Part shown: piece after piece, positions 1-64,000 of the stretch
How the letters are laid out: every line of letters begins with the position of its first letter
Position numbering within the stretch: the stretch's first letter is position 1
Source of the DNA: a virus
Strand: one strand, 5' to 3'
Length of the DNA: 64,000 nucleotides
Virus record (IMG/VR): IMGVR_UViG_3300036939_000084
Location: 1-64,000 of that record
The notes under the pieces: generated by a model
Told to the model about the DNA's origin: nothing
The model's database searches: none
The model's input: the letters and a program-made list of their open reading frames with translations, nothing else
Position numbers and translations under genes: made by a program

Positions 1-177
1 GTAAAAAATAGAAGCACCGACGAAGAGTTTCTTGCCTTAAGCACTGATAAAGACCCTGACCACATTGGTTGGAAATTCGTAAAAAAGGGTAGAGGATACC
101 TGCCAGCTAGTGAACTATCGAGTGAACTACAAGAAAAACTACTAACTTGGCTTAAAGAGAATTTTCCTGAGTATTAA
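1..177 (+). CDS. 3' end of an unknown gene
   Basis: The first reading frame is open from base 1 to the TAA at 175-177, giving the last 58 residues of a protein whose start lies before the window. The visible part is hydrophilic with a lysine/arginine patch in the middle (WKFVKKGRG) and an amphipathic C-terminal stretch ending LKENFPEY. It matches no family I recognise. No clear terminator follows directly; the next gene starts about 700 bases on. Confidence 0.6.
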   Translation, partial: VKNRSTDEEFLALSTDKDPDHIGWKFVKKGRGYLPASELSSELQEKLLTWLKENFPEY

Positions 178-273
178 TTCAGAGCATTAATCAAGAGTGT
201 ATGAGAGTGAGCTAGAGCTGCCCAAAGCCATACGCAGTAAAGATTTGTCACTCATAACGGTTTTTTTTATCAT

Positions 274-299
274 CTCCACTGTTGACGTCAACAGTGGAG
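274..299. repeat. 26-bp perfect palindrome
   Basis: CTCCACTGTTGAC followed by its exact reverse complement, with no loop base. Eight T's precede it on the plus strand (261-268) and no T-run follows, so it is not a standard plus-strand terminator. It could be an operator or a cruciform-forming site. Confidence 0.8.
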
Positions 300-346
300 C
301 TTCTCTATTAACAGGAAATTGGCTCAGGGACAGGATTAGGACGATC

Positions 347-370
347 ATGTCGTCGAATGTTCGATGACAT
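347..370. repeat. 11-bp inverted repeat
   Basis: ATGTCGTCGAA, two spacer bases, TTCGATGACAT. The arms pair at all positions with one G-T pair. No gene or T-run is attached. Confidence 0.6.
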
Positions 371-540
371 AACTTCTCGTATTCCCTCGTGATTACTCCA
401 ATAGTGAGTGGAGCAGGGTTGTCAAGGGCGGAGCGAATGCGGAGAGCGAAGCGTCCCTTGATGAGCCTGCGGAACGAACTACACTACGTAGCCGAGGGAA
501 TAGCTTATCAATCAATCCGATTAAATTTTGATAATAAAAA

Positions 541-575
541 ACCCAAGACCTTTAGTTATAGCTTAGGTATTGGGT
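541..575. repeat. Imperfect hairpin next to the direct repeat
   Basis: ACCCAAGACCT and AGGTATTGGGT pair with one mismatch around a 13-base loop. The right arm runs into the first copy of the direct repeat at 571. Confidence 0.5.
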
Positions 576-593
576 CGTGACAATATTTAGCTT
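571..593 (+). repeat. Direct repeat, copy 1
   Basis: A 23-base sequence starting TGGGTCGTGACAATATT, repeated exactly at 741-763, 170 bases downstream. Confidence 0.85.
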
Positions 594-740
594 CATTGGC
601 ACCATGATACGAAGAAAAAAGATATCTCTCCGGAAAAGTGCTGGTGGGGATAACCGGACTTGACGGCTCTGATTTCGCTCATTTCTTCTAGTCAAATAAC
701 CAGGTAAGCTATCGGGTTAAGTCCCTAAGCAAAGGCTTGA

Positions 741-763
741 TGGGTCGTGACAATATTTAGCTT
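741..763 (+). repeat. Direct repeat, copy 2
   Basis: Exact second copy of 571-593. The GTGACA inside could act as a -35-like box, but no good -10 box sits at the right distance. Confidence 0.85.
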
Positions 764-892
764 TGTTCAATGACTAGCTTTCCTAAATTTCGGTTTTTTG
801 GAAAACCTAGTTGTGTTTTGAGTTGCGATCTCCACTTGCTACTGGCTTAGGACTATTGACTATCCAAAGTAAATTTAAGGAGATATCAGCAA

Positions 893-1093
893 GTGGAAAA
901 ATCAAAACGCATCATTGCGCTGAAAAGCATTTTGTTTGCTTCGGTTGCAACCACAGCTATGCTTTTTGCTATCAGCCTTGGTGACTCTGTTGAGATTAAT
1001 GTTCGACCTGGATCGATCCAAGTCAAAGTAGACACCAATGGTTGCCGTTGCCTAATGGATACTTTGCCACCGACCAAGAACGTAAAAGGGTAG
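893..1093 (+). CDS. Small membrane-anchored or exported protein, unknown
   Basis: 66 residues from a GTG start, chosen because AAGGAGAT at 877-884 lies 8 bases upstream, one of the few strong ribosome sites in the window. Residues 8-30 form a hydrophobic helix (ILFASVATTAMLFAISLG) after a basic N-terminus (KSKR), so it is a signal peptide or membrane anchor. The rest is short and holds a CRC pair near residue 52. No family is recognised. It stands alone, with a JR and a terminator of the opposite-strand gene just downstream. Confidence 0.6.
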   Translation: MEKSKRIIALKSILFASVATTAMLFAISLGDSVEINVRPGSIQVKVDTNGCRCLMDTLPPTKNVKG

Positions 1094-1111
1094 CTCCTTC
1101 ACTTGTCGCCA

Positions 1112-1127
1112 TAATAAAGGTTTAATA
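1112..1127 (+). repeat. Junction repeat JR1
   Basis: TAATAAAGGTTTAATA. Lies between the ends of converging genes 893-1093 and 1232-1486, at the exit of the minus-strand terminator. Confidence 0.85.
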
Positions 1128-1190
1128 AAAAACGCCCCAGGCGGGAGCGATCACCTCTAATTCCGCAAACTGTTTTCGCAATTTGCAAAT
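1128..1190 (-). terminator. 3' module of 1232-1486: GCAATTTGC repeat plus terminator
   Basis: On the minus strand: TTTGCAAATTGCGAAAA (1173-1190), then GATCGCTCCC, a CGCTCC/GGGGCG stem and TTTTTT running into JR1. Bases 1143-1190 are nearly identical to 1564-1611 behind the recD gene. Confidence 0.7.
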
Positions 1191-1191
1191 A

Positions 1192-1228
1192 GCAAGAGAA
1201 GCCCCCTTGCTGAGGAGGCTTCTCTTGC
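1192..1228. terminator. 12-bp hairpin behind 1232-1486
   Basis: GCAAGAGAAGCC pairs perfectly with GGCTTCTCTTGC around a 13-base loop, only 4 bases from the stop codon of the minus-strand gene. Confidence 0.7.
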
Positions 1229-1231
1229 AAC

Positions 1232-1486
1232 CTAGTTGATTGTTGAGCCAAATTTACCGTAGCGGCGAATCCTGGCGTTGGAGCTGACAGGTTTAAAACG
1301 CTTAATATCTTCTAGCCGATCATGTCCTTTGACAGGAATCAATTCGCCATTTCCTAGATAAACGAAATATCCAGGACTAGTTTCTCGTTTTGTCACTTCC
1401 CTTACGGCAATTCCGTCAACAAAGAAATTAATCTCTTCCTTGGTCTTGCCTACCAAATTTCTGATGTTAGTCATCGTTTTATGCAT
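1232..1486 (-). CDS. Small unknown protein
   Basis: 84 residues, ATG at 1484-1486. It is basic and globular-looking (IRNLVGKTKEEINFFVDG, then a KGHDRLEDIKRFKP region) without membrane helices. No family is recognised. It has the junction promoter TGTGATAAAATAA at 1505-1517 and its own terminator, so it is a single-gene unit. An in-frame ATG 4 codons later is an alternative start. Its strand and position directly behind recD fit a small accessory gene. Confidence 0.6.
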   Translation of the reverse strand: MHKTMTNIRNLVGKTKEEINFFVDGIAVREVTKRETSPGYFVYLGNGELIPVKGHDRLEDIKRFKPVSSNARIRRYGKFGSTIN

Positions 1487-1504
1487 GTGCTTGTTGTTAC
1501 ATGT

Positions 1505-1517
1505 TTATTTTATCACA
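1505..1517 (-). promoter_or_regulatory. Junction promoter for 1232-1486
   Basis: TGTGATAAAATAA on the minus strand, an extended -10 box (TG-A-TAAAAT). The downstream GTAAACAA element is degenerate here (GTAACAACA). Confidence 0.65.
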
Positions 1518-1527
1518 TTATTAGTTA

Positions 1528-1543
1528 TATTAAAACTTTAATA
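1528..1543. repeat. Junction repeat JR2 (variant core)
   Basis: TATTAAAACTTTAATA, core AC in place of GG/CC. Lies between the recD terminator and the promoter of 1232-1486. Confidence 0.7.
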
Positions 1544-1549
1544 TAAAAA

Positions 1550-1611
1550 ATCGCTCCCGTTGTGGGAGCGATCGCCTCTAATTCCGCAAACTGTTTTCGC
1601 AAATTGCAAAA
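1550..1611 (-). terminator. 3' module of recD: GCAAATTGC repeat plus HIP1 terminator
   Basis: On the minus strand the recD stop is followed by TTTTGCAATTTGCGAAAA (1594-1611), then a 9-bp stem ATCGCTCCC/GGGAGCGAT (1550-1572) overlapping a HIP1 site, then TTTTTT and JR2. Confidence 0.8.
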
Positions 1612-1613
1612 CA

Positions 1614-3803
1614 CTAGCTTTGCAGACGAGAAGCGAGCTTGGTGTTTCTGGCTTGAATCTTGTTGGTCTTCACCGCAACCTGCAAGGGCTTCTCTTCGCC
1701 GACGAGGATAACCAGCTTCTTTGCACGAGTCACACCCGTGTAAAGAAGGTTCCGCTGCAACATCATGTACTGCTGCATGGAGACAGGAATGATTACGACG
1801 GGAAACTCCGCGCCTTGGGCTTTATGCACCGAAATGCTGTAGGCCAGCATTAAGTCGCTCAAATCGGAAAAGGTGTATTTGACTAGCCGCCCTTCTGGAT
1901 TGTCCAGATCGGGGAAACGGATCTGCACCTCTTTCTCCTTGATGTCCAGCTTCTCAATCTTGCCGATGTCGCCGTTGAAGACGCGCTTGTCATAGTTGTT
2001 ATGGCATTGAATTACGCGATCACCAACCCTGAATTGCCCTTGTTCTATCTTTCCCCCAGCCTTGGGATTCCAAGCCTCTTGAATCAACTTGTTCAACTCG
2101 ATATTGCCGCAATCACCCTTATGCATGGGAGACAGACACTGAATATCGTCTTTGTTCCAACCCAACTCAGGTAGCTTCTCAGAAACCAGCCATTTGATTG
2201 CTGATGGAATTTGCCCCTGGGAACAGTTAACCCAAAGGGCGTCGGTAGTAGGAATACCAGATGAGCGACCGATTTGTTCCAGAACAGGCATCTCTCCCTT
2301 ATTAATCATTAGCGAAGCCTGGATGATGCGACTCGTTGCCGCTTGGCGGAATATTTCGGTTAGTCGAGCCACAGGAATTTCACCAGAAGCAATGATGTCC
2401 CGAAGAACGTTCCCAGCTCCCACTGACGGAAGCTGATTTACGTCGCCCACTATAGCAACTGAGGCATGGGGCGGAATAGCCTCAAACAATGCATAGGCTA
2501 GTAGCAGGTCAACCATAGAGGATTCATCGATCAGAAATGCATCACCAGGAACGGGGTTATCTCGGTTGTGCGTAAATCCGTTTCCCGTCCAGCCGAGCAA
2601 GCGATGAATTGTACTCGCATTGGTTAAGCCAGTGGCTTCTCGAATACGTTGTGCAGCTTTGCCTGTTGGCGCGATCGCGACTATTCTTTTATTAAGTTTG
2701 TGCCAATATTCGGCGATCGCTTTTGATACCGTGGATTTTCCGACGCCGGCCCCACCTGTAATTACTGTTAAACCATTCGACTCAACGGTAACAACAGCAT
2801 TCTTCTGACCTGCTGCCAACTGAATACCATTTTTGTCCTGACATTGTCGCAACCATTCATCTATACTTACTGCGTTGATTGCGCCACTAAGTTGTTTAAT
2901 CTTCTGAGCAAGTTCAACTTCTGCCTGATGGTACGAAGCCAGATAGACATCTTCCTCTTCTTCCACCAATCGTTTGTGGAACTTAGTTTTAATTGATTTG
3001 AGCTTAGTTATAGATTCTATTACTTCTTCTGTTTGAGGCTGATATCCAGGAAGAGCAATCAATTCTTTCACCATTGATTCCAGTTCGGGGCGAGGTAGGA
3101 AGCAGTGTCCATACATGTTCGCCACACCCCTCAAGACGTGAAGGATTGCAGCCTGAATGCGGATAGACGAATTTGGATCTATTTCCAGTCCAAGTGCTAC
3201 TTCATCCGCTTTTTTAAACCCAAATCCACGAACCTCTTCAGCGAGGATGTATGGATCAGCCTTGATTCTCTGAATCGAATCTTCTCTGTACTCCTTATAA
3301 ATCCGAGGAGCGTAGCTAGCCGAGACCCCAAGCTTATGTAGAAATCCGATCAATCTACTCAATCCTTTGGTTTCGTTGAAGGATTTGATAATTCCGGGCA
3401 GGTTTTTTACACCGATACCCCGAATGGTTAGGAGTTGGTCTGGATCTTCCTCAAATACGAGTAATGTATTTTCTCCAAATTTCTCAACAATTTTTCGAGC
3501 GGTAGATTCTCCCAGCCCCTTCAGGGTCGAGATATATGCGACTAGCGCTGTGTCTCCTGTTGGGTCGGGGATTTCGTAAGACACAAAATTAAACTGCTCA
3601 CCATAGCGGGGATGTGTTTTCCAGTTCCCGCGCAAGGTTACCCTTAAACCTTTTTCCGCATCTGGCATAACGCCGGATGCGGTAGTAATTTTGAAGTCGT
3701 CGTCAGCTATTCTCAGGACGACGTACCCAGTATCAGCAGCCTTGAAGGTGACAGTGTTGATAAACCCTACCAGCTCAATTGTCTGAACGCCTTGCGCTTG
3801 CAT
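1614..3803 (-). CDS. recD2: RecD2-like superfamily 1 DNA helicase
   Basis: 729 residues, the usual length of the stand-alone RecD2 family (5'-3' helicases not bound to RecBC). Seen: an N-terminal OB-like region (1-90), helix-hairpin-helix repeats (ISTLKGLGESTARKIVEKFG near 90-110, TIRGIGVKNLPGI near 127), Walker A GGAGVGKST near 350, Walker B FLIDESSMVD near 425, SVHKAQGAEF near 655 and the C-terminal YTGVTRAKKLVILVG motif. All key helicase motifs are intact. The likely role is phage DNA replication, repair or recombination in the host cytoplasm. ATG at 3803; no junction promoter sits directly upstream, and JR3 and a terminator separate it from the 3961 gene. Confidence 0.9.
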   Translation of the reverse strand: MQAQGVQTIELVGFINTVTFKAADTGYVVLRIADDDFKITTASGVMPDAEKGLRVTLRGNWKTHPRYGEQFNFVSYEIPDPTGDTALVAYISTLKGLGESTARKIVEKFGENTLLVFEEDPDQLLTIRGIGVKNLPGIIKSFNETKGLSRLIGFLHKLGVSASYAPRIYKEYREDSIQRIKADPYILAEEVRGFGFKKADEVALGLEIDPNSSIRIQAAILHVLRGVANMYGHCFLPRPELESMVKELIALPGYQPQTEEVIESITKLKSIKTKFHKRLVEEEEDVYLASYHQAEVELAQKIKQLSGAINAVSIDEWLRQCQDKNGIQLAAGQKNAVVTVESNGLTVITGGAGVGKSTVSKAIAEYWHKLNKRIVAIAPTGKAAQRIREATGLTNASTIHRLLGWTGNGFTHNRDNPVPGDAFLIDESSMVDLLLAYALFEAIPPHASVAIVGDVNQLPSVGAGNVLRDIIASGEIPVARLTEIFRQAATSRIIQASLMINKGEMPVLEQIGRSSGIPTTDALWVNCSQGQIPSAIKWLVSEKLPELGWNKDDIQCLSPMHKGDCGNIELNKLIQEAWNPKAGGKIEQGQFRVGDRVIQCHNNYDKRVFNGDIGKIEKLDIKEKEVQIRFPDLDNPEGRLVKYTFSDLSDLMLAYSISVHKAQGAEFPVVIIPVSMQQYMMLQRNLLYTGVTRAKKLVILVGEEKPLQVAVKTNKIQARNTKLASRLQS

Positions 3804-3874
3804 AATTTTCCTTCATTTGTCCTTTTCACTACGTTAGCATAAATGTGATAAATTAACTATATAATCTAAATTGG

Positions 3875-3890
3875 TAATAAACCTTTAATA
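3875..3890. repeat. Junction repeat JR3
   Basis: TAATAAACCTTTAATA, between the recD start and the terminator of 3961-4404. Confidence 0.85.
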
Positions 3891-3895
3891 AGAAA

Positions 3896-3959
3896 ATCGC
3901 CCCCAGATGGGAGCGATCGCAAATCCTCTAATTCCCCTTGCCTTTCGCAAATTGCAAAA
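3896..3959 (-). terminator. 3' module of 3961-4404
   Basis: Minus strand: TTTTGCAATTTGCGAAA (3943-3959) directly behind the stop, then an ATCGC..CCC/GGG..GCGAT stem (3896-3917) with HIP1, then TTTTCTTATTAAAGG into JR3. Confidence 0.75.
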
Positions 3960-3960
3960 C

Positions 3961-4404
3961 CTAGTCCTTATCGAACTGACTCTCTGTTCTTTCTGTACTC
4001 CAAGAAAATTTGCCGTACCGGAACTTGAGGACGATTTCGGTAGAGACTATGCGGTCATTTTTAAGGGCTTCAATCATTGATGGGATGATGCCTTCACAGT
4101 GGCGCAGGACTCGCTGCATTTCTTGACTTTTTTGCTCTTGCCAGCCTTCTAGGAGCTTGGCGCGGGCATTTTGGGGCTTAAAATCGTCTATCCAGTCCAG
4201 TCGCTGCTTTTCATTGTCGGTCTCTTGAATCAGGATGTCATCGCTCTTTTTCCGGAGGATGATGCTGATCTCACTCATCACGTTCCCCTGACCTTTATCA
4301 AGCGCCCGACCAATGTAGGGTTTTAAAGCGGATATCAGCTCTCCAGGAGATTTCTCTTGCTTTTTGCGGGAGCGAAGGCTAACAAATTTTGCCGTTGAAA
4401 CCAT
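3961..4404 (-). CDS. Unknown protein co-transcribed with the gp25-like gene
   Basis: 147 residues, ATG at 4402-4404, only 3 bases after the stop of the gp25-like gene, so the two form an operon. It is charged and largely helical (EKQRLDWIDDF, KLLEGWQEQKSQEMQRVLRH). No family is recognised. Because it is coupled to a baseplate wedge gene, a baseplate or tail assembly role is likely, but this is inference from position only. Confidence 0.65.
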   Translation of the reverse strand: MVSTAKFVSLRSRKKQEKSPGELISALKPYIGRALDKGQGNVMSEISIILRKKSDDILIQETDNEKQRLDWIDDFKPQNARAKLLEGWQEQKSQEMQRVLRHCEGIIPSMIEALKNDRIVSTEIVLKFRYGKFSWSTERTESQFDKD

Positions 4405-4407
4405 TTT

Positions 4408-4884
4408 TCAGAATCTGCGTAGGGGATACTCATCAAGGTAAAGCTCGTCTAGAAACTGCTGGATTTCGCCATTCCAGATTGCGCCCTGATAAGCGTAATA
4501 GGGGAATGTTAGCAAATGGCGATCAGGTTCACTTTTAGGAGTGAAGTAAATTTCTGTTCGGAGTGCGTTTTGAAAGGCGGTGTACTCGCTGACTCTCACA
4601 ACCAACTCGTCTAATCCGGCTACCCATTTGCGAATTTCCAGCTCGGCGTTGTAAATCCAGTACTCAGGTGCGTAATTCGACAAAGGCTCAAATAACTCCG
4701 GTGCCATGCCGAAATCTGGGTGTAGGGGATTTTCTCCTTTGCGGATGAGGCAGACAGATATGATGCTGTGAGAAATCGTTCTTACACCCGACACAATGTT
4801 CATATTCCCATATTGGTCATATGGGAGCCACAGTGACCAGGCGTTGCCATAAAAATTGTAAGAATTTGAAGAGAGTAATGGCAT
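4408..4884 (-). CDS. Baseplate wedge protein, gp25/GPW family
   Basis: 158 residues. The middle carries the family's signature arrangement: an Arg-Lys-Gly-Glu-x-P loop followed by HPDFGMAPELFEPLS (about residues 61-77), then a helix (AELEIRKWVAGLDELVVRV) and paired strands. In T4 and Mu-like phages gp25 proteins join wedge to hub and start sheath assembly. The length fits the family (about 130-160). An extended -10 promoter at 4950-4958 and a leader hairpin at 4894-4916 directly precede the ATG. Located far from the other tail genes and on the opposite strand to the sheath. Confidence 0.8.
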   Translation of the reverse strand: MPLLSSNSYNFYGNAWSLWLPYDQYGNMNIVSGVRTISHSIISVCLIRKGENPLHPDFGMAPELFEPLSNYAPEYWIYNAELEIRKWVAGLDELVVRVSEYTAFQNALRTEIYFTPKSEPDRHLLTFPYYAYQGAIWNGEIQQFLDELYLDEYPLRRF

Positions 4885-4893
4885 TAAAGCAAA

Positions 4894-4916
4894 ACGCCGA
4901 CTGCGCTAGTCGGCGT
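4894..4916 (-). terminator. Leader hairpin in front of the gp25-like gene
   Basis: ACGCCGACT/AGTCGGCGT, 9 bp, followed on the minus strand by TTTTGCTTT and then the start codon. Lies between promoter and gene, so it may act as an attenuator. Confidence 0.65.
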
Positions 4917-4949
4917 CTCGTAAAGAGGTTGATGTTGATTGTTGTGAAA

Positions 4950-4958
4950 ATTATACCA
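4950..4958 (-). promoter_or_regulatory. Extended -10 promoter of the gp25 operon
   Basis: TGGTATAAT on the minus strand, an ideal extended -10 box. No junction promoter is present here. Confidence 0.6.
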
Positions 4959-4994
4959 ATGGGTTTTCCACAACTTTATTAACATGGGGAATCA

Positions 4995-5010
4995 TATTAA
5001 AGGTTTAATA
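4995..5010. repeat. Junction repeat JR4
   Basis: TATTAAAGGTTTAATA, abutting the terminator of 5049-5333 and upstream of the gp25 promoter. Confidence 0.9.
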
Positions 5011-5045
5011 AGAAATCGCCCACCTATAAGAGGTGAGCGATTTCT
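5011..5045 (-). terminator. Terminator of 5049-5333
   Basis: AGAAATCGC-CACCT pairs with AGGTG-GCGATTTCT (one mismatch), 15 positions, 3 bases from the stop codon. Confidence 0.75.
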
Positions 5046-5048
5046 TTG

Positions 5049-5333
5049 TTAGATACTAATAAAAACCCGTTCTGCTAACAACAACTGTAAGGCTTGATAC
5101 CTGGTTGTTTTTGCTTGATTCATTTTGTCGCAGATCTTGTCAGTCCAGTCAATGACTACGATCGGAACATCTTCTTCGCCAGTTGCGGCGACAATAGATT
5201 CTCTGACAATGTCGAGAAGAGCTTCTTCTCCGACTTCTGCAACATCTCTTCCATATATCAATCCGCAAACTATTTTGTTGTTTACAACGATAAAGAAATC
5301 GTCAGAGTGACATATTTGTTCGATAGTGATCAT
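5049..5333 (-). CDS. Small unknown acidic protein
   Basis: 94 residues, ATG at 5331-5333. Acidic with regular strand/helix pattern (FFIVVNNKIVCGLIYG then EEALLDIVRESIVAATG), no membrane segment, no family recognised. Single-gene unit: junction promoter at 5356-5368, terminator immediately behind. The leader between promoter and ATG is only about 20 bases and has no clear ribosome site. Confidence 0.6.
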   Translation of the reverse strand: MITIEQICHSDDFFIVVNNKIVCGLIYGRDVAEVGEEALLDIVRESIVAATGEEDVPIVVIDWTDKICDKMNQAKTTRYQALQLLLAERVFISI

Positions 5334-5355
5334 GTGGTTTCCTTTTAAACTATGT

Positions 5356-5368
5356 TTATTTTATCACA
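5356..5368 (-). promoter_or_regulatory. Junction promoter for 5049-5333
   Basis: TGTGATAAAATAA on the minus strand, continuing ACATAG with only a weak GTAAAC-like element. Confidence 0.65.
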
Positions 5369-5394
5369 TTTTATGGCAATATGCTACAAAAGAA

Positions 5395-5421
5395 ATCGCT
5401 CACCTATTATGGGTGAGCGAT
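5395..5421 (-). terminator. HIP1 terminator of 5433-5879
   Basis: ATCGCTCACC/GGTGAGCGAT, 10 bp, 11 bases behind the stop, followed by TTTCTTTTG on the minus strand. Confidence 0.75.
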
Positions 5422-5432
5422 CGCACAACAAA

Positions 5433-5879
5433 TTAATTAATCCGATAAAGAAGTAGACTATCTTTATCCTTACTGCCGAGACCAAGTGCGCCTAGTAGCT
5501 GTCCCCAGTACTCGAAGTCAATATCATCTAGATCTATTTCATCCCCATCGTAGGGAGAGAGGAAATGTCCTCGACCGTCTTCTGATATCGCGTCACGAAC
5601 AAATTCATCAATATCTTCGATGATTGCCGCGATTGTGTCGTTAGCACCCTCGCACTTAGTGGCTTGGAAGTTACGAATCATCTCTTCCGCTTCATAAGGA
5701 AGCTTTGAGTGTCGCAAGATAAATTCAGTATTGAAAGCCCAGAGGCTTTCTTTTACATATTCACCTGCCGCCTCATCAGCTTCTTCTTCTGAGGTTGCTA
5801 CGGCATATTCTTTGCCGTCAAATTCAAAAACTGGAAGTCCGTAGTGGTCATAACGACGCTTTTTGATTACTTCAGTCAT
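5433..5879 (-). CDS. Unknown acidic protein
   Basis: 148 residues, ATG at 5877-5879. Strongly acidic (YDGDEIDLDDIDFEYWGQ near the C-terminus; EEEADEAAGEYVKES near the N-terminus). No family, membrane segment or metal site recognised. It has the best-conserved junction promoter on this strand (5895-5920) and its own terminator. Small acidic phage proteins often bind or mimic nucleic-acid-binding host proteins, but nothing here shows that. Confidence 0.6.
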   Translation of the reverse strand: MTEVIKKRRYDHYGLPVFEFDGKEYAVATSEEEADEAAGEYVKESLWAFNTEFILRHSKLPYEAEEMIRNFQATKCEGANDTIAAIIEDIDEFVRDAISEDGRGHFLSPYDGDEIDLDDIDFEYWGQLLGALGLGSKDKDSLLLYRIN

Positions 5880-5894
5880 GATAGTTTTCTTTTG

Positions 5895-5920
5895 TTGTTT
5901 ACATATATTATTTTATCACA
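5895..5920 (-). promoter_or_regulatory. Junction promoter for 5433-5879
   Basis: TGTGATAAAATAA, 5 spacer bases, GTAAACAA, then an A-rich leader without ribosome site to the ATG at 5879. Full match to the consensus. Confidence 0.8.
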
Positions 5921-5926
5921 TTTTTA

Positions 5927-5942
5927 TATTAAATCTTTAATA
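5927..5942. repeat. Junction repeat JR5 (variant core)
   Basis: TATTAAATCTTTAATA, core TC. Between the junction promoter of 5433-5879 and the terminator of 6007-6900. Confidence 0.75.
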
Positions 5943-5945
5943 AAA

Positions 5946-6000
5946 ATAGCCCATCTATCATAGATGGGCTATCACTGCCTAATTGATTTTGCAATTTGCA
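5946..6000 (-). terminator. 3' module of 6007-6900
   Basis: Minus strand: TGCAAATTGCAAAA (5987-6000) 6 bases behind the stop, then a perfect 12-bp stem ATAGCCCATCTA/TAGATGGGCTAT (5946-5972), then TTTTTATTAAAG into JR5. Confidence 0.8.
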
Positions 6001-6006
6001 CTCATA

Positions 6007-6900
6007 CTATTCGGCTTTTCTGTCTACGATTGGGATGATATTCCGAGCCAGGGATTCTTTTACAGCGTCGAGTGGTTTCAATCCCTGATAGACGACAAGG
6101 CGTGCGCCCAGTTCTTCAACCTGGGAAATCCAGCGCAATTCGTCTGTCGTCAGTGCATCTCTCAGCTTACTCCGGTCTTTAACCTGGAGATCGAGACAAA
6201 GCTTCTTAGCTGTACGACCAAACAAGCCAATATTCAAGGCGTCAGAACAATGTTTATACATCCATTGTTTGGCGTTTTCTGAAAGTTCATCTTTGTGTTT
6301 TTCGATGTACCATTGGACAGCATCGGTCATGTCTAAGCGAACTTGCTTGCCTTCCTGTCGTTTCTTCAACCAGTCTTGGCGATCTTCTTGATCGAATTGA
6401 ATCCCAAAGGCGTCACAGAATGCTTGTTGCAATGACAATCCAGCTAAGTCAATCAATAACTCTGTAGCAGTGCCACTTCCAAGCCTTGAGCAGATCTTGA
6501 GGAACAAGGGAAGTTTTCCAACACTAAGTAAATCGGCTTTTTCGTTAGCCCCTTCAATCGAGACCTTTGGATGTACTAAAAGTCCTTGTGGAGCAAGGGT
6601 TTTAGCCTCTTCCGAAGATGCTGCGCGGATGTACCGTTTTGCTGCTTGACTCCGCTCATATTCTGGATAAGCCAAAAGAACAGCCTGTGTTTTACTAACA
6701 CCGAACTTGTTCGTTGGAGTCCATAAGTTTTCTGGCAACAAATATCCTTCGATCAAAATATTTCCAAGCGGAACTTCAGCACGAATCGCTTTTGTATTAG
6801 AATTGTCCATGTTGTTCGCCACTTGTTCTGGCGGATAGCCCCAGCCATACTTGCGATAGGGGGATGGTGAGACATCTCCTGTTTCGCGCTGGGTTTTCAC
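6007..6900 (-). CDS. Antirepressor-like protein, paralogue 1
   Basis: 297 residues from a GTG start. The last 120 residues (from EGKQVRLDMTDAVQWYIEKH on) are nearly identical to the end of 14734-15543 and closely related to 44671-45099. The N-terminal part (about 40-165, IEGYLLPENLWTPTNKFGV..) resembles the DNA-binding half of BRO/KilA-type phage antirepressors, though weakly. I infer a regulator of phage gene expression. The first 30 residues (QRETGDVS..YGWGYPP..VANNMD) are shared with the second paralogue. Internal ATG at the NMD is an alternative start. Its 5' end faces the terminase gene across 110 bases. Confidence 0.65.
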   Translation of the reverse strand: MKTQRETGDVSPSPYRKYGWGYPPEQVANNMDNSNTKAIRAEVPLGNILIEGYLLPENLWTPTNKFGVSKTQAVLLAYPEYERSQAAKRYIRAASSEEAKTLAPQGLLVHPKVSIEGANEKADLLSVGKLPLFLKICSRLGSGTATELLIDLAGLSLQQAFCDAFGIQFDQEDRQDWLKKRQEGKQVRLDMTDAVQWYIEKHKDELSENAKQWMYKHCSDALNIGLFGRTAKKLCLDLQVKDRSKLRDALTTDELRWISQVEELGARLVVYQGLKPLDAVKESLARNIIPIVDRKAE

Positions 6901-6934
6901 TTCTTAATTTTAACAATTAAATTAAAAATTACTT

Positions 6935-6969
6935 GTCTGCAAAAATACAATTTTGAGCTTATTCTTTGC
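6935..6969. promoter_or_regulatory. Inverted repeat between divergent genes
   Basis: CTGCAAA..TTTGCAG, 7-bp arms around 21 bases, midway between the antirepressor-like gene and the terminase. A possible operator; no strong promoter box was found for either gene. Confidence 0.35.
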
Positions 6970-6996
6970 AGTAAATAATGTTTCTTACATTGCTTA

Positions 6997-7012
6997 TATT
7001 AAAGGTTTAATA
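6997..7012 (+). repeat. Junction repeat JR6 on the terminase start codon
   Basis: TATTAAAGGTTTAATA; its last A is the first base of the terminase ATG. AAAGG at 7001-7005 may double as ribosome site. Confidence 0.9.
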
Positions 7013-9003
7013 TGCAAGCAAAAGATCGACCTAGATTAACAACGGCGAATAGAAGAGCGATCGCGAAAGCAACAGATCCAGGAGGAATAAGCGATCGCCG
7101 AAAATTCGCCGCCCAAATGACACGCATCAGAAAAGCCTCTACTGATCGTTGGTACAAGGAGGGTGGTCACTGGTTTCTGTCCTGGGCAAAAGAGAACTAT
7201 AGAACCTGGACAGGTGAACCTCTTCGTTGGGACGATCCCTTCTCAGAAGAGTTTTACCTTGTAATGGGAAATCCTTGGTTTGTCTCCTTATACGTTGAAA
7301 AATCGGCCCAAGTGGGATGGAGCGAAAGTGGAATAGCTTTTACAGCATTTTGCTTAGGCGCACTTCGTGTTCCTACAGCTTATGGCGTTGAACAAGAGCG
7401 CAAGCTAGGGGACATGGTAGGGCCGCGTATTCAACCAGCCCTGGACAATATTGCACCTATCCAAAAACTCAAGGTTGAGTACAAGTCTGCCGTAGGGCGT
7501 AAAGACACTGATACCAAGCAGCGGCAAATCACAGTTGGGGGAGTACTCTTAACCTGCTTCTATGCCAGTACTAGTTCTGGAGGGAAGTCCAAAGAGTCTG
7601 GTGGGCGCGGTCGTCAGGCAGCCTCTGGTCTTTCGTCGTTTACTGCTTGGGTACTGGCATGCTTGGACGAGATTGAGCTATGGCCAGCAGGAGCATTGGA
7701 TGTGGCGCGTCAACGGCAAGAGGCATCCCCTCTCCCCACTAAACCTCTTCGAGCTGGCTCCACACCGGGTCATGAGGGTGGAATTGTCGATAGTTACTCG
7801 CGTTCCGCCAAGCATTTGTTTCAGTGGGAGGTTAAATGTCCCTGCTGCGATTGCCTCCAACACATCGACCCCTTTGGCAATCTCATCCTTTCTGTTCCTG
7901 TAGACGAAGAAGGGAATGAAGTAGCCGAAAGCAGTGAGGAAGAATTCATCGATATCATGGGTCGTCCCCGCAAGTGGTTTTGTCACGATCCATTGCGCCC
8001 GGTAGAGACGGCTTATGTGGGATGTCAGCACTGTGGGAAAGAATTGAGTAAAGAGGCGATCGCAGCAGGTCGATTTACCTGCGTTAACACGGCTATCCCT
8101 TTACGAGAGCTACATGACAAGCTACTAGAACAGCAGTCCCCGCTTTACGATGACGTCGCGTTGCGGTTGCCCAAATTGGCGACAGCTCGGTTCAGTGCTC
8201 CGGAGAGAATGCGCCGCTTGATTACAACCCGAAATCCGGCTGATGAAATTCAACAGGGTCTGGGCAAGGCGGTATCGATTGGTGGGGGTCGTATTAATCT
8301 CACTCGTCTACTTCGATGCATTGGTCGTCCCTATCCTGCGGAGGCGGCTTATTGGGAGGAGTATACGGTTGTTGGCGTAGACCAGGGCATGGTTGGGAAC
8401 TGGGTTGTTGTCTGCAAGTTCTGGGTGCCAGAAGAGGGCGAGGATGATGAAGACCGCTGGTATCGCGCCTTTGTTGAAATAATCTCCTACGAGCAACTGG
8501 GAGGCGGTTTTCCTGCAATCCATCAATTGGCTTTGCGGTACGATGCCGATTTAGTTGGAATCGATAATGAACCGGAAGTGGAAAAAGCTGGGGAATATGC
8601 AAGACAGCATCCGCCTGACTATGACAACGAGGGATATGCAGTATTGATGTTTGACCAGCTCAAGCTGAATGGTCCTAAATATAAGCATTCGGACAAGAAC
8701 GTCCAGGGAGTGGAGACGCCGATTATTGCGTTGCATCGGACGGCTCAGTTGGATGCAGTGCGCGATCGCATTCATCAACTTCAATATCGATTTCCCAAGG
8801 ATTTAGTTTATGACCCAAAGGATGATGAGAATTTCATCCATCACTTGCAAACATCCGAACGGCTGAAGAACGGAACTTGGTCTGAACCCGAGGGTTCGCC
8901 CGATCACTATCATCACGCCCTGGGCTTTGCAGAGATGGCGATGCTTTATTGGCTAGTTGAGGCACCAACACCAATGGTATTTGGCACTATGAAAAGAGAT
9001 TGA
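7012..9003 (+). CDS. Terminase large subunit, lambda gpA-like
   Basis: 663 residues. It packages DNA into the procapsid using ATP and a nuclease. Seen: the deviant Walker A of the gpA family at residues 97-105 (KSAQVGWSE; in lambda gpA the lysine also comes first), Walker B LACLDEIE near 218, a zinc-ribbon CPCC..CQHCG region (about 277-345), and the nuclease part from about 455 (VVGVDQGMVGNWVV, LVGIDNEPEVEKA, final YHHALGFAEMAMLYW). The length is typical. ATG at 7012 sits on JR6. No small terminase or portal gene is adjacent, unlike most phages; downstream are small unknown genes. Confidence 0.88.
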   Translation: MQAKDRPRLTTANRRAIAKATDPGGISDRRKFAAQMTRIRKASTDRWYKEGGHWFLSWAKENYRTWTGEPLRWDDPFSEEFYLVMGNPWFVSLYVEKSAQVGWSESGIAFTAFCLGALRVPTAYGVEQERKLGDMVGPRIQPALDNIAPIQKLKVEYKSAVGRKDTDTKQRQITVGGVLLTCFYASTSSGGKSKESGGRGRQAASGLSSFTAWVLACLDEIELWPAGALDVARQRQEASPLPTKPLRAGSTPGHEGGIVDSYSRSAKHLFQWEVKCPCCDCLQHIDPFGNLILSVPVDEEGNEVAESSEEEFIDIMGRPRKWFCHDPLRPVETAYVGCQHCGKELSKEAIAAGRFTCVNTAIPLRELHDKLLEQQSPLYDDVALRLPKLATARFSAPERMRRLITTRNPADEIQQGLGKAVSIGGGRINLTRLLRCIGRPYPAEAAYWEEYTVVGVDQGMVGNWVVVCKFWVPEEGEDDEDRWYRAFVEIISYEQLGGGFPAIHQLALRYDADLVGIDNEPEVEKAGEYARQHPPDYDNEGYAVLMFDQLKLNGPKYKHSDKNVQGVETPIIALHRTAQLDAVRDRIHQLQYRFPKDLVYDPKDDENFIHHLQTSERLKNGTWSEPEGSPDHYHHALGFAEMAMLYWLVEAPTPMVFGTMKRD

Positions 9004-9005
9004 TA

Positions 9006-9030
9006 TGTGGTAAAATAATTAAGTAAACAA
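9006..9030 (+). promoter_or_regulatory. Junction promoter for 9045-9653
   Basis: TGTGGTAAAATAA, ttaa, GTAAACAA. Starts 3 bases after the terminase stop. The leader to ATG 9045 is A-rich with no ribosome site. Confidence 0.8.
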
Positions 9031-9044
9031 ATTAAAAAGTGACA

Positions 9045-9653
9045 ATGCTAGACAATTTACAAGACCTAGAAATTCAGTTAGCTCAATTACAAGCACGACT
9101 GGATTCTCATCAAGCTGTTTTCAAGGCAGAGCAAGAGCGCTTAGGGAAGGAATTTCCTAAACTGACTCAACTCAAAGATGAGGCTAAACGTCTCAATGAC
9201 GGGTGGATACCTTTTGATAAATATACCAATTTCTCAAGAAAGGAGGACGTTATCAAGTGGATCGCTAAAAAGAATATACCTTCTCCTGAAGAAACTATCG
9301 AAAAGTGGCGCGAAACCAAAAATCGCATCATTGCAACGAAGGTGGGCATGACATACGTTCAATGGAGCATATTGAACAATCTCACCTATGCAGAGTATGA
9401 AGACAGGATGTTTTGGAAAAAAAATCACAATTCGGTTTATACCGATGGTGGTCTGCATTTCTTTTACGCCGTTTTAGCAGCAGAAGAAAATTCGTTAATG
9501 GTCTACTTGGAAGGCAGAACACCTGCCGCCAAGGAGTCTGTTGTTTATCTAGCAGTACCGCCAGATGGTAATACCTACTTAGTCACAGATATTCGTTGTG
9601 AAGAGAAATACGATATTTCATCGATTCGACACGGTGAATTGAAGAGGCTCTAG
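9045..9653 (+). CDS. Unknown protein with N-terminal coiled coil
   Basis: 202 residues from ATG 9045; a GTG two codons earlier is possible but lies closer to the promoter. Residues 1-60 form heptads (LQDLEIQLAQLQARLDSH, FKAEQERLGKEFPKLTQLKD), a likely coiled coil. The rest is mixed, with YTDGGLHFFYAVLAAEENSLMVYL suggesting a compact domain. No family is recognised. It forms its own unit between a junction promoter and a terminator followed by JR7. Confidence 0.65.
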   Translation: MLDNLQDLEIQLAQLQARLDSHQAVFKAEQERLGKEFPKLTQLKDEAKRLNDGWIPFDKYTNFSRKEDVIKWIAKKNIPSPEETIEKWRETKNRIIATKVGMTYVQWSILNNLTYAEYEDRMFWKKNHNSVYTDGGLHFFYAVLAAEENSLMVYLEGRTPAAKESVVYLAVPPDGNTYLVTDIRCEEKYDISSIRHGELKRL

Positions 9654-9660
9654 TGAAGAG

Positions 9661-9686
9661 TCCGCCCCAAAAGGGGCGGATTTTTT
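9661..9686 (+). terminator. Terminator of 9045-9653
   Basis: TCCGCCCC/GGGGCGGA, 8 bp, AAAA loop, then TTTTTT. Confidence 0.9.
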
Positions 9687-9701
9687 ATTAAAGGTTTAAT
9701 A
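9686..9701 (+). repeat. Junction repeat JR7
   Basis: TATTAAAGGTTTAATA, starting in the T-run of the terminator and 16 bases before the next junction promoter: the cleanest terminator-JR-promoter junction on the plus strand. Confidence 0.9.
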
Positions 9702-9717
9702 TACTTTTTTGCTATAA

Positions 9718-9742
9718 AGTGATAAAATAATTAAGTAAACAA
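9718..9742 (+). promoter_or_regulatory. Junction promoter for 9758-10558
   Basis: AGTGATAAAATAA, ttaa, GTAAACAA. ATG follows 16 bases later without ribosome site. Confidence 0.8.
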
Positions 9743-9757
9743 GATTAAAACATTATC

Positions 9758-10558
9758 ATGACTAAAATGATCGAAAGCTTCGCAACAATGCTACTAGCTG
9801 ACGCATTTTGGAGTACATGGGAGGATGACGAGTCCGTCATTGACCTAATTACTCAAGAGGAGCGGGAAAAGTTCTGCCGCAGTTATGCTGGTTCAGGTTG
9901 CGAAATTGTTCAAGGTATGGAATGCGCTCTTGAGGATCTAGAAATAGACATCAAACCATTCCTCCCTTTAGAAGTGGTTCAACAGATTGTAGACAATGTT
10001 AATGAATTTTGGAAAAATAAATACTCAGTGGAAGAACTCCATGAGTATTGCCAGCGAGCATCTCATCGATTAATATTGGGTCGAATCGGTCATGGCGTAG
10101 ACGCTGATGACGATACCCATATCGCCGAGATGTTTGAAGAATTGGGGATATCAACTCCCCCCAGTTCCCACGAAGGAGCTTATGAGCAAGGCGAAAACCT
10201 TGCGAGCAAGGTTGAGGAAACCCTAGCCGTAAAATACGGACACCAGTGGGTTAAATATTCAACGAGTAAGTATGACATTTTAATCCTGGCTCAAAAAGCA
10301 GGTGATGGTAATTCTTACTTCTCTATTAAGGCGATGAACCGTAGCACTTTTAAATCTGACTGGGTAACAAACATGCATAGCATTGTTACCGTAACAGGTT
10401 CATCTGAATGGGAAAAAGAATTTGCAGATTGGGAGATGCCTTTTGAAGAGGCGATCGCAAAGATGCAAATCCTTGAGGACAAAATGAAAGACTCCGCTTT
10501 TATGGAATGGTTTCACAAAGACTTAGAGTCTGACGAAGAAGAGTTTGAGTGGAACTAG
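9758..10558 (+). CDS. Unknown acidic protein
   Basis: 266 residues, acidic, ending in DLESDEEEFEWN. Hydrophobic and charged residues alternate without membrane segments; a Gly/Ser-rich break near 130-145 (GISTPPSSHEGAYEQGE) suggests two domains. The second half (VKYSTSKYDILILAQKAGDGNSYFSIKAMN) looks like a beta-rich fold. No family is recognised. Single-gene unit with its own junction promoter and terminator. Confidence 0.65.
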   Translation: MTKMIESFATMLLADAFWSTWEDDESVIDLITQEEREKFCRSYAGSGCEIVQGMECALEDLEIDIKPFLPLEVVQQIVDNVNEFWKNKYSVEELHEYCQRASHRLILGRIGHGVDADDDTHIAEMFEELGISTPPSSHEGAYEQGENLASKVEETLAVKYGHQWVKYSTSKYDILILAQKAGDGNSYFSIKAMNRSTFKSDWVTNMHSIVTVTGSSEWEKEFADWEMPFEEAIAKMQILEDKMKDSAFMEWFHKDLESDEEEFEWN

Positions 10559-10561
10559 CAA

Positions 10562-10586
10562 AAAAGCCCGGATTTACCGGGCTTTT
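10562..10586 (+). terminator. Terminator of 9758-10558
   Basis: GCCCGG/CCGGGC with A-tract before and TTTT after, 3 bases from the stop codon. Confidence 0.85.
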
Positions 10587-10595
10587 GTTTTGTTG

Positions 10596-10619
10596 TGTGA
10601 TAAACTTAAGTAGTAAACA
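10596..10619 (+). promoter_or_regulatory. Junction promoter for 10654-11313
   Basis: TGTGATAAACTTA, agta, GTAAACA. The start codon is 35 bases on, a longer leader than usual. Confidence 0.65.
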
Positions 10620-10653
10620 TCCCGTCTTACTTGCACACATTTTTTTTTGAAAA

Positions 10654-11313
10654 ATGACAGTACAACGGCATTGTATTCCTGCTTATGCGGTTTGCAGAAC
10701 AAATAAACATTGGTTATGGGCTGTTTGGACACAAAAACAATTCCGTGTTTCTCATTTTGAGAAATTAATACCAACTCATATAGGTAAGGCAAATTCCAAG
10801 GCAGAAGCGATCGCGGAAATTGGTAAAATTTTAGATTTAGATTTGCTGTCGTGCAAAATACGTATGGTTTCTTACTCTATGAAAACGGGAGAGGGAATTC
10901 CAATTTATCAGTTCGTCCCCTACTGGAAGGCTGATGTAGTTCAACTTTGGTCAACTTCGGCTCTTGTTGGAGCTAGAAAGAAATTGTACAGGACTCGTGA
11001 AGTGAATATTGCAAACAACTGGGAAACAAAGGTCATAGGTTTAGCACCTAGCTTTCTACCACTGAAGGAAGGGGGTGAGTATATAGGAGAAGTTGATCGA
11101 AGAAACGGTGAAGCTTGTGAACCAACCAAGGCGAACATAAAAGTTCACTCAAGATATATCAATCAAGGTGGTTGGATACTCTATAACATCGTTCTAGATG
11201 GCAAAGAGAAAGTCACGATGAGTGAAGACTGTTCTATGCTGGGTGGACTTTACCGCTTTGTTATCTACAATCAATTCTGGAATTTTCACAAACGAAGTGA
11301 AACTTTAGTTTAG
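10654..11313 (+). CDS. Unknown protein
   Basis: 219 residues from ATG 10654. Basic N-terminal third (VCRTNKHWLWAVWTQKQFRVSHFEK), a helical stretch with HIP1-containing codons (KANSKAEAIAEIGKILDL), and a beta-rich C-terminal half. No family, catalytic motif or membrane segment is recognised. It stands alone with a junction promoter; the bidirectional hairpin at 11342-11380 is the likely terminator. Confidence 0.6.
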   Translation: MTVQRHCIPAYAVCRTNKHWLWAVWTQKQFRVSHFEKLIPTHIGKANSKAEAIAEIGKILDLDLLSCKIRMVSYSMKTGEGIPIYQFVPYWKADVVQLWSTSALVGARKKLYRTREVNIANNWETKVIGLAPSFLPLKEGGEYIGEVDRRNGEACEPTKANIKVHSRYINQGGWILYNIVLDGKEKVTMSEDCSMLGGLYRFVIYNQFWNFHKRSETLV

Positions 11314-11323
11314 ATCTTCAATG

Positions 11324-11339
11324 CGCTAAAGGTTTAATA
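11324..11339 (+). repeat. Junction repeat JR8 (left arm decayed)
   Basis: CGCTAAAGGTTTAATA: right arm and GG core intact, left arm altered. Between converging genes. Confidence 0.65.
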
Positions 11340-11341
11340 AC

Positions 11342-11380
11342 AAAAAGATATCGCTGTATTAATACAAGCGATATCTTTTT
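11342..11380. terminator. Bidirectional terminator
   Basis: AAAAAGATATCGCT/AGCGATATCTTTTT, 14 bp, with a second small palindrome GTATTAATAC in the loop. Serves 10654-11313 and the minus-strand gene at 11385. Confidence 0.85.
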
Positions 11381-11384
11381 GTGT

Positions 11385-11572
11385 CTAAGTTTCTTCTGGA
11401 TCTGACTCAAAGCGTTCGATAACGTAACGTGTTCAGCTATTGCAACCTGGAGATCTTCCAGGTCGTATTCTCCTTCTTTGTACATGGTAGCAAAATCCAT
11501 CATTTTGCTAAGAAAGTAGAAGTCTGAATCGATATACCAAACAATGATTTGTGTGAATTTGTTTAATTTCAT
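11385..11572 (-). pseudogene. Small gene with probable 1-base frameshift
   Basis: ATG at 11570-11572. The open frame (84 codons to 11318) runs through the terminator and JR8, which real genes here do not do. Near 11433 a shift of one base gives a frame that continues TRYVIERFESDPEET and stops with TAG at 11385-11387, 5 bases before the terminator, exactly where the other small genes stop. I therefore read the gene as about 62 codons with a single-base deletion after AIA. The promoter is intact (11602-11625). A sequencing error would look the same. Function unknown. Confidence 0.55.
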
Positions 11573-11601
11573 CTCTTCTGTTTTTGTTATTACTTTACAT
11601 G

Positions 11602-11625
11602 TGTTTACTATTGTATTTTATCACA
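11602..11625 (-). promoter_or_regulatory. Junction promoter for 11385-11572
   Basis: TGTGATAAAATAC, aatA, GTAAACA on the minus strand. Confidence 0.75.
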
Positions 11626-11688
11626 TTCTTTGAGTATATAGCCTAGATTGGTACAATCTGAACGAAATGTTGCTATTTGAGCTATTTA

Positions 11689-11704
11689 TATTAAAGGTTT
11701 ATTA
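11689..11704 (+). repeat. Junction repeat JR9
   Basis: TATTAAAGGTTTATTA, 3 bases before the start codon at 11708. Confidence 0.85.
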
Positions 11705-11707
11705 TCG

Positions 11708-13987
11708 ATGGTCAACTCTGCCAATCCTCTCGTTAATTCTGTCAATACCGTCTTCAATACTTCCAACCCGCTCGACGTTCAACCCAACGATTTGGGCGTG
11801 AAATTCATGGCACCTGCGAGCCAGACAGATCCTCGCGTTCCCGTGGCTGAAGAATTTGCCCTTTCATCGGAAATCTTCATCGAGTTGTGGCGCTCATCTC
11901 GCAGGCAGGGGTGGAATACTCTTCCTAAATTTGAAACCAATATCCGCAAATTAAAAATCCTCGGACGCGCCCAGCTAAAGATTTATAGGGATACCTTAAG
12001 TCTGGATACATCAATTACGGTACCTGCATTAGAAAACACAGGCTCAACTATTAAGCGGGACGACTACCTGAGCCTGGTTTCGTTTTGTGCAGAGGTGGGC
12101 GCTATTCAAGATGCAACGCTGGGGCAAATTACTTTTCGCTACCGCCACCCTTTAAACCAAACGATTGAGACTATTCAGAAGGAAAACTCGCGCCGATATC
12201 GTTCTTTTTGGATGTTAGTACTTACATCAAATATTCCAACTGTGGACACATTGCTCAGTGGGATGACGACGGAGGCGAATGGGGATAGGAGACTCGCGAT
12301 CGCCAACACATTAGAAACCGGATTCCCCCTCACCCCAGGAGTCCAGGTTTACGCCAGAGACGCTCGCTTAACCAGTGGTGTCGCCTACACGGTTGTTCCC
12401 GAATCCATTGAGTTTCTCCCCTTGTGTCTGATTCGCAGATTGCAAAACTATCAAGAAGATGGCTTCACCTATGGGTATGGCGGGGAAGAGCCGCTAGAGG
12501 TGGGAGTATCTGTAATTAGTCTTGCTAAGCCGCTAGAATCGGGCGAGATTATGAATCGTGTGCGGGGGCGGATACAGGATATCTGTGCAGGTGTGCCGGG
12601 TCAAGGCAGTAGCTATAAGCGTACAATCCTTAACCTGGTGGCCGGTCAGGTGGCAGGGAATCCAGGTAAAGCAGGGCAGTCGGCAAGTTCTCCCAACGGT
12701 TCAGTTTGCCTTGCGAACGACCAAAGAGTGACGTTTACCAACCAGGCTGTTTCTCAGCGGTGGTCTGTGGTTCGGGTAACGGCAGGAAATGGAGGAGCGG
12801 GTTCTGGTGGTAAGCTTAGGGGTTTGCTCGCTGTTGGTCTCAATACGAATGCTCCGTCTGGTTCAGTGTTCAGCGAAGTCAGAGAAGACCATAAAATCTA
12901 TACGGCTGATGGAGTAGAACAGTCTTCACTGGGGACGTTTTCCAACCTAGGTGGCAGCGGTTCGTTGCAATGGCTAGCTGGGGAGAACTCTTCAATTCTT
13001 CCCGGCATGGTTGCGTATTTCGTGCCATCGGTTCGGTATCCTGCGGGCAGCGGCTTTAATTTGCCTTTTGCAAAATGCGAAAAAGTGTGGAAGGATGGGG
13101 CGGCGATCGCGCCTGAAAACATTCGCCAGGGATACGAAGGAGATATTGACGGGTATCAAGACCCAGCTGGTAACGAAGCTTTTCTGGTAATCGTTGGGTC
13201 GGAACGGGCGGCACTGCACTATATCTATAAGAAAGTGATTATTACAACCGATGGTAGTGGGGCTGCGGTTATTCCTCCCAACGAGTCGGGCTGCTTTGCT
13301 TTTATCCAGGGGCGAACAGGAAGAATTAATTCTCCTGTTTGCACAGGGCTTAAACAGAATACGGCTTATCAAGCGCTGATTTATTACCCTCCCCGCTCCA
13401 CTGAGTCTTGGCAATTCCAATTCACCTATTGTGAATATCAGGGGATGGGATTGAATAATCCTGACTGGGTTGATGGTGCGACAGTCGTTTCACCCGCTTT
13501 ATTCTTCATCCACACCCAGGGTGGGGGATTAAGCGTTCATCAGGGACAGGCGGCAACTCGGTACTCTCCGATCTCATTTCACCTCCCTTCGGTTACGAAC
13601 CCTCCGTCGCCCAGCTATAACTTTGATGCCCCGACTCAACTTGCGGGCGAACCTTATCTGGGGCCGGACACCAATCGGGAGTTGCCTTTAATGTCGGGGT
13701 TTGGTTTGGCTATTCCGACACCTGGGCAGAATCTTAGTCTTCAGAAGAATAGTGGAGTGCAGGCGCGATCGCTCAATGCCACTCTTCTCACCAACAATCA
13801 ACCTGTGGGTTTTCGCACTCCAACCCTGCAAAGCAAAGCCCCCTTCCAAGCGGTGATGTACTTCGCTGCTCAGAAAGGGGAGGATGTGAGGTTAATTATT
13901 GTGACTTACAACTCGCCTGGAACCGATGGCGTAAATGTGGTTGCAAATTCTCAGGCGGGGGCGGCTATCGACTTGTTCCGGTTGTAA
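11708..13987 (+). CDS. Large virion structural protein, unassigned
   Basis: 759 residues, Gly/Ser/Asn/Pro-rich and beta-rich, with a degenerate NSVNTVFNTSNPL start, no signal peptide and no catalytic motif. Residues 50-200 are more helical (SSEIFIELWRSSRRQGWNTLPKFETNIRK), the middle is glycine-rich (TAGNGGAGSGGKLRGLL) and the end is repetitive strand/loop sequence. This composition and the JR9-linked start, shared with terminase, hub and fibre genes, fit a tail or baseplate component. Which one cannot be told from the sequence. HIP1 sites are frequent. Overlaps the next start by one base (TAATG). Confidence 0.65.
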   Translation: MVNSANPLVNSVNTVFNTSNPLDVQPNDLGVKFMAPASQTDPRVPVAEEFALSSEIFIELWRSSRRQGWNTLPKFETNIRKLKILGRAQLKIYRDTLSLDTSITVPALENTGSTIKRDDYLSLVSFCAEVGAIQDATLGQITFRYRHPLNQTIETIQKENSRRYRSFWMLVLTSNIPTVDTLLSGMTTEANGDRRLAIANTLETGFPLTPGVQVYARDARLTSGVAYTVVPESIEFLPLCLIRRLQNYQEDGFTYGYGGEEPLEVGVSVISLAKPLESGEIMNRVRGRIQDICAGVPGQGSSYKRTILNLVAGQVAGNPGKAGQSASSPNGSVCLANDQRVTFTNQAVSQRWSVVRVTAGNGGAGSGGKLRGLLAVGLNTNAPSGSVFSEVREDHKIYTADGVEQSSLGTFSNLGGSGSLQWLAGENSSILPGMVAYFVPSVRYPAGSGFNLPFAKCEKVWKDGAAIAPENIRQGYEGDIDGYQDPAGNEAFLVIVGSERAALHYIYKKVIITTDGSGAAVIPPNESGCFAFIQGRTGRINSPVCTGLKQNTAYQALIYYPPRSTESWQFQFTYCEYQGMGLNNPDWVDGATVVSPALFFIHTQGGGLSVHQGQAATRYSPISFHLPSVTNPPSPSYNFDAPTQLAGEPYLGPDTNRELPLMSGFGLAIPTPGQNLSLQKNSGVQARSLNATLLTNNQPVGFRTPTLQSKAPFQAVMYFAAQKGEDVRLIIVTYNSPGTDGVNVVANSQAGAAIDLFRL

Positions 13988-14226
13988 TGACTAGGTACTT
14001 CGTCATCTTTCCCGTCGATTCGCCGGAGGAATTGCTTACGATTTCGGAAAAATTTGATCGCTCGTTCGTCAAGTTATTGAAGGATGAGCGGTTGTACTTC
14101 CTGGATAGCAAGATTAGTGAGCGGCAGCTGAGGGAACTGTTTGAGGCTTATCCGGAGAAGAAGGTGCGATCGCTCATTTTCTCTCGAATTACAGGAATAT
14201 CTATAGAAAAAAACAACTCGTCTTAG
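13987..14226 (+). CDS. Small protein coupled to the 759-residue structural gene
   Basis: 79 residues; its ATG shares an A with the upstream TAA (TAATG), so translation is coupled. The sequence begins TRYFVIFPVDSPEELLTISEKF and then SFVKLLKDERLYFLDSK, a strand-helix-strand pattern. It may be an assembly partner of the structural protein. The stop codon lies inside the loop of its own terminator. Confidence 0.6.
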   Translation: MTRYFVIFPVDSPEELLTISEKFDRSFVKLLKDERLYFLDSKISERQLRELFEAYPEKKVRSLIFSRITGISIEKNNSS

Positions 14227-14242
14227 TAGCGAGTTGTTTTTT
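14209..14242 (+). terminator. Terminator overlapping the stop of 13987-14226
   Basis: AAACAACTCG/CGAGTTGTTT, 10 bp, followed by TTT; the TAG stop at 14224-14226 is in the loop. Confidence 0.85.
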
Positions 14243-14249
14243 GAGATTT

Positions 14250-14621
14250 CTAGTTAAGTTTACTTGTTCTCCTTATTTCTTCTACAAAGTAACATAGATT
14301 TTCTGGAGAGTAGGTTAGCCATTCACGATCTTTTCCTCTGATGTAATCGTTTTCTTTTTGACCCCATTGCACCTGTACCATTCTTTTTTCACCTTTCATC
14401 TCTCTTGAGTCATCCTTGAAGGCTACTCCAACCCAAGGGAAGTCTGTATGAATGACGACAATGCCTGGTTTTCCTATTCCTCTGCAACAAAGCTCATCCG
14501 GATTTATCAGTTTTGTTAGGTACCATAAACCATATGGACCTTGACAAATTCTCGCTCCTGCATCTTGTATGTTAGATCGGGCGTGTGATGCTTCTTCAAA
14601 TGAATCGAATGTTTTGAACAT
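14250..14621 (-). CDS. Unknown small protein
   Basis: 123 residues, ATG at 14619-14621. Contains an aromatic, Gly-rich stretch (ARICQGPYGLWYLTKLINPDELCCRGIGKPG) and a short C-terminal helix (SPENLCYFVEEIRRTSK). No family is recognised. Junction promoter element at 14647-14659; it converges on the structural gene unit with only 24 bases between stops, sharing its terminator. Confidence 0.6.
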   Translation of the reverse strand: MFKTFDSFEEASHARSNIQDAGARICQGPYGLWYLTKLINPDELCCRGIGKPGIVVIHTDFPWVGVAFKDDSREMKGEKRMVQVQWGQKENDYIRGKDREWLTYSPENLCYFVEEIRRTSKLN

Positions 14622-14646
14622 ACCGCTTTTTTGAATATCTATCTTA

Positions 14647-14659
14647 TTATTTTATCACA
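14647..14659 (-). promoter_or_regulatory. Junction promoter for 14250-14621
   Basis: TGTGATAAAATAA on the minus strand; the GTAAACAA element is missing. Confidence 0.6.
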
Positions 14660-14682
14660 GAATCCTTGCGGTTTGCAAAAAA

Positions 14683-14731
14683 AGCCCACCAGAAGGTGAG
14701 CGATTGTAATTTGGTTTTGCAATTTGCAAAA
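14683..14731 (-). terminator. 3' module of 14734-15543
   Basis: Minus strand: stop, TTTTGCAAATTGCAAAA (14715-14731), then GCTCACC/GGTGGGC and TTTTTTT (14683-14702). No JR follows; the promoter of 14250-14621 comes next. Confidence 0.8.
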
Positions 14732-14733
14732 GA

Positions 14734-15543
14734 CTATTCGGCTTTTCTGTCTACGACCGGGATGATATTCCGAGCCAGGGATTCTTTTACAGCGTCCAGT
14801 GGTTTCAATCCCTGATAAACAACAAGGCGAGCACCTAGTTCTTCAACCTGGGAAATCCATCGGAGTTCGTCTGCGGTGAGCGCGTCTCTCAACTTACTCC
14901 GATCCTTGACATTGAGATCGATGCAAAGCTTTTTGGCGGTACGACCAAACAAGCCAAGGTTTAAAGCATCTGAACAGTGTTTGTACATCCACTGCTTCGC
15001 GTTTTCCGAAAGTTTGTCTTTGTGCTTTTCGATATACCACTGGACGGCATCGGTCATGTCTAAGCGAACTTTCTTCCCTTCTTCCCTTGCCTGGAATCGC
15101 TCATTCCGTTCTTGTTCCGTTCGGAAAATCCCGAAGGCTTTGTCTGCTCGACGCTCAATGGACTCGGTGTTAGATGCGATCAACATACTCAGGGCTTTTT
15201 GATTGCCCTGAAGTGCGAAATGTCCCCAAATATGTCCAGCGTCTTCTATTGAGACGGTTTGAGCTTTTCTTGCTTTTGCCTCATTTTGAATAGAAACAGA
15301 CAAACGCGAACCTCTAAAACCCCTTTCTAGTAAGGAATTCAGGATGTTTTTCTTCTTTGACGCTAACTCCGAAAACCAGTTGGGTTTTTCGTTTATTCGC
15401 TCCAGCACCTGGGACTGGCTGAGCCTGTACTCGCCATATTCCGCTTGATACTTATCTTCAATGCGGAAAACTTCCAATTGCTCTGAGCCATGTTGGATTA
15501 CAACACGCTCAGCTTTTGCGATAATATCCATGTTGTTCGCCAC
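14734..15543 (-). CDS. Antirepressor-like protein, paralogue 2
   Basis: 269 residues from the ATG at 15541-15543. The last 120 residues (from RLDMTDAVQWYIEKHKDKLS) match paralogue 1 at all but a few positions, while the N-terminal half (RVVIQHGSEQLEVFRIEDKYQAEYGEYRLSQ..) is unrelated to it, so the C-terminal module has been combined with a different sensor or DNA-binding half. Upstream the QRETGDVS..YGWGYPP..VAN peptide of paralogue 1 is still encoded in frame, but the GTG start there has become GTA, so I start at the first good ATG. Likely regulatory role by analogy with phage antirepressors. Confidence 0.6.
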   Translation of the reverse strand: MANNMDIIAKAERVVIQHGSEQLEVFRIEDKYQAEYGEYRLSQSQVLERINEKPNWFSELASKKKNILNSLLERGFRGSRLSVSIQNEAKARKAQTVSIEDAGHIWGHFALQGNQKALSMLIASNTESIERRADKAFGIFRTEQERNERFQAREEGKKVRLDMTDAVQWYIEKHKDKLSENAKQWMYKHCSDALNLGLFGRTAKKLCIDLNVKDRSKLRDALTADELRWISQVEELGARLVVYQGLKPLDAVKESLARNIIPVVDRKAE

Positions 15544-15706
15544 CTTGTATGGCGGATAGCCCCAGCCGTACTGCGATAGGGGGATGGTGGAAACATCTCC
15601 TGTTTCGCGCTGGGATTTTACTCCCTAATTCTAACAATTTATTTTCTTTTTAATTGTATTTAATGAGACATTTATTGATTTGTAATTTTGTGCTTAGCAT
15701 GGCTTT

Positions 15707-15722
15707 TATTAAACATTTAATA
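15707..15722. repeat. Junction repeat JR10 (variant core)
   Basis: TATTAAACATTTAATA, core CA; directly upstream of the junction promoter at 15727. Confidence 0.7.
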
Positions 15723-15726
15723 AAAA

Positions 15727-15751
15727 TGTAATAAAATATAGTTGTAAACAA
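15727..15751 (+). promoter_or_regulatory. Junction promoter for 15764-15889
   Basis: TGTAATAAAATATA, gtt, GTAAACAA. Confidence 0.75.
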
Positions 15752-15763
15752 TTTTTAGAGCAC

Positions 15764-15889
15764 ATGAAAAGACCAATAAACAGCCAAATTGTTCAGCTTC
15801 GTAGTCACTCCAAACGACTAGAAGAGTTGGAGAACAAGATAGAAGCAAGTAATGAACTACTCCGACCTAGCGACAGCAGGTCGGAGTAG
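15764..15889 (+). CDS. 41-residue peptide, possibly truncated gene
   Basis: ATG 13 bases after the promoter element; basic, helical (IVQLRSHSKRLEELENKIEASNELL), a likely short coiled coil. The stop lies inside an 18-bp hairpin (15851-15895). Beyond the hairpin a second frame stays open to a TAG at about 15976 (VHRGSWCLRDLDNLAEEPYE), so the original gene may have been longer and cut by whatever brought the hairpin. No family is recognised. Confidence 0.5.
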   Translation: MKRPINSQIVQLRSHSKRLEELENKIEASNELLRPSDSRSE

Positions 15890-15895
15890 TTCATT
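15851..15895. repeat. 18-bp perfect hairpin
   Basis: AATGAACTACTCCGACCT and its exact reverse complement around a 9-base loop (AGCGACAGC). Overlaps the 3' end of 15764-15889. No T-run follows. Confidence 0.8.
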
Positions 15896-15989
15896 TCGAC
15901 GAGCCAAGCGAATTGTGCATAGAGGGTCTTGGTGCCTCAGAGATTTAGACAATCTGGCGGAAGAACCTTATGAATAGATAGGTGCGATC

Positions 15990-16014
15990 ACTCCCAACTG
16001 GGAGTAGTTTTTTA
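15990..16014 (+). terminator. Terminator behind the 15764 region
   Basis: ACTCCC/GGGAGT, then AGTTTTTT. About 100 bases past the stop of the 41-residue ORF, in line with a longer original gene. Confidence 0.7.
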
Positions 16015-16033
16015 TTTGATATTTAATCTAAAA

Positions 16034-16058
16034 TGTGATAAAATTAAATAGTAAACAA
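16034..16058 (+). promoter_or_regulatory. Junction promoter for 16062-16451
   Basis: TGTGATAAAATTAAATA then GTAAACAA; only 3 bases separate the element from the ATG. Confidence 0.8.
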
Positions 16059-16061
16059 TTA

Positions 16062-16451
16062 ATGGATTTCAACATGTCTACATATTCAGGAAAAAGCAAA
16101 TTACTGAATTGTTTGGAAACAATTGAAGACTTCAGCAATGAAATAGATTGGGATACTTTACAAGAGTCTGATGAAGGTCTATACGAGAACTTGATTCAGG
16201 ATAATTCTAGAGCCTACGATCTTTTAAATGAAATTCAGGAGGTTTTGTATTCCAAAAAGCAGCCAATCTATACCGTTCGTCAAGTATGTGCCGACGAACC
16301 TTCGAGTTGTTTTGATATTGTTCTTCGGTTGGATGCCTTGATCGAAAAATACCCTTTTCTATTAGAGGCTCTTGCTATTTGCGGACTTGACGAGATATCT
16401 TTTCTGGACAAATCGAGTTTAGTTTCGGTACAGATAAGAAAAGTAGAATAA
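16062..16451 (+). CDS. Unknown acidic protein
   Basis: 129 residues from ATG 16062 (an alternative ATG lies 4 codons later; a longer open frame would begin inside the promoter). Acidic helices dominate (CLETIEDFSNEIDWDTLQESDEGLYENL). No family is recognised. Own junction promoter and HIP1 terminator. If transcription starts at the GTAAACAA element the message is nearly leaderless for the first ATG, which favours the second. Confidence 0.6.
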   Translation: MDFNMSTYSGKSKLLNCLETIEDFSNEIDWDTLQESDEGLYENLIQDNSRAYDLLNEIQEVLYSKKQPIYTVRQVCADEPSSCFDIVLRLDALIEKYPFLLEALAICGLDEISFLDKSSLVSVQIRKVE

Positions 16452-16460
16452 TTGTTTGCG

Positions 16461-16488
16461 ATCGCTCCCAACTGGGGGCGATTTTTTA
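16461..16488 (+). terminator. HIP1 terminator of 16062-16451
   Basis: ATCGCTCCC/GGGGGCGAT then TTTTTT, running into JR11. Confidence 0.85.
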
Positions 16489-16504
16489 TATTAAACCTTT
16501 ATTA
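16489..16504. repeat. Junction repeat JR11
   Basis: TATTAAACCTTTATTA, between a small-gene terminator and the sheath operon promoter. Confidence 0.85.
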
Positions 16505-16530
16505 TCTTGTACCTTCCAGTTCATACCCCC

Positions 16531-16549
16531 TTTAGCACAATGCTAAAAT
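16531..16549 (+). promoter_or_regulatory. Extended -10 promoter of the sheath operon
   Basis: TGCTAAAAT at 16541-16549 overlapped by an inverted repeat TTTAGC/GCTAAA (16531-16547), a possible operator. Same box as the fibre promoter at 46155. Confidence 0.6.
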
Positions 16550-16588
16550 AACCAAAAAATCACCATTTGTTAACACTCTCACTTGCGA

Positions 16589-16630
16589 CCCCGCCCGTGT
16601 CTTTTAGATATGAGCGGGGTATTTGTTTTT
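16589..16630 (+). terminator. Leader terminator of the sheath operon
   Basis: ACCCCGC/GCGGGGT followed by ATTTGTTTTTT, between the promoter and the first start codon; candidate attenuator or antitermination target. Confidence 0.7.
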
Positions 16631-16643
16631 TACGAGAAACTTT

Positions 16644-17054
16644 ATGCCGTTGATCGAAGCCGCCTTAAGGCATCCCAAAGAGCCATTACAGATTCCCTAT
16701 CCCCGAAACTACCAAGGGGAGAAGAGCGGAAGAGAGTCTGATGCTGAATTCCATATTTCCTGCGAACCTCGGTATTTGACCCCTGGAGAAATTGAGGTAG
16801 CAGAAACCTTTCTCAAAAAGCTGCCATACACCCAGGTTTTAGACAGAACAGGTGCAGTGATTATTGGCGACGACTCGTTGCTAGAGAAAGATCACGACTA
16901 TCTAGACGACATTGAGAAAGCCCAAGGCTTGTCCAATACTCGCTATGTGTCGGCAACCTCCGAGCGAGCCGTAGCGGAAAGGGTGTTGATTATCCGGGAG
17001 CGGGGGTATTTCGGCAACGGTTCAAAAATCCTGGATTCCAAGAAAGCTGAGTAA
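16644..17054 (+). CDS. Unknown protein in front of the tail sheath
   Basis: 136 residues from ATG 16644; an upstream TTG would extend it by 7 codons into the terminator T-run. Hydrophilic with a mixed fold (SDAEFHISCEPRYLTPGEIEVAETFLKKLP, TGAVIIGDDSLLEKDHDYLDDIEKAQGL). In the same operon as sheath and tube, 14 bases before the sheath gene, so a tail completion or neck function is plausible; no family match is claimed. Confidence 0.65.
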   Translation: MPLIEAALRHPKEPLQIPYPRNYQGEKSGRESDAEFHISCEPRYLTPGEIEVAETFLKKLPYTQVLDRTGAVIIGDDSLLEKDHDYLDDIEKAQGLSNTRYVSATSERAVAERVLIIRERGYFGNGSKILDSKKAE

Positions 17055-17068
17055 CTAAGGAGGGCAAA

Positions 17069-20000
17069 ATGGCAGTAATTCGTAGATTTGGTAGCAAACC
17101 GGGTGGTCCTGGTATTGTCGTCAATGAGCGGTCAGGAATTAACCAAATTCCTGATCCTACCTATGGTTCAACTTTTATGTTGGGCGTCCTCAAGCGTGGG
17201 CCAATGGGCGTAATTGTCCCAGTTCGCAGCAAGCGGCAGTACAATTTAATCTTTGGCGATCCATCCGACGACACCTGGCCTCTTTTTACGGATAGTTCGC
17301 ACCTTTGCCCTGATGCGATTGATGGATTTTTCTCCACGGGAGGTGGGGCTGGGGTTCTGATGCTTTGTCGTCCGGAGTTAGACAAAACCGCTCGTCCAGC
17401 CGAGAAAATATTCAAGGGGCGGAATGGAGCGGAAGTCTTACGTGTAAAGGCGAGTAATGAAGGACGTTGGGGAGGAGCCGCAAATAAAATCGCAGCCACT
17501 CCAATTGTTTACGCTACATCTCGAACATTCACCCTTGTTACTCCTGGGGTAGAGCGCAATGAGTTTAGAGATGCAGATGCTAAATTCTCCAATTTAGATA
17601 ATCGCGTCTACAAAATCGTCTCTAATAGCAAAGCTGATCCCATTTCAGGAGAGACGATCTATACTGTTGGGGCGCAATACGACTTGGTTCGCGAACGTGT
17701 GTCGGGACCTGTGGCAATGACGGGAACCGCAACCTACTCTCCGTTCACTGCACTAACTGGCACAATTGCTTACCCTCTCTATAATGCCGTCACGGGAACA
17801 GCCAGTATCAACGAGCGAGTGATTACAGGTGTTGGCACGTCTTTCTCAACCGAGCTTCAAGTTGGAAATAATATTTATTACAACGGCGAAGCAAGGGCGA
17901 TTGAGAGTATCACTAGTAACACCACTCTTACTGTTGCTGAAGCATTCTCTATTCCCACAGCCAATAACGTCAGCCTACAGCGAGACAACCTGGTAGTAAC
18001 AGGCACCAACAGCCAATTCACGACTGAGCTGGCTGTTGGTGATGAAATCTTTGTTGAGGTTAACGGCATAAGACAGGGACGAGTCGTGGGCGCGATCGCC
18101 TCTCCGACTGAACTCACTTTAAATTCTGGTTTCTCTGACGAAGTAGGCGCAGGAACTCAAGCCACTCGGCGCAACTTTACTTTAAGGGGTACAGGTACCG
18201 CCTTCTTGGCGGAAATCAAACCGGGAGAATTCATTGTAGATCCCAACCGAGCAGGGAAAACCGTTAAGGTTGTAAGGGTTGTTTCCAACACAGAAATAAG
18301 GCTTGAAAAGCCATTCCAGATCAATTTTGCAGATGCACAATTGACTCGACAGCCGTATTTAGCGACTATTGAATATACGCCAGCTAAGTACGAAGGATTG
18401 GCGATTGAGATTAGTCAAGGACTCAAAAAGCCCGAAACACATTTTACGCTTACCGTTTTCTTCAACGGCTCACAAGTTCTTCAGGTACCCGACTGCTCTC
18501 TGGATCGGAATGATCCAGATTTTGTCGATACCAAGGTAAGCAACGCCAATATTGCTCACGCCACCGGGACTCGAAACTACGCCCAGTGGATCGAAGCCGA
18601 GTCTTTGTGGTCGTCAACCTATACCACATCTGAGCAAAACGATGTACGTCCTTGCAACGGGTCGGGCCAGATCGTCCACTTGACCAGCAACACGATGTTC
18701 ACCGTTGCTGACTTAGATTGGGGCAACCTAGTTGGTCAAAGGGTTTATCCCAACCCCTACGAGTACTATCGCGACTTTTATACTATTCAGCAAGCTTCTG
18801 CTCCTATTTCCTTGGAAGGGACAGTTTCTTCTGCTGGGGTAAACGTTACAGGAACAGCGACTCGGTTTGCGTCCCAAGTTAAGGCTGGACAATACTTTTA
18901 CGATCCAGCGACTGGAACGGCAAGAAAAATTCGTTCTGTACTTAGCGATACCCGCCTTGTTTTGGATACGCCCTTCCCCATAAATATGGCGGCTGGCACT
19001 AAAGGAACAATAGCTGGATATATTGCTGTAGGTGAACGGTACGACCTACGGATGGCGACAGAAGTAGGCACTAATCTGCTTGTTGTGCAGCCGCAATACC
19101 TAGAACGTGGCTACGACGGCGATACGGGAACACTAGCCCCCCATTACTTCACCCAATACCTCGATATTGATTACAATTTCATCGAGAAGTACACGCTGAA
19201 TCGCAATCTAGGTTTAGTCAAAATCGCTGTCCCTGGTATTTCTGACGAGACGATTCAGAAGACTGGAATTTATTACGCTCAGCAGCAGGCGTACCAGTAC
19301 CGGGCAGAAATTCCTAGCTACATTACCAACCCGTCTGTGGCGGAGGCATATGTCCTCAACAATTTGGGTCGTAGCGACTTTGAAGCTGTAGCATTTCCAA
19401 GCTACGGTACCATTGCATCGCCTTTTAGTGGGAGCGATCGCCTAATCTCTCTAACTGGTGAAATCCTAGGAGGAGAAGCAAGACAAGCTATCACATATTC
19501 CGGATACCATTATCCATTCGCTGGTTTGAGATCTGTAATGCCGCGAGTACTGCGGCTCCCGGTCGGATTGGATATGGACGACGAAGCTGTTTTAAATATG
19601 GCGGGTATTCAACCTATAAAGATTTTGGACGGTAATGCCATTGTCTTTGGTGCTCGCATTCCTGCCGAGAGTGGTGTATACGACTTCAAACACATCCGCG
19701 AGATTCAGTCGAATTATATTCGAGTATTCTTGGAAGCTCGCAACCTTTTAGAGATGCTGTTTCAGCCCAATCAGCCAGGAGTCCTCAACGAAGCAATTTT
19801 GTTACTCAATGAATTCGCTCGTGGAGAATTCCGTAAAGGCACCATCACTCAGTACCTGAGCTTTCAGCAAGCGGTTAGCGTAACCAGTGATATTCAGTCA
19901 AATACGGCGATCGCGGGAAGTGATGCCAAGTCTTCGTTGATTGCCATCATTAACGGCAAACTGAACATCAAATTTACCTACACCCCAACTGGGATTGTTG

Positions 20001-20074
20001 AGGTGTTGAATGTGACGGTTGGTCCAGACTTACTTGCTGAATCGTTTGGTCAATCTTTGGCTAGCGCGGCTTGA
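17069..20074 (+). CDS. Contractile tail sheath protein
   Basis: 1001 residues, ATG 17069 with AAGGAGG 8-13 bases upstream. The N-terminus (GGPGIVVNERSG..PTYGSTFMLGVLKRGPMGVIVPVRSKRQYNLIFGDP) and the C-terminal half (IAVPGISDETIQKTGIYYAQQQAYQYRAEIPSYITNPSVAEAYV.., then the handshake-like TYTPTGIVEVLNVTVG) are typical of phage sheath subunits, which polymerise around the tube and contract on injection. It is about twice the size of Mu-type sheaths: residues about 244-425 hold three tandem beta repeats (TGVGTSFSTELQVGNNIYYNG type) and a fourth sits at about 585-640. These are probably surface-exposed insertions. Confidence 0.9.
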   Translation: MAVIRRFGSKPGGPGIVVNERSGINQIPDPTYGSTFMLGVLKRGPMGVIVPVRSKRQYNLIFGDPSDDTWPLFTDSSHLCPDAIDGFFSTGGGAGVLMLCRPELDKTARPAEKIFKGRNGAEVLRVKASNEGRWGGAANKIAATPIVYATSRTFTLVTPGVERNEFRDADAKFSNLDNRVYKIVSNSKADPISGETIYTVGAQYDLVRERVSGPVAMTGTATYSPFTALTGTIAYPLYNAVTGTASINERVITGVGTSFSTELQVGNNIYYNGEARAIESITSNTTLTVAEAFSIPTANNVSLQRDNLVVTGTNSQFTTELAVGDEIFVEVNGIRQGRVVGAIASPTELTLNSGFSDEVGAGTQATRRNFTLRGTGTAFLAEIKPGEFIVDPNRAGKTVKVVRVVSNTEIRLEKPFQINFADAQLTRQPYLATIEYTPAKYEGLAIEISQGLKKPETHFTLTVFFNGSQVLQVPDCSLDRNDPDFVDTKVSNANIAHATGTRNYAQWIEAESLWSSTYTTSEQNDVRPCNGSGQIVHLTSNTMFTVADLDWGNLVGQRVYPNPYEYYRDFYTIQQASAPISLEGTVSSAGVNVTGTATRFASQVKAGQYFYDPATGTARKIRSVLSDTRLVLDTPFPINMAAGTKGTIAGYIAVGERYDLRMATEVGTNLLVVQPQYLERGYDGDTGTLAPHYFTQYLDIDYNFIEKYTLNRNLGLVKIAVPGISDETIQKTGIYYAQQQAYQYRAEIPSYITNPSVAEAYVLNNLGRSDFEAVAFPSYGTIASPFSGSDRLISLTGEILGGEARQAITYSGYHYPFAGLRSVMPRVLRLPVGLDMDDEAVLNMAGIQPIKILDGNAIVFGARIPAESGVYDFKHIREIQSNYIRVFLEARNLLEMLFQPNQPGVLNEAILLLNEFARGEFRKGTITQYLSFQQAVSVTSDIQSNTAIAGSDAKSSLIAIINGKLNIKFTYTPTGIVEVLNVTVGPDLLAESFGQSLASAA

Positions 20075-20138
20075 TTACCTCTTGAGGCGATCGCATTTTT
20101 TCGCCTCTTTTTTCGCCCTTTACCCCTTTTTTGTAGAT

Positions 20139-21640
20139 ATGCCCATCCAACTCAACAAAGCAGTATTAGAACAAAACATCTTTACCAAGGCAAACCAGAC
20201 CCTAACCATCACGGGTCTAGGCAGGATGCTCATCTTGAGTCGAGATGCCATTACCTTAGAACAACCAACCATTGAATTGGCAGAGTGCGACTCGTTCGCA
20301 GCCTAATACATAAGCTGCGGTGAGAATGACAAGGTAGAACCTTGAAAATTCCATAACTGTTCCTTGGATGGAGGTGCAAATCCTCCCCTTCAAGGTTAGA
20401 AGTGACTCCCTATCTGTCCACGCCGAGGTTAATCACCAGAGCGAAGCTGGAAGCAGGGCGCAATCAGAGCTGAAACAGATTAAGCACACTGGCGCTAATG
20501 GGGAGATACTATGGTGAACTTAATGTGAAGCACCTGAAAAAACGCCTTAACACAGAGCAAGAATCTGTTCATATCTTGACTCAACCATCTGTAAACTCGC
20601 AGTAGAGCTGCCAATAACTGTATAACCATGAGTTGGTGGTAGGCGAAGTGGTGACACCTAAGGTATCAAAACAATCTAAGGAACGGAACGAGGAAAAACG
20701 TCACCGACTTTGTGGGGTTGACAACCTACATGGGAGGTCGTGATTAAACTTCTATCGGAAGGTGACGGGTAGGATGGGGGAATGAAACTACCCCCGGCAA
20801 CCGAGAAGTCTAGGAATGGATTAGACTATGCGTAGACAGCCTGCTATACCTAATACCAAGAAGGATAACAGTATGACTGACGCGGACGGGCAACCTGCCA
20901 AGGTTCGATGAATGGCTAAGAAAGGACTAGATGGAACACAGGCAAGAAAATACAGGGAAACACATGTCATGCAAGTAAGTTGGAAGAGTTGACCTCGAAA
21001 GACTTAAGACGGTGACAAGGTGGAAGTCAATTCCTGAAAACAGCTTGTGAATGGGATTTATGGGTATGTTGCCCAGTTACCCGGTGGTTGCTAGGAGCCG
21101 GATGCGGTGAAAATCGCACGTCCGGTTTTGAAGGAGAGGTGCATCACAGCAATGTGGACATCGACTCTAACCAAAACAAATGTCCCAGGTGGTCGTAACA
21201 ACCCAGGCGAATTTAACTGTGTCGTGCAATTAGCTCACGATGACATGCGGCGCAAAATGATTTCTTGGTACCATCAATGCTTAAACTATGGCAACGGCGT
21301 TAACCCGAACTACAAAAAGCCTGCGCTGTTAACTTTCAACAGGCATTTCCAGGGTGCGCCTGATGCTCAGTTTGGGAACGGCTCCTCCGCTCGCAACCCC
21401 TTGAACGTCACGATTCTGGGCACATGGCCTAAGTCGTGCGAGATTCCGGAATACTCAATGAGTGATGGAGATGACGGTGACGCTGATTGTCAGCTGACAC
21501 TGAACCTGTCCTACGATGATCTGGAGTTTGAGAGCGGAGAGGTTGATGCCCTAGGTGCTCTTAGTGGCTATCAGTCTTCCCGTAGTGTCACTCAGAATGT
21601 CGCGGGTAACGTGACTGGATTCTTGGGCGTTGGTGGCTAG
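20139..21640 (+). CDS. Tail tube protein, gene split by a group II intron
   Basis: Exon 1 is 20139-20284 and exon 2 is 21172-21640. Joined, they give one frame of about 204 residues through ..QPTIELA-D-KTNVPGGRNNPGEFNCVVQL. Exon 1 alone would stop at 20306 inside the intron. Position directly behind the sheath, the size and the beta-rich sequence (LNVTILGTWPKSCEIPEYSM, DADCQLTLNLSYDDLEFESGEVDAL) fit the gp19-like tube subunit that forms the DNA channel. The 3' half has a polar glycine-rich tail (VAGNVTGFLGVGG). Without splicing no complete tube would be made, so splicing must be efficient. The tube role is inferred from context. Confidence 0.75.
20285..21171 (+). mobile_element. ORF-less group II intron in the tail tube gene
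   Basis: Starts GTGCGACTCG (20285), the conserved 5' end of bacterial group II introns. Domain V is seen at 21094-21127 (GAGCCGGATGCGGTGAAAAT, then CGCACGTCCGGTTT), followed by a short domain VI and an end in AC at 21171. An 8-base exon-binding site CTGCCAAT (20608-20615) is complementary to ATTGGCAG (20276-20283) just before the splice site. Length 887 bases with no reverse transcriptase/maturase ORF, so a maturase in trans is needed for mobility and perhaps splicing. Confidence 0.85.
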
Positions 21641-21660
21641 TCGTTTTTCGATATTGCAAG

Positions 21661-21692
21661 AAAAAGCCGCTCAGGCAACTGGGCGGCTTTTT
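21661..21692 (+). terminator. Terminator of the sheath/tube operon
   Basis: AAAAAGCCGC/GCGGCTTTTT, 10 bp; followed by a TTTTGCGAAA repeat variant (21688-21706) and JR12. Confidence 0.9.
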
Positions 21693-21708
21693 GCATTTTG
21701 CGAAAGTT

Positions 21709-21724
21709 TATTAAAGGTTTAATA
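21709..21724 (+). repeat. Junction repeat JR12
   Basis: TATTAAAGGTTTAATA between two back-to-back terminators of converging units. Confidence 0.9.
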
Positions 21725-21738
21725 TTGATATTTGCGAT

Positions 21739-21769
21739 AAAAAGCCCCTCAGTATTGAAGGGCTTTTTT
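21739..21769 (-). terminator. Terminator of the 21790/22100 operon
   Basis: AAAAAGCCC/GGGCTTTTT; a HIP1 site (21778-21785) lies between it and the stop codon. Confidence 0.85.
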
Positions 21770-21789
21770 GTGGGGCGCGATCGCATTTT

Positions 21790-22122
21790 TCAGTTTACGA
21801 TCTTAAATCCTTGACTTTTCAATGCGGCTAGAGCGTCAGCTTTGTCTTCTTTTGCTACTTCAATGATTATGTGGACAATCTTTTTCTGCTTTAGCCAGCG
21901 TTTAAAGTGCGTACTGAATTTAATAGGTGTCTTGTTATCGTCATAATCAGGCACAAGAATCCCAAAGTCGTCTAGTTCAAACTTTTCATTTTCTGGTAAG
22001 CAAAGTATTGCATTTTCGTCTTGGTAGTCCTGAATCCAATCCTTGTTGTCATCCAAAAAATAATTAGGAGGAAAATGATTGTTGTAGAAGTCGTTGATGT
22101 CACGTCCTAGTGCTTTGCTCAT
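21790..22122 (-). CDS. Unknown protein paired with an HTH regulator
   Basis: 110 residues; the ATG at 22120-22122 lies 23 bases inside the end of the HTH gene, so the two are translationally coupled. Acidic first half (DNKDWIQDYQDENAILCLPENEKFELDDF) and a C-terminal strand-helix-strand (KKIVHIIIEVAKEDKADALAALKSQGFKIVN). Coupling with a DNA-binding protein suggests a toxin-antitoxin or regulator-effector pair, which is inference from arrangement only. Confidence 0.65.
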   Translation of the reverse strand: MSKALGRDINDFYNNHFPPNYFLDDNKDWIQDYQDENAILCLPENEKFELDDFGILVPDYDDNKTPIKFSTHFKRWLKQKKIVHIIIEVAKEDKADALAALKSQGFKIVN

Positions 22123-22609
22123 TTTCTTTATTGGGGTTGTTTGATAGATGTTCTAGTTTTTGAGCAATTAGCTCACCAGCCTTGGCGACAATCTCAGCTA
22201 GTCGAGCTGGGGACAAATTTCGCATGATCTGAAAAATCTGGCTGACTAAGGCTGATTCATCTTGAGTGTTAAGTCCCCTTTGCTGCTCTAGTTGAGTGAA
22301 AAGATGGCTTGAGTCTGTGTTTCCTGAAAGGAAAGCATCCAGGTCAAGAAGGGTTATGCCTAGCGACTGGGCTAGTCTAGCCTTGTTGGGTCTGCCGATA
22401 GACTGAGAACCATTAGCCCATCGTCGTACCGTCTCGGCGGCAAACTTCTTCCCTGTTGGCAGACTGGAATTCAAGTATTCTGTGAGCGCCTCGTCGGAAA
22501 TATCCTCACCGAGTCGCGATCGTACAAATGCCAACAGTTCCATTAATCGAGGCACTGTTTTGTCGGACAAAAAAACCTCCAGCGCGACTATTTCTTTATT
22601 TTGCAGCAT
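22100..22609 (-). CDS. XRE-like helix-turn-helix regulator
   Basis: 169 residues. Residues about 18-95 form a helix-turn-helix domain (ISDEALTEYLNSSLPTGKKFAAETVRRWANGSQSIGRPNKARLAQSLGI) in which FAAETVRRWANG is the recognition part; the rest is helical (FTQLEQQRGLNTQDESALVSQIFQIMRNLS). It probably binds operators as a dimer and could be the lysogeny or copy-control regulator of this element. The IS200/IS605 element sits about 20 bases upstream of its start codon, so its original promoter may be displaced. Confidence 0.75.
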   Translation of the reverse strand: MLQNKEIVALEVFLSDKTVPRLMELLAFVRSRLGEDISDEALTEYLNSSLPTGKKFAAETVRRWANGSQSIGRPNKARLAQSLGITLLDLDAFLSGNTDSSHLFTQLEQQRGLNTQDESALVSQIFQIMRNLSPARLAEIVAKAGELIAQKLEHLSNNPNKENEQSTRT

Positions 22610-22659
22610 CTATCCTCGTATTCCTCTTGACACTCCCCCGACTTGAAGCCGGGGGATTC

Positions 22660-23925
22660 TCAGTTCTTTCCCTTACGGGCTTTGCCAGACGACTTGCAAT
22701 GCAGGCTTGCGCCAACATTGTAGAGGTCGAGCTGTTCCTGAGCGTTAATTCCCGTGTGCCCCACGGTATTTTTTCCTAACATCTCAAGCGCTCTCATTAA
22801 GATGTTGATTGCTGCGTTCTCGTCCCTGTCCAACACAGTTCCACATTTACAAACGTGAGTTCTAACGGACAGCGATTTTTTTACGGTTATTCCGCATCCT
22901 GAGCAGTTTTGACTCGTGTGATGAGGAGGAACAGCAACGACAACTTTATCAAACACCTTGGCAAAATATTCAAGCCACTCCCGAAACAAAGACCAACTAG
23001 CATCACTAATAGATAGTGCAAGCCTGCGGTTTTTTATCATGTTTCGGACTTTCAGATCTTCATAGGCTACCAAATCGCTAGATTGGATTACGCACCTTGC
23101 GGTCTTCACCACAAAGTCTTTACGTCGCCTACTTACTTCTAAATGTTTCCGAGCAACCTGAACTCTTGTCTTGTGATAGCGCTTGGACTGGGGTTTCTTA
23201 GTCTTGACCATCTTCTCGCCTTTTTTCCCTTTGTTGGGATTCCTATATCTACGAGAAAGTCGTCGTTGCGACTTCTTCAGCTTCTTGTGAGCTTTCCGTA
23301 GATGGCGAGGATTATCAACTTTTTTCCCATTAGAATCGGTCAAGAAATGGGTTAAACCTACGTCTATTCCAATCTCATTTCCAGTATATTGAGACTTCTC
23401 TTTTCTCTCAACATCAACACAAAACTGAGCGTAGTAACCATCAGCTCTTTTTACAATTCTGATGCGCTTTATCTGCTTGATGTCATAGAAATTAAGGTCA
23501 CGAGTTCCTTTGAGCTTAAAGCTTCCAGCTTCAAAACCATCCGTCAGAGTCAGGGTTTTCCTGTCCTTAGATAGCTTCCAGCCACTGGTCTTGTATTCAA
23601 CCGAACGACTGTGCTTCTTAAAATTAGGAAATCCCTTTTTCCCAGGTTTATGAGCCTTGCAGTTATCAAAAAATCGACTAATGGCAAACCAGGTTCGGTC
23701 AGCATGAGCTTGACGAGCCATTGAGTTGAGCTTTTTTGCCCAAGGGAACTCCATATTGGAGGCTAAGACCGCACAGTATTTCTGTAGGTCATTTTTAGTT
23801 GTGCCTTTATTATCCATCCAGTACTTGAGGCAAGAATTTCTAATAAATTGCCCCGTCCGAATCGCCTCATCAAGTTTGGCGAATTGGACAGAACTACCTT
23901 TCAACTTGCTCTCAAATACCAGCAA
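22660..23925 (-). CDS. tnpB: TnpB, RNA-guided nuclease of IS200/IS605
   Basis: 421 residues. TnpB cuts DNA guided by an RNA made from the element's right end and helps keep the element. The RuvC-like catalytic residues are present: D in EIGIDVGLTHFLTD, E in VAYEDLKVRN, D in DRDENAAINI. The zinc ribbon is complete (CSGCG..CKCG). Length is usual. The guide RNA should cover the gene's 3' end and the 22635-22655 hairpin and read its guide from the flank near 22625. Very similar to 33907-35190, especially from residue 60 to 350. Confidence 0.9.
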   Translation of the reverse strand: MLVFESKLKGSSVQFAKLDEAIRTGQFIRNSCLKYWMDNKGTTKNDLQKYCAVLASNMEFPWAKKLNSMARQAHADRTWFAISRFFDNCKAHKPGKKGFPNFKKHSRSVEYKTSGWKLSKDRKTLTLTDGFEAGSFKLKGTRDLNFYDIKQIKRIRIVKRADGYYAQFCVDVERKEKSQYTGNEIGIDVGLTHFLTDSNGKKVDNPRHLRKAHKKLKKSQRRLSRRYRNPNKGKKGEKMVKTKKPQSKRYHKTRVQVARKHLEVSRRRKDFVVKTARCVIQSSDLVAYEDLKVRNMIKNRRLALSISDASWSLFREWLEYFAKVFDKVVVAVPPHHTSQNCSGCGITVKKSLSVRTHVCKCGTVLDRDENAAINILMRALEMLGKNTVGHTGINAQEQLDLYNVGASLHCKSSGKARKGKN

Positions 23926-23968
23926 TGTGTGATCTCCGCTATGATTATTGATTATACAATAATTGTCT

Positions 23969-24364
23969 ATGAATCAGCAATACCGACACAATCGGCACTC
24001 GGTTTCCTTGATGAACTTTCATTTCGTCTGGATTCCTCGTAGACGAAGGAAGGTACTTATCGGTGAGGTAGCAACAAGATTGGAGGAAATCATCAAAGAA
24101 GTCTGTTCTGAACTAAGTCTCAACATACTGGCAATGGAGATTATGCCAGACCATATCCACTTATTTGTCAGCTGTCCTCCTAGTATCGCTGCCGACCAGA
24201 TTATGTTCAGAATCAAAGGTCGCAGTTCTAGGGTTTTAAGAAAAGAGTTTTCTCACTTACTAAAAATGCCGTCGATGTGGACGCGAAGTTACTTCGTTTC
24301 GACGGCAGGTAATGTTTCAACAGAAACCATTAAACGGTACATAGCTGAACAGCGGAAAGACTGA
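23969..24364 (+). CDS. tnpA: TnpA, Y1 HUH transposase
   Basis: 131 residues from ATG 23969 (TTG two codons earlier is possible). The HUH motif is DHIHLFV and the catalytic tyrosine lies in TETIKRYIAEQ; SMWTRSYFVSTAGNVSTETIKRY is the family's usual C-terminal block. It cuts and joins single-stranded element ends at the subterminal hairpins. Divergent from tnpB with 43 bases between starts. It is the only transposase of this type in the window, so it could also mobilise the two tnpB-only elements. Confidence 0.9.
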   Translation: MNQQYRHNRHSVSLMNFHFVWIPRRRRKVLIGEVATRLEEIIKEVCSELSLNILAMEIMPDHIHLFVSCPPSIAADQIMFRIKGRSSRVLRKEFSHLLKMPSMWTRSYFVSTAGNVSTETIKRYIAEQRKD

Positions 24365-24425
24365 ACTGACCCTAAAGGGTCTTGCAATTCATCCCCCCGC
24401 TAGAAGCAGGGGGCTTTCTTGCTTG

Positions 24426-24690
24426 TCCGCTGTAAAAATAATTGTCATAGACTTGCCTTAACATCAATACTTAGATTATAGTTATAACAACGAGGAAAGC
24501 GAGGACTTTGTGTCTCGATACCAAAAACAAAGCCCCTAATGGTTGCGTAATTGCGCGATCGCCTTGTTCGAGACCGAGTGCAAGCTTAAACGAGGTCTAG
24601 ACGAAGACAATTATAAGCTGGCACTTCTCGCGATCGCATAACACTTTAACATCGCACACTACACCGCCCTGAGTGGGCGGTTTTTTTGTC
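24426..24690 (+). ncRNA. Possible structured RNA or gene remnant
   Basis: 265 bases without a gene, ending in a strong plus-strand terminator (24663-24687) that no annotated gene uses. GTCTCGA (24512-24518) pairs with TCGAGAC (24568-24574), and GACC/GGTC arms lie further on, so an RNA could fold here. Alternatively a short open frame ending at about 24539 (NNEESEDFVSRYQKQSP) is the 3' end of a gene cut by the IS. Confidence 0.35.
24663..24687 (+). terminator. Plus-strand terminator without assigned gene
   Basis: ACCGCCC/GGGCGGT then TTTTTT. On the minus strand it also lies 4 bases behind the nuclease gene stop. Confidence 0.8.
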
Positions 24691-25143
24691 TCAGTACAAA
24701 AGCTGAGTCGCCATCCCCTTTTCCAGCAAGATGTCGTTGAGGCAGCGACCATCGGGAAAGAAAATCTTACCCAGGTATCGACCGTATTTCTCTTGTCTGG
24801 TTTTGCTTTTAACTCGGATTGTTTCCAGGGTGAGCACGCTTCCGATCGCGCACAGTTCTTCAACAAATTTTGCCACTTCTTTCCCTTTTTCTGTGCTTTT
24901 CTCCGGTGCATTCAATCCAAACAACCGAATTGACTCATCTTTGAGCCACAGTGGTGAGCCTGTTATAATTTGTGCAAGGAAAGTGCGAGGCACAAATACA
25001 GAAAATCCCAGATCAACAAACTCAGTGTCTAGGGCAACTTCATGTAGCTGGTTCAGTGTTGATAAGTTAATGTCTAACGCAAGCGTGTCGCCGTCTTTAA
25101 CTTTAATAATTGTTGCTTGATAGAACCATTTCGTTTTTCCCAT
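24691..25143 (-). CDS. Staphylococcal-nuclease-like (thermonuclease family) protein
   Basis: 150 residues. The SNase fold signature is visible: start strand TIIKVKDGDTLALDI, the substrate strand IRLFGLNAPE (family RLxGIDxPE; the Arg and Glu are kept) and RQEKYGRYLGKIFFPDGRCLNDILLEKGMA, which has the second Arg region and the usual end. Family members cut DNA or RNA with calcium. An insertion of about 45 residues (STLNQLHEVALDTEF..) lies between the first two motifs. No signal peptide, so it acts inside the cell, perhaps on host DNA. A hairpin precedes its start closely. Confidence 0.75.
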   Translation of the reverse strand: MGKTKWFYQATIIKVKDGDTLALDINLSTLNQLHEVALDTEFVDLGFSVFVPRTFLAQIITGSPLWLKDESIRLFGLNAPEKSTEKGKEVAKFVEELCAIGSVLTLETIRVKSKTRQEKYGRYLGKIFFPDGRCLNDILLEKGMATQLLY

Positions 25144-25161
25144 TTTTTTTGAAATTAAGAA

Positions 25162-25179
25162 CCCCCGAATTATCGGGGG
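25162..25179. terminator. Leader hairpin of the nuclease gene
   Basis: CCCCCGA/TCGGGGG with ATTA loop, 19 bases from the ATG on the minus strand. Confidence 0.6.
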
Positions 25180-25278
25180 TTTGACTGGTAAGAATAATAT
25201 AAGGTTAACTACAGTCTATCATTCCTAAGCGAGGAACTTCGGAGAGGAGGGGGTGTCAAGGAGGATCGATTCCCCGCT

Positions 25279-26109
25279 CTAAAGACACAGAGATTCGCTC
25301 CTTTCAATGCTTGGGGCATCACTAAAATTAAAATGTTTCCAAGTTTTCACAGGAAAGTGTTTTTCTAGATGCATTAAGTCATTTTTTTCTAAAACTTTCC
25401 GAAGATGACCTTTCACTTTATAATCAGTATCGTAAAACGGTACAATACCTTCATTAAACGACTCCAAGCAATGGGATATAAGGGCTTCCTTGAATTTTAC
25501 TCTGTCTTGCGCTAATGGTGCTTCTTCGTTTTTTAAAGCGAGTGCTTGCAATATATCAGCCATGACATCACCTGTTTGACCAATAGACCCCAGGTTGTTT
25601 ACCCAAAAATCAGCCATTTCTTCAGCTTTTTTTTTGAAATAGGTTTGTACTGCTACCGACTTTGCAAAATCAGAGGCTATCTGTTCGATTTGTTGTGCTT
25701 GCCAAGTTTTTAGCAAACAACGAGGTAATGAAAAATCTTTTTTTACCAAACTGTGGAAACTTGTGCTATTTAAAACGATCAAAGCCAGCTTGTTTAAATC
25801 AGTAATCCATTTTTCAACGCCACGCACGGGATATTTGTCGAGATATCCTCGATACTCAGGATAGTAAGAAATCGTATCTCCGCAAGTAGTTTTCTCAGCT
25901 CCTATAATAGCTTCTTCCTTTATCCATGTAACGGCGGAAGTAATGTGTTGGCTTGGTACAGCATCGCACCAATCTAAATCGGATAATCCGTGGGGACATA
26001 AAGCCTCAAAATATTTCAGTCGCCCATCTTGGATATACCAATGCTTAAGTTTCAAACATTCTTTATTTCCCTTCCATTCCGCAAATCCATCAATTAATTT
26101 TATTGTCAT
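25279..26109 (-). CDS. Unknown protein
   Basis: 276 residues, ATG at 26107-26109. No recognised domain. It has a Trp/Cys-rich first third (KLKHWYIQDGRLKYFEALCPHGLSDLDWC), a helical middle (QAQQIEQIASDFAKSVAVQTYFKKKAEEMADFW) and a basic end. It is controlled by a full junction promoter at 26145-26169. A stretch of about 100 bases to the nuclease gene carries no JR and no strong terminator, so read-through into the nuclease gene is possible. Confidence 0.6.
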   Translation of the reverse strand: MTIKLIDGFAEWKGNKECLKLKHWYIQDGRLKYFEALCPHGLSDLDWCDAVPSQHITSAVTWIKEEAIIGAEKTTCGDTISYYPEYRGYLDKYPVRGVEKWITDLNKLALIVLNSTSFHSLVKKDFSLPRCLLKTWQAQQIEQIASDFAKSVAVQTYFKKKAEEMADFWVNNLGSIGQTGDVMADILQALALKNEEAPLAQDRVKFKEALISHCLESFNEGIVPFYDTDYKVKGHLRKVLEKNDLMHLEKHFPVKTWKHFNFSDAPSIERSESLCL

Positions 26110-26144
26110 TTTTCTTCCTTGTGGAGATCTGCTAATTCTATTGA

Positions 26145-26169
26145 TTGTTTACAGGGTTATTTTAACACA
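26145..26169 (-). promoter_or_regulatory. Junction promoter for 25279-26109
   Basis: TGTGTTAAAATAA, cccT, GTAAACAA on the minus strand; 35 bases to the ATG. Confidence 0.75.
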
Positions 26170-26180
26170 AGAAAAAACGA

Positions 26181-28814
26181 CTAGAACTGGACTCGATCAA
26201 CTGTAAAGCCACTCCCCACCTCATCGGGAAATAGGATAGTCATTTGTGCTAGTGCCTCTGCTTGTGTTCCAACGCGGAAGTAATAAGCCTGTCTCAATGA
26301 GACATCCGTTTCTGGTAAGTAAAGTGCATTACGGGTGCAGCGATACCAAACGAGGGATTGGAGACGAGCGACAGAAGTACTGAGAGACGTGATCGCCGCC
26401 TGTTGAGCCACATTGTCATTACCAAGCTGGGTCACAGAGGCATTGAGAGAAGCGATCGCCCCCTCTTGAACCACCTTGTCTTCCCCAACCCTAGTTCGGA
26501 AGGTCACGAAGTCATCCCAGAATCGGTAGAGATAGTCCGTTACTCTCACTCCCTCCAGGTATACCCCATCTGGTGATACCTCAATTCCCCGTTCCAATCC
26601 TGTTGCTCCAATTTCAACTCGGTCGTCAAGGGCAGAGATGTGAGAGATGCTCTTCCCCTCTTCATCCTTGTTAGCGAGACTAATCCCCTCCTTGGGATGC
26701 AGAAACATGCCCGCTACCTTCTGCCCCTCTTGCAGAATTTTCATTGCCATCGGCAGCTGGGATAGGAAACCACCACCAAGTGCGTCAAAACCGAACCCAC
26801 CCCAAGGACTGGTAGCACCCACCCCCATTGCCCCAGCGAAAACCTTGCTTACTCCCCCCGGTGCCAGTAACTGACTTACAGCCTTCTGCACTTCTACCGC
26901 AGCTCCAATTCCATTGCTTGATGCAGTCATCTTTGCTGCTTGGTCAGTTAGTTTGAGCATTCCTCCGCCGCCACGACTGGGCGTACTACTAGCCACCTTC
27001 TGAGACTGATGGAATCCTTGCTTGAGTAGAGGTTTGAGCTTTTCGGCTAACGGCTGAATCGCCTGATTGATGGTGTCTTTAATACTGGAATCTTTTGCGA
27101 TATCCAGAGGAGAACTTGCGATCGCCTCTCCCAACACACTCCCCGCCTTCAAGTCATTGAGTAGTGATTGAATTTGAGGGATGCCTTGAACCAGGGGCTG
27201 AGCTTGGGTAAAAGTTGCAGCGGCATCCGAGATAAAAGAAGACTGAACGCCTGCAACAAGGGATGGAATATCTTTGTTGAGCAGGCTAGTCTTAATGGCT
27301 TCTGGCGTAATTGGCAGATTACTGGGTATCTGCTCTTGGACTTTGAGCACCTGAGACTCAACAAAGGAGTCAACATTAAATCCTTGTAGAAGATATTGTG
27401 GTTCAAGTGTTCTAGGGTTTGTGGTGGCAGAGCGTGTAAAATTTTTTAGAGCAGTAGGCAAGCCCTTAAGGTCGATTGCGCTTAGAGGGCTACCTTGAAG
27501 TGAGTTGAAGGCATCCAATACTTCATGAGTTTCATTAATGATTGATTGCATGGGTGCGATCGCCTTATGCAGTCCCATCTCTACCAAATTTTCAACCTCT
27601 CCCAACCCACCAGGGATAACTTTGTCTAATAAACCTTTAATAAGAATATCGGGGTTGTATTGAAGCCCCTTAATAAGGGGAGCCGCTTCTTCCAGTAAGC
27701 CGTGGATGTTTTCTGGGAGCACACCCTTAAGATTGGTCACCAGCTCCTCTGGATTGTTGAATCCACCCCGTACTACGTTTTCCACAGTCGTGGCGAGGTC
27801 GCCGACGTTGCTGCCTAGGATTTGATCGAGTTGAGGTGTGATCGCTTCTGCTAAATCAGAGGTCTTCAGCGACCCTAATTCATTTAATGCGGCTAGTCCC
27901 TGGTCGAATCCTGTTCCCAGCGTTCCTTGCACTTGGTCTAAGATCTCGGTTGCTTCGGACAGTACCTGAGATATGGGGTTGCCAGGAATGTTTTTGGCTA
28001 CGTCGTCCAGTTGGTCTAAGAGGCGGTTGGTAACACCGAGTTTACTGAAGATGCCTGATTTGAGGGAGGAGAGGTTGGAAGCGATCGCATTCACAGGTCC
28101 TGTTAGGTTAGCCTCGCCATTCTGCAATTTCAGGGATGCCTTCTTCGCATTTTGCAAAAGCACTTCCCCGTTTTCGTGGAGTTGGTGAACCGCACCAGCT
28201 GCGTTTTTCTGACTAATCTCGCCTTTGGGAGTTTGACTAATGCTGCTTAAGGGGGTTTCCGAAATGATGTTGCCGTCGAATGCCAACGTGTTACGAGCAC
28301 CGCCGATGGTTTGTTCGACTATACTGCCTTCCTTGGACTCTGTTCGGGCGATTCCGGTCGCAGCAACAAATCGTATCTTGGCAGAGTTGGGTACGTCATG
28401 GGATTCGATCGTACCGTCATGGGTTTGGAATCCGTACATCCCCAGTGAGCGATCATGTTCTGGGGAGGGGGGATCGACTTTGTTGTGCAAGAATCCCATG
28501 CAGATCCATTTGTCTGGCCTACCAAGGACGGGGATGAGGAAGGCGAGTGAACCTTCGGTGACGGGTGCGATCGCGCCTCCTGGTGAGGAATTGCACGTAA
28601 AGGAACTTAGAACTTCGATAAATCCGTCTTCTCCGTTCGGCAGGTCGTGTACTGGGTCAATCAAGTCGCACTTGCACTTGACTCTCCCCCTTTTTAAGGG
28701 GTCTTTGATACTGGTAACGACAGCGGGAACGCCGCCCATGACAAAACCTTCTGCGAGGTGCGTGGCGTAGCTACGTGGATCTTCGGGGTGGGTAAGGCGT
28801 TGGAGGGGGAGCAT
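26181..28814 (-). CDS. Baseplate spike protein, gp5/gpV-like OB-fold
   Basis: 877 residues. Residues about 27-112 form the OB-fold of phage spike/baseplate assembly V proteins (GGVPAVVTSIKDPLKRGRVKCKCDLID..GSLAFLIPVLGRPDKWICMGFLHN), followed by the start of a beta-helix-like region. The middle 250-650 is an unusually long helical stretch of leucine-rich segments (IPSNLPITPEAIKTSLLNKDIPSL type), then a C-terminal part with a coiled coil (LNASVTQLGNDNVAQQAAITSLSTSV). The spike pierces the cell envelope when the sheath contracts. A terminator hairpin stands just before its ATG. JR13 lies inside the coding sequence. Confidence 0.75.
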   Translation of the reverse strand: MLPLQRLTHPEDPRSYATHLAEGFVMGGVPAVVTSIKDPLKRGRVKCKCDLIDPVHDLPNGEDGFIEVLSSFTCNSSPGGAIAPVTEGSLAFLIPVLGRPDKWICMGFLHNKVDPPSPEHDRSLGMYGFQTHDGTIESHDVPNSAKIRFVAATGIARTESKEGSIVEQTIGGARNTLAFDGNIISETPLSSISQTPKGEISQKNAAGAVHQLHENGEVLLQNAKKASLKLQNGEANLTGPVNAIASNLSSLKSGIFSKLGVTNRLLDQLDDVAKNIPGNPISQVLSEATEILDQVQGTLGTGFDQGLAALNELGSLKTSDLAEAITPQLDQILGSNVGDLATTVENVVRGGFNNPEELVTNLKGVLPENIHGLLEEAAPLIKGLQYNPDILIKGLLDKVIPGGLGEVENLVEMGLHKAIAPMQSIINETHEVLDAFNSLQGSPLSAIDLKGLPTALKNFTRSATTNPRTLEPQYLLQGFNVDSFVESQVLKVQEQIPSNLPITPEAIKTSLLNKDIPSLVAGVQSSFISDAAATFTQAQPLVQGIPQIQSLLNDLKAGSVLGEAIASSPLDIAKDSSIKDTINQAIQPLAEKLKPLLKQGFHQSQKVASSTPSRGGGGMLKLTDQAAKMTASSNGIGAAVEVQKAVSQLLAPGGVSKVFAGAMGVGATSPWGGFGFDALGGGFLSQLPMAMKILQEGQKVAGMFLHPKEGISLANKDEEGKSISHISALDDRVEIGATGLERGIEVSPDGVYLEGVRVTDYLYRFWDDFVTFRTRVGEDKVVQEGAIASLNASVTQLGNDNVAQQAAITSLSTSVARLQSLVWYRCTRNALYLPETDVSLRQAYYFRVGTQAEALAQMTILFPDEVGSGFTVDRVQF
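27627..27642. repeat. Junction repeat JR13 inside the spike gene
   Basis: TAATAAACCTTTAATA, read on the minus strand as codons for ILIKGLL in a helical linker region of the spike. Confidence 0.8.
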
Positions 28815-28823
28815 GAAAGAAAA

Positions 28824-28842
28824 ACGCTCCGATATGGAGCGT
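28824..28842 (-). terminator. Leader terminator of the spike gene
   Basis: ACGCTCC/GGAGCGT followed on the minus strand by TTTTCTTTC and ATG; it also is the only terminator for 28893-29090. Confidence 0.75.
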
Positions 28843-28892
28843 TGGTTTAGGTTACTGATGCTAATTTTCTCAGATTTGAAATTGCCTGAAGA

Positions 28893-29090
28893 TTAGTCAA
28901 AAACCAGCCACAAACTTAAATAATATTCAACACAGCAAGTTTCTTCATTTCTAAATGAATAAATCCAAGTAAATCCATTCCAGGATGAGTTACTAATTAC
29001 GGCTTGTCTGCTCAGGGTTTCAATATTAACAGTTTGCCCTATTTTGAATCTAGGTATTGTACTTCCAGGTTTTTTAAATGTTGCAGCCAT
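28893..29090 (-). CDS. Small unknown protein
   Basis: 65 residues, ATG at 29088-29090. A beta-rich peptide (GSTIPRFKIGQTVNIETLSRQAVISNSSWNGFTWIYSF..CCVEYYLSLWLVF) reminiscent of a small SH3-like barrel, but no family is claimed. A weak junction promoter (TAGTAATAAAATAA) lies at 29111-29138. The spike gene follows on the same strand 78 bases on. Confidence 0.55.
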   Translation of the reverse strand: MAATFKKPGSTIPRFKIGQTVNIETLSRQAVISNSSWNGFTWIYSFRNEETCCVEYYLSLWLVFD

Positions 29091-29110
29091 ATTGTATCTT
29101 ACTTATTTGC

Positions 29111-29138
29111 TTAGTTGTTATTTTTTATTTTATTACTA
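29111..29138 (-). promoter_or_regulatory. Weak junction promoter for 28893-29090
   Basis: TAGTAATAAAATAA then AATAACAACTAA; both elements deviate from consensus. Confidence 0.4.
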
Positions 29139-29156
29139 AAATCAAAGATTAAGCAG

Positions 29157-29183
29157 AAAAAACACCCGAAATGGGTGTTTTTT
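29157..29183 (-). terminator. Terminator of 29194-29829
   Basis: AACACCC/GGGTGTT flanked by A and T runs. Confidence 0.8.
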
Positions 29184-29193
29184 CTTGGCAGAA

Positions 29194-29829
29194 TTAAGCG
29201 CGATCGCGCTTAATTCTCGCAATACTTCGCTGTGTATCTTCCACTATCTGAGATATTTCCTCCATGTCTGAAGCAAGAACATGTTTTTTAAGCTCCTCAA
29301 AAACCACATCCATGCTTACTTGATGATTGAGTAATAGCAAAAGGATATCATTCTCGTAAAGTGCCGCTCTTGTGAAATTACCCTGTCTGTACATAGACGG
29401 GATAGCGTATAGTTTTAAAACAACCAATCCTTCCACGGATATAATCCGTATTGTTCGTCCATTGATTTCAGTTTCAGATACATAGTCCTCTTGTGCTTTT
29501 TTGAACAAAGGATTAGTAGTAAGTAACAAATCTACCTGAAGTCCCTCAAATTCACCTCTGGCAAAATTTTTATCCTCTCCAGATAGGATTATTTCTGGGA
29601 TTGACTCCAAGTCTTTCCTAGACATCACAAAATCGATATCTTGAGTATTGCGTCCCTCAACATATGACAGCATTGCAATACCGCCTACCAATACGTATTC
29701 TATTTTTCGTTCTTCTAGTATCTCGAACAGTAGTTCTATTGCTTCTGGTAAATTTACGGGACTAGGCATTTCTTTCTTCCAATTTTTGAGATCGAACAAA
29801 GTTCCATTAAAAATTGCATCGGCAATCAT
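29194..29829 (-). CDS. Nucleotidyltransferase-fold protein
   Basis: 211 residues. The polymerase-beta-type nucleotidyltransferase signature is seen at about 45-67: VLVGGIAMLSYVEGRNTQDIDFVM (GG..A and the DID metal-binding pair), and a third acidic position in LQVDLLL near 98. This is the pattern of the AbiEii/MNT-like group, which transfers nucleotides to tRNA or partner proteins in toxin-antitoxin and phage-defence systems. No antitoxin-like partner is adjacent; the gene is a single unit with a junction promoter. A role against competing phages or in host control is inference. Confidence 0.7.
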   Translation of the reverse strand: MIADAIFNGTLFDLKNWKKEMPSPVNLPEAIELLFEILEERKIEYVLVGGIAMLSYVEGRNTQDIDFVMSRKDLESIPEIILSGEDKNFARGEFEGLQVDLLLTTNPLFKKAQEDYVSETEINGRTIRIISVEGLVVLKLYAIPSMYRQGNFTRAALYENDILLLLLNHQVSMDVVFEELKKHVLASDMEEISQIVEDTQRSIARIKRDRA

Positions 29830-29850
29830 GTTTAGTCGCTGTAGTTTTTA

Positions 29851-29863
29851 TAATTTTATCACA
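29851..29863 (-). promoter_or_regulatory. Junction promoter for 29194-29829
   Basis: TGTGATAAAATTA on the minus strand; GTAAACAA reduced to CTAAACA next to the ATG. Confidence 0.6.
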
Positions 29864-29867
29864 TTTT

Positions 29868-29883
29868 TATTAAAGGTTTAATA
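29868..29883 (+). repeat. Junction repeat JR14
   Basis: TATTAAAGGTTTAATA between divergent genes 29194-29829 and 29982-30920. Confidence 0.9.
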
Positions 29884-29981
29884 AAGCCAATTCTTCCAAA
29901 TTGATATCGTGAGACTGAAATTTCGCATGCACTCCGCAAGGCGGCGGGATATCCTTGCCGTTTTGCTTCCTTGGATTATCT

Positions 29982-30920
29982 ATGGTCACCACTCCTAATC
30001 CTGGTTTTCAGGCTCAGCCAGAACCGGAAGAATCTATTACTGCAACCCTCACCCTTGATAAATTTAAGATCAAAAAAGTCCAGCTTCAGGATTTTCCCAA
30101 TACTTTGCCATTGGGATTTTTTCTAGGCGAAAAGAGGATTGTCAACTTTACCCTTAACCCATTTGACCCGGAGCAAGACTTACTTCTCGCCAAGCTTTAC
30201 TCTAATCAGAAAGCAGACCTTAAGCAAATCCTAGGTCAGTTTTTGCCTCATGCTGTCAGCACGATTGGAGAGTACACGATACCAGAGCTAGCAAAACAAT
30301 GCTCTTGCACTCCCCAAAGGTTAATTGAACGGATGCCGTTGGCTGATGCCTTGACCATTGTCCTCAACCAACGAATGGCAAACGTTGGGGAAGAGATTGC
30401 GATTAACGAGCAATGTCCAAATTGCAACACTCGCAACAACGACAACCCAGAAGAGGGACGCCCTTACCACAATTTAGGAGAAGTGGAGATTGGGCTAGTT
30501 CCTCAGTTGAACGACAAGCTACTGCTTGAAGTTAGCTTGAACAAAGGTTTTAAGATTGGTTCTGATTTGTGCAAAAAAGTGGTCATGCAGCCGATGAAGC
30601 TGTACGACCTTCCGAAACTAGCCAAGGTGGCACGGGGGAAATTGGACTTGGCAATGATGTATCTGCAAATTGCCAGCATCCCAGAATCCTCTATACTGGC
30701 TAACGTGAGTGGTCAGATTTTTGACGACGATACCTATTCTGGCATCCGCGACCTTAAAGATAGAGAATCTCTTTTAGCGGCTAGTCGTAAACTTCAACAG
30801 CTTGGTCCCGATATGAACCTAATGCTGAGCTGCTACAACTGCGGTAACGAATGGCGCACGTCGCTTCCTTGGCCAGACTTGCGGAACTTTCTCTTTGCGT
30901 TTGCTAGTCCTACTGATTAG
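29982..30920 (+). CDS. Zinc-ribbon tail/baseplate assembly protein, copy 1
   Basis: 312 residues from ATG 29982; an upstream start would add 9 poorly supported codons. It shares its plan with 36859-37881: an N-terminal TLPLGFFLGEKRIVNFTLNPFDPEQDLLLAKL block, a helical part (LPHAVSTIGEYTIPELAK, ADALTIVLNQRMANVGEEI), a CPNC..CYNC zinc ribbon, and RDLKDRESLLAASRKLQQLGPDMNL. This resembles the T4 gp26/gp51-type baseplate hub assembly family, though only at the level of pattern. Followed by a GCAAATTGC repeat and a terminator. Confidence 0.6.
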   Translation: MVTTPNPGFQAQPEPEESITATLTLDKFKIKKVQLQDFPNTLPLGFFLGEKRIVNFTLNPFDPEQDLLLAKLYSNQKADLKQILGQFLPHAVSTIGEYTIPELAKQCSCTPQRLIERMPLADALTIVLNQRMANVGEEIAINEQCPNCNTRNNDNPEEGRPYHNLGEVEIGLVPQLNDKLLLEVSLNKGFKIGSDLCKKVVMQPMKLYDLPKLAKVARGKLDLAMMYLQIASIPESSILANVSGQIFDDDTYSGIRDLKDRESLLAASRKLQQLGPDMNLMLSCYNCGNEWRTSLPWPDLRNFLFAFASPTD

Positions 30921-30928
30921 GTTTCTTA

Positions 30929-30975
30929 TTTTGCAAATTGCAAAAAAAAGCACCCGGCATGTGCCGGGTACTTTT
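30929..30975 (+). terminator. 3' module of 29982-30920
   Basis: TTTTGCAAATTGCAAAA (30929-30945), then ACCCGGC/GCCGGGT (30952-30969). Also terminates the converging gene 30978-31451. Confidence 0.85.
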
Positions 30976-30977
30976 GA

Positions 30978-31451
30978 TTATTCCTCTTCGTCTGAGTTTT
31001 CTTCGTCGTCGAGTTCTTGTTCCAGTTCTTCAACTATCTCTTCGAGTGAACGAAGAACGGAATGGTAGACCTCTAATTTCTCAAGATGCTGTCCACTTGA
31101 AATAAGATTGATGATGCTGAAGTTTTTGGTGTCTATTCCACCGTATTCTTCAACATACTGGTCACAGTATGCTGGTCGATCTAGATGAGAAGAAAGCCAA
31201 TTGAGCAAGTCTCTGTTATAGATGTCTGCTTCAATAGAATCTTCTCGATCTTCCGCGATCGCCTCCAGTGATTCGACTACGAAATTGTACTTGTAATCGT
31301 TTGGCATCATGTTACCATGTGCCTCCTGAATTAAACCTCTCAGCTCTTGAGGAGCTTCGTCTTTCCAGGTATAAGTGGAAAGACCGTTTTCTCCTTCTTT
31401 TTGGTCGAAATAGTTTAGATACTCTTTCGCCAGCTCTTGAATTGTTTTCAT
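30978..31451 (-). CDS. Unknown acidic protein
   Basis: 157 residues, ATG at 31449-31451. Strongly acidic C-terminus (SLEEIVEELEQELDDEENSDEEE, a likely coiled coil), helical throughout, no membrane segment or known motif. It forms a single unit with a perfect junction promoter (31465-31489) and uses the bidirectional terminator at 30952. Similar to other acidic small genes here in composition only. Confidence 0.6.
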   Translation of the reverse strand: MKTIQELAKEYLNYFDQKEGENGLSTYTWKDEAPQELRGLIQEAHGNMMPNDYKYNFVVESLEAIAEDREDSIEADIYNRDLLNWLSSHLDRPAYCDQYVEEYGGIDTKNFSIINLISSGQHLEKLEVYHSVLRSLEEIVEELEQELDDEENSDEEE

Positions 31452-31464
31452 GGCTTATTACCAT

Positions 31465-31489
31465 TTGTTTACTTCATTATTTTATCACA
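31465..31489 (-). promoter_or_regulatory. Junction promoter for 30978-31451
   Basis: TGTGATAAAATAA, tgaa, GTAAACAA; 13 bases to the ATG. Confidence 0.8.
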
Positions 31490-31496
31490 AATTTAA

Positions 31497-31512
31497 TAAT
31501 AAACCTTTAATA
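31497..31512. repeat. Junction repeat JR15
   Basis: TAATAAACCTTTAATA, followed at 31523-31540 by the GCAATTTGC-repeat variant TTTTGCAGATTGCAGAAA. Confidence 0.85.
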
Positions 31513-31560
31513 TAATTGGTCGTTTTGCAGATTGCAGAAAAATTGATCACCTTATAGCAA

Positions 31561-31591
31561 AGAAGACTCCCGTGTTATGCGGGAGTCTTCT
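31561..31591 (-). terminator. Terminator of 31595-31807
   Basis: AGAAGACTCCCG/CGGGAGTCTTCT, perfect 12 bp, 3 bases behind the stop. Confidence 0.85.
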
Positions 31592-31594
31592 TTG

Positions 31595-31807
31595 CTAGGC
31601 GTTAAACCGGAATTTTTGGAGCCATGTTGGACCTCCTTCATTCCTCACTTGCTGTAATTCAGCTTTACAATCTCTAAGGCTTGCTGGGTAAATGCCATTT
31701 TTCCAGCATTCACGCAATTTACTTTTCCAGGTTCGACCCCAATGTTTCTTAGCTTTTTGCAAAGCTTGGTACTGGTTATCGTTAACTTCAAGTTTTGCTG
31801 TTTTCAT
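31595..31807 (-). CDS. Small basic protein
   Basis: 70 residues, ATG at 31805-31807, about a quarter Lys/Arg (YQALQKAKKHWGRTWKSKLRECWKNG), probably a small helical nucleic-acid-binding protein. Two Cys (RECWKNG, RDCKAEL) but no zinc pattern. Own junction promoter and terminator. The compact, basic design is typical of early phage host-takeover proteins, which is a guess from composition. Confidence 0.6.
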   Translation of the reverse strand: MKTAKLEVNDNQYQALQKAKKHWGRTWKSKLRECWKNGIYPASLRDCKAELQQVRNEGGPTWLQKFRFNA

Positions 31808-31832
31808 TGATTACTATCAACTCTATACTTTA

Positions 31833-31845
31833 TTATTTTATCACA
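31833..31845 (-). promoter_or_regulatory. Junction promoter for 31595-31807
   Basis: TGTGATAAAATAA on the minus strand; GTAAACAA replaced by GTATAGAG. Confidence 0.6.
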
Positions 31846-31852
31846 AATTGAA

Positions 31853-31868
31853 TAATAAATCTTTAATA
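31853..31868. repeat. Junction repeat JR16 (variant core)
   Basis: TAATAAATCTTTAATA, core TC. The stretch from the promoter through JR and TATAATTGG repeats that of 31477-31518. Confidence 0.75.
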
Positions 31869-32009
31869 TAATTGGTTTTCGCAAGAGGTCTAATATTGAT
31901 AAAATCAGCCAGATTTTGCGGAAATCCCTAACTTGCCTTGCGACTGATGCTGGGAAATCCACCATTTTTGCTCCTAAAATCCCCAAAAAAGATTTATTGA
32001 TTACTGATT

Positions 32010-33152
32010 ATGTCGAAAAACTACGATCATAAGGTATTGCTAGGTGGTGCGTCTTTCCCGGTTATTGGGGAGGGTTTGTTTTTATTTACGGGGCTTGACG
32101 GAGAAGTTACGGGAGTTAATCTGCCATCGCTTAACTTCAGTAAATTTACGCAGGAGATTCCTAGTGATCGCTGGTTTTTCGAGCACAACTTCGGCTACCT
32201 GCCTTTGGTGCAAGTTTATTCGCAGGGTCGGGTAATCACAGAATCTGTCACAGTGAATGTCACTAACACAACAGTCACTGTTCAGACAGACAATGGTGTC
32301 GCAGTCTCTGGATATATTACCTTAATGGGATCTAGTGGTTCGTTCGGAGGGAATTCATCTACACCCAATCCTGACAACGATCTCCTTTCTAGCTTGATGC
32401 AAACGCTCGAAAGCCATGAACGGATGCGGGGCAGAGGATATCATTTACCGGATGAAGGAGTAACCAATGATGAAATAGCAGAAAGTGCTGGTATTTCTTG
32501 GAGCAAAATTTCTAAAGTTGGTGCCAATCCAGTAGATCTTGGCGCACAGCCAGCAGGAGATTATGCTACCCTAGTCAACGGTGTTGTCCCGACCAGTTTA
32601 CTACCAACAAGTTCGATAATTAATATTTATTCTGCTGGCTCAGAGTCTGCTATGTTGGCGATAGGCGGTGAGCAAGGTGATATGGTTTTGCGAACAGACT
32701 TCACACCACCGGAAGTCTGGATGTTGATAGGTTCATCAGCTTCAGTATTAAGTAGCTGGCGGCGAACGGATGTGACAGTAACTTCCGTCAATGGGCAGAT
32801 CGGTTCAGTTGTTTTAAGCGCTTCAGACGTCGGCGCATTACCTGCCAACGATCCCTCTGTTACGAACGCAAGGGTTCCTTCTGGGAATGCTGGAGGAGAC
32901 CTTGAAGGAAGTTACCCAAACCCGATTCTCAGAGCGACTCCGCTGGGACGAAGAATTTTACAGCAGCTAACAGCAGGAATTACCAATGCTGAAATTGCTC
33001 CAAATGCTGCGATTGCCTGGAATAAGATCTCGAAAGTTGGCGCTGAGCCGAGTGATATCGGAGGATTTACGAGGACAGATATTGAAGAAATTATTGCCGA
33101 TTACTTAGCGACACATCCATCAGATTATTACTTTGGGAGGATGTTTGGGTAA
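32010..33152 (+). CDS. Tail fibre-like protein
   Basis: 380 residues. A beta-rich N-terminus (DHKVLLGGASFPVIGEGLFLFTGLDGEVTGV) is followed by a Thr/Val-rich strand region and two copies of a motif ITxxEIAxxAxIxWxKISKVGAxPxDIG (about 150-185 and 325-350) typical of trimeric fibre shafts, plus GGDLEGSYPNPIL near 295, a widespread fibre motif. The fragment ATLVNGVVPTSLLP also occurs in 47639-48643, so the two fibres share modules. It probably contributes to host binding. Confidence 0.7.
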   Translation: MSKNYDHKVLLGGASFPVIGEGLFLFTGLDGEVTGVNLPSLNFSKFTQEIPSDRWFFEHNFGYLPLVQVYSQGRVITESVTVNVTNTTVTVQTDNGVAVSGYITLMGSSGSFGGNSSTPNPDNDLLSSLMQTLESHERMRGRGYHLPDEGVTNDEIAESAGISWSKISKVGANPVDLGAQPAGDYATLVNGVVPTSLLPTSSIINIYSAGSESAMLAIGGEQGDMVLRTDFTPPEVWMLIGSSASVLSSWRRTDVTVTSVNGQIGSVVLSASDVGALPANDPSVTNARVPSGNAGGDLEGSYPNPILRATPLGRRILQQLTAGITNAEIAPNAAIAWNKISKVGAEPSDIGGFTRTDIEEIIADYLATHPSDYYFGRMFG

Positions 33153-33226
33153 ACCACCTGTGCGATAGCTTCCGATTGGCGTAGGATTCTTTTCCCTAGA
33201 ACATTTTTGATTAAAAGCACAAAAAA

Positions 33227-33712
33227 ATGGTATCGACTGCATACAGCTTCGTAGCGCAGAACATAGATGGATCTCCTGCAACTAACCTAAATCCGGTTGT
33301 TGTCGCTCTCAAAAGGGACAGCGACAATACAGACATAAGTGGGGTGGTAATTACCTTCACAGAAATAACTCGGTTAGATGGCAGCAAATCGGGCTTCTAC
33401 AAGTTTTATTACGATCCAATTCAGAACGGAGAAGCGTTCATTCAAATCGATTTAGGTTCTTCTCTACCCGCTGCTGTCCGATATGTAAGTGCTCAGCTTA
33501 CGGCAGACAGTACATCTAACCTATTAGCTTCCCTAATAGATTCTGGGTTGTCATTAGGCAAAGCGGTGAAAGCGATGGCGGCTGTACTTTTTGGCAATGC
33601 AGTCGCAAGCAACGGAAGTATTGCCTATAAAGATCAAGCTGGTACTACGATAATCACTGGCAACGGCTTCGACGGAGCTGGAAGCCGGATAATCACTAAA
33701 GAGAATCTGTAG
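33227..33712 (+). CDS. Fibre-associated beta-rich protein
   Basis: 161 residues, ATG at 33227 after an A-rich leader. Residues 1-95 look like a beta-sandwich (GSPATNLNPVVVALKRDSDNTDISGVVITFTEITRLDGSKSGFYKFYY) and the end has short strands (GTTIITGNGFDGAGSRIITKENL). It lies 74 bases behind a fibre gene on the same strand and was probably next to 35266-36813 before the tnpB element inserted. A minor fibre or chaperone role is likely; no family is recognised. Confidence 0.6.
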   Translation: MVSTAYSFVAQNIDGSPATNLNPVVVALKRDSDNTDISGVVITFTEITRLDGSKSGFYKFYYDPIQNGEAFIQIDLGSSLPAAVRYVSAQLTADSTSNLLASLIDSGLSLGKAVKAMAAVLFGNAVASNGSIAYKDQAGTTIITGNGFDGAGSRIITKENL

Positions 33713-33754
33713 AAATTTATTAACATTTCCCTTTATTATATTTTATCAAAATCG

Positions 33755-35205
33755 CCGTAATACCCCATCCTCAATCGGAGCGAAGCGGAGATAGGTTGGG
33801 GATGTAAGGCAGGGCAGCGGAGGAACGGAGCTGCCCAAACACCAAGTTGTTACTTGTAGTAAAATATAGCTATAATCAAGATACATAATTAGTACCCTTC
33901 TGCTTAATGCTAGTTCTAGAAGCCAAGCTAAAAGGAAAAACTGCCCAGTACGAAGCCATTGATCAGGCTATCCGTACTGGGCAGTTTATTCGTAATAAAG
34001 CTCTTCGTTTCTGGATGGACAGCAAGCCAGAAGATAAGATTAATCGCTTCTCCCTCAACAACTACTGCAAGGTATTAGCAGACAATCCTGAATTTCCCTG
34101 GGTTTCCCGGCTCAACTCAATGGCTCGTCAAGCATCGGCGGAACGAGCATGGGCTAGCATCTCTCGTTTCTTTGAGAATTGCAAGAAGAAAATTCCGGGG
34201 AAGAAAGGGTTTCCCAAGTTCAAGAAACACAGTCGCTCAGTTGAGTACAAGACCAGTGGCTGGAAACTGTCTGAAGACCGGAAGTTCTTAACTCTCAAAG
34301 ACGGGTTTAACGCCGGGAGATTCAAACTCCTAGGGACTCGTGATCTTAATTTCTACGACATCAAAGCTATTAAGCGAGTCAGAATCGTAAAAAGAGCTGA
34401 TGGGTATTATGCTCAGTTCTGTATTGATGTTGAGAGAAAAGAGAAGATTCAGTATACCGGAAGTGAAATAGGGATAGACATCGGTTTAGCCCATTTCCTC
34501 ACCGATTCCAGCGGGAATAAGATAGACAATCCTCGCCATCTCAGGAAAGCTCACAAAAGATTAAAGAAGTCTCAACGTAAGCTTTCTCGCAGATATTCTA
34601 ATCCCAACAAAGGGAAGAAGGGTGAGAGGATGGTCAAATCTAAATTCCCTCAATCCAAGCGCTATCACAAAGCAAGAATTCAAGTTGCTCGCAAACATTT
34701 AGAAGTAAGTAGGCGGCGGAAAGATTTTGTGGTAAAGACCGCAAGAACGCTCATCCAATCTAACGATTTGGTAGCCTACGAAGATTTGAAGGTGCGGAAC
34801 ATGGTAAAGAACCACAAGCTCGCACTCTCAATTAGCGATGCTGGTTGGTCGTTGTTCCGGGAGTGGCTTGAATATTTTGCTAAGGTTTTTGATAAAGTTG
34901 TCGTTGCCGTTCCTCCCCATCACACTTCTCAAAAGTGTTCCTGTTGTGGGATGGTTGTGAAAAAATCCCTATCCGTTAGGACTCACATCTGTAGATGTGG
35001 AACTGTTCTAGATAGGGATAAAAATGCAGCAATCAACATCTTGATGAAAGCGCTTGAGATATTAGAAAAAAATACGGCGGGGAGCGCCGAAATTCACGTT
35101 CGGGGAGATTTGCCCTCTTGGGTGGTTGGAGAAGTCCTGCTATCTAACGGCGAGTCGATGAACCGAGAATCCCCACCCTCAACGAAGTAGGGTGGGGAGC
35201 TTCAA
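33755..35205 (+). mobile_element. tnpB-only IS605-type element
   Basis: tnpB flanked by a left hairpin CCCCATCCT/AGGTTGGGG (33763-33801), an inner stem GGGCAGC/GCTGCCC (33812-33836) and a right hairpin CCCCACCCT/AGGGTGGGG (35171-35197) containing the tnpB stop. No tnpA, so it must be moved in trans, perhaps by 23969-24364. Inserted between two fibre genes. Confidence 0.8.
33907..35190 (+). CDS. tnpB: TnpB, RNA-guided nuclease
   Basis: 427 residues. The RuvC-like residues are kept: D in EIGIDIGLAHFLTD, E in VAYEDLKVRN, D in DRDKNAAINI (the usual E after the second D is K here). Zinc ribbon CSCCG..CRCG. Most of the protein matches 22660-23925, but the first 60 residues and the C-terminal tail (SAEIHVRGDLPSWVVG..) differ. 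The guide RNA should extend through the 35171-35197 hairpin. Confidence 0.9.
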   Translation: MLVLEAKLKGKTAQYEAIDQAIRTGQFIRNKALRFWMDSKPEDKINRFSLNNYCKVLADNPEFPWVSRLNSMARQASAERAWASISRFFENCKKKIPGKKGFPKFKKHSRSVEYKTSGWKLSEDRKFLTLKDGFNAGRFKLLGTRDLNFYDIKAIKRVRIVKRADGYYAQFCIDVERKEKIQYTGSEIGIDIGLAHFLTDSSGNKIDNPRHLRKAHKRLKKSQRKLSRRYSNPNKGKKGERMVKSKFPQSKRYHKARIQVARKHLEVSRRRKDFVVKTARTLIQSNDLVAYEDLKVRNMVKNHKLALSISDAGWSLFREWLEYFAKVFDKVVVAVPPHHTSQKCSCCGMVVKKSLSVRTHICRCGTVLDRDKNAAINILMKALEILEKNTAGSAEIHVRGDLPSWVVGEVLLSNGESMNRESPPSTK

Positions 35206-35250
35206 TTGGGTAACGCAAAATAAAGTTACCCAACCTTGTTTTGTTTTTGT
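35206..35250 (+). terminator. Terminator between tnpB and the discoidin-like gene
   Basis: TTGGGTAAC/GTTACCCAA then CCTTGTTTTGTTTTT, ending 15 bases before the next ATG. Confidence 0.8.
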
Positions 35251-35265
35251 AAGGATTACCATCAA

Positions 35266-36813
35266 ATGGCTTTAATTTCCTTAACCTCATCAGTAGCTTC
35301 TGCTAGTTCTGTTTATCAAAACAATGCGACTTACTCTCCTAACAAAGCAATAGATGGCAATTCTTCAACTTATTACAATTCAAATGCTGCGACCACGTCA
35401 GAGCATTGGACTCTAGACTTAAACGGAATTGCGACAATTAATTTTATTAGTATTATCGGACTCGCTAATTTTGGGAATCGCCTCAACAATATTCAAGTCA
35501 TTGCTAGTGCTAATGCAGATTTCTCTTCGTCGGTAGTGGTTGGAACAACTCCATCAACTGTTTCTACTCAATCTGTTGTTATAACTCCGCCTAATCCTAT
35601 TTCTAATATTCGATATATTAGGCTTCAAAAAACAGTAATTCAGAATGCAATAAATGATCTTTTAACTATTGCGGAAGTGCGAATCGATGGTGTTTTTTCT
35701 GACGCCACAACTTATACACTGACTGCTCCCGCAATATCTGTGGGATCGGTTGGTGTGGTATCAGGTAATTTTACTGTAGCATTGCCAACTAATACAACTC
35801 TTCCTACTCCTGTAACAATTACGCCGAGTGATAATGGCGCTGGAGGAACTTTCAGTCCTACGACAGTTCAATTATCTAAAAGTATCCTCTCTGCTACTTT
35901 TACTTATACTCCTACCACGCCAGGAGCAAAATTAATCTCAACCGTTAATAACGGAAACTTAATTAATCCATCTACTGTTCGCTATACAGCGATGGTTTTA
36001 ATTCCTTTGGTTTCAGCAATAGCTTCTGCTAGCTCTGTTTATCAAAACAATGCGACTTACTCTCCTAACAAAGCAATAGACGGCAATTCTTCAACTTATT
36101 ACAATTCAAATGCTGCGACCACGTCAGAGCATTGGACTCTAGACTTAGATAGAATTGCGACAATTAATTGTATTGGTATTATCGGACTCGCTAATTTTGG
36201 GAATCGCCTCAACAATATTCAAGTCATTGCTAGTGCTAATGCAGATTTCTCTTCGTCGGTAGTGGTTGGAACAACTCCATCAACTGTTTCTACTCAATCT
36301 GTTGTTATAACTCCGCCTAATCCTATTTCTAATATTCGATATATTAGGCTTCAAAAAACAGTAATTCAGAATGCAATAAATGATCTTTTAACTATTGCGG
36401 AAGTGCGAATCGATGGTGTTTTTTCTGACGCCACAACTTATACACTGACTGCTCCCGCAATATCTGTGGGATCGGTTGGTGTGGTATCAGGTAATTTTAC
36501 TGTAGCATTGCCAACTAATACAACTCTTCCTACTCCTGTAACAATTACGCCGAGTGATAATGGCGCTGGAGGAACTTTCAGTCCTACGACAGTTCAATTA
36601 TCTAAAAGTATCCTCTCTGCTACTTTTACTTATACTCCTACCACGTCAGGAGCAAAATTAATCTCAACCGTTAATAACGGAAACTTGATTAATCCATCTA
36701 CTGTTAATTACATAGCAATTGCTCAAAAATATGGATTTATTGATAACAACAGAAAACAGCTAAACCGCCAGAGACTCACTTCTAATCGATTAACTGGTAT
36801 AACAAGGGCTTAG
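35266..36813 (+). CDS. Tail fibre/adhesin with duplicated discoidin-like domain
   Basis: 515 residues from ATG 35266 (AAGGAT 9 bases upstream; the open frame starts 10 codons earlier). Two nearly identical halves of 242 residues. Each has an F5/8 type C (discoidin)-like domain (ASASSVYQNNATYSPNKAID..EHWTLDLNGIATINFI..RYIRLQKT) followed by an Ig-like strand domain (TLTAPAISVGSVGVVSGNFTV). Discoidin domains bind sugars, so receptor binding is likely. The halves differ at only a few bases, so duplication is recent. The C-terminal 30 residues (NNRKQLNRQRLTSNRLTGITRA) are basic. Confidence 0.75.
   Translation: MALISLTSSVASASSVYQNNATYSPNKAIDGNSSTYYNSNAATTSEHWTLDLNGIATINFISIIGLANFGNRLNNIQVIASANADFSSSVVVGTTPSTVSTQSVVITPPNPISNIRYIRLQKTVIQNAINDLLTIAEVRIDGVFSDATTYTLTAPAISVGSVGVVSGNFTVALPTNTTLPTPVTITPSDNGAGGTFSPTTVQLSKSILSATFTYTPTTPGAKLISTVNNGNLINPSTVRYTAMVLIPLVSAIASASSVYQNNATYSPNKAIDGNSSTYYNSNAATTSEHWTLDLDRIATINCIGIIGLANFGNRLNNIQVIASANADFSSSVVVGTTPSTVSTQSVVITPPNPISNIRYIRLQKTVIQNAINDLLTIAEVRIDGVFSDATTYTLTAPAISVGSVGVVSGNFTVALPTNTTLPTPVTITPSDNGAGGTFSPTTVQLSKSILSATFTYTPTTSGAKLISTVNNGNLINPSTVNYIAIAQKYGFIDNNRKQLNRQRLTSNRLTGITRA
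35295..36708 (+). repeat. Tandem duplication, 726-bp unit
   Basis: Unit 1 starts about 35295 and unit 2 at 36021; offset 726 bases (242 codons). Only scattered substitutions are visible, for example AACGGA versus GATAGA near 35420/36146. Confidence 0.85.
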
Positions 36814-36858
36814 CTTTCTTGCGACAGTCTAAAAACAGCCGCAACCATCCCCGAAGAT

Positions 36859-37881
36859 ATGCGATCACACCTTACCACTCTCTCTGCCTTCCTCAACACA
36901 CTTCCCATCGGCGTCAGCCTAGCCGGAGAGCGGCTTACTGAGTTTGCCCTCCACCCCTACACGACCGAGTATGAATTTTCCCTATGTAGGCTATTCCTCC
37001 AGGAGACGGATAGCATACCCCAGTTAGGCAAAGTCGCAAATCGGCTTTTGCCATCTATTGTTGAGCACATCGGCGGATACTCCCCAAGAGAATTGGCAAC
37101 GGTACTGGGTTTGCCTCCTTTACGGTTATTCGACAGCATGTTTGCCGCAGACGTGCTGTCTATTGTGTTGAATGTCCGATTGGAATCCTCTGGGGTAGAT
37201 GTGGGGTTCGTAAATACCTGCCCTAGTTGTGGCACAGAAAATGATGATGACCCGCGCAAAGGGAGACCGTATCATGACTTGTCGGCTTTGGATATTTGGT
37301 ATACGGAGGGGGAGGAGGGGGAGGTGGGGGTTGATGTGGAATTGCGATCGCCTATTATCCTTAACAACCAATCTGTTTCATCTCTTCATCTCTCGCCCCT
37401 CACTTTTGCCCAGTTTCAGCAGCTAGAGAATTGTCCGGACAGTTTGCTGGATATAGAACTATTGAGGCGAATGGTGGTGGAGTCGGGATTTGATTATCGG
37501 TTGATTAAGGATTTGCGTGATCGCCAACGATTGCTCAAAGCGGCACGCGAACTTTTCAGCGTGGGACCGGATATGGAAATGACTGTTGCCATGCTTTGCT
37601 ACAAATGCAGGTTTGAGTGGGAGAGTCGAATGGCACCATCTCAAGCCTACTCCTTCTACTACAACCTTTTGCGTCCAGCGCAAGAGGAATACTTGCAGAA
37701 TATTCTTTTCTTCCTAACCTTTGGCGAACAGGCACCCTGCAAGTCGATTCAAGAGGCAAAGCAGTTGCCAGTGAGGGAAAGGAATTTTTATGTGGATAAG
37801 CTCAACGAGTCTTATCAGAAACAGAAGGAGGAGATGGACAAAGCTAGCCGAAAGGGAAAAAGTACCAAGAAGTCGTTTTAG
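36859..37881 (+). CDS. Zinc-ribbon tail/baseplate assembly protein, copy 2
   Basis: 340 residues. Same architecture as 29982-30920: TLPIGVSLAGERLTEFALHPYTTEYEFSLCRL, helices with LPSIVEHIGGYSPRELA and ADVLSIVLNVRLESSGVDVGF, a CPSC..CYKC zinc ribbon and the RDLRDRQRLLKAARELFSVGPDMEMT block. It has an extra 45-residue charged C-terminus (YQKQKEEMDKASRKGKSTKKSF). Two diverged copies suggest a hetero-oligomer or distinct steps, as gp26 and gp51 have in T4 hub assembly; assignment is by pattern only. Confidence 0.6.
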   Translation: MRSHLTTLSAFLNTLPIGVSLAGERLTEFALHPYTTEYEFSLCRLFLQETDSIPQLGKVANRLLPSIVEHIGGYSPRELATVLGLPPLRLFDSMFAADVLSIVLNVRLESSGVDVGFVNTCPSCGTENDDDPRKGRPYHDLSALDIWYTEGEEGEVGVDVELRSPIILNNQSVSSLHLSPLTFAQFQQLENCPDSLLDIELLRRMVVESGFDYRLIKDLRDRQRLLKAARELFSVGPDMEMTVAMLCYKCRFEWESRMAPSQAYSFYYNLLRPAQEEYLQNILFFLTFGEQAPCKSIQEAKQLPVRERNFYVDKLNESYQKQKEEMDKASRKGKSTKKSF

Positions 37882-37883
37882 CT

Positions 37884-37908
37884 TGTGATATAATAACTGT
37901 GTAAACAA
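37884..37908 (+). promoter_or_regulatory. Junction promoter for 37931-38221
   Basis: TGTGATATAATAA, ctgt, GTAAACAA. Begins 2 bases after the stop of 36859-37881. Confidence 0.8.
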
Positions 37909-37930
37909 AAATAGGTTTATCTTTGTGGCA

Positions 37931-38221
37931 ATGATTAAAATCGGTGATCGCATCATCAATACAGAGGCGATCGCGTCTGTCAACCTTCAGAGTTTTATAA
38001 ACAAGGGGTTTTCTAATCCCGTAGAACATGAAGGAGTTGAAATTACAATGCTCTCAATTCAGCGAGAGGATGTTACTGAGAACATAAGTGTTTCAGTCTC
38101 CGATACTCTTTTCTTTGAAGGAGAGGAAGCAGAGGCTCTACGCTGGTGGTTTAGCCAAGAGACACAAAATAGCGATATATCGGTACTTTATCGTGCCGCT
38201 AAGGGACGAAGCAAAAAATAG
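37931..38221 (+). CDS. Small unknown protein
   Basis: 96 residues from ATG 37931; a GTG two codons earlier is also possible. The start IKIGDRIINTEAIASVNLQSF and the middle ITMLSIQREDVTENISVSVSDTLFFEGEEAEALRWWF suggest a small beta domain similar in style to PH-like or SH3-like regulators; no family is claimed. Single-gene unit with junction promoter and strong terminator. Confidence 0.6.
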   Translation: MIKIGDRIINTEAIASVNLQSFINKGFSNPVEHEGVEITMLSIQREDVTENISVSVSDTLFFEGEEAEALRWWFSQETQNSDISVLYRAAKGRSKK

Positions 38222-38229
38222 CAGAACAC

Positions 38230-38254
38230 GGCGGGCAAACCCGCCTTTTTTTTT
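38230..38254 (+). terminator. Terminator of 37931-38221
   Basis: GGCGGG/CCCGCC then nine T's. Confidence 0.9.
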
Positions 38255-38273
38255 GCATTAAAATAAATTATTT

Positions 38274-38298
38274 TGTGATAAAATATATATGTAAACAA
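38274..38298 (+). promoter_or_regulatory. Junction promoter for 38316-38639
   Basis: TGTGATAAAATAT, atat, GTAAACAA; no JR between the terminator and this promoter. Confidence 0.8.
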
Positions 38299-38315
38299 AA
38301 AAACAGATTGTTACT

Positions 38316-38639
38316 ATGACTACTCAAACAGTAGACTTCCAAACCGTAATCCAGAAGGCAATGAAAAACTCGCTTATAAGTCTGTTTGATTGCTACTGGT
38401 ATGGTGAAGGTGAAGGATATGATGAAGAGTTTTTGAGCGAAATCGAAAAATATCGCAAGAAAAACTCCGAATGGGCAAAGTTGCTCTATACTGCTCATCT
38501 AAAAGAAGAGGGCGGAATAAATATGGAGTGTGGCTCAGTGTTTGAGTTCGTTGAGGATGTAGCCAAGGCGGCTCTCCGGTTGGTTGATTGGAAAGACATC
38601 ACACAACACACTGAAAAGCTGTTGAAACGTCAGAAGTAA
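38316..38639 (+). CDS. Small unknown acidic protein
   Basis: 107 residues. Helical and acidic (MKNSLISLFDCYWYGEGEGYDEEFLSEIEKYRKK), no known motif. A Trp/Tyr-rich turn (DCYWYGEGEGYDE) is distinctive. Own junction promoter and terminator. It is followed by the J-domain gene, which lacks a junction promoter, but the strong terminator between them argues against co-transcription. Confidence 0.6.
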   Translation: MTTQTVDFQTVIQKAMKNSLISLFDCYWYGEGEGYDEEFLSEIEKYRKKNSEWAKLLYTAHLKEEGGINMECGSVFEFVEDVAKAALRLVDWKDITQHTEKLLKRQK

Positions 38640-38644
38640 AAGGA

Positions 38645-38669
38645 AGCGGGGATAATCCCCGCTTTTTAT
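38645..38669 (+). terminator. Terminator of 38316-38639
   Basis: AGCGGGGAT/ATCCCCGCT then TTTTTATTT. Confidence 0.9.
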
Positions 38670-38731
38670 TTGTTTTGTTATTTTATAACTTATTGTGCTA
38701 ACCTAGATATAGAAACTCAGTTCGTCGTAAA

Positions 38732-39352
38732 ATGGCAGACCTCAAAGCGCACGACTATCGGCAAATGTTCCTAAAAGAGATAGGATTTCCGTTAATTCGG
38801 GCAAATGCCGAGCGTTTTGTACCTAGAGTCGGCGATCTTCGCAAAACTGAGAATGTTAAAGCTGTTTTCGAGGCAGCTATGCAAAAAAAAATGGAGGAAC
38901 ACCAAAGAGTAGAAGAAAAACAAAAACAACACGAGGCAGAGATAGAAGCTTTGCGGCAAGAACTAGAACTGGTGCGAACCAGGTTAGAGCAAGTTGAAGA
39001 ACCGGAACCTAATCACACGGAAGAGGAGCCGGAGCGTCAGCTTGCTCATTATGTTGGTTCTGTATCTATGGATGCTGCCGAAAAAATCATCTGTGCTGTT
39101 CTCTGTTCAGAACAGACTGACTGCAAACATACATACAGGAGATTATCCAAGGTTTTTCACCCAGACACAACCAGTCTTCCGAAAGACAAGGCGGCTGAAT
39201 TGTTTGCACTACTCCGCCGCCTTTACGAACAAGTTGCCGAATCGAACAACTCATTCAACTCAATTCTAGGCTATGACAAATCAAGATCCCACGAACCCGA
39301 TGAAAGAAAAAGCTGGATCTCCAAAGAAGATCCAGACGACATCGATTTTTAG
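38732..39352 (+). CDS. J-domain protein with coiled coil
   Basis: 206 residues. Residues about 50-100 are a long charged coiled coil (MQKKMEEHQRVEEKQKQHEAEIEALRQELELVRTRLEQVEE). From 118 a J-domain-like helix pair with the HPD tripeptide (YRRLSKVFHPDTTSLPKDKAAELFALLRRLYEQV) is seen. J-domains recruit and stimulate DnaK/Hsp70, so the phage may steer the host chaperone, for example for tail or replication complexes. It has no G/F-rich or zinc-finger part of full DnaJ. The end overlaps 39273-39929. Confidence 0.7.
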   Translation: MADLKAHDYRQMFLKEIGFPLIRANAERFVPRVGDLRKTENVKAVFEAAMQKKMEEHQRVEEKQKQHEAEIEALRQELELVRTRLEQVEEPEPNHTEEEPERQLAHYVGSVSMDAAEKIICAVLCSEQTDCKHTYRRLSKVFHPDTTSLPKDKAAELFALLRRLYEQVAESNNSFNSILGYDKSRSHEPDERKSWISKEDPDDIDF

Positions 39353-39929
39353 AAGCGAAGCGGAAATTGTTGCTGCAATGGCAAGAGTTGCCGCAACACT
39401 ACCAAAAGAAATCAGAGATGTCCTAAGTTTTGGAAATGGAGAAACCCAGGTCTTACAGGTAATAGGTGCTGATACTCGAAGAAACGATGCTATCTTTCAT
39501 TCTTGCAAGTTGTTTTATGGTGCTGAATTTAAGAAAGGGATGCTCCTAGAAAGCCATATATATGAATCAATAATTCGCCGTCAATACCCCCAAACACTCA
39601 AAGCGAAATTTGGGAACGAACTTGGCGGATTTATTTTTGTAGCAGAGCAGATACAGAAAGAGTTTTCCAGTTTCCCGATAATGAAGGAATGGGAAAAACT
39701 AGTTGGTGTCAAAATGGCTGTTGCTGATACAAAAGAATTCGCAAGAATTCTGATTTCTAAAGCAATGAAGGACGTGCAAAGTGACACCACTCGTTTTACT
39801 CCTTACGCCCTCTGTCAAATACCTCTACAGCTACATGCTTTGACAACAAAGAGTGATGGCTACCCACAGTGGTTTGATGAGGAGTGGCTACAAAGGATGA
39901 TGAGTAAGTTTTTCCCAATCTGCCAGTAA
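39273..39929 (+). CDS. Unknown protein overlapping the J-domain gene
   Basis: 218 residues from ATG 39273, which would overlap the J-domain gene by 80 bases; ATG 39300 gives a 53-base overlap and may be the real start. Helical (EAEIVAAMARVAATLPKEIRDVLSF, FVAEQIQKEFSSFPIMKEWEKLVG). No family is recognised. The overlap implies translational coupling and a shared function, perhaps as client or partner of the J-domain protein. Closed by a terminator at 39965. Confidence 0.6.
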   Translation: MTNQDPTNPMKEKAGSPKKIQTTSIFRSEAEIVAAMARVAATLPKEIRDVLSFGNGETQVLQVIGADTRRNDAIFHSCKLFYGAEFKKGMLLESHIYESIIRRQYPQTLKAKFGNELGGFIFVAEQIQKEFSSFPIMKEWEKLVGVKMAVADTKEFARILISKAMKDVQSDTTRFTPYALCQIPLQLHALTTKSDGYPQWFDEEWLQRMMSKFFPICQ

Positions 39930-39964
39930 AATCAAGCGATCGCACTCAAAATCAAATCTCAAAG

Positions 39965-39989
39965 CCGATGTTAATCCATCGGTTTTTTT
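39965..39989 (+). terminator. Terminator of the J-domain operon
   Basis: CCGATG/CATCGG then TTTTTTT. Confidence 0.85.
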
Positions 39990-40022
39990 GTGCCCTCTAG
40001 AATAGATTATGCCTAAAAAACA

Positions 40023-40038
40023 TATTAAACCTTTAATA
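40023..40038. repeat. Junction repeat JR17
   Basis: TATTAAACCTTTAATA, 2 bases before the GTG start of the baseplate J-like gene. Confidence 0.9.
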
Positions 40039-40040
40039 AA

Positions 40041-41288
40041 GTGGACTACGACAAACATTACCAGTTAAAAGCGCTTCAAGAAAATAACCCCCGTCTCATT
40101 TCTTCCCCAGATATCTGGAGAATTAAGGCGAGTGAATTGTTGGCAGCCTATCTTGACCGCTTAGCCCAGCCACTGCCCAATGGGATGGAGTCTCCCTTCA
40201 GCTCCAAGGCACCAGGAACAGCACAAGAAACACTGGGCAGTGGATTAATCCACCTCCTAGACACGTTTGGGTATGAGGCGAATAAACTATCAGACCAAGA
40301 AATTCTTCAGTTTTTTAGGTTTATTGGCGCGGAAATTTTGCCTGCCGAGTATGCGGTGGTGATGATGAGGTTTGGGCGATCGCAAGAAGCGGTGGTCAAC
40401 CGCATCCCTGTCGATATTGAAATCGGCACCGAAGTTCGCAGCCAGTACAACCCAAATCTCGCCGTGTACACGATGTACACCGTCACGATTGGCGACCCAT
40501 CAATTGATATCGATGCTGAGTATGTGGAGGTGCCTGCTCGACTAAACTACCTAGGTCCACTCCCCGCTATTCGAGAAAATGAGTTTACTGAAACACAGGT
40601 TGCCCTATCGTTCTTGGCACGAGCAACGAATATTAGCGTTGTCTCCACGGGTCGCAATACCGAAACGCTGGAAGAAGCTGTCCTCAGAACTAGGGATGGC
40701 ATCCGCACGGGTAATCTGGGGCGCTTCTATCAAGATGGGGTTATTGACTTCGAGCGTGAGGATTTCCTCGGTAGAGCAGTAAGTCGAAGCGATTATGACT
40801 TTTACGCTAAGCAATTGGGCGCACAAAAAGTTAACGTGCTTCCGGGAGTTGCATATGGCTCGGATGGCTACTGGGCAGATTTAGTTACCATTGCCATTTA
40901 CCCAGGAGAGTTACGACCCTTGGTTGAACTACCCTACTCCTCAATCACCCCTGTAGATTTGAGATTTAGCGTTGTAGCGGCAGAGGTTGTTCCGGTGACG
41001 GGAACGGTATGGGTTAAAATTACGCCTGAACTGACTGATAGTCAGGCGCGAAATTTGGCAGCAAGCGCGATCGCATCCAATATCAATCCTCCTTACGGTA
41101 TCTGGGGCGATCGCGATTTCGTCAGCCATCTCGCCGATGCCTTAGAGCGGGAAGTGGGGATTTATGCCGTTCCCCAGATGGATTTGAGACTGGAATCGAC
41201 AAATGAATCTATTTCAACACTGAATGTGAAAGGTTGGCATCTGTGGGAGATACAGGACAGTATCCAGTTTGTGTTTCTGCGCAATTGA
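40041..41288 (+). CDS. Baseplate J-like protein
   Basis: 415 residues from GTG 40041, right behind JR17. The J-family core is visible: RIPVDIEIGTEVRSQYNPNLAVYTMYTV (about 133-160), a beta-domain (IDAEYVEVPARLNYLGPLPAIRENEF), the RNTETLEEAVLRTRDGIR helix, FLGRAVSRSDYDFYAKQLGAQKVNVLPGVAYG near 240, and the C-terminal DLRFSVVAAEVVPVTGTVWVKITPE..IASNINPPYGIWGDRDFVSHLADALE block. These proteins form the wedge ring of contractile baseplates. Followed 15 bases later by a small tail gene, again with a JR on its start. Confidence 0.85.
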   Translation: MDYDKHYQLKALQENNPRLISSPDIWRIKASELLAAYLDRLAQPLPNGMESPFSSKAPGTAQETLGSGLIHLLDTFGYEANKLSDQEILQFFRFIGAEILPAEYAVVMMRFGRSQEAVVNRIPVDIEIGTEVRSQYNPNLAVYTMYTVTIGDPSIDIDAEYVEVPARLNYLGPLPAIRENEFTETQVALSFLARATNISVVSTGRNTETLEEAVLRTRDGIRTGNLGRFYQDGVIDFEREDFLGRAVSRSDYDFYAKQLGAQKVNVLPGVAYGSDGYWADLVTIAIYPGELRPLVELPYSSITPVDLRFSVVAAEVVPVTGTVWVKITPELTDSQARNLAASAIASNINPPYGIWGDRDFVSHLADALEREVGIYAVPQMDLRLESTNESISTLNVKGWHLWEIQDSIQFVFLRN

Positions 41289-41304
41289 TAATAAAGGTTT
41301 AATA
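41289..41304 (+). repeat. Junction repeat JR18 on a start codon
   Basis: TAATAAAGGTTTAATA; fills the 15-base gap between two genes and its last A is the A of ATG 41304. Confidence 0.9.
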
Positions 41305-41567
41305 TGGTTCTGCGGTTTGAGTACTCCGATATTCCATCCCCCGTTTCAACCTATGGTTATTACAATTCACCTACCGCACCTATCAAGAAGGTGCGGTACG
41401 ACGGCACATTGATGCCTTATTTTGTGATGAAGAACGGTGGCAATCCCAGCTTGTGGCAAGACATCTTAGAATACAACCAGATCGGGTCAGTATTAGACCT
41501 GGAGGAGGGGATAATGCTTGCAGTCCCTCAAAATACAGAAGCGTTTAGGAAGCATCCAGAAGCTTAA
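41304..41567 (+). CDS. Small tail protein, LysM/gpX- or gp53-like
   Basis: 87 residues. The second half (NPSLWQDILEYNQIGSVLDLEEGIMLAVPQ) has the shape of a LysM-like module as found in phage tail protein X and T4 gp53, which join baseplate parts. The first half (YGYYNSPTAPIKKVRYDGTLMPYF) is strand-like. Directly behind baseplate J on the same strand, converging by a 4-base overlap of stops with the hub gene. Ribosome binding may use the AAAGG inside JR18. Confidence 0.6.
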   Translation: MVLRFEYSDIPSPVSTYGYYNSPTAPIKKVRYDGTLMPYFVMKNGGNPSLWQDILEYNQIGSVLDLEEGIMLAVPQNTEAFRKHPEA

Positions 41568-43630
41568 TACCCGTACTTCTTCCTTTCTCCACCGTAATCC
41601 CATCGTCTTCTGCGCCCTACGTCTATGTGGAATGTCCTGCCCGCCTCATTTAAACCACACCCACCATTCCAGTTAGGTTCAATGGTTTTCAGAAAATAAG
41701 TAACGAAATTCACTTCAGGAGGGCGAACATCAGCTGCATTACCGTCTAAGTGTTCGCTGTTTGGTTTTCCTCTGGCAGCCCTATTAGACACAGGATCACG
41801 GTACCAGGAAATTATGTTCCACTTGCCTTTTCCAAGCTCTTTTGTTACTCGATCTAGTTGTTGGGCAAGTGCAATTATTCCTTTCATTATTTCTTTGCTT
41901 GGCACCCGAGTACCATTTTTTGTAGCATCTCCCCACGTATAAAGGCAGCCTGGGAATATCGGATCACCCATTTTCAGTGAGCCCCATTCTGGTACAGCGA
42001 TTACCTTACCGGGGTCAGTGGGTGGATTGACAGGATTAACTACCGTCACTCCCACGCTTGCTTTTTCCTGAATATTGTATCCAGCCACGGTTGTTGCTCC
42101 AAGAGCTGATTGCATTTGCAGGGCAGTACGCCTAAAAATGACTGGGCGACCAATGAAGATGGAGGGGTTTCCATAGTCAAGTACCACATTGCTGCTTGAG
42201 GCTTGATTGGCTGACATTTCACGGATTGTGTTAGCACGGGCGATAACCACATCTCCCCGTAAAGCCGCTTCTAAAGAGGCTACTCTCCCTTGAGACTGCT
42301 GAAGACTGACAATGCCTTCAGCTTTTGTGTCAAAGCTTGTGTTTTTTGCAAATTTCAAATCCGAGCTTTTTAGGGTAAAAAGCTCAGCGGGGGTGGTAGC
42401 TGTTTTGTTCTTGGTGGAATTTAGTTGCATTTCTTGAAGGATGTCATTTCCATCAAGTGTTCGTGCTGGGCTAGTGGGCGCTGGTGTTGGTGTAGCAACC
42501 GGAGCAGGAGAGGTTATTGGTGTCGGCGTGGCAACCGGGGCAGGAGTTGTTGCTGCTGTCGGTTTAATGGGAGAGGTTGTGGTTTTTGGAGTGGTAGCCG
42601 AGGTAGTGGGTGTTGGTTTACCACCACTCCCTTCTCCCGGTTTAGTCGCTGCCGACACAGGACTAGTGGATAAAATTTCTGCCTTTACTTTGCCATGCCC
42701 TGCGGGGACTAGTCCAATCGCTTCCGCTGCTGAATAAGATAAGTCAATATCTCTTCCCGCAACAAATGGACCTCGGTCATTGACTCGTACCACTACAGAC
42801 TTGTTGTTATAGGTAACCCTGATTTGTGTGCCAAATGGCAGCGTTTTATGAGCACAGGTTAATTTCTTGTAGTCAAATATCTCTCCGTTCGCTGTTTTGC
42901 GACCGTCAAAGTTATCGGTCTTTCCGTAAAATGATGCGCCCCAGGTGTGAGTTGATTTGACTTGCGCTCCCGCAGTTGCAACACCTGCACTCGTATCTTC
43001 AACTTTGTTGGGACTGTCAGGGGTTTCGCCATTACTGGTGACAGTGGGTCCGGAATTCTGTTGAAGTGCGATCGCTGCATCAACTGCAACCACAATCGTT
43101 CCGTCAGGCGGAATCCTTCCGTACTTATAAATCTTGCCCCCCGAAAACTTGTTCACCCGATACCCGTTGTTGAAGCCAATTTCAACCTCAACCGTTTGGG
43201 CATCTTTCAAGGATGCATAGATGGAGGCGTCGGGGTCATTAAGCACAAACCGGGCTTCGGAATGGCGACGGGTGTGCAGCCAAACATGGGGTGGATGTTG
43301 TTTAACCAGGATTTGCCCCTGGGAAGAGTCAAACACCTTGTCGTCAATCTTGACTCGGAACTGCGCGACTAGTCGCTCATCAGCCCCTCTATCCTTTTTT
43401 TCTTCCTCTGTTCCTGGTAGCGGTTGAATTAAATTACTAGTAATAGTACTCACCTCAACCTTGTCGAAGCTAAGGGGCTTAACAGGGTTGGTGGTCTTAG
43501 CGAGGGGGGTTAGCTTTGCTGTTTTGCTGATATTCAGCGTAGAAGCATCTAGCTTGGAGGTATCAGCTGAGGTAAACAATAATGTCGGTTGGGATGATGC
43601 AATTTTCTTAGTGTTTGGTGTTTCTACCAT
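41564..43630 (-). CDS. Tail hub protein with RlpA-like and M15 peptidase domains
   Basis: 688 residues. About 85-190: beta-barrel region resembling gp27/late-control D-type hubs (QFRVKIDDKVFDSSQGQILVKQHPPHVWLH). About 225-318: RlpA-like double-psi barrel (WGASFYG.., KTANGEIFD, LPFGTQIRVTYNNKSVVVRVNDRGPF, DIDLSYSAAEAIG), known to act on peptidoglycan. About 320-380: Pro/Thr/Ala-rich linker. About 565-688: M15-type peptidase with the zinc ligands H627, D634 and H668 (SEHLDGNAAD..FHIDVG). It should locally open the cell wall during injection. A leader terminator precedes the ATG. Confidence 0.8.
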   Translation of the reverse strand: MVETPNTKKIASSQPTLLFTSADTSKLDASTLNISKTAKLTPLAKTTNPVKPLSFDKVEVSTITSNLIQPLPGTEEEKKDRGADERLVAQFRVKIDDKVFDSSQGQILVKQHPPHVWLHTRRHSEARFVLNDPDASIYASLKDAQTVEVEIGFNNGYRVNKFSGGKIYKYGRIPPDGTIVVAVDAAIALQQNSGPTVTSNGETPDSPNKVEDTSAGVATAGAQVKSTHTWGASFYGKTDNFDGRKTANGEIFDYKKLTCAHKTLPFGTQIRVTYNNKSVVVRVNDRGPFVAGRDIDLSYSAAEAIGLVPAGHGKVKAEILSTSPVSAATKPGEGSGGKPTPTTSATTPKTTTSPIKPTAATTPAPVATPTPITSPAPVATPTPAPTSPARTLDGNDILQEMQLNSTKNKTATTPAELFTLKSSDLKFAKNTSFDTKAEGIVSLQQSQGRVASLEAALRGDVVIARANTIREMSANQASSSNVVLDYGNPSIFIGRPVIFRRTALQMQSALGATTVAGYNIQEKASVGVTVVNPVNPPTDPGKVIAVPEWGSLKMGDPIFPGCLYTWGDATKNGTRVPSKEIMKGIIALAQQLDRVTKELGKGKWNIISWYRDPVSNRAARGKPNSEHLDGNAADVRPPEVNFVTYFLKTIEPNWNGGCGLNEAGRTFHIDVGRRRRWDYGGERKKYGY

Positions 43631-43649
43631 TTTTAATAAAGAAAAACCT

Positions 43650-43672
43650 CGATTACGAACCGAGGTTGCACT
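43650..43672 (-). terminator. Leader terminator of the hub gene
   Basis: AACCTCG/CGAGGTT then TTTCTTTATT on the minus strand, about 12 bases before ATG. Confidence 0.7.
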
Positions 43673-43704
43673 ACTTTTACAAGCTTTATTATCTTATCGC
43701 TCTT
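43673..43704 (-). promoter_or_regulatory. Divergent junction-type promoter of the hub gene
   Basis: GCGATAAGATAATAAAG then CTTGTAAAAG on the minus strand, a degenerate form of TGTGATAAAATAA..GTAAACAA. It is the only structural gene with such an element. Confidence 0.4.
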
Positions 43705-43709
43705 GCTTG

Positions 43710-43725
43710 TAATAAAGGTTTAATA
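43710..43725 (+). repeat. Junction repeat JR19
   Basis: TAATAAAGGTTTAATA between the hub promoter and the terminator of 43758-44138. Confidence 0.9.
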
Positions 43726-43753
43726 TAAAAAACCCGGACAAACCGGGTTTTTC
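43726..43753 (-). terminator. Terminator of 43758-44138
   Basis: AACCCGG/CCGGGTT flanked by A and T runs. Confidence 0.85.
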
Positions 43754-43757
43754 GGTA

Positions 43758-44138
43758 CTACTTGCTAGATATTGAATCTTTTAAAAGATTCGCCATCGTC
43801 TCGCAGTGAATGATCGTTACCTGTATTTGATGCAGCGACCCTGGTAGCTCTCCGTTCAAGCACTTGATCACTTCAGAAAGATCGTCAAACAAGTCATCTA
43901 TACTTGCTTTCGCATTTTTTACGAACAACTCATGTTCTAAAATTTCTGCTTTGTCCGTGAGCTTCATGTACCGGGTCATATCTTGCAGGTCGCTGCACCA
44001 GCTATGGGCGATCGCCACGGTTTTGGCAAGCTTAAATACCGACCCTTTCTCTTTCCCTGTGGCTATCTCACTAGCAAGCCGAAGATTGATGATCAACTTG
44101 TCGGTTAGCCGTAAAGCTTCTTGGGTTAACGTTCTCAT
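43758..44138 (-). CDS. Unknown helical protein
   Basis: 126 residues, ATG at 44136-44138. Entirely helical with heptad patterns (LTDKLIINLRLASEIATGK, AEILEHELFVKNAKASIDDLFDDLSEVIKCLNG), probably a small helical bundle that oligomerises. No family is recognised. Own junction promoter (44152-44174), JR20 upstream and JR19 downstream: a unit bracketed by JRs on both sides. Confidence 0.6.
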   Translation of the reverse strand: MRTLTQEALRLTDKLIINLRLASEIATGKEKGSVFKLAKTVAIAHSWCSDLQDMTRYMKLTDKAEILEHELFVKNAKASIDDLFDDLSEVIKCLNGELPGSLHQIQVTIIHCETMANLLKDSISSK

Positions 44139-44151
44139 TGTTGTCTTTTGA

Positions 44152-44174
44152 GTTTACTTTATTATTTTATCACA
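44152..44174 (-). promoter_or_regulatory. Junction promoter for 43758-44138
   Basis: TGTGATAAAATAATAAA then GTAAAC; 15 bases to the ATG. Confidence 0.75.
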
Positions 44175-44181
44175 TTAGGTC

Positions 44182-44197
44182 TATTAAAGGTTTAATA
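44182..44197 (+). repeat. Junction repeat JR20
   Basis: TATTAAAGGTTTAATA between divergent units. Confidence 0.9.
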
Positions 44198-44343
44198 CAG
44201 GCAGAAATCTTCCGTAGACAATAGTTGAATTTATTTTTGTGCGTTAAAATTAATACATAAATTGGCGAGTTTGCCGGGTACTGGAAATACCCAACAAACT
44301 TGTTTCCGCCAATCGACCACAACCTAGTAGAGTAGGAGCAGTC

Positions 44344-45099
44344 ATGACTATTTTAAGTGCAAGTGTTGCATCTGTGTCTATTGGTGCAATAAAAATAGAT
44401 GGATTGATGGATGAAAATGGGGACTTCTACATTGGAATACCCCAGATAGCAGCCCTCTTCGAGACATCCACCAATACCGCAGCAAGAGACTTCAAACGCT
44501 TGATGGGAGAGGATTTCAAGACATCCAAACTGAAGACCGAGTTTAACCGAAACACAACGCTAGGGATTCCTTTGCCGGAATTTGAGAAATTAGTAGCAAA
44601 ACTTGATCGAAAAGGAAACAAAGCTGCTCAAGATTTTCGCGATGATCTGGTTTGTCTTTCTCTGCGTTAATTGTTTTCAGATGCTTTTGGCATTAAATTC
44701 GAGGAGCAGCAACGTCAGGAATTTCTCAAAACCCGCCAAGAAGGTAAGCAAGTTCGTTTAACGCTAACTAACGCAATTGATTGGTATCTCAAGGAAGATG
44801 CCAAAAAAGATGAAAAGCACAGACGTTCTGCAAATTATGTTAACTTCATTTTTTCTAACTGCTCCGACCTGGTCAATCTTGGCTTGTTCGGTCGCAAGTC
44901 AAAGCGGTTGTGTGTTGATTTGAAGATTGAAGACCGCTCTCAACTCCGCGATTTCTTAACGGCTGACGAACTGCGGTGGTTGTCAGAGATTGAGGATCTT
45001 GGGGCGAGACTTATCGTCTATCAAGGTTTTGAGCCGATGGATGCTGTTCGAGAAGCCGTCTCTCGTGTAGCAATTCCAAAGGTTGATCGAACTGCTTAA
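44344..45099 (+). pseudogene. Antirepressor-like paralogue 3 with in-frame stop
   Basis: Two frames in phase (44344-44670 and 44671-45099) separated by one TAA at 44668-44670. Aligning SLR-stop-LFSDAFGIKF with SLQQAFCDAFGIQF of paralogue 1 puts the stop exactly at a Gln position, so CAA to TAA explains it. The N-terminal half has the BRO/antirepressor-type helix-turn-helix look (IGIPQIAALFETSTNTAARDFKRLMG); the C-terminal half is the shared module (EGKQVRLTLTNAIDWYLKED..GLFGRKSKRLCVDLKIEDRS). A TTG at 44671 could start the C-terminal half alone. Leader 44198-44343 holds a nested hairpin (TTGGCG/CGCCAA). Confidence 0.7.
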
Positions 45100-45140
45100 T
45101 TTTCGCAAAACGCAAAAACCCCGGACTAGCCGGGGTTTTT
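45100..45140 (+). terminator. 3' module of 44344-45099
   Basis: TTTTCGCAAAACGCAAAAA (45100-45118) overlapping AAAAACCCCGG/CCGGGGTTTTT (45114-45140). No JR follows. Confidence 0.8.
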
Positions 45141-45184
45141 AATGTCGTTAATCAAACTGCAATGAGTGTCGGAAGTATGTCACC

Positions 45185-45535
45185 TCATCCTTCGATTACC
45201 GAGAGCACATCTAAAGGCGCGATCGCCTTTAGCACCTCTAAGTGGAAGTTTGTTTCAGACGAAGGAAACGTTCCGACGTAAGACACAATATTTGCGTTCT
45301 CATTACGAGGGTCATCTCCCATATACCGAGGACCACAAGGGTAGCCCAAGGCATCTATCGCAAGTTCTACGTCGATTTGAATCAATGACTCCTCATTATC
45401 TTTTTCGTAATCGACGAAGATAATAACTTCACCCTTTTTTGGATTTTCCAGTGGTGGACAAAGATGTCCTTGCTCTTTTGTCCAAACTATTGTTCCAGGT
45501 GTTTTCCAGTCATGAGCCGTTGCTTGTAAATTCAT
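45185..45535 (-). CDS. Unknown protein in an operon with an exported protein
   Basis: 116 residues, ATG at 45533-45535, 9 bases after the upstream stop with AGGAG in the gap. A beta-rich N-terminal half (GTIVWTKEQGHLCPPLENPKKGEVIIFVDYEKDNEESLIQIDVE) and an acidic middle. No family is recognised. Because it follows the 45545-45952 gene closely, both are probably made from the 46031-46043 promoter; no terminator was found behind it apart from the 45114-45140 stem. Confidence 0.6.
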   Translation of the reverse strand: MNLQATAHDWKTPGTIVWTKEQGHLCPPLENPKKGEVIIFVDYEKDNEESLIQIDVELAIDALGYPCGPRYMGDDPRNENANIVSYVGTFPSSETNFHLEVLKAIAPLDVLSVIEG

Positions 45536-45544
45536 CGCATTCTC

Positions 45545-45952
45545 CTAATAAAAAACGCATTCCCACTGATTGCCTAAGTAGTGGCGCACCTCTTGCAAAG
45601 TACGTCCTTTAGCTATGGCTCTGCACCGTTCTGTCGCCTTTTTGCGAGTACCCGCAATTACTGTTTCTGATTGCGGATCTGCCATTCGCTCCATTTCTCT
45701 TTCTGGATCTTGTAGCATTCTTAAGACGTTACCCGCAGCATCTGCCGCCAATTTCTTGCCTCCTTGAAATTCCCAGACATAGTACAAGCCGCCAGCAATA
45801 ACGACCGTACCTACCAGAACGCAACCTGCGCCTGTCGCACATAATGCGGGGGCTAAACCTGCTGGGTTGCTTTGTGCTGGTCTTACTGGAGTCCCAATTG
45901 CAAATGAACCTGCCAGCATTACTGCTAGCACTTTTCGGTTAAAATTAGGCAT
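45545..45952 (-). CDS. Exported or membrane protein, unknown
   Basis: 135 residues from ATG 45952, chosen for the GGAG site 5 bases upstream. Residues 1-28 are a signal peptide (NRKVLAVMLAGSFAIGTPVRPAQS), and GCVLVGTVVIAGGLYYVWEFQGG (about 42-62) is a second membrane segment. The remainder is basic and probably extracytoplasmic or cytoplasmic-facing (RKKATERCRAIAKGRTLQEV), with Cys residues near 113 and 132. It could alter the host envelope, for example in superinfection exclusion, which is inference from topology. Confidence 0.65.
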   Translation of the reverse strand: MPNFNRKVLAVMLAGSFAIGTPVRPAQSNPAGLAPALCATGAGCVLVGTVVIAGGLYYVWEFQGGKKLAADAAGNVLRMLQDPEREMERMADPQSETVIAGTRKKATERCRAIAKGRTLQEVRHYLGNQWECVFY

Positions 45953-46021
45953 AATACTCCTTCGTGAGTGTTGAGCGATCACGTTGATTTTCCAGATCCG
46001 GCGTGATTGCTCTCGAATTTG

Positions 46022-46043
46022 TTTGCATTTTTATTTTATCACA
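46022..46043 (-). promoter_or_regulatory. Junction promoter for 45545-45952
   Basis: TGTGATAAAATAAAAAT then GCAAAC; the start codon is about 70 bases on, the longest leader of this class. Confidence 0.6.
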
Positions 46044-46095
46044 TAAATAGTAGAATTTAATAGTAAATAAACATCAAATAGCGACGCGAGTTTTT

Positions 46096-46111
46096 TATTA
46101 AACCTTTAATA
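46096..46111. repeat. Junction repeat JR21
   Basis: TATTAAACCTTTAATA between divergent units. Confidence 0.9.
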
Positions 46112-46139
46112 TAAGCAACTCCTAATCTTAGGGATAAAC

Positions 46140-46167
46140 CGGAATTTTCCCCAATGCTAAAATTCCG
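46140..46167 (+). promoter_or_regulatory. Extended -10 promoter of the fibre block, with inverted repeat
   Basis: TGCTAAAAT (46155-46163) inside CGGAATTTT..AAAATTCCG (arms 46140-46148 and 46159-46167). The 9-bp arms could be an operator. Confidence 0.6.
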
Positions 46168-46211
46168 ATAAGAAAATCAAAACTGTAGGATTCGGCACGC
46201 GCCACCCCCTT

Positions 46212-46236
46212 TTAAGGAGGTGGTCTATTTTTTGCA
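46212..46236 (+). terminator. Leader terminator of the fibre block
   Basis: CCACC..GGTGG stem (46204-46225) followed by CTATTTTTT, then AGGAGG and ATG 46261. Same order as in the sheath operon. Confidence 0.65.
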
Positions 46237-46260
46237 GCTATCTTAATTAGGAGGTTTCCT

Positions 46261-47565
46261 ATGTCTGAAATGTACAAGAGTTTGCGATTCCGTAATGTCA
46301 ATACCGTTACGGGACTTCGCACACCAGCCGTTGATACTGATGCTTTCCGACTAGTTGACTTCCGGGAAGGCGCAACTAACATCACAAACCAATTCCAAAA
46401 TGCTGACGCCGCAGAGGCTCAAGCTCGTGAGGATGGTGACGCGACCTTGCAGAATAGCCTGAATACTGCGATCGCGCAATTGGAAGCTGCCTACCAAGCT
46501 GCCGACACCGCAGAAGCTCAGGCACGACAAGCTGATATTCAATCTCTAGTTTCTGGTTTCACTCCTAAAGATCCAGTATTTACAATTCTCAATGCACCTG
46601 TTGCTTTATCAGGTCTAACCGTTAATACCCCATCGTTTAATGGCAGCATTCCGGCAGGTAGCCGTGTTTTAGTTATTGGTCAAGGGGGAGACGCGGCAAC
46701 GGCTGATGTTGCTAACGGCATCTATATTGCGGCTAATGGAGCATGGAGTCGTTCTACAGATGCTGATGAAGGCGATGAACTAGTTCGGTCAATTCTAGTT
46801 CCAGTCGAGAATGGCACAGATGCGTTTCGCAACACCATTTACTTCCTAGCTGAACCAGCGATTTTCCGGGATACGGTTATCGGTACTACCGCTCTTCGTT
46901 TTTCGCGCTGGCTAGGAACTGAGAATGTCCGCGCCGACGAAACAACAATTCATCGGGAAGGTAACGTCTTCTCTACTATTCTCAATGCCACCCAACTAAT
47001 AGCAGGTGCAAGCGGAATTGAATTAGCCCCAGCATTTATCGCTCAACTGCGCGACTTAGGTCAAGCCACTGGCTTGCTGAGCACAGATCAGATTCGAGAC
47101 TTGATGGCTTACATCACCGCCATCACTCTAAACAGTTTTGCCGCGCCAACCGCACCAGTAGCCTACGCCAACCAGCGTATTACTAATCTTGCTGACCCTA
47201 CAGCGCCTCAAGATGGCGTCAATCAGCGAACATTGACAGCAGCCGTTGATTCTCTTAATGGTGCAATTAACAACCTCAATCAAACCCTTACCGCATCTAT
47301 CCAGGCGCAAGAAGATAAGGACGGTTACTACCCTCTATCTGGCGGGGATATCGTAGATGGCGATCTTGTTGTAACAGTCAACCACAACAAGAACTCTTTC
47401 AAGATCATGAAGGAGGTTATTGATGCAACGAATGGCGAAACTATAGACACCGATTTTGTTCGGATTATGAACAACGGTGCAAACGAGTGCCGAGTAATTT
47501 TTAGAGGACATACGACCATCGCAGCAGGTCAATTTGCACTGATGGTGCATCGCGTTGCTTCCTAA
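46261..47565 (+). CDS. Tail fibre-like protein
   Basis: 434 residues, ATG 46261 after a strong TTAGGAGGTTT ribosome site. N-terminal head (SLRFRNVNTVTGLRTPAVDTDAFRLVDFREGATNITNQF), then a coiled coil with two AADTAEAQAR-type repeats (about 42-95), a beta domain (PAGSRVLVIGQGGDAATADVANGIYI) and a C-terminal strand domain ending VIFRGHTTIAAGQFALMVHRVAS. PLSGGDIVDGDLVV near 362 is a common fibre motif. It is probably the first (proximal) fibre of the block. Confidence 0.7.
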   Translation: MSEMYKSLRFRNVNTVTGLRTPAVDTDAFRLVDFREGATNITNQFQNADAAEAQAREDGDATLQNSLNTAIAQLEAAYQAADTAEAQARQADIQSLVSGFTPKDPVFTILNAPVALSGLTVNTPSFNGSIPAGSRVLVIGQGGDAATADVANGIYIAANGAWSRSTDADEGDELVRSILVPVENGTDAFRNTIYFLAEPAIFRDTVIGTTALRFSRWLGTENVRADETTIHREGNVFSTILNATQLIAGASGIELAPAFIAQLRDLGQATGLLSTDQIRDLMAYITAITLNSFAAPTAPVAYANQRITNLADPTAPQDGVNQRTLTAAVDSLNGAINNLNQTLTASIQAQEDKDGYYPLSGGDIVDGDLVVTVNHNKNSFKIMKEVIDATNGETIDTDFVRIMNNGANECRVIFRGHTTIAAGQFALMVHRVAS

Positions 47566-47573
47566 TTCAATAT

Positions 47574-47610
47574 GAAGAATGCCATCGGTGAAGAGTCGGT
47601 GGCATTCTTC
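47574..47610 (+). terminator. Hairpin between fibre genes
   Basis: GAAGAATGCCA/TGGCATTCTTC, 11 bp, 15-base loop, then ACTTTCACCTT; a weak terminator or processing site. Confidence 0.6.
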
Positions 47611-47638
47611 ACTTTCACCTTAATGTCGGTAGGTTTTC

Positions 47639-48643
47639 GTGGCTCAAACAATTCAGTTTAAACGCTCGCCTGGAACAACCCCTCCTGCAACCCTTGCACC
47701 CGGTGAACCAGCCTGGTTAGACGGTAATAATACCTTGTATATAGGTAAAGTTAGTGGCGGAATTCAGGCGATCGCAGGCGACAACACTGGTTACATAAAA
47801 GGAAATCAGAATATAAACTTTACAGGAGATGTCACAGGTTCTGGTACTACGGCAGTCGCCTTAACTCTGCCGACCTTACCAGGGCTATCTGTGGGTACCT
47901 ACTCCAAGGTGACTGTTAACGTGAAAGGGCAGGTGACAGCAGGAGCAAATCTAACTGCTTCAGACATTCCTGCTGTGCCAATTAGTAATATAACTGGACT
48001 CCAAGCCGCGTTAGACAGTAAACCAACTTTGGTTAATGGGGTTCTTCCGACCAGCGTCTTGCCTGCCATATCAATATCAGATACGTTCGTCGTTGCTTCT
48101 CAGACCGCCATGCTTGCCCTCACTGCACAGCGAGGTGATTTTGCAGTTCGGACTGATATTTTAGAAAACTTTATTCTTCAAGGTAACGATCCAACGCGAT
48201 TAGATAACTGGGTTCAGTTAGTACATCCAACTGCCGCAGCGGGTGGGGTTCAAACCGTTAACAGTTTGACAGGTCCAAATGTTACCCTTGCAGCAAGCAA
48301 CATCCCCTTTACTCCGACCGGAGGTGTAACCAGTAACAACACTCAGTCTGCGATTACTGAGTTAGATACCAAGAAACTCTCCGCCAACCAGACTATTGCT
48401 TTTACAGGAGATGCCACGGGTTCAGGGACAACGGCAGTTTCTCTAACCCTAGCAACCATACAAGGTCTGTCTGCGGGCAGCTATTCCAAGGTAACGGTTA
48501 ACACAAAAGGGCAGGTAACAGCAGGAACAAGTCTCGTTGCTACAGATATTCCTGCTATTACTATCTCTCAAGTAACTGGACTCCAAACTGCTCTCGATGC
48601 CAAGCTCAATGCGACAGCCGTAATTGATGGAGGGACGTTCTGA
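47639..48643 (+). CDS. Tail fibre with KRS/PGEPAW anchor
   Basis: 334 residues from GTG 47639. The first 55 residues (IQFKRSPGTTPPATLAPGEPAWLDGNNTLYIGK..AIAGDNTGYIK) are repeated at the start of 48643-50373 and look like the virion-anchoring domain of many fibre proteins. After it, a module TGDVTGSGTTAVALTLPTLPGLSVGTYSKVTVNVKGQVTAG occurs twice (about 62-105 and 257-300), typical of shaft repeats. Overlaps the next ATG by one base, so the two fibres are translated together. Confidence 0.75.
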   Translation: MAQTIQFKRSPGTTPPATLAPGEPAWLDGNNTLYIGKVSGGIQAIAGDNTGYIKGNQNINFTGDVTGSGTTAVALTLPTLPGLSVGTYSKVTVNVKGQVTAGANLTASDIPAVPISNITGLQAALDSKPTLVNGVLPTSVLPAISISDTFVVASQTAMLALTAQRGDFAVRTDILENFILQGNDPTRLDNWVQLVHPTAAAGGVQTVNSLTGPNVTLAASNIPFTPTGGVTSNNTQSAITELDTKKLSANQTIAFTGDATGSGTTAVSLTLATIQGLSAGSYSKVTVNTKGQVTAGTSLVATDIPAITISQVTGLQTALDAKLNATAVIDGGTF

Positions 48644-50373
48644 TGCCGGATATCCGTTTAAAACGTTCCACTGGTAGCACGGCCCCTGCGAGTTTGAGCC
48701 CTGGTGAGCCAGCTTGGGTAGACGGAACTAAAACTCTCTATATCGGAAAAACGGGTGGTGGTGTTGAAGCAATCGCTGGAGATGGGGCTGGGTATGTCAA
48801 GACTAGCAACCTCTGGGTGAATGCTCGTAACTTCGGTACTAAGGGAGATCTGGTCACTTCCAGGGTTGATCATCAAACTCAAGCTTACATCTCAGGTTCC
48901 GACGACACTGCTGCATTGCAAGCTGCTCTTAACTATGCTGGATCACTGGTAAGCTCGGATTTAACTTTAGAGTTTGAAGGCAATGTAGTTTGTTATGTAC
49001 CTTTTGGAATTACAGGCAAGTATCGGCTTACAGCTCAACTTAAGATCCCGCCCAACGTTATTTTTCATTGCGAAGGGTTTATTTATAATTTTTTGAGTGA
49101 CCCTCATCAACCGATGATTTGGGGCGATCGCCACTCGCACTGTAGAAAACTTCAGGTACACTGCAATGGTAAAGCTGGGGTTGACTGGGGAAGAGTTGGT
49201 AGTGATCCTTGTGCTTCAAACCTGGAATCTCTTGTAATTTGGAACGTCGGGGTGGACTTCAACCCTTCTGAACCTACAAATCGCCAAAAATGTGGATTAA
49301 GACTATACGGTTTAGACTTTCGTATTGGTCATGTTTGGGTCAAGGGTGGCAACATCGGTATACACGGCTCTGGGGCTTCCGATGTTCTGAGTGCTAACCT
49401 CTTTTTAATCGGCTGCGCCAACGGGATGCAGCTTCAAAACGGCGAACAGTGGAGTTGCCCATCAATTTGTATTGATACTAATATAACTAGCGGTATCAAT
49501 ATAGATAACTGCAACAATATTGAGTTGAAAGCTAGGGCATTCATTGATAGCGATACCTACGGTACCCCGATGCAGTATGGTGTTGTTATCGGTCGCTATA
49601 CGGGTTCTCGGTTAAATACCAATATTGAAATCGAGTACGCTGCTCAATCTACGGGCGGATATGGAATAGAGGTTGGTAAGGTTGAAAGCTTTAAAGGCAA
49701 ATTTTATTTAACTAATTCCCGAACGTATTCGCAGAATGGCACAGGGGCAACCAGTCATTGGACGCCAACAAGTACAGGAGCTTTACTTCCTCACGATATT
49801 GGGCGTTTCTATTACTTAAACAATGGTGTTCCAGCAGAAAATGCAGCAGCGGCGGTAAAATATACAGGAAACTATGGGCGGTATGTCGATATCGACGTTT
49901 ACCTGGATGATGGTATTCCGCTTTCTGAAGGAACGATTTATGGACAATTGCGTGGTCATTTTCCCTCATCAACAGTTAAATATCCAATAGATGGCAACAC
50001 CAGCCCTGGGCAAGTAACGGCGACAGCAAGCGAGGCTATCACCGCTAATTCCTTGGTTAATATTGTCGCGAACGGTCAGATTCGGAATGCTAGTGCAAGT
50101 GCAGGTATTCCCGCAGACGGATTTGTTCGAGTAACTGTTGCCAGTGGTCAACAGACGATCGTTTATCTACTTACTGGAATAGTATTTACTCCGCTAGTAG
50201 AAGCAAATACAGTACTGACTGCGGGAGCAGATTATTTTCTGTCTACAGTAAATGGAAGGATCTCAGCCAGTACCGTTGATCAAAACAGTGGGTACCTGCA
50301 TCAACGTATCGGAAAGGCTATTAATTCTACTACTTTAATATTCCGCCCAAGCGATTCAATTTTGAAGAGTTGA
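48643..50373 (+). CDS. Tailspike with beta-helix domain
   Basis: 576 residues. Same 55-residue anchor as the gene before it, then NARNFGTKGD..SGSDDTAALQAALNYAG (about 60-95), the usual entry into a right-handed pectate-lyase-like beta-helix (to about 370), and a C-terminal capping domain (EAITANSLVNIVANGQIRNASASAGIPADGFVRVTV). Such spikes often cut or bind surface polysaccharide. Whether a catalytic pair is present cannot be judged by eye. Main candidate for host specificity. Confidence 0.75.
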   Translation: MPDIRLKRSTGSTAPASLSPGEPAWVDGTKTLYIGKTGGGVEAIAGDGAGYVKTSNLWVNARNFGTKGDLVTSRVDHQTQAYISGSDDTAALQAALNYAGSLVSSDLTLEFEGNVVCYVPFGITGKYRLTAQLKIPPNVIFHCEGFIYNFLSDPHQPMIWGDRHSHCRKLQVHCNGKAGVDWGRVGSDPCASNLESLVIWNVGVDFNPSEPTNRQKCGLRLYGLDFRIGHVWVKGGNIGIHGSGASDVLSANLFLIGCANGMQLQNGEQWSCPSICIDTNITSGINIDNCNNIELKARAFIDSDTYGTPMQYGVVIGRYTGSRLNTNIEIEYAAQSTGGYGIEVGKVESFKGKFYLTNSRTYSQNGTGATSHWTPTSTGALLPHDIGRFYYLNNGVPAENAAAAVKYTGNYGRYVDIDVYLDDGIPLSEGTIYGQLRGHFPSSTVKYPIDGNTSPGQVTATASEAITANSLVNIVANGQIRNASASAGIPADGFVRVTVASGQQTIVYLLTGIVFTPLVEANTVLTAGADYFLSTVNGRISASTVDQNSGYLHQRIGKAINSTTLIFRPSDSILKS

Positions 50374-50412
50374 TACACTAATTTAGGTAAATTTGTAGGA
50401 ATGTATTGAGGT

Positions 50413-51429
50413 ATGCAAAAGGTATTGAGCCTTGCTAGAGCGGGAATATCAGAACTTTTCCAGCCTATTGGAATGAAGAATCTGATTATCAATGGTAATT
50501 TCGATATTTGGCAGCGGGGAACATCTTTTGCTGCTGCTACTGGATACACAGCAGATCGTTTTTCTATCTCCAAGGTTGGGACGACTGTCGGGACCGTTAG
50601 TCAGGAAGCGGATTCGCCAGGTTCTCTTTCGCCCGTTTATAGCGGCTATTGTTTGAGGCATAGAGTTACGACAGCTCAAGCGACTCTTAGAACCTCCGAT
50701 GTCTATCGTCTCCGTTATACCGTTGAGGGCTACCACACCCGTTTGATATTTGGACAACCTTTCACTTTGTCATTTTGGGTTAAGGCGACGATGCCTGGTA
50801 TTTACTGTGTTTCATTTAGGAATACAGATAGCACCTACTCTTATGTCGATGAGTTTTCGGTCAATGCTGCAAACACCTGGGAAAAGAAAATAATCATTGT
50901 TCCCGCACCACCACTTGGTATTGCCTGGGATTATGAAAGTGGGGTTGGCTTAAGAGTCTCTTGGGCTTTAGCAGCGGGAACAACCCATCAAACCACTCCA
51001 AAGGGTTGGAGAGCAGGTAACTTTTCTGGAACTAGCAAGCAAATCAATGCTGTTGCTGCTGTAAACAATGATTTTTCCATAAGCCAGGTGCAGTTAGAGC
51101 CCGGTATTGTTGCTACAGAGTTTGAACAAAGATCTTTTGATCAAGAATTTAATTTATGTAGACGATATTATCTGCGTATGGTACTGACTGCGACCGGATA
51201 CGCCCCAACTGCTGATAGTACTCTATACTTCCCTTTGATTATTTCCCAGGCGATGAGAGTAACCCCATCCTTCTCTTTGGTAGGTGGAACTGAAAGAAGT
51301 AATGTATATGACGCGGTTACGATCGCCTACGATTATCCAAACTCAACAGCCTATCTAGGCTTAGCCCCAGAGGGGGAAGGAATGGTTTCCTTAACTAATG
51401 AAGTATGGGAAGGTAATTCGGAGTATTAG
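50413..51429 (+). CDS. Tail fibre, carbohydrate-binding-like
   Basis: 338 residues. GMKNLIINGNFDIWQRGTSFAAATGYTADRFSI (about 20-52) is a motif frequent in phage fibres that carry a beta-sandwich, carbohydrate-binding-module-like domain (50-240, ending ISQVQLEPGIVATEFEQRSFDQEFNLCRRYY). The C-terminal 100 residues are a separate strand domain. ATG 50413 is preceded by GTATTGAG without a strong ribosome site. It lies 39 bases behind the tailspike, in the same block. Confidence 0.75.
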   Translation: MQKVLSLARAGISELFQPIGMKNLIINGNFDIWQRGTSFAAATGYTADRFSISKVGTTVGTVSQEADSPGSLSPVYSGYCLRHRVTTAQATLRTSDVYRLRYTVEGYHTRLIFGQPFTLSFWVKATMPGIYCVSFRNTDSTYSYVDEFSVNAANTWEKKIIIVPAPPLGIAWDYESGVGLRVSWALAAGTTHQTTPKGWRAGNFSGTSKQINAVAAVNNDFSISQVQLEPGIVATEFEQRSFDQEFNLCRRYYLRMVLTATGYAPTADSTLYFPLIISQAMRVTPSFSLVGGTERSNVYDAVTIAYDYPNSTAYLGLAPEGEGMVSLTNEVWEGNSEY

Positions 51430-51454
51430 TATAGTTTCTTCTCTGTCGCAGACA

Positions 51455-51470
51455 CATTAAACCTTTAATA
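51455..51470. repeat. Junction repeat JR22 on a start codon
   Basis: CATTAAACCTTTAATA; the last A is the A of ATG 51470. CC orientation, so no AAAGG ribosome site is offered. Confidence 0.85.
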
Positions 51471-52165
51471 TGAATATGTTTATCAGTAATTTAGGAAATT
51501 CCAAGGCTGGCGTCATTGACACTATTAAAACAGCTGAGAGAATTCATTGGACTCTTGGTCTTAAGCAGGCAGAGAATACGGTATTTGCTCAATCAGCCAC
51601 CTTGCGATCTAATATATGGAACAATCGCAAGCTTGGTCGTGATGTTTGTCTAAAACGAGAAAAAGTTTCTTGGCTAAAAAAAATTTGGTATTTTTGCAGA
51701 TTCATACCCATCCTAGGAAATTCTATTCGCAATAACATAGAAACGCTGCTTGATGAAATTGCGGCATGGGAGGAAGGCGATTTAGTTCGTGAGTCACTTT
51801 TTAGAGATTGTGCTTACGAACTTAAAATTGCTCAAGAAGAATTACACAGAATATTGCAAGAGCATCCTGAGATTGAATCTCTAAGTTACGAAGAACTTCA
51901 AGAGTATTCCCTGGTTGCCTTGAAAGAGAAAAAATTGAGTTATCTTTTCCCCCGCTACTGGTCGGCAAAGAACGGCTTGCCAGAAACAGTAGGGGTAACA
52001 CTATTTGAAGTAAGTGATGATGAGCGTGATTATCTGATTACTCGCATTGCTCAAAAAATGTATAATCTTCCAGCGACTGAGGAGACGATAAGATTGGCTG
52101 GGATATTTTCTCAGTTACCGCCTCACGAAAAAGAAATTTTACTTCAAAATACTAAGGCAGGTTAG
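51470..52165 (+). CDS. Unknown helical protein of the fibre block
   Basis: 231 residues, helical and charged, unlike the beta-rich fibres around it (LKQAENTVFAQSATLRSNIWNNRKLGRD, LKIAQEELHRILQEHPEIESLSYEELQEYSLVALKEKK). No known motif. ATG 51470 overlaps JR22 and lacks a ribosome site. It ends exactly where 52166 starts. Perhaps a fibre assembly chaperone or host-interaction protein; inference from position. Confidence 0.6.
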   Translation: MNMFISNLGNSKAGVIDTIKTAERIHWTLGLKQAENTVFAQSATLRSNIWNNRKLGRDVCLKREKVSWLKKIWYFCRFIPILGNSIRNNIETLLDEIAAWEEGDLVRESLFRDCAYELKIAQEELHRILQEHPEIESLSYEELQEYSLVALKEKKLSYLFPRYWSAKNGLPETVGVTLFEVSDDERDYLITRIAQKMYNLPATEETIRLAGIFSQLPPHEKEILLQNTKAG

Positions 52166-53335
52166 ATGCCAAAAAATTCATTAATCTATCCTGAAGATTT
52201 TGCGCTTCCTACTAGACTGGGAGGTTCATCTACAACCAATGCAGGTATAACACTTGAGGCTGCCGTATCTCAGATAGCTGTGCAAGCTAGAGACACAGCA
52301 TTGAGGCAGGCTCACACCAGACGAATTTTAGGACAAAGTGTTATTTCTCAGAATAGGGCAAAGACAGGGCTTCTAATGCCCCTTCATCAGGTAGGTACAG
52401 CGATCGCTTCCCCTCCTTTTTTGGGTACGGCAGCTTATATTCCCGGAACAGAAGGGCTGCAATGCTTTCTTTTCTCGAATGAATCTTTTAAGAGATCAAC
52501 AGCCAAATTACCTCAAGAGTATGTTTATGGTTCCGTAACAGGAAATTCGGAATCGGGGAAGTTTGTCGGGGGAGAAACTGGAACAGGGCTAATTGGCAGC
52601 AGTTTCGACAAGCTTAACTACAAGAAGGAGTCGGTTTCGCGAACTGGAGCTAAATTAACAGAACCCAGACTGGTTGGAATCGGGCAAATGGGAACCCCTC
52701 TTACTGGGATTATCGCGGGTGGGGCTGACTCGTTAGGAGTTCTAAAGAGAGATTGCCATTTTTATAACCATGCAACTGATACTGTGACCGTGGTTGCAAA
52801 TTTCTTGCAACGGACACGTTTTGCTCCACATGGAGGGCTATCAAGTCAGTTCAATGGGTACATCTTGGGAGGCTCTAGTAGTTATTTTGGCGCAAACATG
52901 ATTCGCTCTGTTGAGCGAATTCCTTATGCCGCTGGTACAACAGCATCTATAAACGTATCACCTGATGCTCCTCACTCCCACTGGGTTCACGCCGCTTTTT
53001 CCAACCCAAATAAAGGTTATTTTGCGGGTGGCGCAAATTCAATCCCTTACGGTACGAACTTGGATCGTATTACAGCTTTAACATTTTCTGGCGAAACAAC
53101 TGCTCTGATTGCTGCTAAATTGGCTCAGCCTACTATGTGTTCTTTTGGAGCAGGCAGTAGTGCTGCTGGATATATATTTGCTGGATGGAACGGTGATTTA
53201 ACGTTAGTAAACAAAGGCGTGTCTAAATTAGACTATGCAACCGAATCAACTAGCATTATAGGCGCTCAGCTTTTGGAGCAAGCGTGGGATAGAGGAGCGG
53301 TTTCCGATTATTCACCAGGTTTTAGTTACGTATAA
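52166..53335 (+). CDS. Kelch-like repeat fibre protein
   Basis: 389 residues, ATG directly after the upstream TAG. From about 100 on there are repeated strands with Gly-rich turns (YVYGSVTGNSESGKFVGGETG, LVGIGQMGTPLTGIIAGGADSLG, GLSSQFNGYILGGSSSYFG, SNPNKGYFAGGANS, AGYIFAGWNGDL), at least five copies spaced about 50 residues apart, the pattern of kelch-like beta-propellers seen in some cyanobacterial and phage surface proteins. Probably a receptor-binding head. Confidence 0.65.
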   Translation: MPKNSLIYPEDFALPTRLGGSSTTNAGITLEAAVSQIAVQARDTALRQAHTRRILGQSVISQNRAKTGLLMPLHQVGTAIASPPFLGTAAYIPGTEGLQCFLFSNESFKRSTAKLPQEYVYGSVTGNSESGKFVGGETGTGLIGSSFDKLNYKKESVSRTGAKLTEPRLVGIGQMGTPLTGIIAGGADSLGVLKRDCHFYNHATDTVTVVANFLQRTRFAPHGGLSSQFNGYILGGSSSYFGANMIRSVERIPYAAGTTASINVSPDAPHSHWVHAAFSNPNKGYFAGGANSIPYGTNLDRITALTFSGETTALIAAKLAQPTMCSFGAGSSAAGYIFAGWNGDLTLVNKGVSKLDYATESTSIIGAQLLEQAWDRGAVSDYSPGFSYV

Positions 53336-53348
53336 TAAACGTTTAATA
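53333..53348. repeat. Junction repeat JR23 on a start codon (variant core)
   Basis: TAATAAACGTTTAATA, core CG, so this copy is a full palindrome. Overlaps the TAA stop of 52166-53335 and the ATG at 53348. Confidence 0.8.
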
Positions 53349-55486
53349 TGTTAGAGGAAAAAATTGCCAGATCTATTCAAGGAAGCTTGATTGAGTTAAA
53401 CCAAGGAGAGGTTCCAAATTTTGAGCGCCGTTCTCCTGTTTGGCTTGAACAATATTTAAACGATTCCATTCAGCTTTATCCAGTAGAAGCTAATTATCCT
53501 GCGATCGCATCCGAGGATAGCGCTTGGTTATTAGAGCCTTCTGGCACAAACTTGGTAAATTACAACATAGATTTAAGCCAAACAAGTTGGGTGAAAGGGT
53601 CAAACGTCATCGTTTTTCCAGATGAGGTTCCAGCCCCAGACGCATCAACCTATATGGCGGACAGAGTTGTATGGAGCAGTGGTGACGGGCTCACTCAAAT
53701 TCTTAAGCGTAGTTTCAGTTTGGAAGCTGGCTATACCTATACGATGTCCCTGATTTTAATGCTTACAGGTGGTCAGCTTGCGGGAGATAGGGATGTTATT
53801 AGATTGGTAGGTGGGGTAGAAGGGTCGTCAACAATCAAACTTAGTCAGCTAAATAATTATTCAAACCGCTATCGTTTAATTTCTCTACAGTTCAAGGTCG
53901 CAGGAAAGCAACTCGTTCTTCCTACAGCATCAGCTGGAGGGTATAGTCATGACACTGGCTATACAGTTACCGCCGTTTCTGCTAATACAATTACCACGAC
54001 TATTAGCGGTACCATTGTTGCAGATCAGTTTAAGGGTGGACAAGTTCAGTTCGGTACTAACACAAAAGTTTACCCAATACTATCTAGCTCGCCAAATGCT
54101 GCAAATGGAAGTGTAACAGTAACAATCGATGCTTCAACGTTGATTGTTGACGGGGTTACTGTTGGAACGGTAGCCAGATTCCTGGGTGCCCAAAACCAGC
54201 CAGTTGATTTAGAATTTTATGTTGAGTCTACTCTATCACTAAACTTTGGCGGCATTCAGATCGAGAAGAGTCCTTTTAGGACTTCTATGATTTATCAGGA
54301 TGCCGATCTTAAGGTGCGGGCTATTTCTCGATTAGTATATAGAAATAATCCCATCGCAAAACTTAAGTCGTTTGGTATTTTTATCAATCTAAAAGAATGG
54401 AGGGGCGATGGCAATATTGCCGATTTTGGTACGTTAAACTTGTCGATTGTCTCCAATCGACTCGTTGTTAAAGCCCAAAACGCAACTCTATCCACGGACT
54501 TGGTACTGCCTGCGTCGGTTAAGATTTTCTTGCAAGTAACTGAGGAAAATAACTCTATTTCCCTGTTTATAAACAAAACCCTAGTAGCTAAGACAAATCT
54601 CCTGGGATATGTAGGAGATCATCATGCCAACTTCACACTTACTTCAGAAGGAGTGCGATCTTGGAAGTCTTTTATTGTTTTTGATAAAGTTCTACTTGAT
54701 GGCAATCCAGAGACAGGTGGTATCGCTAGCCAGGAAGTTGCATATTTATTTGATACAGAAGCTATTATTAGCGCACGGGCGATATCAGCACCCCCACCCT
54801 TAATTGTCTTGCCGCCAGTTCTTATTCCGTCTAAGCCTGCACCAATTGCGCGATCGCTAATCGTTGGTCTTAACAGCGCAACCAACACTATAACCGTTGC
54901 TGACGGAACCAATTTTCCGCTTAATGCCCCCGTTTCTGTTATGCGGGAGGATCGGTTTATCTTAAGGAGTCGAATCCAAACCCGGACACCTGCTACAGGA
55001 ACTCAATTTAATTTGGGGCTAGATCTTACGGCTGGTGTATTGGTCGGAGATTTCCTTGTGTATGGCAATATCGATCAACCTGGGCGAGCTAGCGTAAGGT
55101 TTCCTTTTACCCCCATAGATCAGCAAAAGATTCTCGAAGTTGACCCAACCTTGCTACGCATTAAGTTGGGGTCAACTCTTGCTTTTAACAGGGGACGGGG
55201 ATTTGTACAAAATATTTTTTATCAAGATATTTCCGAGGTTTTGGTACTAGATAAACAAGATAATTTGGGTTACCTGTATTTAGACAAGGTGACCAATTTA
55301 GAGATAGGTCATGTTTTTAGTCAAGCCGAAGATGAGATGTTGGTGAGTCCTAGATGCTATCTACCGACATTGTTGAACCCAGTTGACAACGTGGCGATCG
55401 CTAATTGTTACGAAAATGGGCTAGTAATCGAAAATCTAAATCCCTTTCCCGTTCAGGTACAACCAGCAATTCGGGTTTATTATTAA
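53348..55486 (+). CDS. Large tail/fibre protein with lectin-like domain
   Basis: 712 residues. It begins with a short helix (EEKIARSIQGSLIELNQGEVPNFERRSPVWLEQYLNDS), followed by beta-sandwich regions (PSGTNLVNYNIDLSQTSWVKGSNVIVFPDEV, 60-330), a concanavalin-type stretch (SFGIFINLKEWRGDGNIADFGTLNLSIV.., about 335-460), a Pro-rich linker (PPPLIVLPPVLIPSKPAP) and a C-terminal beta region (to 712). No membrane segment. It closes the fibre block, followed by JR24 and the first lysin. Sugar binding is inferred from fold pattern. Confidence 0.65.
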   Translation: MLEEKIARSIQGSLIELNQGEVPNFERRSPVWLEQYLNDSIQLYPVEANYPAIASEDSAWLLEPSGTNLVNYNIDLSQTSWVKGSNVIVFPDEVPAPDASTYMADRVVWSSGDGLTQILKRSFSLEAGYTYTMSLILMLTGGQLAGDRDVIRLVGGVEGSSTIKLSQLNNYSNRYRLISLQFKVAGKQLVLPTASAGGYSHDTGYTVTAVSANTITTTISGTIVADQFKGGQVQFGTNTKVYPILSSSPNAANGSVTVTIDASTLIVDGVTVGTVARFLGAQNQPVDLEFYVESTLSLNFGGIQIEKSPFRTSMIYQDADLKVRAISRLVYRNNPIAKLKSFGIFINLKEWRGDGNIADFGTLNLSIVSNRLVVKAQNATLSTDLVLPASVKIFLQVTEENNSISLFINKTLVAKTNLLGYVGDHHANFTLTSEGVRSWKSFIVFDKVLLDGNPETGGIASQEVAYLFDTEAIISARAISAPPPLIVLPPVLIPSKPAPIARSLIVGLNSATNTITVADGTNFPLNAPVSVMREDRFILRSRIQTRTPATGTQFNLGLDLTAGVLVGDFLVYGNIDQPGRASVRFPFTPIDQQKILEVDPTLLRIKLGSTLAFNRGRGFVQNIFYQDISEVLVLDKQDNLGYLYLDKVTNLEIGHVFSQAEDEMLVSPRCYLPTLLNPVDNVAIANCYENGLVIENLNPFPVQVQPAIRVYY

Positions 55487-55496
55487 AGGTTTAATA
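55481..55496 (+). repeat. Junction repeat JR24
   Basis: TATTAAAGGTTTAATA, overlapping the stop of 53348-55486 and ending 4 bases before ATG 55501. Confidence 0.9.
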
Positions 55497-55500
55497 TAAA

Positions 55501-56913
55501 ATGCCGAGTTTAACCCTTGAAGCACTGGGAGCAACATACCAAAAACTTTGGGATACGACACAAATTAATCCTAAGTTTGCCGGAAAGGCTAACGAAATTA
55601 CGTCTCAAATTCAGGCGAATAAAGCTAGGTATGAGGCGGTTGCGGCAAAGACGGGTTGCCCTTGGCACTTTATTGCGGTAACTCATAATATGGAGTCCAG
55701 TTTGAGTTTTTCCAAGCATCTGCACAATGGAGACCCATTAACTGGCAAAACATTTCAAGTTCCCAGCGGGAGACCACCAGGTCCACCGAAGAACGGCTCA
55801 GCCTATACCTGGGAAGAAAGTGCAGAAGATATATTACTACACAAAAAACTAAATTTAATCAAAGACTGGTCTATCCCAAGACTGTTGTATGAACTAGAAA
55901 AATACAACGGGTGGGGCTACAGGCAGTACCACCCAGATGTTTTAACGCCTTATCTTTGGTCAGGTACTAATCACTATACCTCTGGTAAGTATGTTGCAGA
56001 TGGTCGATTTGATCGGGGCGCAGTGTCTGCTCAGTGCGGATGTGTGCCATTACTGAAAATTTTGACTAATGGTGCGCCCATTGTTGCGCCCAATAAAGGC
56101 TTGAACTGCGTTGATCCAGGATTAGCAGGGTCTCAGACGCTGACCATGCAAAATCCCCAAACCCAAGCCGACGCCTTTCAAATTGCCATTGGGTTGGATC
56201 AGCAGTACCGTTCTCGTACCCATGAGTTTAAAGGGCGGCTTAATCCAGCCTCTAATCCCGATGTGTTAGATATAGACATCCAGAAAACCTTTGCTGTTAA
56301 GGGGTTTGGAGAAGAGTTGGATGGTGATTACAATTGCGAGGATGTCTGCTTTCGCCTGCTAGATAGTGGGATTGAGGTTGAAGTTAATGGCTTCAAGGGT
56401 GACCCCAGCATGGCGGCACCCCAAGTATTCGCTCACGATTCCACTCAACCACTAACAGGTGGTCAAGCACCCGCCGCAGATACTGCGGATTCAGCGGCTG
56501 CGGCGATACCCGCTGGAAGTATTAATCAGAGGATCTTCCAAGCTGCTCAGGCGAGCCGGGGAGCAAGTAGTAGAAGTGGTCCAGGTGGTGGTAACGTCGC
56601 TTGCGCCTGGATACTTAATACTGTTGTTTTTCCTAAAGCCGGGATTAAGACTATTGGTTCTAACCCAAATCTGGTTGCATCGGTAGAACAGGCATTGCAG
56701 GGAGGAAGAGGGCAAGCGGTAGAGCGATCGCAGGCTCAACCTGGTGACATCGCCATCATGCCCAATAAGCATATTGGTATTTGCATGGCAGCTGGATGCA
56801 CTTCTCTTTTGTCGAACTCCAGCAGCAAGGCAACTTTTACGTGGGACGCTCCTATCGGTAGTTACGACTCTTACTACCGCACCACAACAAAAATCTATCG
56901 GGTGACGAGCTGA
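55501..56913 (+). CDS. Bifunctional lysin: lysozyme-like plus Cys/His peptidase
   Basis: 470 residues. Residues 1-190 match the N-terminal half of 61897-63444 closely (FIAVTHNMESSLSFSKHLHNGDPLTG..YNGWGYRQYHPDVLTPYLWSGTNHYTSGKYVADG); the glutamate in HNMESSLSF is the likely catalytic acid of a lysozyme-fold muramidase. The end (about 340-470) resembles CHAP/NlpC-type peptidases: C368 in NVACAWILN, H424 in GDIAIMPNKHIGICMA. It should cut both glycan and peptide bonds, either as virion-borne or lysis enzyme; its place behind the fibres and in front of a coupled 112-residue gene favours the virion. Confidence 0.75.
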   Translation: MPSLTLEALGATYQKLWDTTQINPKFAGKANEITSQIQANKARYEAVAAKTGCPWHFIAVTHNMESSLSFSKHLHNGDPLTGKTFQVPSGRPPGPPKNGSAYTWEESAEDILLHKKLNLIKDWSIPRLLYELEKYNGWGYRQYHPDVLTPYLWSGTNHYTSGKYVADGRFDRGAVSAQCGCVPLLKILTNGAPIVAPNKGLNCVDPGLAGSQTLTMQNPQTQADAFQIAIGLDQQYRSRTHEFKGRLNPASNPDVLDIDIQKTFAVKGFGEELDGDYNCEDVCFRLLDSGIEVEVNGFKGDPSMAAPQVFAHDSTQPLTGGQAPAADTADSAAAAIPAGSINQRIFQAAQASRGASSRSGPGGGNVACAWILNTVVFPKAGIKTIGSNPNLVASVEQALQGGRGQAVERSQAQPGDIAIMPNKHIGICMAAGCTSLLSNSSSKATFTWDAPIGSYDSYYRTTTKIYRVTS

Positions 56914-57251
56914 TGCTGATTGACCCCTACTTCTTGCAATGTTACGACGAGGAAATGCTCAATCCACCCCCAGGCGTCTATTATCGAATCCGGGGGTATT
57001 ATCAGTACGCCGACTACACCCTGGTGACTTGGGCATATGGGGAAGAGGAGGAGTATTTCACCGGGGAAATACTATACAAGGGGTACGAACTAATCGCCTC
57101 CGGCGCGGGTGCCCTGGAGATCGGAATGCCACCCTCTGCACCTACATCGGTTTGGGACAGGATCGATACGAGAGCCAACGCTTACGGGCTTAGCACCCAA
57201 GCGGCGCAGCAGTTGAGAAATCTGGATAACTACACCCCGTTGATTTTCTGA
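56913..57251 (+). CDS. Small protein coupled to the first lysin
   Basis: 112 residues; its ATG shares bases with the TGA of the lysin (TGATG). Tyr-rich (VYYRIRGYYQYADYTLVTWAYGEEEEYFTGEILYKGYELI), a likely beta-barrel, then PSAPTSVWDRIDTRANAYGLSTQAAQQLRN. No family is recognised. It could tether or inhibit the lysin. The transcript ends in a GCAATTTGC repeat and a HIP1-like terminator. Confidence 0.6.
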   Translation: MLIDPYFLQCYDEEMLNPPPGVYYRIRGYYQYADYTLVTWAYGEEEEYFTGEILYKGYELIASGAGALEIGMPPSAPTSVWDRIDTRANAYGLSTQAAQQLRNLDNYTPLIF

Positions 57252-57253
57252 GG

Positions 57254-57300
57254 TTTTGCAATTTGCGAAAAAAGAAGGGGGTGATCGCACCCCCCCCTCT
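57254..57300 (+). terminator. 3' module of the first lysin operon
   Basis: TTTTGCAATTTGCGAAA (57254-57270), then GGGGGTG/CACCCCC with ATCG loop (57277-57294), then JR25: the standard module order on a structural operon. Confidence 0.85.
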
Positions 57301-57316
57301 TATTAAACCTTTATTA
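57301..57316. repeat. Junction repeat JR25
   Basis: TATTAAACCTTTATTA, immediately behind the terminator. Confidence 0.9.
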
Positions 57317-57404
57317 TCAGACCTCTTGATCGCAGTAAAGCTGCCCACCCTAATTTAGTGTGATGGACAGCTTTTAGGTTGGTAGAGCCTGACTAAGTCA
57401 AATT

Positions 57405-57653
57405 CTATTGGTTGTCACTGATAATGATTTCTGATTGCGTCCAATAACAAGGCTCATTCTCGCTCCAAGGGTTGGAAGGGCTGCACAAGTAGAGACCTGT
57501 AGGCTTTCCTTCTTTGTTCAAGCAAATTTCTTTGACCTCCCATTGCTCTTCGTTCCAGTGGAATGTTATGCCTTTCTCTATGCTCATGGCTTTACCGATT
57601 GTTGCTGCTACGATTTCTGGCTCTAATTTCCGAACTTTGTCTCTAATGTTCAT
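57405..57653 (-). CDS. Small unknown protein
   Basis: 82 residues, ATG at 57651-57653, overlapping the stop of 57650-57820 by 4 bases. It contains a helical start (KVRKLEPEIVAATIGKAMSIEKG) and a strand region with VKEICLNKEGKPTGLYLCSPSNPWSENEPC. This arrangement of the last part resembles small YopX- or DUF-type phage domains but is not assigned. Operon partner of the ribbon-helix-helix-like gene upstream. Confidence 0.55.
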   Translation of the reverse strand: MNIRDKVRKLEPEIVAATIGKAMSIEKGITFHWNEEQWEVKEICLNKEGKPTGLYLCSPSNPWSENEPCYWTQSEIIISDNQ

Positions 57654-57820
57654 ACCTTTATCGGTGGTGGTTGAATAACGGGTGGTTCGTCAGGGAGCGA
57701 CTGAAGCATTCGCCTGACAAAAGTGGAGGTGTCTTCTCCATAGGCTGTAGACCAGGCTAGTAATTTTTCCTTCTCTTGTGGCGTCAGTCTAACTCTGAGC
57801 CAGTCTGTTTTAGTGTTCAT
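57650..57820 (-). CDS. Small DNA-binding-like protein
   Basis: 56 residues from ATG 57820 (the open frame begins 7 codons earlier, without support). DWLRVRLTPQEKEKLLAWSTAYGEDTSTFVRRMLQSLP has the strand-helix-helix form of ribbon-helix-helix/MobC-like repressors. TTGACA at about 57850 on the minus strand fits a -35 box. Coupled to 57405-57653 by a 4-base overlap, as in antitoxin-first pairs. Confidence 0.6.
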   Translation of the reverse strand: MNTKTDWLRVRLTPQEKEKLLAWSTAYGEDTSTFVRRMLQSLPDEPPVIQPPPIKV

Positions 57821-57880
57821 ACTTGCTATTCTGTATCCCAATGAAATACAATGTCAATAGTAAATTGAAGAAAAGGTCAG

Positions 57881-58267
57881 ATGACTAAACATAAATTCAG
57901 TAAATCTTTGAGGAATTGGCTGGACAGTAAATCTGTCGTAGTCGCAGGTTATTTTGATGACGTCAAAGGAGTCAACCTTAGCTATCTACTAGAGTCATGG
58001 GTTGAAACTATGCATCTTAACGATGCATTTGCCTGTGATCATCCGTATGCCGCCGATTATTTTCAAGTTGCTGTCGTGGATAAAGACGATCCAAGATTGG
58101 AGCAACCAGGTATCTTACTCAAGGTGTTGAATGATTTTCGCCATTGTCGGCACCTGAAAGTTTGGAGTGGCGGCGAGTTAATGGACAGTCAGGAGATAGT
58201 AGAGATAATGGAGCGCACTGACGATCTGTTCCATCTAGAGCCTTTAGAGCCTGCTCCTTGGGACTGA
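57881..58267 (+). CDS. Unknown acidic protein
   Basis: 128 residues, ATG 57881 with AAGGTC upstream (weak). FSKSLRNWLDSKSVVVAGYFDDVKGVNLSYLLESW and a C-terminal acidic tail (ERTDDLFHLEPLEPAPWD). No membrane segment or known motif. The stop precedes the BRO gene by about 90 bases; no junction promoter, JR or terminator separates them, so both may be in one transcript. Confidence 0.55.
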   Translation: MTKHKFSKSLRNWLDSKSVVVAGYFDDVKGVNLSYLLESWVETMHLNDAFACDHPYAADYFQVAVVDKDDPRLEQPGILLKVLNDFRHCRHLKVWSGGELMDSQEIVEIMERTDDLFHLEPLEPAPWD

Positions 58268-58354
58268 TTGAAACGAAAAAGCGATCGTTTCCTCCCCGTC
58301 GAAAGATTGGAAGCGATCGCCCTCCCACGAATCAATACACATAGGAGTAAATTA

Positions 58355-58975
58355 ATGTTACAGCTTTTCACGTTTGAATCCAAGGAAGTTCGCTTTGTCG
58401 GTACAGCTGACAAGCCTGAATGGATTGCTCAGGATGTATGCAACTGCCTTGATTTAGCTAATGTTAGTCAGGCGCTTGACTCGCTCGATGAGGATGAAAA
58501 GGGTATCACGATTATAGATACCCTTGGAGGTGAGCAACGGTTGCTAACAGTGACAGAGCCCGGTCTTTACAGTCTTACCTTTAAATCCCGTAAGGCACCT
58601 GCTAAGCGATTCAAGCGATGGATATTTCATGACGTTTTGCCCTCTATCCGCAAGACTGGTAGCTACAGCGTCAGTCAGCAACCTATTCAACAATCCTCAG
58701 TCAAGGAAGAAATCGACATTCTCAAGGACTGCCTTTTTATTGCGGGACTTGACCCGAAGTTAATTGCAGGGATTGCATTAAATCACGCAGGTACTCGGAT
58801 ACCAGAACTTAAAGAAGCTGTACAAGAGGGACATGAGCTGCTAGCTGCATCAGGACAAACCGAATTGCTGCTTACTCCAACAAAAATTGGAAAAGAACTG
58901 GGGATATCCAACCGCAAGGTTAACGAGATCTTAGTGACATACTCCTACACTGACTTGAGTACAGGTACAGTGTAG
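58355..58975 (+). pseudogene. BRO-type antirepressor gene cut by a tnpB element
   Basis: ATG 58355 has AGGAG 9 bases upstream. Residues 1-105 are a clear BRO-N domain (FESKEVRFVGTADKPEWIAQDVCNCLDLANVSQALDSLDEDEKG..TEPGLYSLTFKSRKAPAKRFKRWIFHDVLPSIRKTGSY), the DNA-binding part of phage antirepressors. A second half with LTPTKIGKELGISNRKVNEILV looks like another helix-turn-helix. After ILV the frame runs into the transposon end. A matching 3' piece, open to a TAA at about 60495 (RRRKLKGTSVLDKIGKK), lies on the far side of the element, so the gene was probably split late. Confidence 0.6.
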
Positions 58976-60174
58976 GCTTCCAAGACAATCCGGCTATCAC
59001 TGAGGAGACTCTTGGCTTTAAGAACGGGATGCCCCGCCGCTCTATTTTTGATATTAATAGCTGCATTATGATCGCGGTCTAAACTACACCCACAATGGGG
59101 ACAGTCGTGCCAGCGAACATGCAGCTTTTTTGGTACTTTCTCGCCGCAATTAGAGCAATCTTGTGAGGTGTTATGGGCACTGACAGGGACAACCAACAAA
59201 CCAGCATTTTCGGCTTTGTTTGTCAGTATCGACAGAAAGCTTGACCACCCAGCATCCAGCACAGATTTAGCTAATCGGGTACGAGAAAGACCTTTAACAT
59301 TCAACTCTTCGTGAGCAACTACGTCATATTTTGATAACAGCCACTTGGCGGTTTTGAAGTGAAAGTCTTTTCTCTTGTCAGCAACTTTCTTATGCTGTTT
59401 CCCCAACTGTTTAATAGCTTTAAGCCTACCGTTACTTCCCTTCTTACGGCGTGATACCCGCTTTTGAATGACTCGTAAGCGTTTTTGCGCCTTGCGATAG
59501 TGCTGAGGGATGGCAATCGTTTCACCCTCGGAAGTTGTTAAAAATTCCTTTAGTCCTACATCAATTCCGGTAATTTTGTTCGGATTGAAATCTGGCTTAA
59601 TTTCGGGAACGGTTTTGTCTTCGAGGGAAAGCGTGAGGTAATAGCCATCAGCCTTCTTAGTAACAGAAGCGGTTTTAATCTTGAACCCATCTGGGATAGG
59701 GCGATGCAGAACAACCTTAACTTTGCCAAACATCGGTAAGTTAATCTGGTTGCCTTGCAAACACCCATCCTTCATCTGAGGATAAGTAAAGGTGCGATAA
59801 CGATTCTTCGCTTTAAACCTAGGCTTACCGCTTCTTTTACCGCTACTATCACCCTTTAAAAAACGGTCAAATGTTACCTTGACTCGCTTAACTACATCTT
59901 GAATAACCTGGGAATAAATCTCGCTGTACCAGGGATGAGTTTTCTTGAGTTGGGGTAGCGTCTTTTTTTGACTGTAATAGTCAGGATTATCCCTCAGCTC
60001 TCGTAGATGGCAGACAAGGGGGCAAGCATTGACAGGAGAACGATTTTGCTCATACCAGTTAAACCTATCAGCCAACAAATAGTTGTACTGAGCACAAAGC
60101 ATTGCAAGCCACCTATCAAAGTTGGCGGCTTGCAATGCTGTTGGTCGTAATCGGTACTGGTAGGCTGTTCTCAT
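58945..60174 (-). CDS. tnpB: TnpB, RNA-guided nuclease
   Basis: 409 residues, a different branch from the other two (begins [26 protein letters not shown]). Catalytic residues are kept: D in [14 protein letters not shown] in [12 protein letters not shown] in [10 protein letters not shown]; zinc ribbon CSNCG..CPHCG. A complete open frame, so probably functional. The expected guide RNA covers the 3' end and the hairpin at 58951-58974, with its guide taken from the BRO gene side near 58945. Confidence 0.9.
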
Positions 60175-60442
60175 GTCATAATTATATCAAAAGCGACGGC
60201 AGTATGACGACATGACAAAAATAACAGTTCGCCCCACTGATAGCGAGTATGAACATTTGGTAACATACTGCTTTCATAAAGGACGAACCCAGAATGATGT
60301 ACTCAGAGAACTTATCAGAAGATTGTCAATCAAAGGGGTATTGAACCCCCTTGATTGACCGCAATGACCATCCCAACACCAAAACGTAGGACGGTACTCA
60401 GCTGCGCTTCGATATTCCGTCCCGTCTATGGTGTGGGGCTTC
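58946..60442 (-). mobile_element. tnpB element with small ribbon-helix-helix gene
   Basis: Bounded on the right end by CCTACACTG/CAGTGTAGG (58951-58974) overlapping the tnpB stop, and on the left end by a long hairpin (ACACCA/TGGTGT with an inner GGACGG/CCGTCC, about 60374-60440). No tnpA. Family IS200/IS605, IS1341-like. Confidence 0.75.
60212..60358 (+). CDS. Small ribbon-helix-helix-like protein divergent from tnpB
   Basis: 48 residues, ATG 60212. ITVRPTDSEYEHLVTYCFHKGRTQNDVLRELIRRLSIKG has a strand followed by two helices, the ribbon-helix-helix pattern. Starts 37 bases from the tnpB start on the opposite strand, so it may repress tnpB. Small genes of this kind accompany some cyanobacterial tnpB elements. 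It is too short for usual gene finders. Confidence 0.6.
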   Translation: MTKITVRPTDSEYEHLVTYCFHKGRTQNDVLRELIRRLSIKGVLNPLD

Positions 60443-60495
60443 CGGCGAAGAAAGCTAAAAGGTACTTCTGTTCTAGATAAGATCGGGAAGAAGTA

Positions 60496-60550
60496 AACAA
60501 AGAGCGATCGCACCCGTAATGAATGCGATCGCTCTTTGTTCTATTCCCTT
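60496..60550. terminator. 17-bp hairpin with paired HIP1 sites
   Basis: AACAAAGAGCGATCGCA and its exact reverse complement around 21 bases, each arm holding a HIP1 octamer; then CTATTCCCTTT. Probable terminator for the BRO transcript. Confidence 0.8.
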
Positions 60551-60553
60551 TAG

Positions 60554-60582
60554 TGTGATAAAATAACAATATATCAAACAAA
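60554..60582 (+). promoter_or_regulatory. Junction promoter for 60585-60860
   Basis: TGTGATAAAATAA, caatatat, CAAACAAA; ATG follows almost at once. Confidence 0.7.
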
Positions 60583-60584
60583 AA

Positions 60585-60860
60585 ATGGTAGAATCAACTC
60601 AAAACACATGGTCTTACGAATATCAGCTAAAATTCTGGAAAGAAAAAGGCTTTGATATCGATTACGCCAACCGTATTGCGAAATACATGAGTCAGGTATA
60701 CGGGAAGGTGGGAAAAGAATCTCTAGAAGATCAGCGCACTTTCTGTGCGACACAAAATTTTAGCTATGCCTTAGATAGTGAGGTTTTTCCAAGATTCTTA
60801 ACGAGACTTGAGATGGCTATAAGTATTATGGACGGGAAAGCTGACGATATGCTGTTTTAG
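60585..60860 (+). CDS. Small unknown protein
   Basis: 91 residues, helical, with VESTQNTWSYEYQLKFWKEKGFDIDYANRIAKYMSQVYGK at the start and LTRLEMAISIMDGKADDMLF at the end. No family, no membrane segment. The ATG is only about 20 bases behind the -10 box, so the message is almost leaderless. Confidence 0.6.
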   Translation: MVESTQNTWSYEYQLKFWKEKGFDIDYANRIAKYMSQVYGKVGKESLEDQRTFCATQNFSYALDSEVFPRFLTRLEMAISIMDGKADDMLF

Positions 60861-60952
60861 GGCGATCGCTCTTTTCCCCATAACGTAATATTGGTTCAAC
60901 CCATATAGAAACCCTCTAGATTCACAAATCGGGGGGTTTTGGTTTGTAAAAT

Positions 60953-61129
60953 ATGAACAAGATTTTGGGAATTGCTAGTGTTTTTGCTACCTGGTTCTTA
61001 GCCGTATACCTAATCGTGGCACTTGTTGTATTTTGGAATGCTACTCAACGCGACTGGCAACAGATATCTCCACGGGTCGTAGCACGAAATATCGTTGCCT
61101 CACTTCTGTGGATCAAAGAAATACTTTGA
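60953..61129 (+). CDS. Small single-helix membrane protein, holin candidate
   Basis: 58 residues, ATG 60953. Residues 3-27 are one strong membrane helix (ILGIASVFATWFLAVYLIVALVVFW), followed by a charged part (NATQRDWQQISPRVVARNIV). One helix and a short tail near a lysin fit a holin or spanin-like protein, but no family match is claimed. A hairpin AACCC..GGGTT-like stem (about 60910-60940) lies in its leader, which has no clear ribosome site. Confidence 0.5.
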   Translation: MNKILGIASVFATWFLAVYLIVALVVFWNATQRDWQQISPRVVARNIVASLLWIKEIL

Positions 61130-61133
61130 TCTA

Positions 61134-61149
61134 TATTAAACCTTTATTA
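61134..61149. repeat. Junction repeat JR26
   Basis: TATTAAACCTTTATTA, 4 bases behind the stop of 60953-61129 and 11 before the next junction promoter. Confidence 0.9.
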
Positions 61150-61160
61150 TGCTGTTATTA

Positions 61161-61184
61161 TGTGATAAAATATAATAGTAAACA
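61161..61184 (+). promoter_or_regulatory. Junction promoter for 61202-61561
   Basis: TGTGATAAAATAT, aata, GTAAACA; the leader has AAAGG before the ATG. Confidence 0.8.
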
Positions 61185-61201
61185 CAAAAAAAACAAAGGC
61201 A

Positions 61202-61561
61202 ATGCAAAAAAATCTACAAGGATTTTGGGCAGTTCAAAAGTGTAGTGGAGAAGAATATCATATCTTCCTCTCTCAAGAAGAAGCTCAGAACGCTTGTGAT
61301 AAATGGAATGCGGAACTTGATCTTAAACTACAATCCTGGTTATCAGGAGATAGAACAATATCTGATTCTCTAATTATGCCTAACCTCGAAGCCGACTTAG
61401 AGGGGGGTTGCTATCAGAATTATATTATTAATCCTGCTTGGCGACCAAGTGGATACAGTTTTATCCCTGCCTATTCTGCAACGTTCGCTGTATGGCAAAA
61501 GTCCGTAGGCTGTCACCGGGTTTCTTGGGGAAATCCAGCTACTGCCAGACCAGCTAAATAA
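61202..61561 (+). CDS. Small unknown protein
   Basis: 119 residues, ATG 61202. The N-terminal part (NLQGFWAVQKCSGEEYHIFLSQEEAQNACDKWN) reads like a small sensor or modifier domain; the C-terminal half is Ser/Ala/Pro-rich (YSFIPAYSATFAVWQKSVGCHRVSWGNPATARPAK). Three Cys without zinc spacing. Unassigned. Bracketed by JR26 upstream and JR27 downstream. Confidence 0.6.
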   Translation: MQKNLQGFWAVQKCSGEEYHIFLSQEEAQNACDKWNAELDLKLQSWLSGDRTISDSLIMPNLEADLEGGCYQNYIINPAWRPSGYSFIPAYSATFAVWQKSVGCHRVSWGNPATARPAK

Positions 61562-61577
61562 TCCGAATCTAGTGGTC

Positions 61578-61593
61578 TGTTAAACCTTTATTA
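61578..61593. repeat. Junction repeat JR27
   Basis: TGTTAAACCTTTATTA, one arm changed; between stop and terminator. Confidence 0.75.
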
Positions 61594-61594
61594 T

Positions 61595-61625
61595 CCCCGC
61601 CTTTCACAAATTGTGAAAGGCGGGG
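61595..61625 (+). terminator. 15-bp hairpin with ACAAATTGT core
   Basis: CCCCGCCTTTCACAA, A, then the exact reverse complement, then ATTTTACC. The apex resembles the GCAAATTGC repeat, here fused with the terminator stem. Confidence 0.8.
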
Positions 61626-61658
61626 ATTTTACCATGAAGTAAAGTGCGTGCCACACTC

Positions 61659-61904
61659 ATGCTAGATCTAGAATTCCTGACGGGTCTCCCTTCTCTGCAA
61701 GAGGTGGCTCGACATCAATATAAACTCTACTCCCAGTTCGACCAAGAAGCGCCGACCTGGGATGAGCTGTCTCCAGAAATACAGCTGGCATGGGAACTTA
61801 GTCTCCGAGCATTGCAAGCTAGCGTGAATAATCAACCCCAGCCAACCGAATACTGGAGGGAACTAGCTAAACGTAGGCTGGAGCGAAAGAATAGATTTGA
61901 GTAA
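61659..61904 (+). CDS. Small protein coupled to the second lysin
   Basis: 81 residues from ATG 61659; GTG 61644 would add 5. Helical and acidic/basic mixed (EVARHQYKLYSQFDQEAPTWDELSPEIQLAWELSLRALQAS, then WRELAKRRLERKNRFE). Its end overlaps the TTG start of the lysin by 8 bases. The WDELSPEIQLAWE segment is typical of small phage proteins of unknown role next to lysis genes. Confidence 0.6.
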   Translation: MLDLEFLTGLPSLQEVARHQYKLYSQFDQEAPTWDELSPEIQLAWELSLRALQASVNNQPQPTEYWRELAKRRLERKNRFE

Positions 61905-63444
61905 CATCACGCTGACAGAATTGAGGGGGGAGTATCAGCGACTATGGAATAGCTGCCGAATATTGCCGGAGTGGGAAGACCGAGTAGATGAGGTGGTGGC
62001 GCGGATTAGAAAAAACCAAAAAAGGTATGAAGCGATCGCCTCCCTTCTCGGCAAATGCCCCTGGTATTTCATCGGCGCAATCCACAACATGGAGTCCTCC
62101 CTTAGTTTCTCCAAACACCTGCACAACGGAGACTCCTTACGCCGCCGCACCGTTCAAGTTCCAGCGGATCGTCCGGTTGCAGAACCCAGCAGGGGATGGG
62201 ACGAAGGATATACCTGGGAAGAGAGTGCGATAGATGCCCTGAAATTGCAAGAAATCGACCGAGTCCGCGACTGGTCAATTGCAGGACTACTGTTTCAATC
62301 CGAGCGGTACAACGGTTGGGGATACCGCCTCTATTACCCACACATCCTCTCTCCCTATCTCTGGTCGGGCACTAATCACTACAGCAAAGGCAAGTATGCA
62401 GCAGACGGCAAGTTCGACCGCAATCTCAAGAGTGAGCAGGTTGGGATTGTGCCGCTGCTCAAGAAACTGATGGAGGATTGCGATACCCCGGTTTCGCAAA
62501 TTGCAAATTCGCAAATTGCAAAAACTGAGAATAATAAACCTTTATTAAAAGGCGGGGCTTGCAAGCTGCGGACTGAGAACGACACTTGGTTTACCCAGGC
62601 ACCTATTGATGCTGAGCTATTGGACGAGAGCGATCGCACCCAACTCCCAGCCAAAAGCATACTCCCCGTCCTCGCTTGGCGGGAAACTCACAACAATTAC
62701 TTAGTTATTACATTTGGCGCAACGTTTGAGGGACGCAATACCTGGCATGTTAAAGCGAGCGACGTGCGGATGTCGGTGCCAGCTGTTGTTAAATCACCTG
62801 TTCAGCAAGTTGTTCAACATGCCGCACCTCGTCCGATTGTTGCGGGTGATTTATCCACACTCCCTGGAGAAAAAGTATTACGCTTCATGAAAAGCCGAGA
62901 GTTTAGGGTAAAAGCTCTCAATATTGTGTATTTGGTCAATGCTTCTGCTGACGACTGGTCTCCAGTAAACAATGTGCTTGATGACTGGAACGATGTTCGT
63001 TGTCTGATTAGAGATACGGGCGAGGTTTTGGGGAGCTGGAAGGCTACTACCGATCCAGGTCGTCACTATCTCTACAATCCGATGAATCCTGCGGGATGCG
63101 CTATTCTCGCCTTGGGCCAGCACAGGGATGGGTGGAGAATCGGTTTACATCATGGTCACCCGGCATTAACCCAGTGTGGAAATTTGGTGATTTATCGCGA
63201 TCGCAGAAAGTCAGGATCGAGAACAGGTCACACGGTCATTGCTGGAGCGGAGTGTGGAATCAACCATCACGGCACGTCCGGTAGGGATGGTAATCCAAAA
63301 TCTATAGGACGGTGGAGTGCAGGATGTTGCGTCGGGTTGTTCTGGAAATCCCATTTGCAGTTTATGCAGTTTTGTCGGGATTCGGGTAATTCAAGGTTTG
63401 ACGCCACTTTGATTGATGGCGTTTCACTACATAATTTTGAATGA
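61897..63444 (+). CDS. Second lysin: lysozyme-like plus YkuD-like C-terminal domain
   Basis: 515 residues from TTG 61897. Residues 1-200 match the lysozyme-like half of 55501-56913 (HNMESSLSFSKHLHNGDS, YNGWGYRLYYPHILSPYLWSGTNHYSKGKYAADG). Linker at about 199-218 (VSQIANSQIAKTENNKPLLKG) is encoded by two GCAAATTGC repeats and a JR. A second region (220-290, ILPVLAWRETHNNYLVITFG) may be an SH3-like wall-binding domain. The end has H458-x15-SAGC (C477), close to the HX15(S/T)HGC pattern of L,D-transpeptidase (YkuD) folds, with Ala in place of His. Probably virion-associated or lysis enzyme. Confidence 0.7.
   Translation: MSNITLTELRGEYQRLWNSCRILPEWEDRVDEVVARIRKNQKRYEAIASLLGKCPWYFIGAIHNMESSLSFSKHLHNGDSLRRRTVQVPADRPVAEPSRGWDEGYTWEESAIDALKLQEIDRVRDWSIAGLLFQSERYNGWGYRLYYPHILSPYLWSGTNHYSKGKYAADGKFDRNLKSEQVGIVPLLKKLMEDCDTPVSQIANSQIAKTENNKPLLKGGACKLRTENDTWFTQAPIDAELLDESDRTQLPAKSILPVLAWRETHNNYLVITFGATFEGRNTWHVKASDVRMSVPAVVKSPVQQVVQHAAPRPIVAGDLSTLPGEKVLRFMKSREFRVKALNIVYLVNASADDWSPVNNVLDDWNDVRCLIRDTGEVLGSWKATTDPGRHYLYNPMNPAGCAILALGQHRDGWRIGLHHGHPALTQCGNLVIYRDRRKSGSRTGHTVIAGAECGINHHGTSGRDGNPKSIGRWSAGCCVGLFWKSHLQFMQFCRDSGNSRFDATLIDGVSLHNFE
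62492..62523 (+). repeat. Two GCAAATTGC repeats inside a coding sequence
   Basis: TTTCGCAAATTGCAAA and TTCGCAAATTGCAAAA in direct tandem, read in frame as SQIANSQIAK. Confidence 0.85.
62532..62547. repeat. In-frame junction repeat inside the second lysin
   Basis: TAATAAACCTTTATTA, read as NNKPLLK (not numbered in the JR1-27 series because it is coding; with JR13 the second coding copy). Confidence 0.85.
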
Positions 63445-63457
63445 AGCGGAAAAAATT

Positions 63458-63877
63458 ATGCCTAAGGAAAAATTAGAACCATCTCAGTGGGTTGTTGATG
63501 TTGTCGCCTTGTCGGGCGCGGCTGGCGAATTTCTAAGTCAGGCTGGGGGGACGATTACCACGGCGATCGCGGTCATCTCTGTTGCCTCAGTCGTTGGGAT
63601 TTGCGTGGTTAGTTCTAAAGACTTACCCCCTTGGGCACAATTAATTCTCGGCACAAGCGGGATAGCGGGGGTTGTTTACGACCCGAAGAAGGGTCGGACG
63701 GATATTAAACAAGAGTTTCAGCAACCTGTAGACAACGTTACCTCAGGCGCTCAAACAATAACAGAGACTGTTGCACCATCTATTACACCTTCTGCTTATA
63801 GTCTTCCGATGATAGACAACGATCTGAGTGATGATGGGGAATGGCTAACTCCGGAAGAAGCGGCGACGAGGTATTGA
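63458..63877 (+). CDS. Membrane protein behind the second lysin, holin candidate
   Basis: 139 residues from ATG 63458; the open frame begins 15 codons earlier inside the lysin. One clear membrane helix (TITTAIAVISVASVVGICVVS, about 32-52) and a weaker hydrophobic stretch (WAQLILGTSGIAGVVY, 60-75), then an acidic soluble tail (IDNDLSDDGEWLTPEEAATRY). Position behind a lysin and two possible membrane segments fit a holin or an accessory lysis protein. No family match is claimed. Confidence 0.55.
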   Translation: MPKEKLEPSQWVVDVVALSGAAGEFLSQAGGTITTAIAVISVASVVGICVVSSKDLPPWAQLILGTSGIAGVVYDPKKGRTDIKQEFQQPVDNVTSGAQTITETVAPSITPSAYSLPMIDNDLSDDGEWLTPEEAATRY

Positions 63878-63881
63878 CACA

Positions 63882-63909
63882 AAAAAAGGAGGCATCTGCC
63901 TCCTTTTTT
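63882..63909. terminator. Bidirectional terminator
   Basis: AAAAAAGGAGGC/GCCTCCTTTTTT around ATCT; serves the lysin operon and the minus-strand gene at the window edge. Confidence 0.9.
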
Positions 63910-63911
63910 AC

Positions 63912-64000
63912 CTAATCAGCGTAATCGACGAGAAAATATTTCAAGTGATTAATTTCTTCAGCTTTTAAGCTATTTAGGTATTGTATCTTTTCTTCCATTA
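63912..64000 (-). CDS. End of a small minus-strand gene
   Basis: Stop TAG at 63912-63914 (minus strand). Reading back: EEKIQYLNSLKAEEINHLKYFLVDYAD, preceded by an ATG at 63996-63998. Either a 28-codon peptide or, more likely, the C-terminal end of a gene continuing past the window. Confidence 0.5.
   Translation of the reverse strand, partial: MEEKIQYLNSLKAEEINHLKYFLVDYAD

Follow-up and report, generated by a model that had tools for sequence, protein, structure and literature searches.

We find that a 16-bp palindrome, JR (T(A/T)(A/T)TAAA-CC-TTTA(A/T)(A/T)A, or TWWTAAA-CC-TTTAWWA), is a phage-specific site repeated ∼40–60 times across two related genomes. With a probability of about 0.6, JR is bound throughout the genome by a dimeric DNA-binding protein specific to these phages and would act as an operator and probably also as a stoperator-like roadblock; in the same reading, the gene junctions that often carry it are compact transcription-unit borders built from independent signals and not copies of one linker.

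The DNA analyzed here (the window) is bases 1–64,000 of a virus record of 107,263 bases (G000) and encodes a large terminase (TerL), tail and baseplate proteins, a RecD-like helicase, DnaB, a primase, a sliding clamp, and ParA. A filamentous cyanobacterium is the probable host, because the HIP1 octamer is abundant, a group II intron fragment is Crinalium-like, and the genome matches listed for the record's TnpB protein are cyanobacterial. The intron fragment (20285–21171, with Rfam RF00029 at 21093–21171) shares 84% DNA identity with Crinalium plasmids and interrupts a gene of the tail region whose counterpart in the relative (83151–83738, 195 aa) is intact. TnpB/IscB-like genes are unusually many (22660–23925, 33907–35190, and 58945–60174 in the window; 94871–96070, 100700–101788, and 102647–103930 further along the record), and some adjoin IS200 (23963–24364) or IS607-type recombinases. 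Two 300-nt direct repeats, 95% identical, lie at 35266–36291 inside ORF 35236–36813.

Our comparison rests on one relative, G001 (103,060 bases), whose TerL is 84% identical to that of the record. The tail/terminase half of the two genomes is syntenic and the remainder is almost completely different; within the syntenic core, equivalent slots hold almost entirely different cargo genes. Searches of viral contigs with TerL, capsid, and sheath, and searches of phages, plasmids, and genomes, returned only G001 and distant TerL matches. Gene calls follow a simple longest-ORF rule, and chance expectations of motif counts are means of 100 first-order Markov shuffles. G001 contains an 18-kb ORF (26498–44584, 6028 aa), and several ORFs near it share an N-terminal motif like FEWDKKNSWVNRGxDGKF; its 49754–50599 protein matches the BstA abortive-infection family (PHROG 6287, E = 1.6e-34).

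JR occurs at 42 sites in the record and at 59 in G001, with 34 and 50 exact copies, respectively, versus none in 100 shuffles. The site is sharply bounded: nearly all 16 positions are invariant save arm position 3, and the flanks are only slightly T-rich or A-rich. JR does not accumulate in any of 386 cyanobacterial genomes (0–3 copies per genome, comparable to a reversed control), and a host motif was rejected on this ground. As a repeat it is likewise absent from the related Nostoc phage-like plasmid pC052_F and from G017, a prophage whose terminase is related, and scans of viral contigs with the JR and promoter patterns gave multiple matches in G001 alone, among the matches listed.

JR gathers in gene junctions because these are the main non-coding room: 36 of the 42 copies in the record and 42 of the 59 in G001 overlap intergenic DNA, against expectations of 16 and 11% (p = 5e-23 and 6e-28). 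It is found at 35 of the 122 junctions of the record and 41 of the 106 of G001, and uses tandem, divergent, and convergent junctions alike, its centre (CC versus GG) showing no orientation bias relative to tandem genes (13:8 and 15:11). In tight operons JR forms the entire gap, and TAATAAAGGTTTATTATG includes both the stop (TAA) of the first gene and the start (ATG) of the second. JR at 41289–41304 fills the whole gap between a gene end at 41288 and a gene start at 41304 and is absent at the orthologous G001 junction; the copy at 53333–53348, with a CG centre, overlaps one gene's stop and the next gene's ATG. The last A of JR at 6997–7012 is the A of the TerL ATG, JR at 51455–51470 overlaps the ATG of 51470–52165, and JR at 55481–55496 overlaps the end of 53348–55486 and lies 4 nt ahead of the start of 55501–56913. 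Two copies sit just ahead of starts, at 40023–40038 (2 nt from a baseplate gene) and 11689–11704 (3 nt from the ATG of 11708–13987; orthologous to G001 74919, with the centre flipped). JR at 21709–21724 lies between convergent genes, and further copies are found at 1112–1127, 4995–5010, 15707–15722, 16489–16504 (orthologous to G001 79495), 43710–43725 (orthologous to G001 102702, centre flipped), and 46096–46111.

Within genes we count 6 copies in the record and 17 in G001, six of which lie in the 18-kb ORF. JR at 27627–27642, inside gene 26181–28814, is kept at the orthologous codons in G001 (91194), and another copy (62532–62547) lies inside gene 61897–63444. Of 20 intragenic copies, 18 share a single codon phase, and these copies encode either KPLL or KGLL according to the centre, which argues that selection acts on the DNA. 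JR copies are spaced more evenly than uniform placement would give, clearly in G001 (CV 0.65, P = 0.0004) and weakly in the record (P = 0.02).

The phage promoter consists of an extended −10 element followed by a conserved probable transcript start (TGTGATAAAATA-N5-GTAAACA) and is located ∼20–30 nt ahead of the start codon. GTAAACA is conserved in most phage promoters of both genomes, and transcripts probably start at its G. JR lies upstream of 18 of the 49 promoters, about two thirds of which have none. In these 18 cases the distance to the −10 motif is 2–26 nt, mostly 2–11 nt, and JR never occurs within 40 nt downstream; it thus covers the −35 region, an operator position. On the minus strand, JR at 5927–5942 lies 6 nt upstream of an extended −10 (5910–5920), a pair conserved with G001 65856–65885, and the same pairing is seen at 29853–29883 (−10 at 29853–29863, JR at 29868–29883), 31479–31512 (conserved with G001 96382–96415), 31835–31868 (a second copy), and 44164–44197. 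On the plus strand, JR at 61134–61149 is followed by an extended −10 at 61161–61171. With a simple and rather crude terminator detector, we find a terminator preceding JR at 9 junctions in each genome and a terminator solely after JR at 3 in G001. The composite of terminator, JR, and promoter is present at roughly ten junctions across the two phages.

A sequence-only reading of the window had taken these elements for a common linker of a cassette system, with stop codon, GCAAWTTGC palindrome, HIP1 terminator, JR, promoter, and next gene in one fixed order. Junction 1487–1613 (minus strand) indeed holds all five parts in that order between the stop of recD (1614–3803) and the start codon at 1484–1486. 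The palindrome GCAATTTGC (1595–1611) lies just 3′ of the recD stop; the HIP1 octamer GCGATCGC (1568–1575) overlaps the stem of an intrinsic terminator read from the sequence (ATCGCTCCC/GGGAGCGAT plus a T-run, 1545–1572, minus strand); JR TATTAAAACTTTAATA, with the centre variant AC, occupies 1528–1543; and the extended −10 promoter TGTGATAAAAT for gene 1232–1486 is found at 1507–1517 on the minus strand. The other junctions brought forward for this order depart from it in different ways. Junction 5879–6007 has every part (GCAAWTTGC at 5987–6003) except HIP1. Between 3804 and 3960, JR (3875–3890) and GCAAWTTGC (3943–3959) lie upstream of recD, with no TGTGATAAAAT promoter reading toward it, and at 57251–57316 GCAAWTTGC (57254–57270, 3 nt past a stop) and JR (57301–57316) lie between convergent genes with no promoter, the next gene (57405–57653) being on the opposite strand. 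As for the partial forms, 9653–9758 lacks GCAAWTTGC and has JR (9686–9701) flanked by a terminator and by a −10 variant (AGTGATAAAAT); 14683–14734 has GCAAWTTGC (14715–14731) and no JR nearby; 30920–30978 has GCAAWTTGC alone (30929–30945), between convergent genes; and at 61561–61625 JR (61578–61593) stands ahead of a hairpin, contrary to the claimed order.

In a survey of all same-strand junctions 25 nt or longer, made with the simple terminator detector, the complete order was found at 1 of 57 in the 107-kb record (the recD junction itself) and at 0 of 40 in G001, which rules out a five-part linker; 21 of the 57 carry none of the five parts. The earlier reading was right that unrelated genes on either strand draw on the same parts, and parts occur inside genes as well. 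The two outcomes that the earlier reading had itself named as speaking against a common linker were both found: the order is not kept beyond junction 1487–1613, and divergence of the parts does not follow gene gain and loss. In the record, exact JR (34 copies), promoter (22), GCAAWTTGC (17), and HIP1 (102) are all above their shuffle means (0, 0.12, 1.8, and 1.0). Between the record and G001 the promoter count is the same (22 and 22), GCAAWTTGC falls from 17 to 4, HIP1 goes from 102 to 137 and JR from 42 to 59 sites, and JR is gained, lost, or flipped at orthologous junctions. As the part counts change separately, a single inherited linker is refuted by the criterion that the earlier reading had set.

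HIP1 is spread genome-wide and was dismissed as a junction part: 30 of 102 copies are intergenic in the record (15% of DNA intergenic) and 19 of 137 in G001 (10%). GCAAWTTGC (TTYGCAAWTTGCRAA) is a second dispersed palindrome in the record (for example at 62492, 62507, 81667, 87692, and 90933), with about half of its copies within genes, and is nearly absent in G001. A terminator ahead of a promoter is expected, since stop, terminator, promoter, and start must follow each other at any transcription-unit border. The linker-cassette reading is thus largely replaced by a dispersed palindrome together with ordinary terminators and promoters; a strongly conserved real site can pass for a linker where a compact genome offers little other room.

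About ten orthologous junctions hold JR in both phages despite diverged surrounding DNA. At roughly half of these the centre is flipped between CC and GG; elsewhere JR has been gained or lost. At arm position 3, T prevails in the record and A in G001 (p = 6e-13), which holds for either arm and for the shared as well as the unshared halves. Such a concerted change across the full set of sites, in either half-site, fits a trans-acting dimeric protein whose specificity has shifted; comparable divergence of repressor and stoperators has been described for L5-clade mycobacteriophages (PMC6550527). Two points speak against the binding-site reading: the strictly asymmetric CC/GG centre, which is unusual for a simple dimer site, and the lack of JR at about two thirds of the promoters.

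A partial protein search found no JR-binding protein, lysogeny repressor, or integrase, and no integrase was recognized among the proteins scanned. A lead only is provided by a predicted regulator family shared by the two phages, with three paralogues in the window (6007–6900, 14734–15543, and 44671–45099) and one member in G001 (92883). Its AlphaFold model (6007) is of low confidence (pLDDT 67) and has no PDB match at E ≤ 0.001. Paralogues 6007 and 14734 have the gene start and the C-terminal half in common and a swapped middle, and their similarity drops at the GCAATTTGC palindrome past the stop (just beyond 5987–6003 for 6007).

We infer the following mechanism. A transcription-unit border would consist of a terminator after the stop codon and the phage-specific extended −10 (TGTGATAAAAT) ahead of the next start. 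A putative phage-specific homodimeric DNA-binding protein would bind the dispersed JR sites; next to a promoter, binding over the −35 region would block or, less likely, recruit RNA polymerase. Promoter-free copies at gene ends, in convergent gaps, and inside long genes would act as roadblocks to elongation as stoperators do, for which there is established precedent (PMC6550527, PMC9283540). More tentatively, JR may belong to a new, orientation-free class of genome-wide DNA-binding systems in cyanophages, in which one phage protein represses promoters and blocks or organizes the whole genome. JR provides an exact 16-bp bait for finding the regulator.

A considerably less probable account is that terminator-JR-promoter composites are mobile regulatory cassettes, which travel with small cargo genes and supply short homology for modular shuffling. 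This has been proposed for the PeSL promoter-terminator cassettes of T4-type phages, which Arbiol (2010) and Comeau (2014) reportedly described. The composite does recur at unrelated cargo genes in both phages, nearly all cargo differs between the same core genes, and DNA similarity stops at JR or at the post-stop palindrome at several core-gene borders. However, cargo genes are not regularly flanked by JR on both sides, most JR copies lie outside the composite, some of them inside genes, and similarity would just as well end at JR if nothing but functional sites were conserved. PeSL-like shuffling may occur at composite junctions.

It is rather unlikely that JR is a genome-organizing site for partition, condensation, packaging, or replication instead of a transcription site. 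The fairly even spacing of ∼2 kb, the copies in the 18-kb ORF and in convergent gaps, and the lack of strand bias would all suit such a role, but it does not account for 18 copies just upstream of −10 boxes and none just downstream, and ParA, detected in the record, has no detected relative in G001. There is little to recommend a translation or late-promoter element at structural-gene starts: the distance from JR to the start is exactly −1 in 11 of 71 cases and 2–4 nt in 8 more, and a GG centre yields AAAGG, which is similar to a Shine-Dalgarno sequence, but CC is a common centre at these positions too, and JR is no less present away from starts, between convergent genes, and inside genes. Least probable is a site-specific recombination site serving cassette exchange, which the inverted arms around a two-base asymmetric centre and its flipping at about half of the orthologous sites might suggest, as the arms are short for known recombinases, we found no conserved recombinase, and core gene order and orientation are largely kept although JRs occur in both orientations.

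Among known systems, integron-like cassettes would have a recombination site at every cassette end and an integrase, whereas JR marks a minority of junctions and also lies inside genes. The octamer in these phage terminators is the HIP1 of cyanobacteria, but HIP1 is a genome-wide host motif and not junction-specific. The SAS/ESAS elements of cluster K mycobacteriophages (PMC3203893) are, like JR, repeated junction sequences near starts; about half have an associated inverted repeat, and the SAS consensus shifts between relatives. SAS are linked to translation starts, however, and nearly always have the same orientation, unlike JR. PeSLs (PMC4503421) combine a terminator stem-loop with an early promoter directly after it, between small cargo genes in variable regions, an arrangement that a minority of our junctions have; the JR palindrome comes in addition, mostly outside composites and also inside genes.

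The closest likeness is with the stoperators of cluster A mycobacteriophages such as L5 and Bxb1 (PMC6550527), which comprise tens of dispersed sites, some in promoters and most not, with a phage-specific consensus that differs between relatives. JR likewise exceeds 20–30 dispersed, mostly promoter-free sites, with 18 copies by a promoter, and is more numerous per genome. Stoperators are asymmetric and oriented with transcription, whereas JR is palindromic and its centre shows no such orientation; they are bound by a known monomeric immunity repressor that blocks elongation (PMC9283540), whereas the binder of JR is putative. Genome-wide repression via dispersed sites is well documented in actinobacterial phages, and a counterpart built on a palindrome in large phages of cyanobacteria would point to more than one origin of this strategy.
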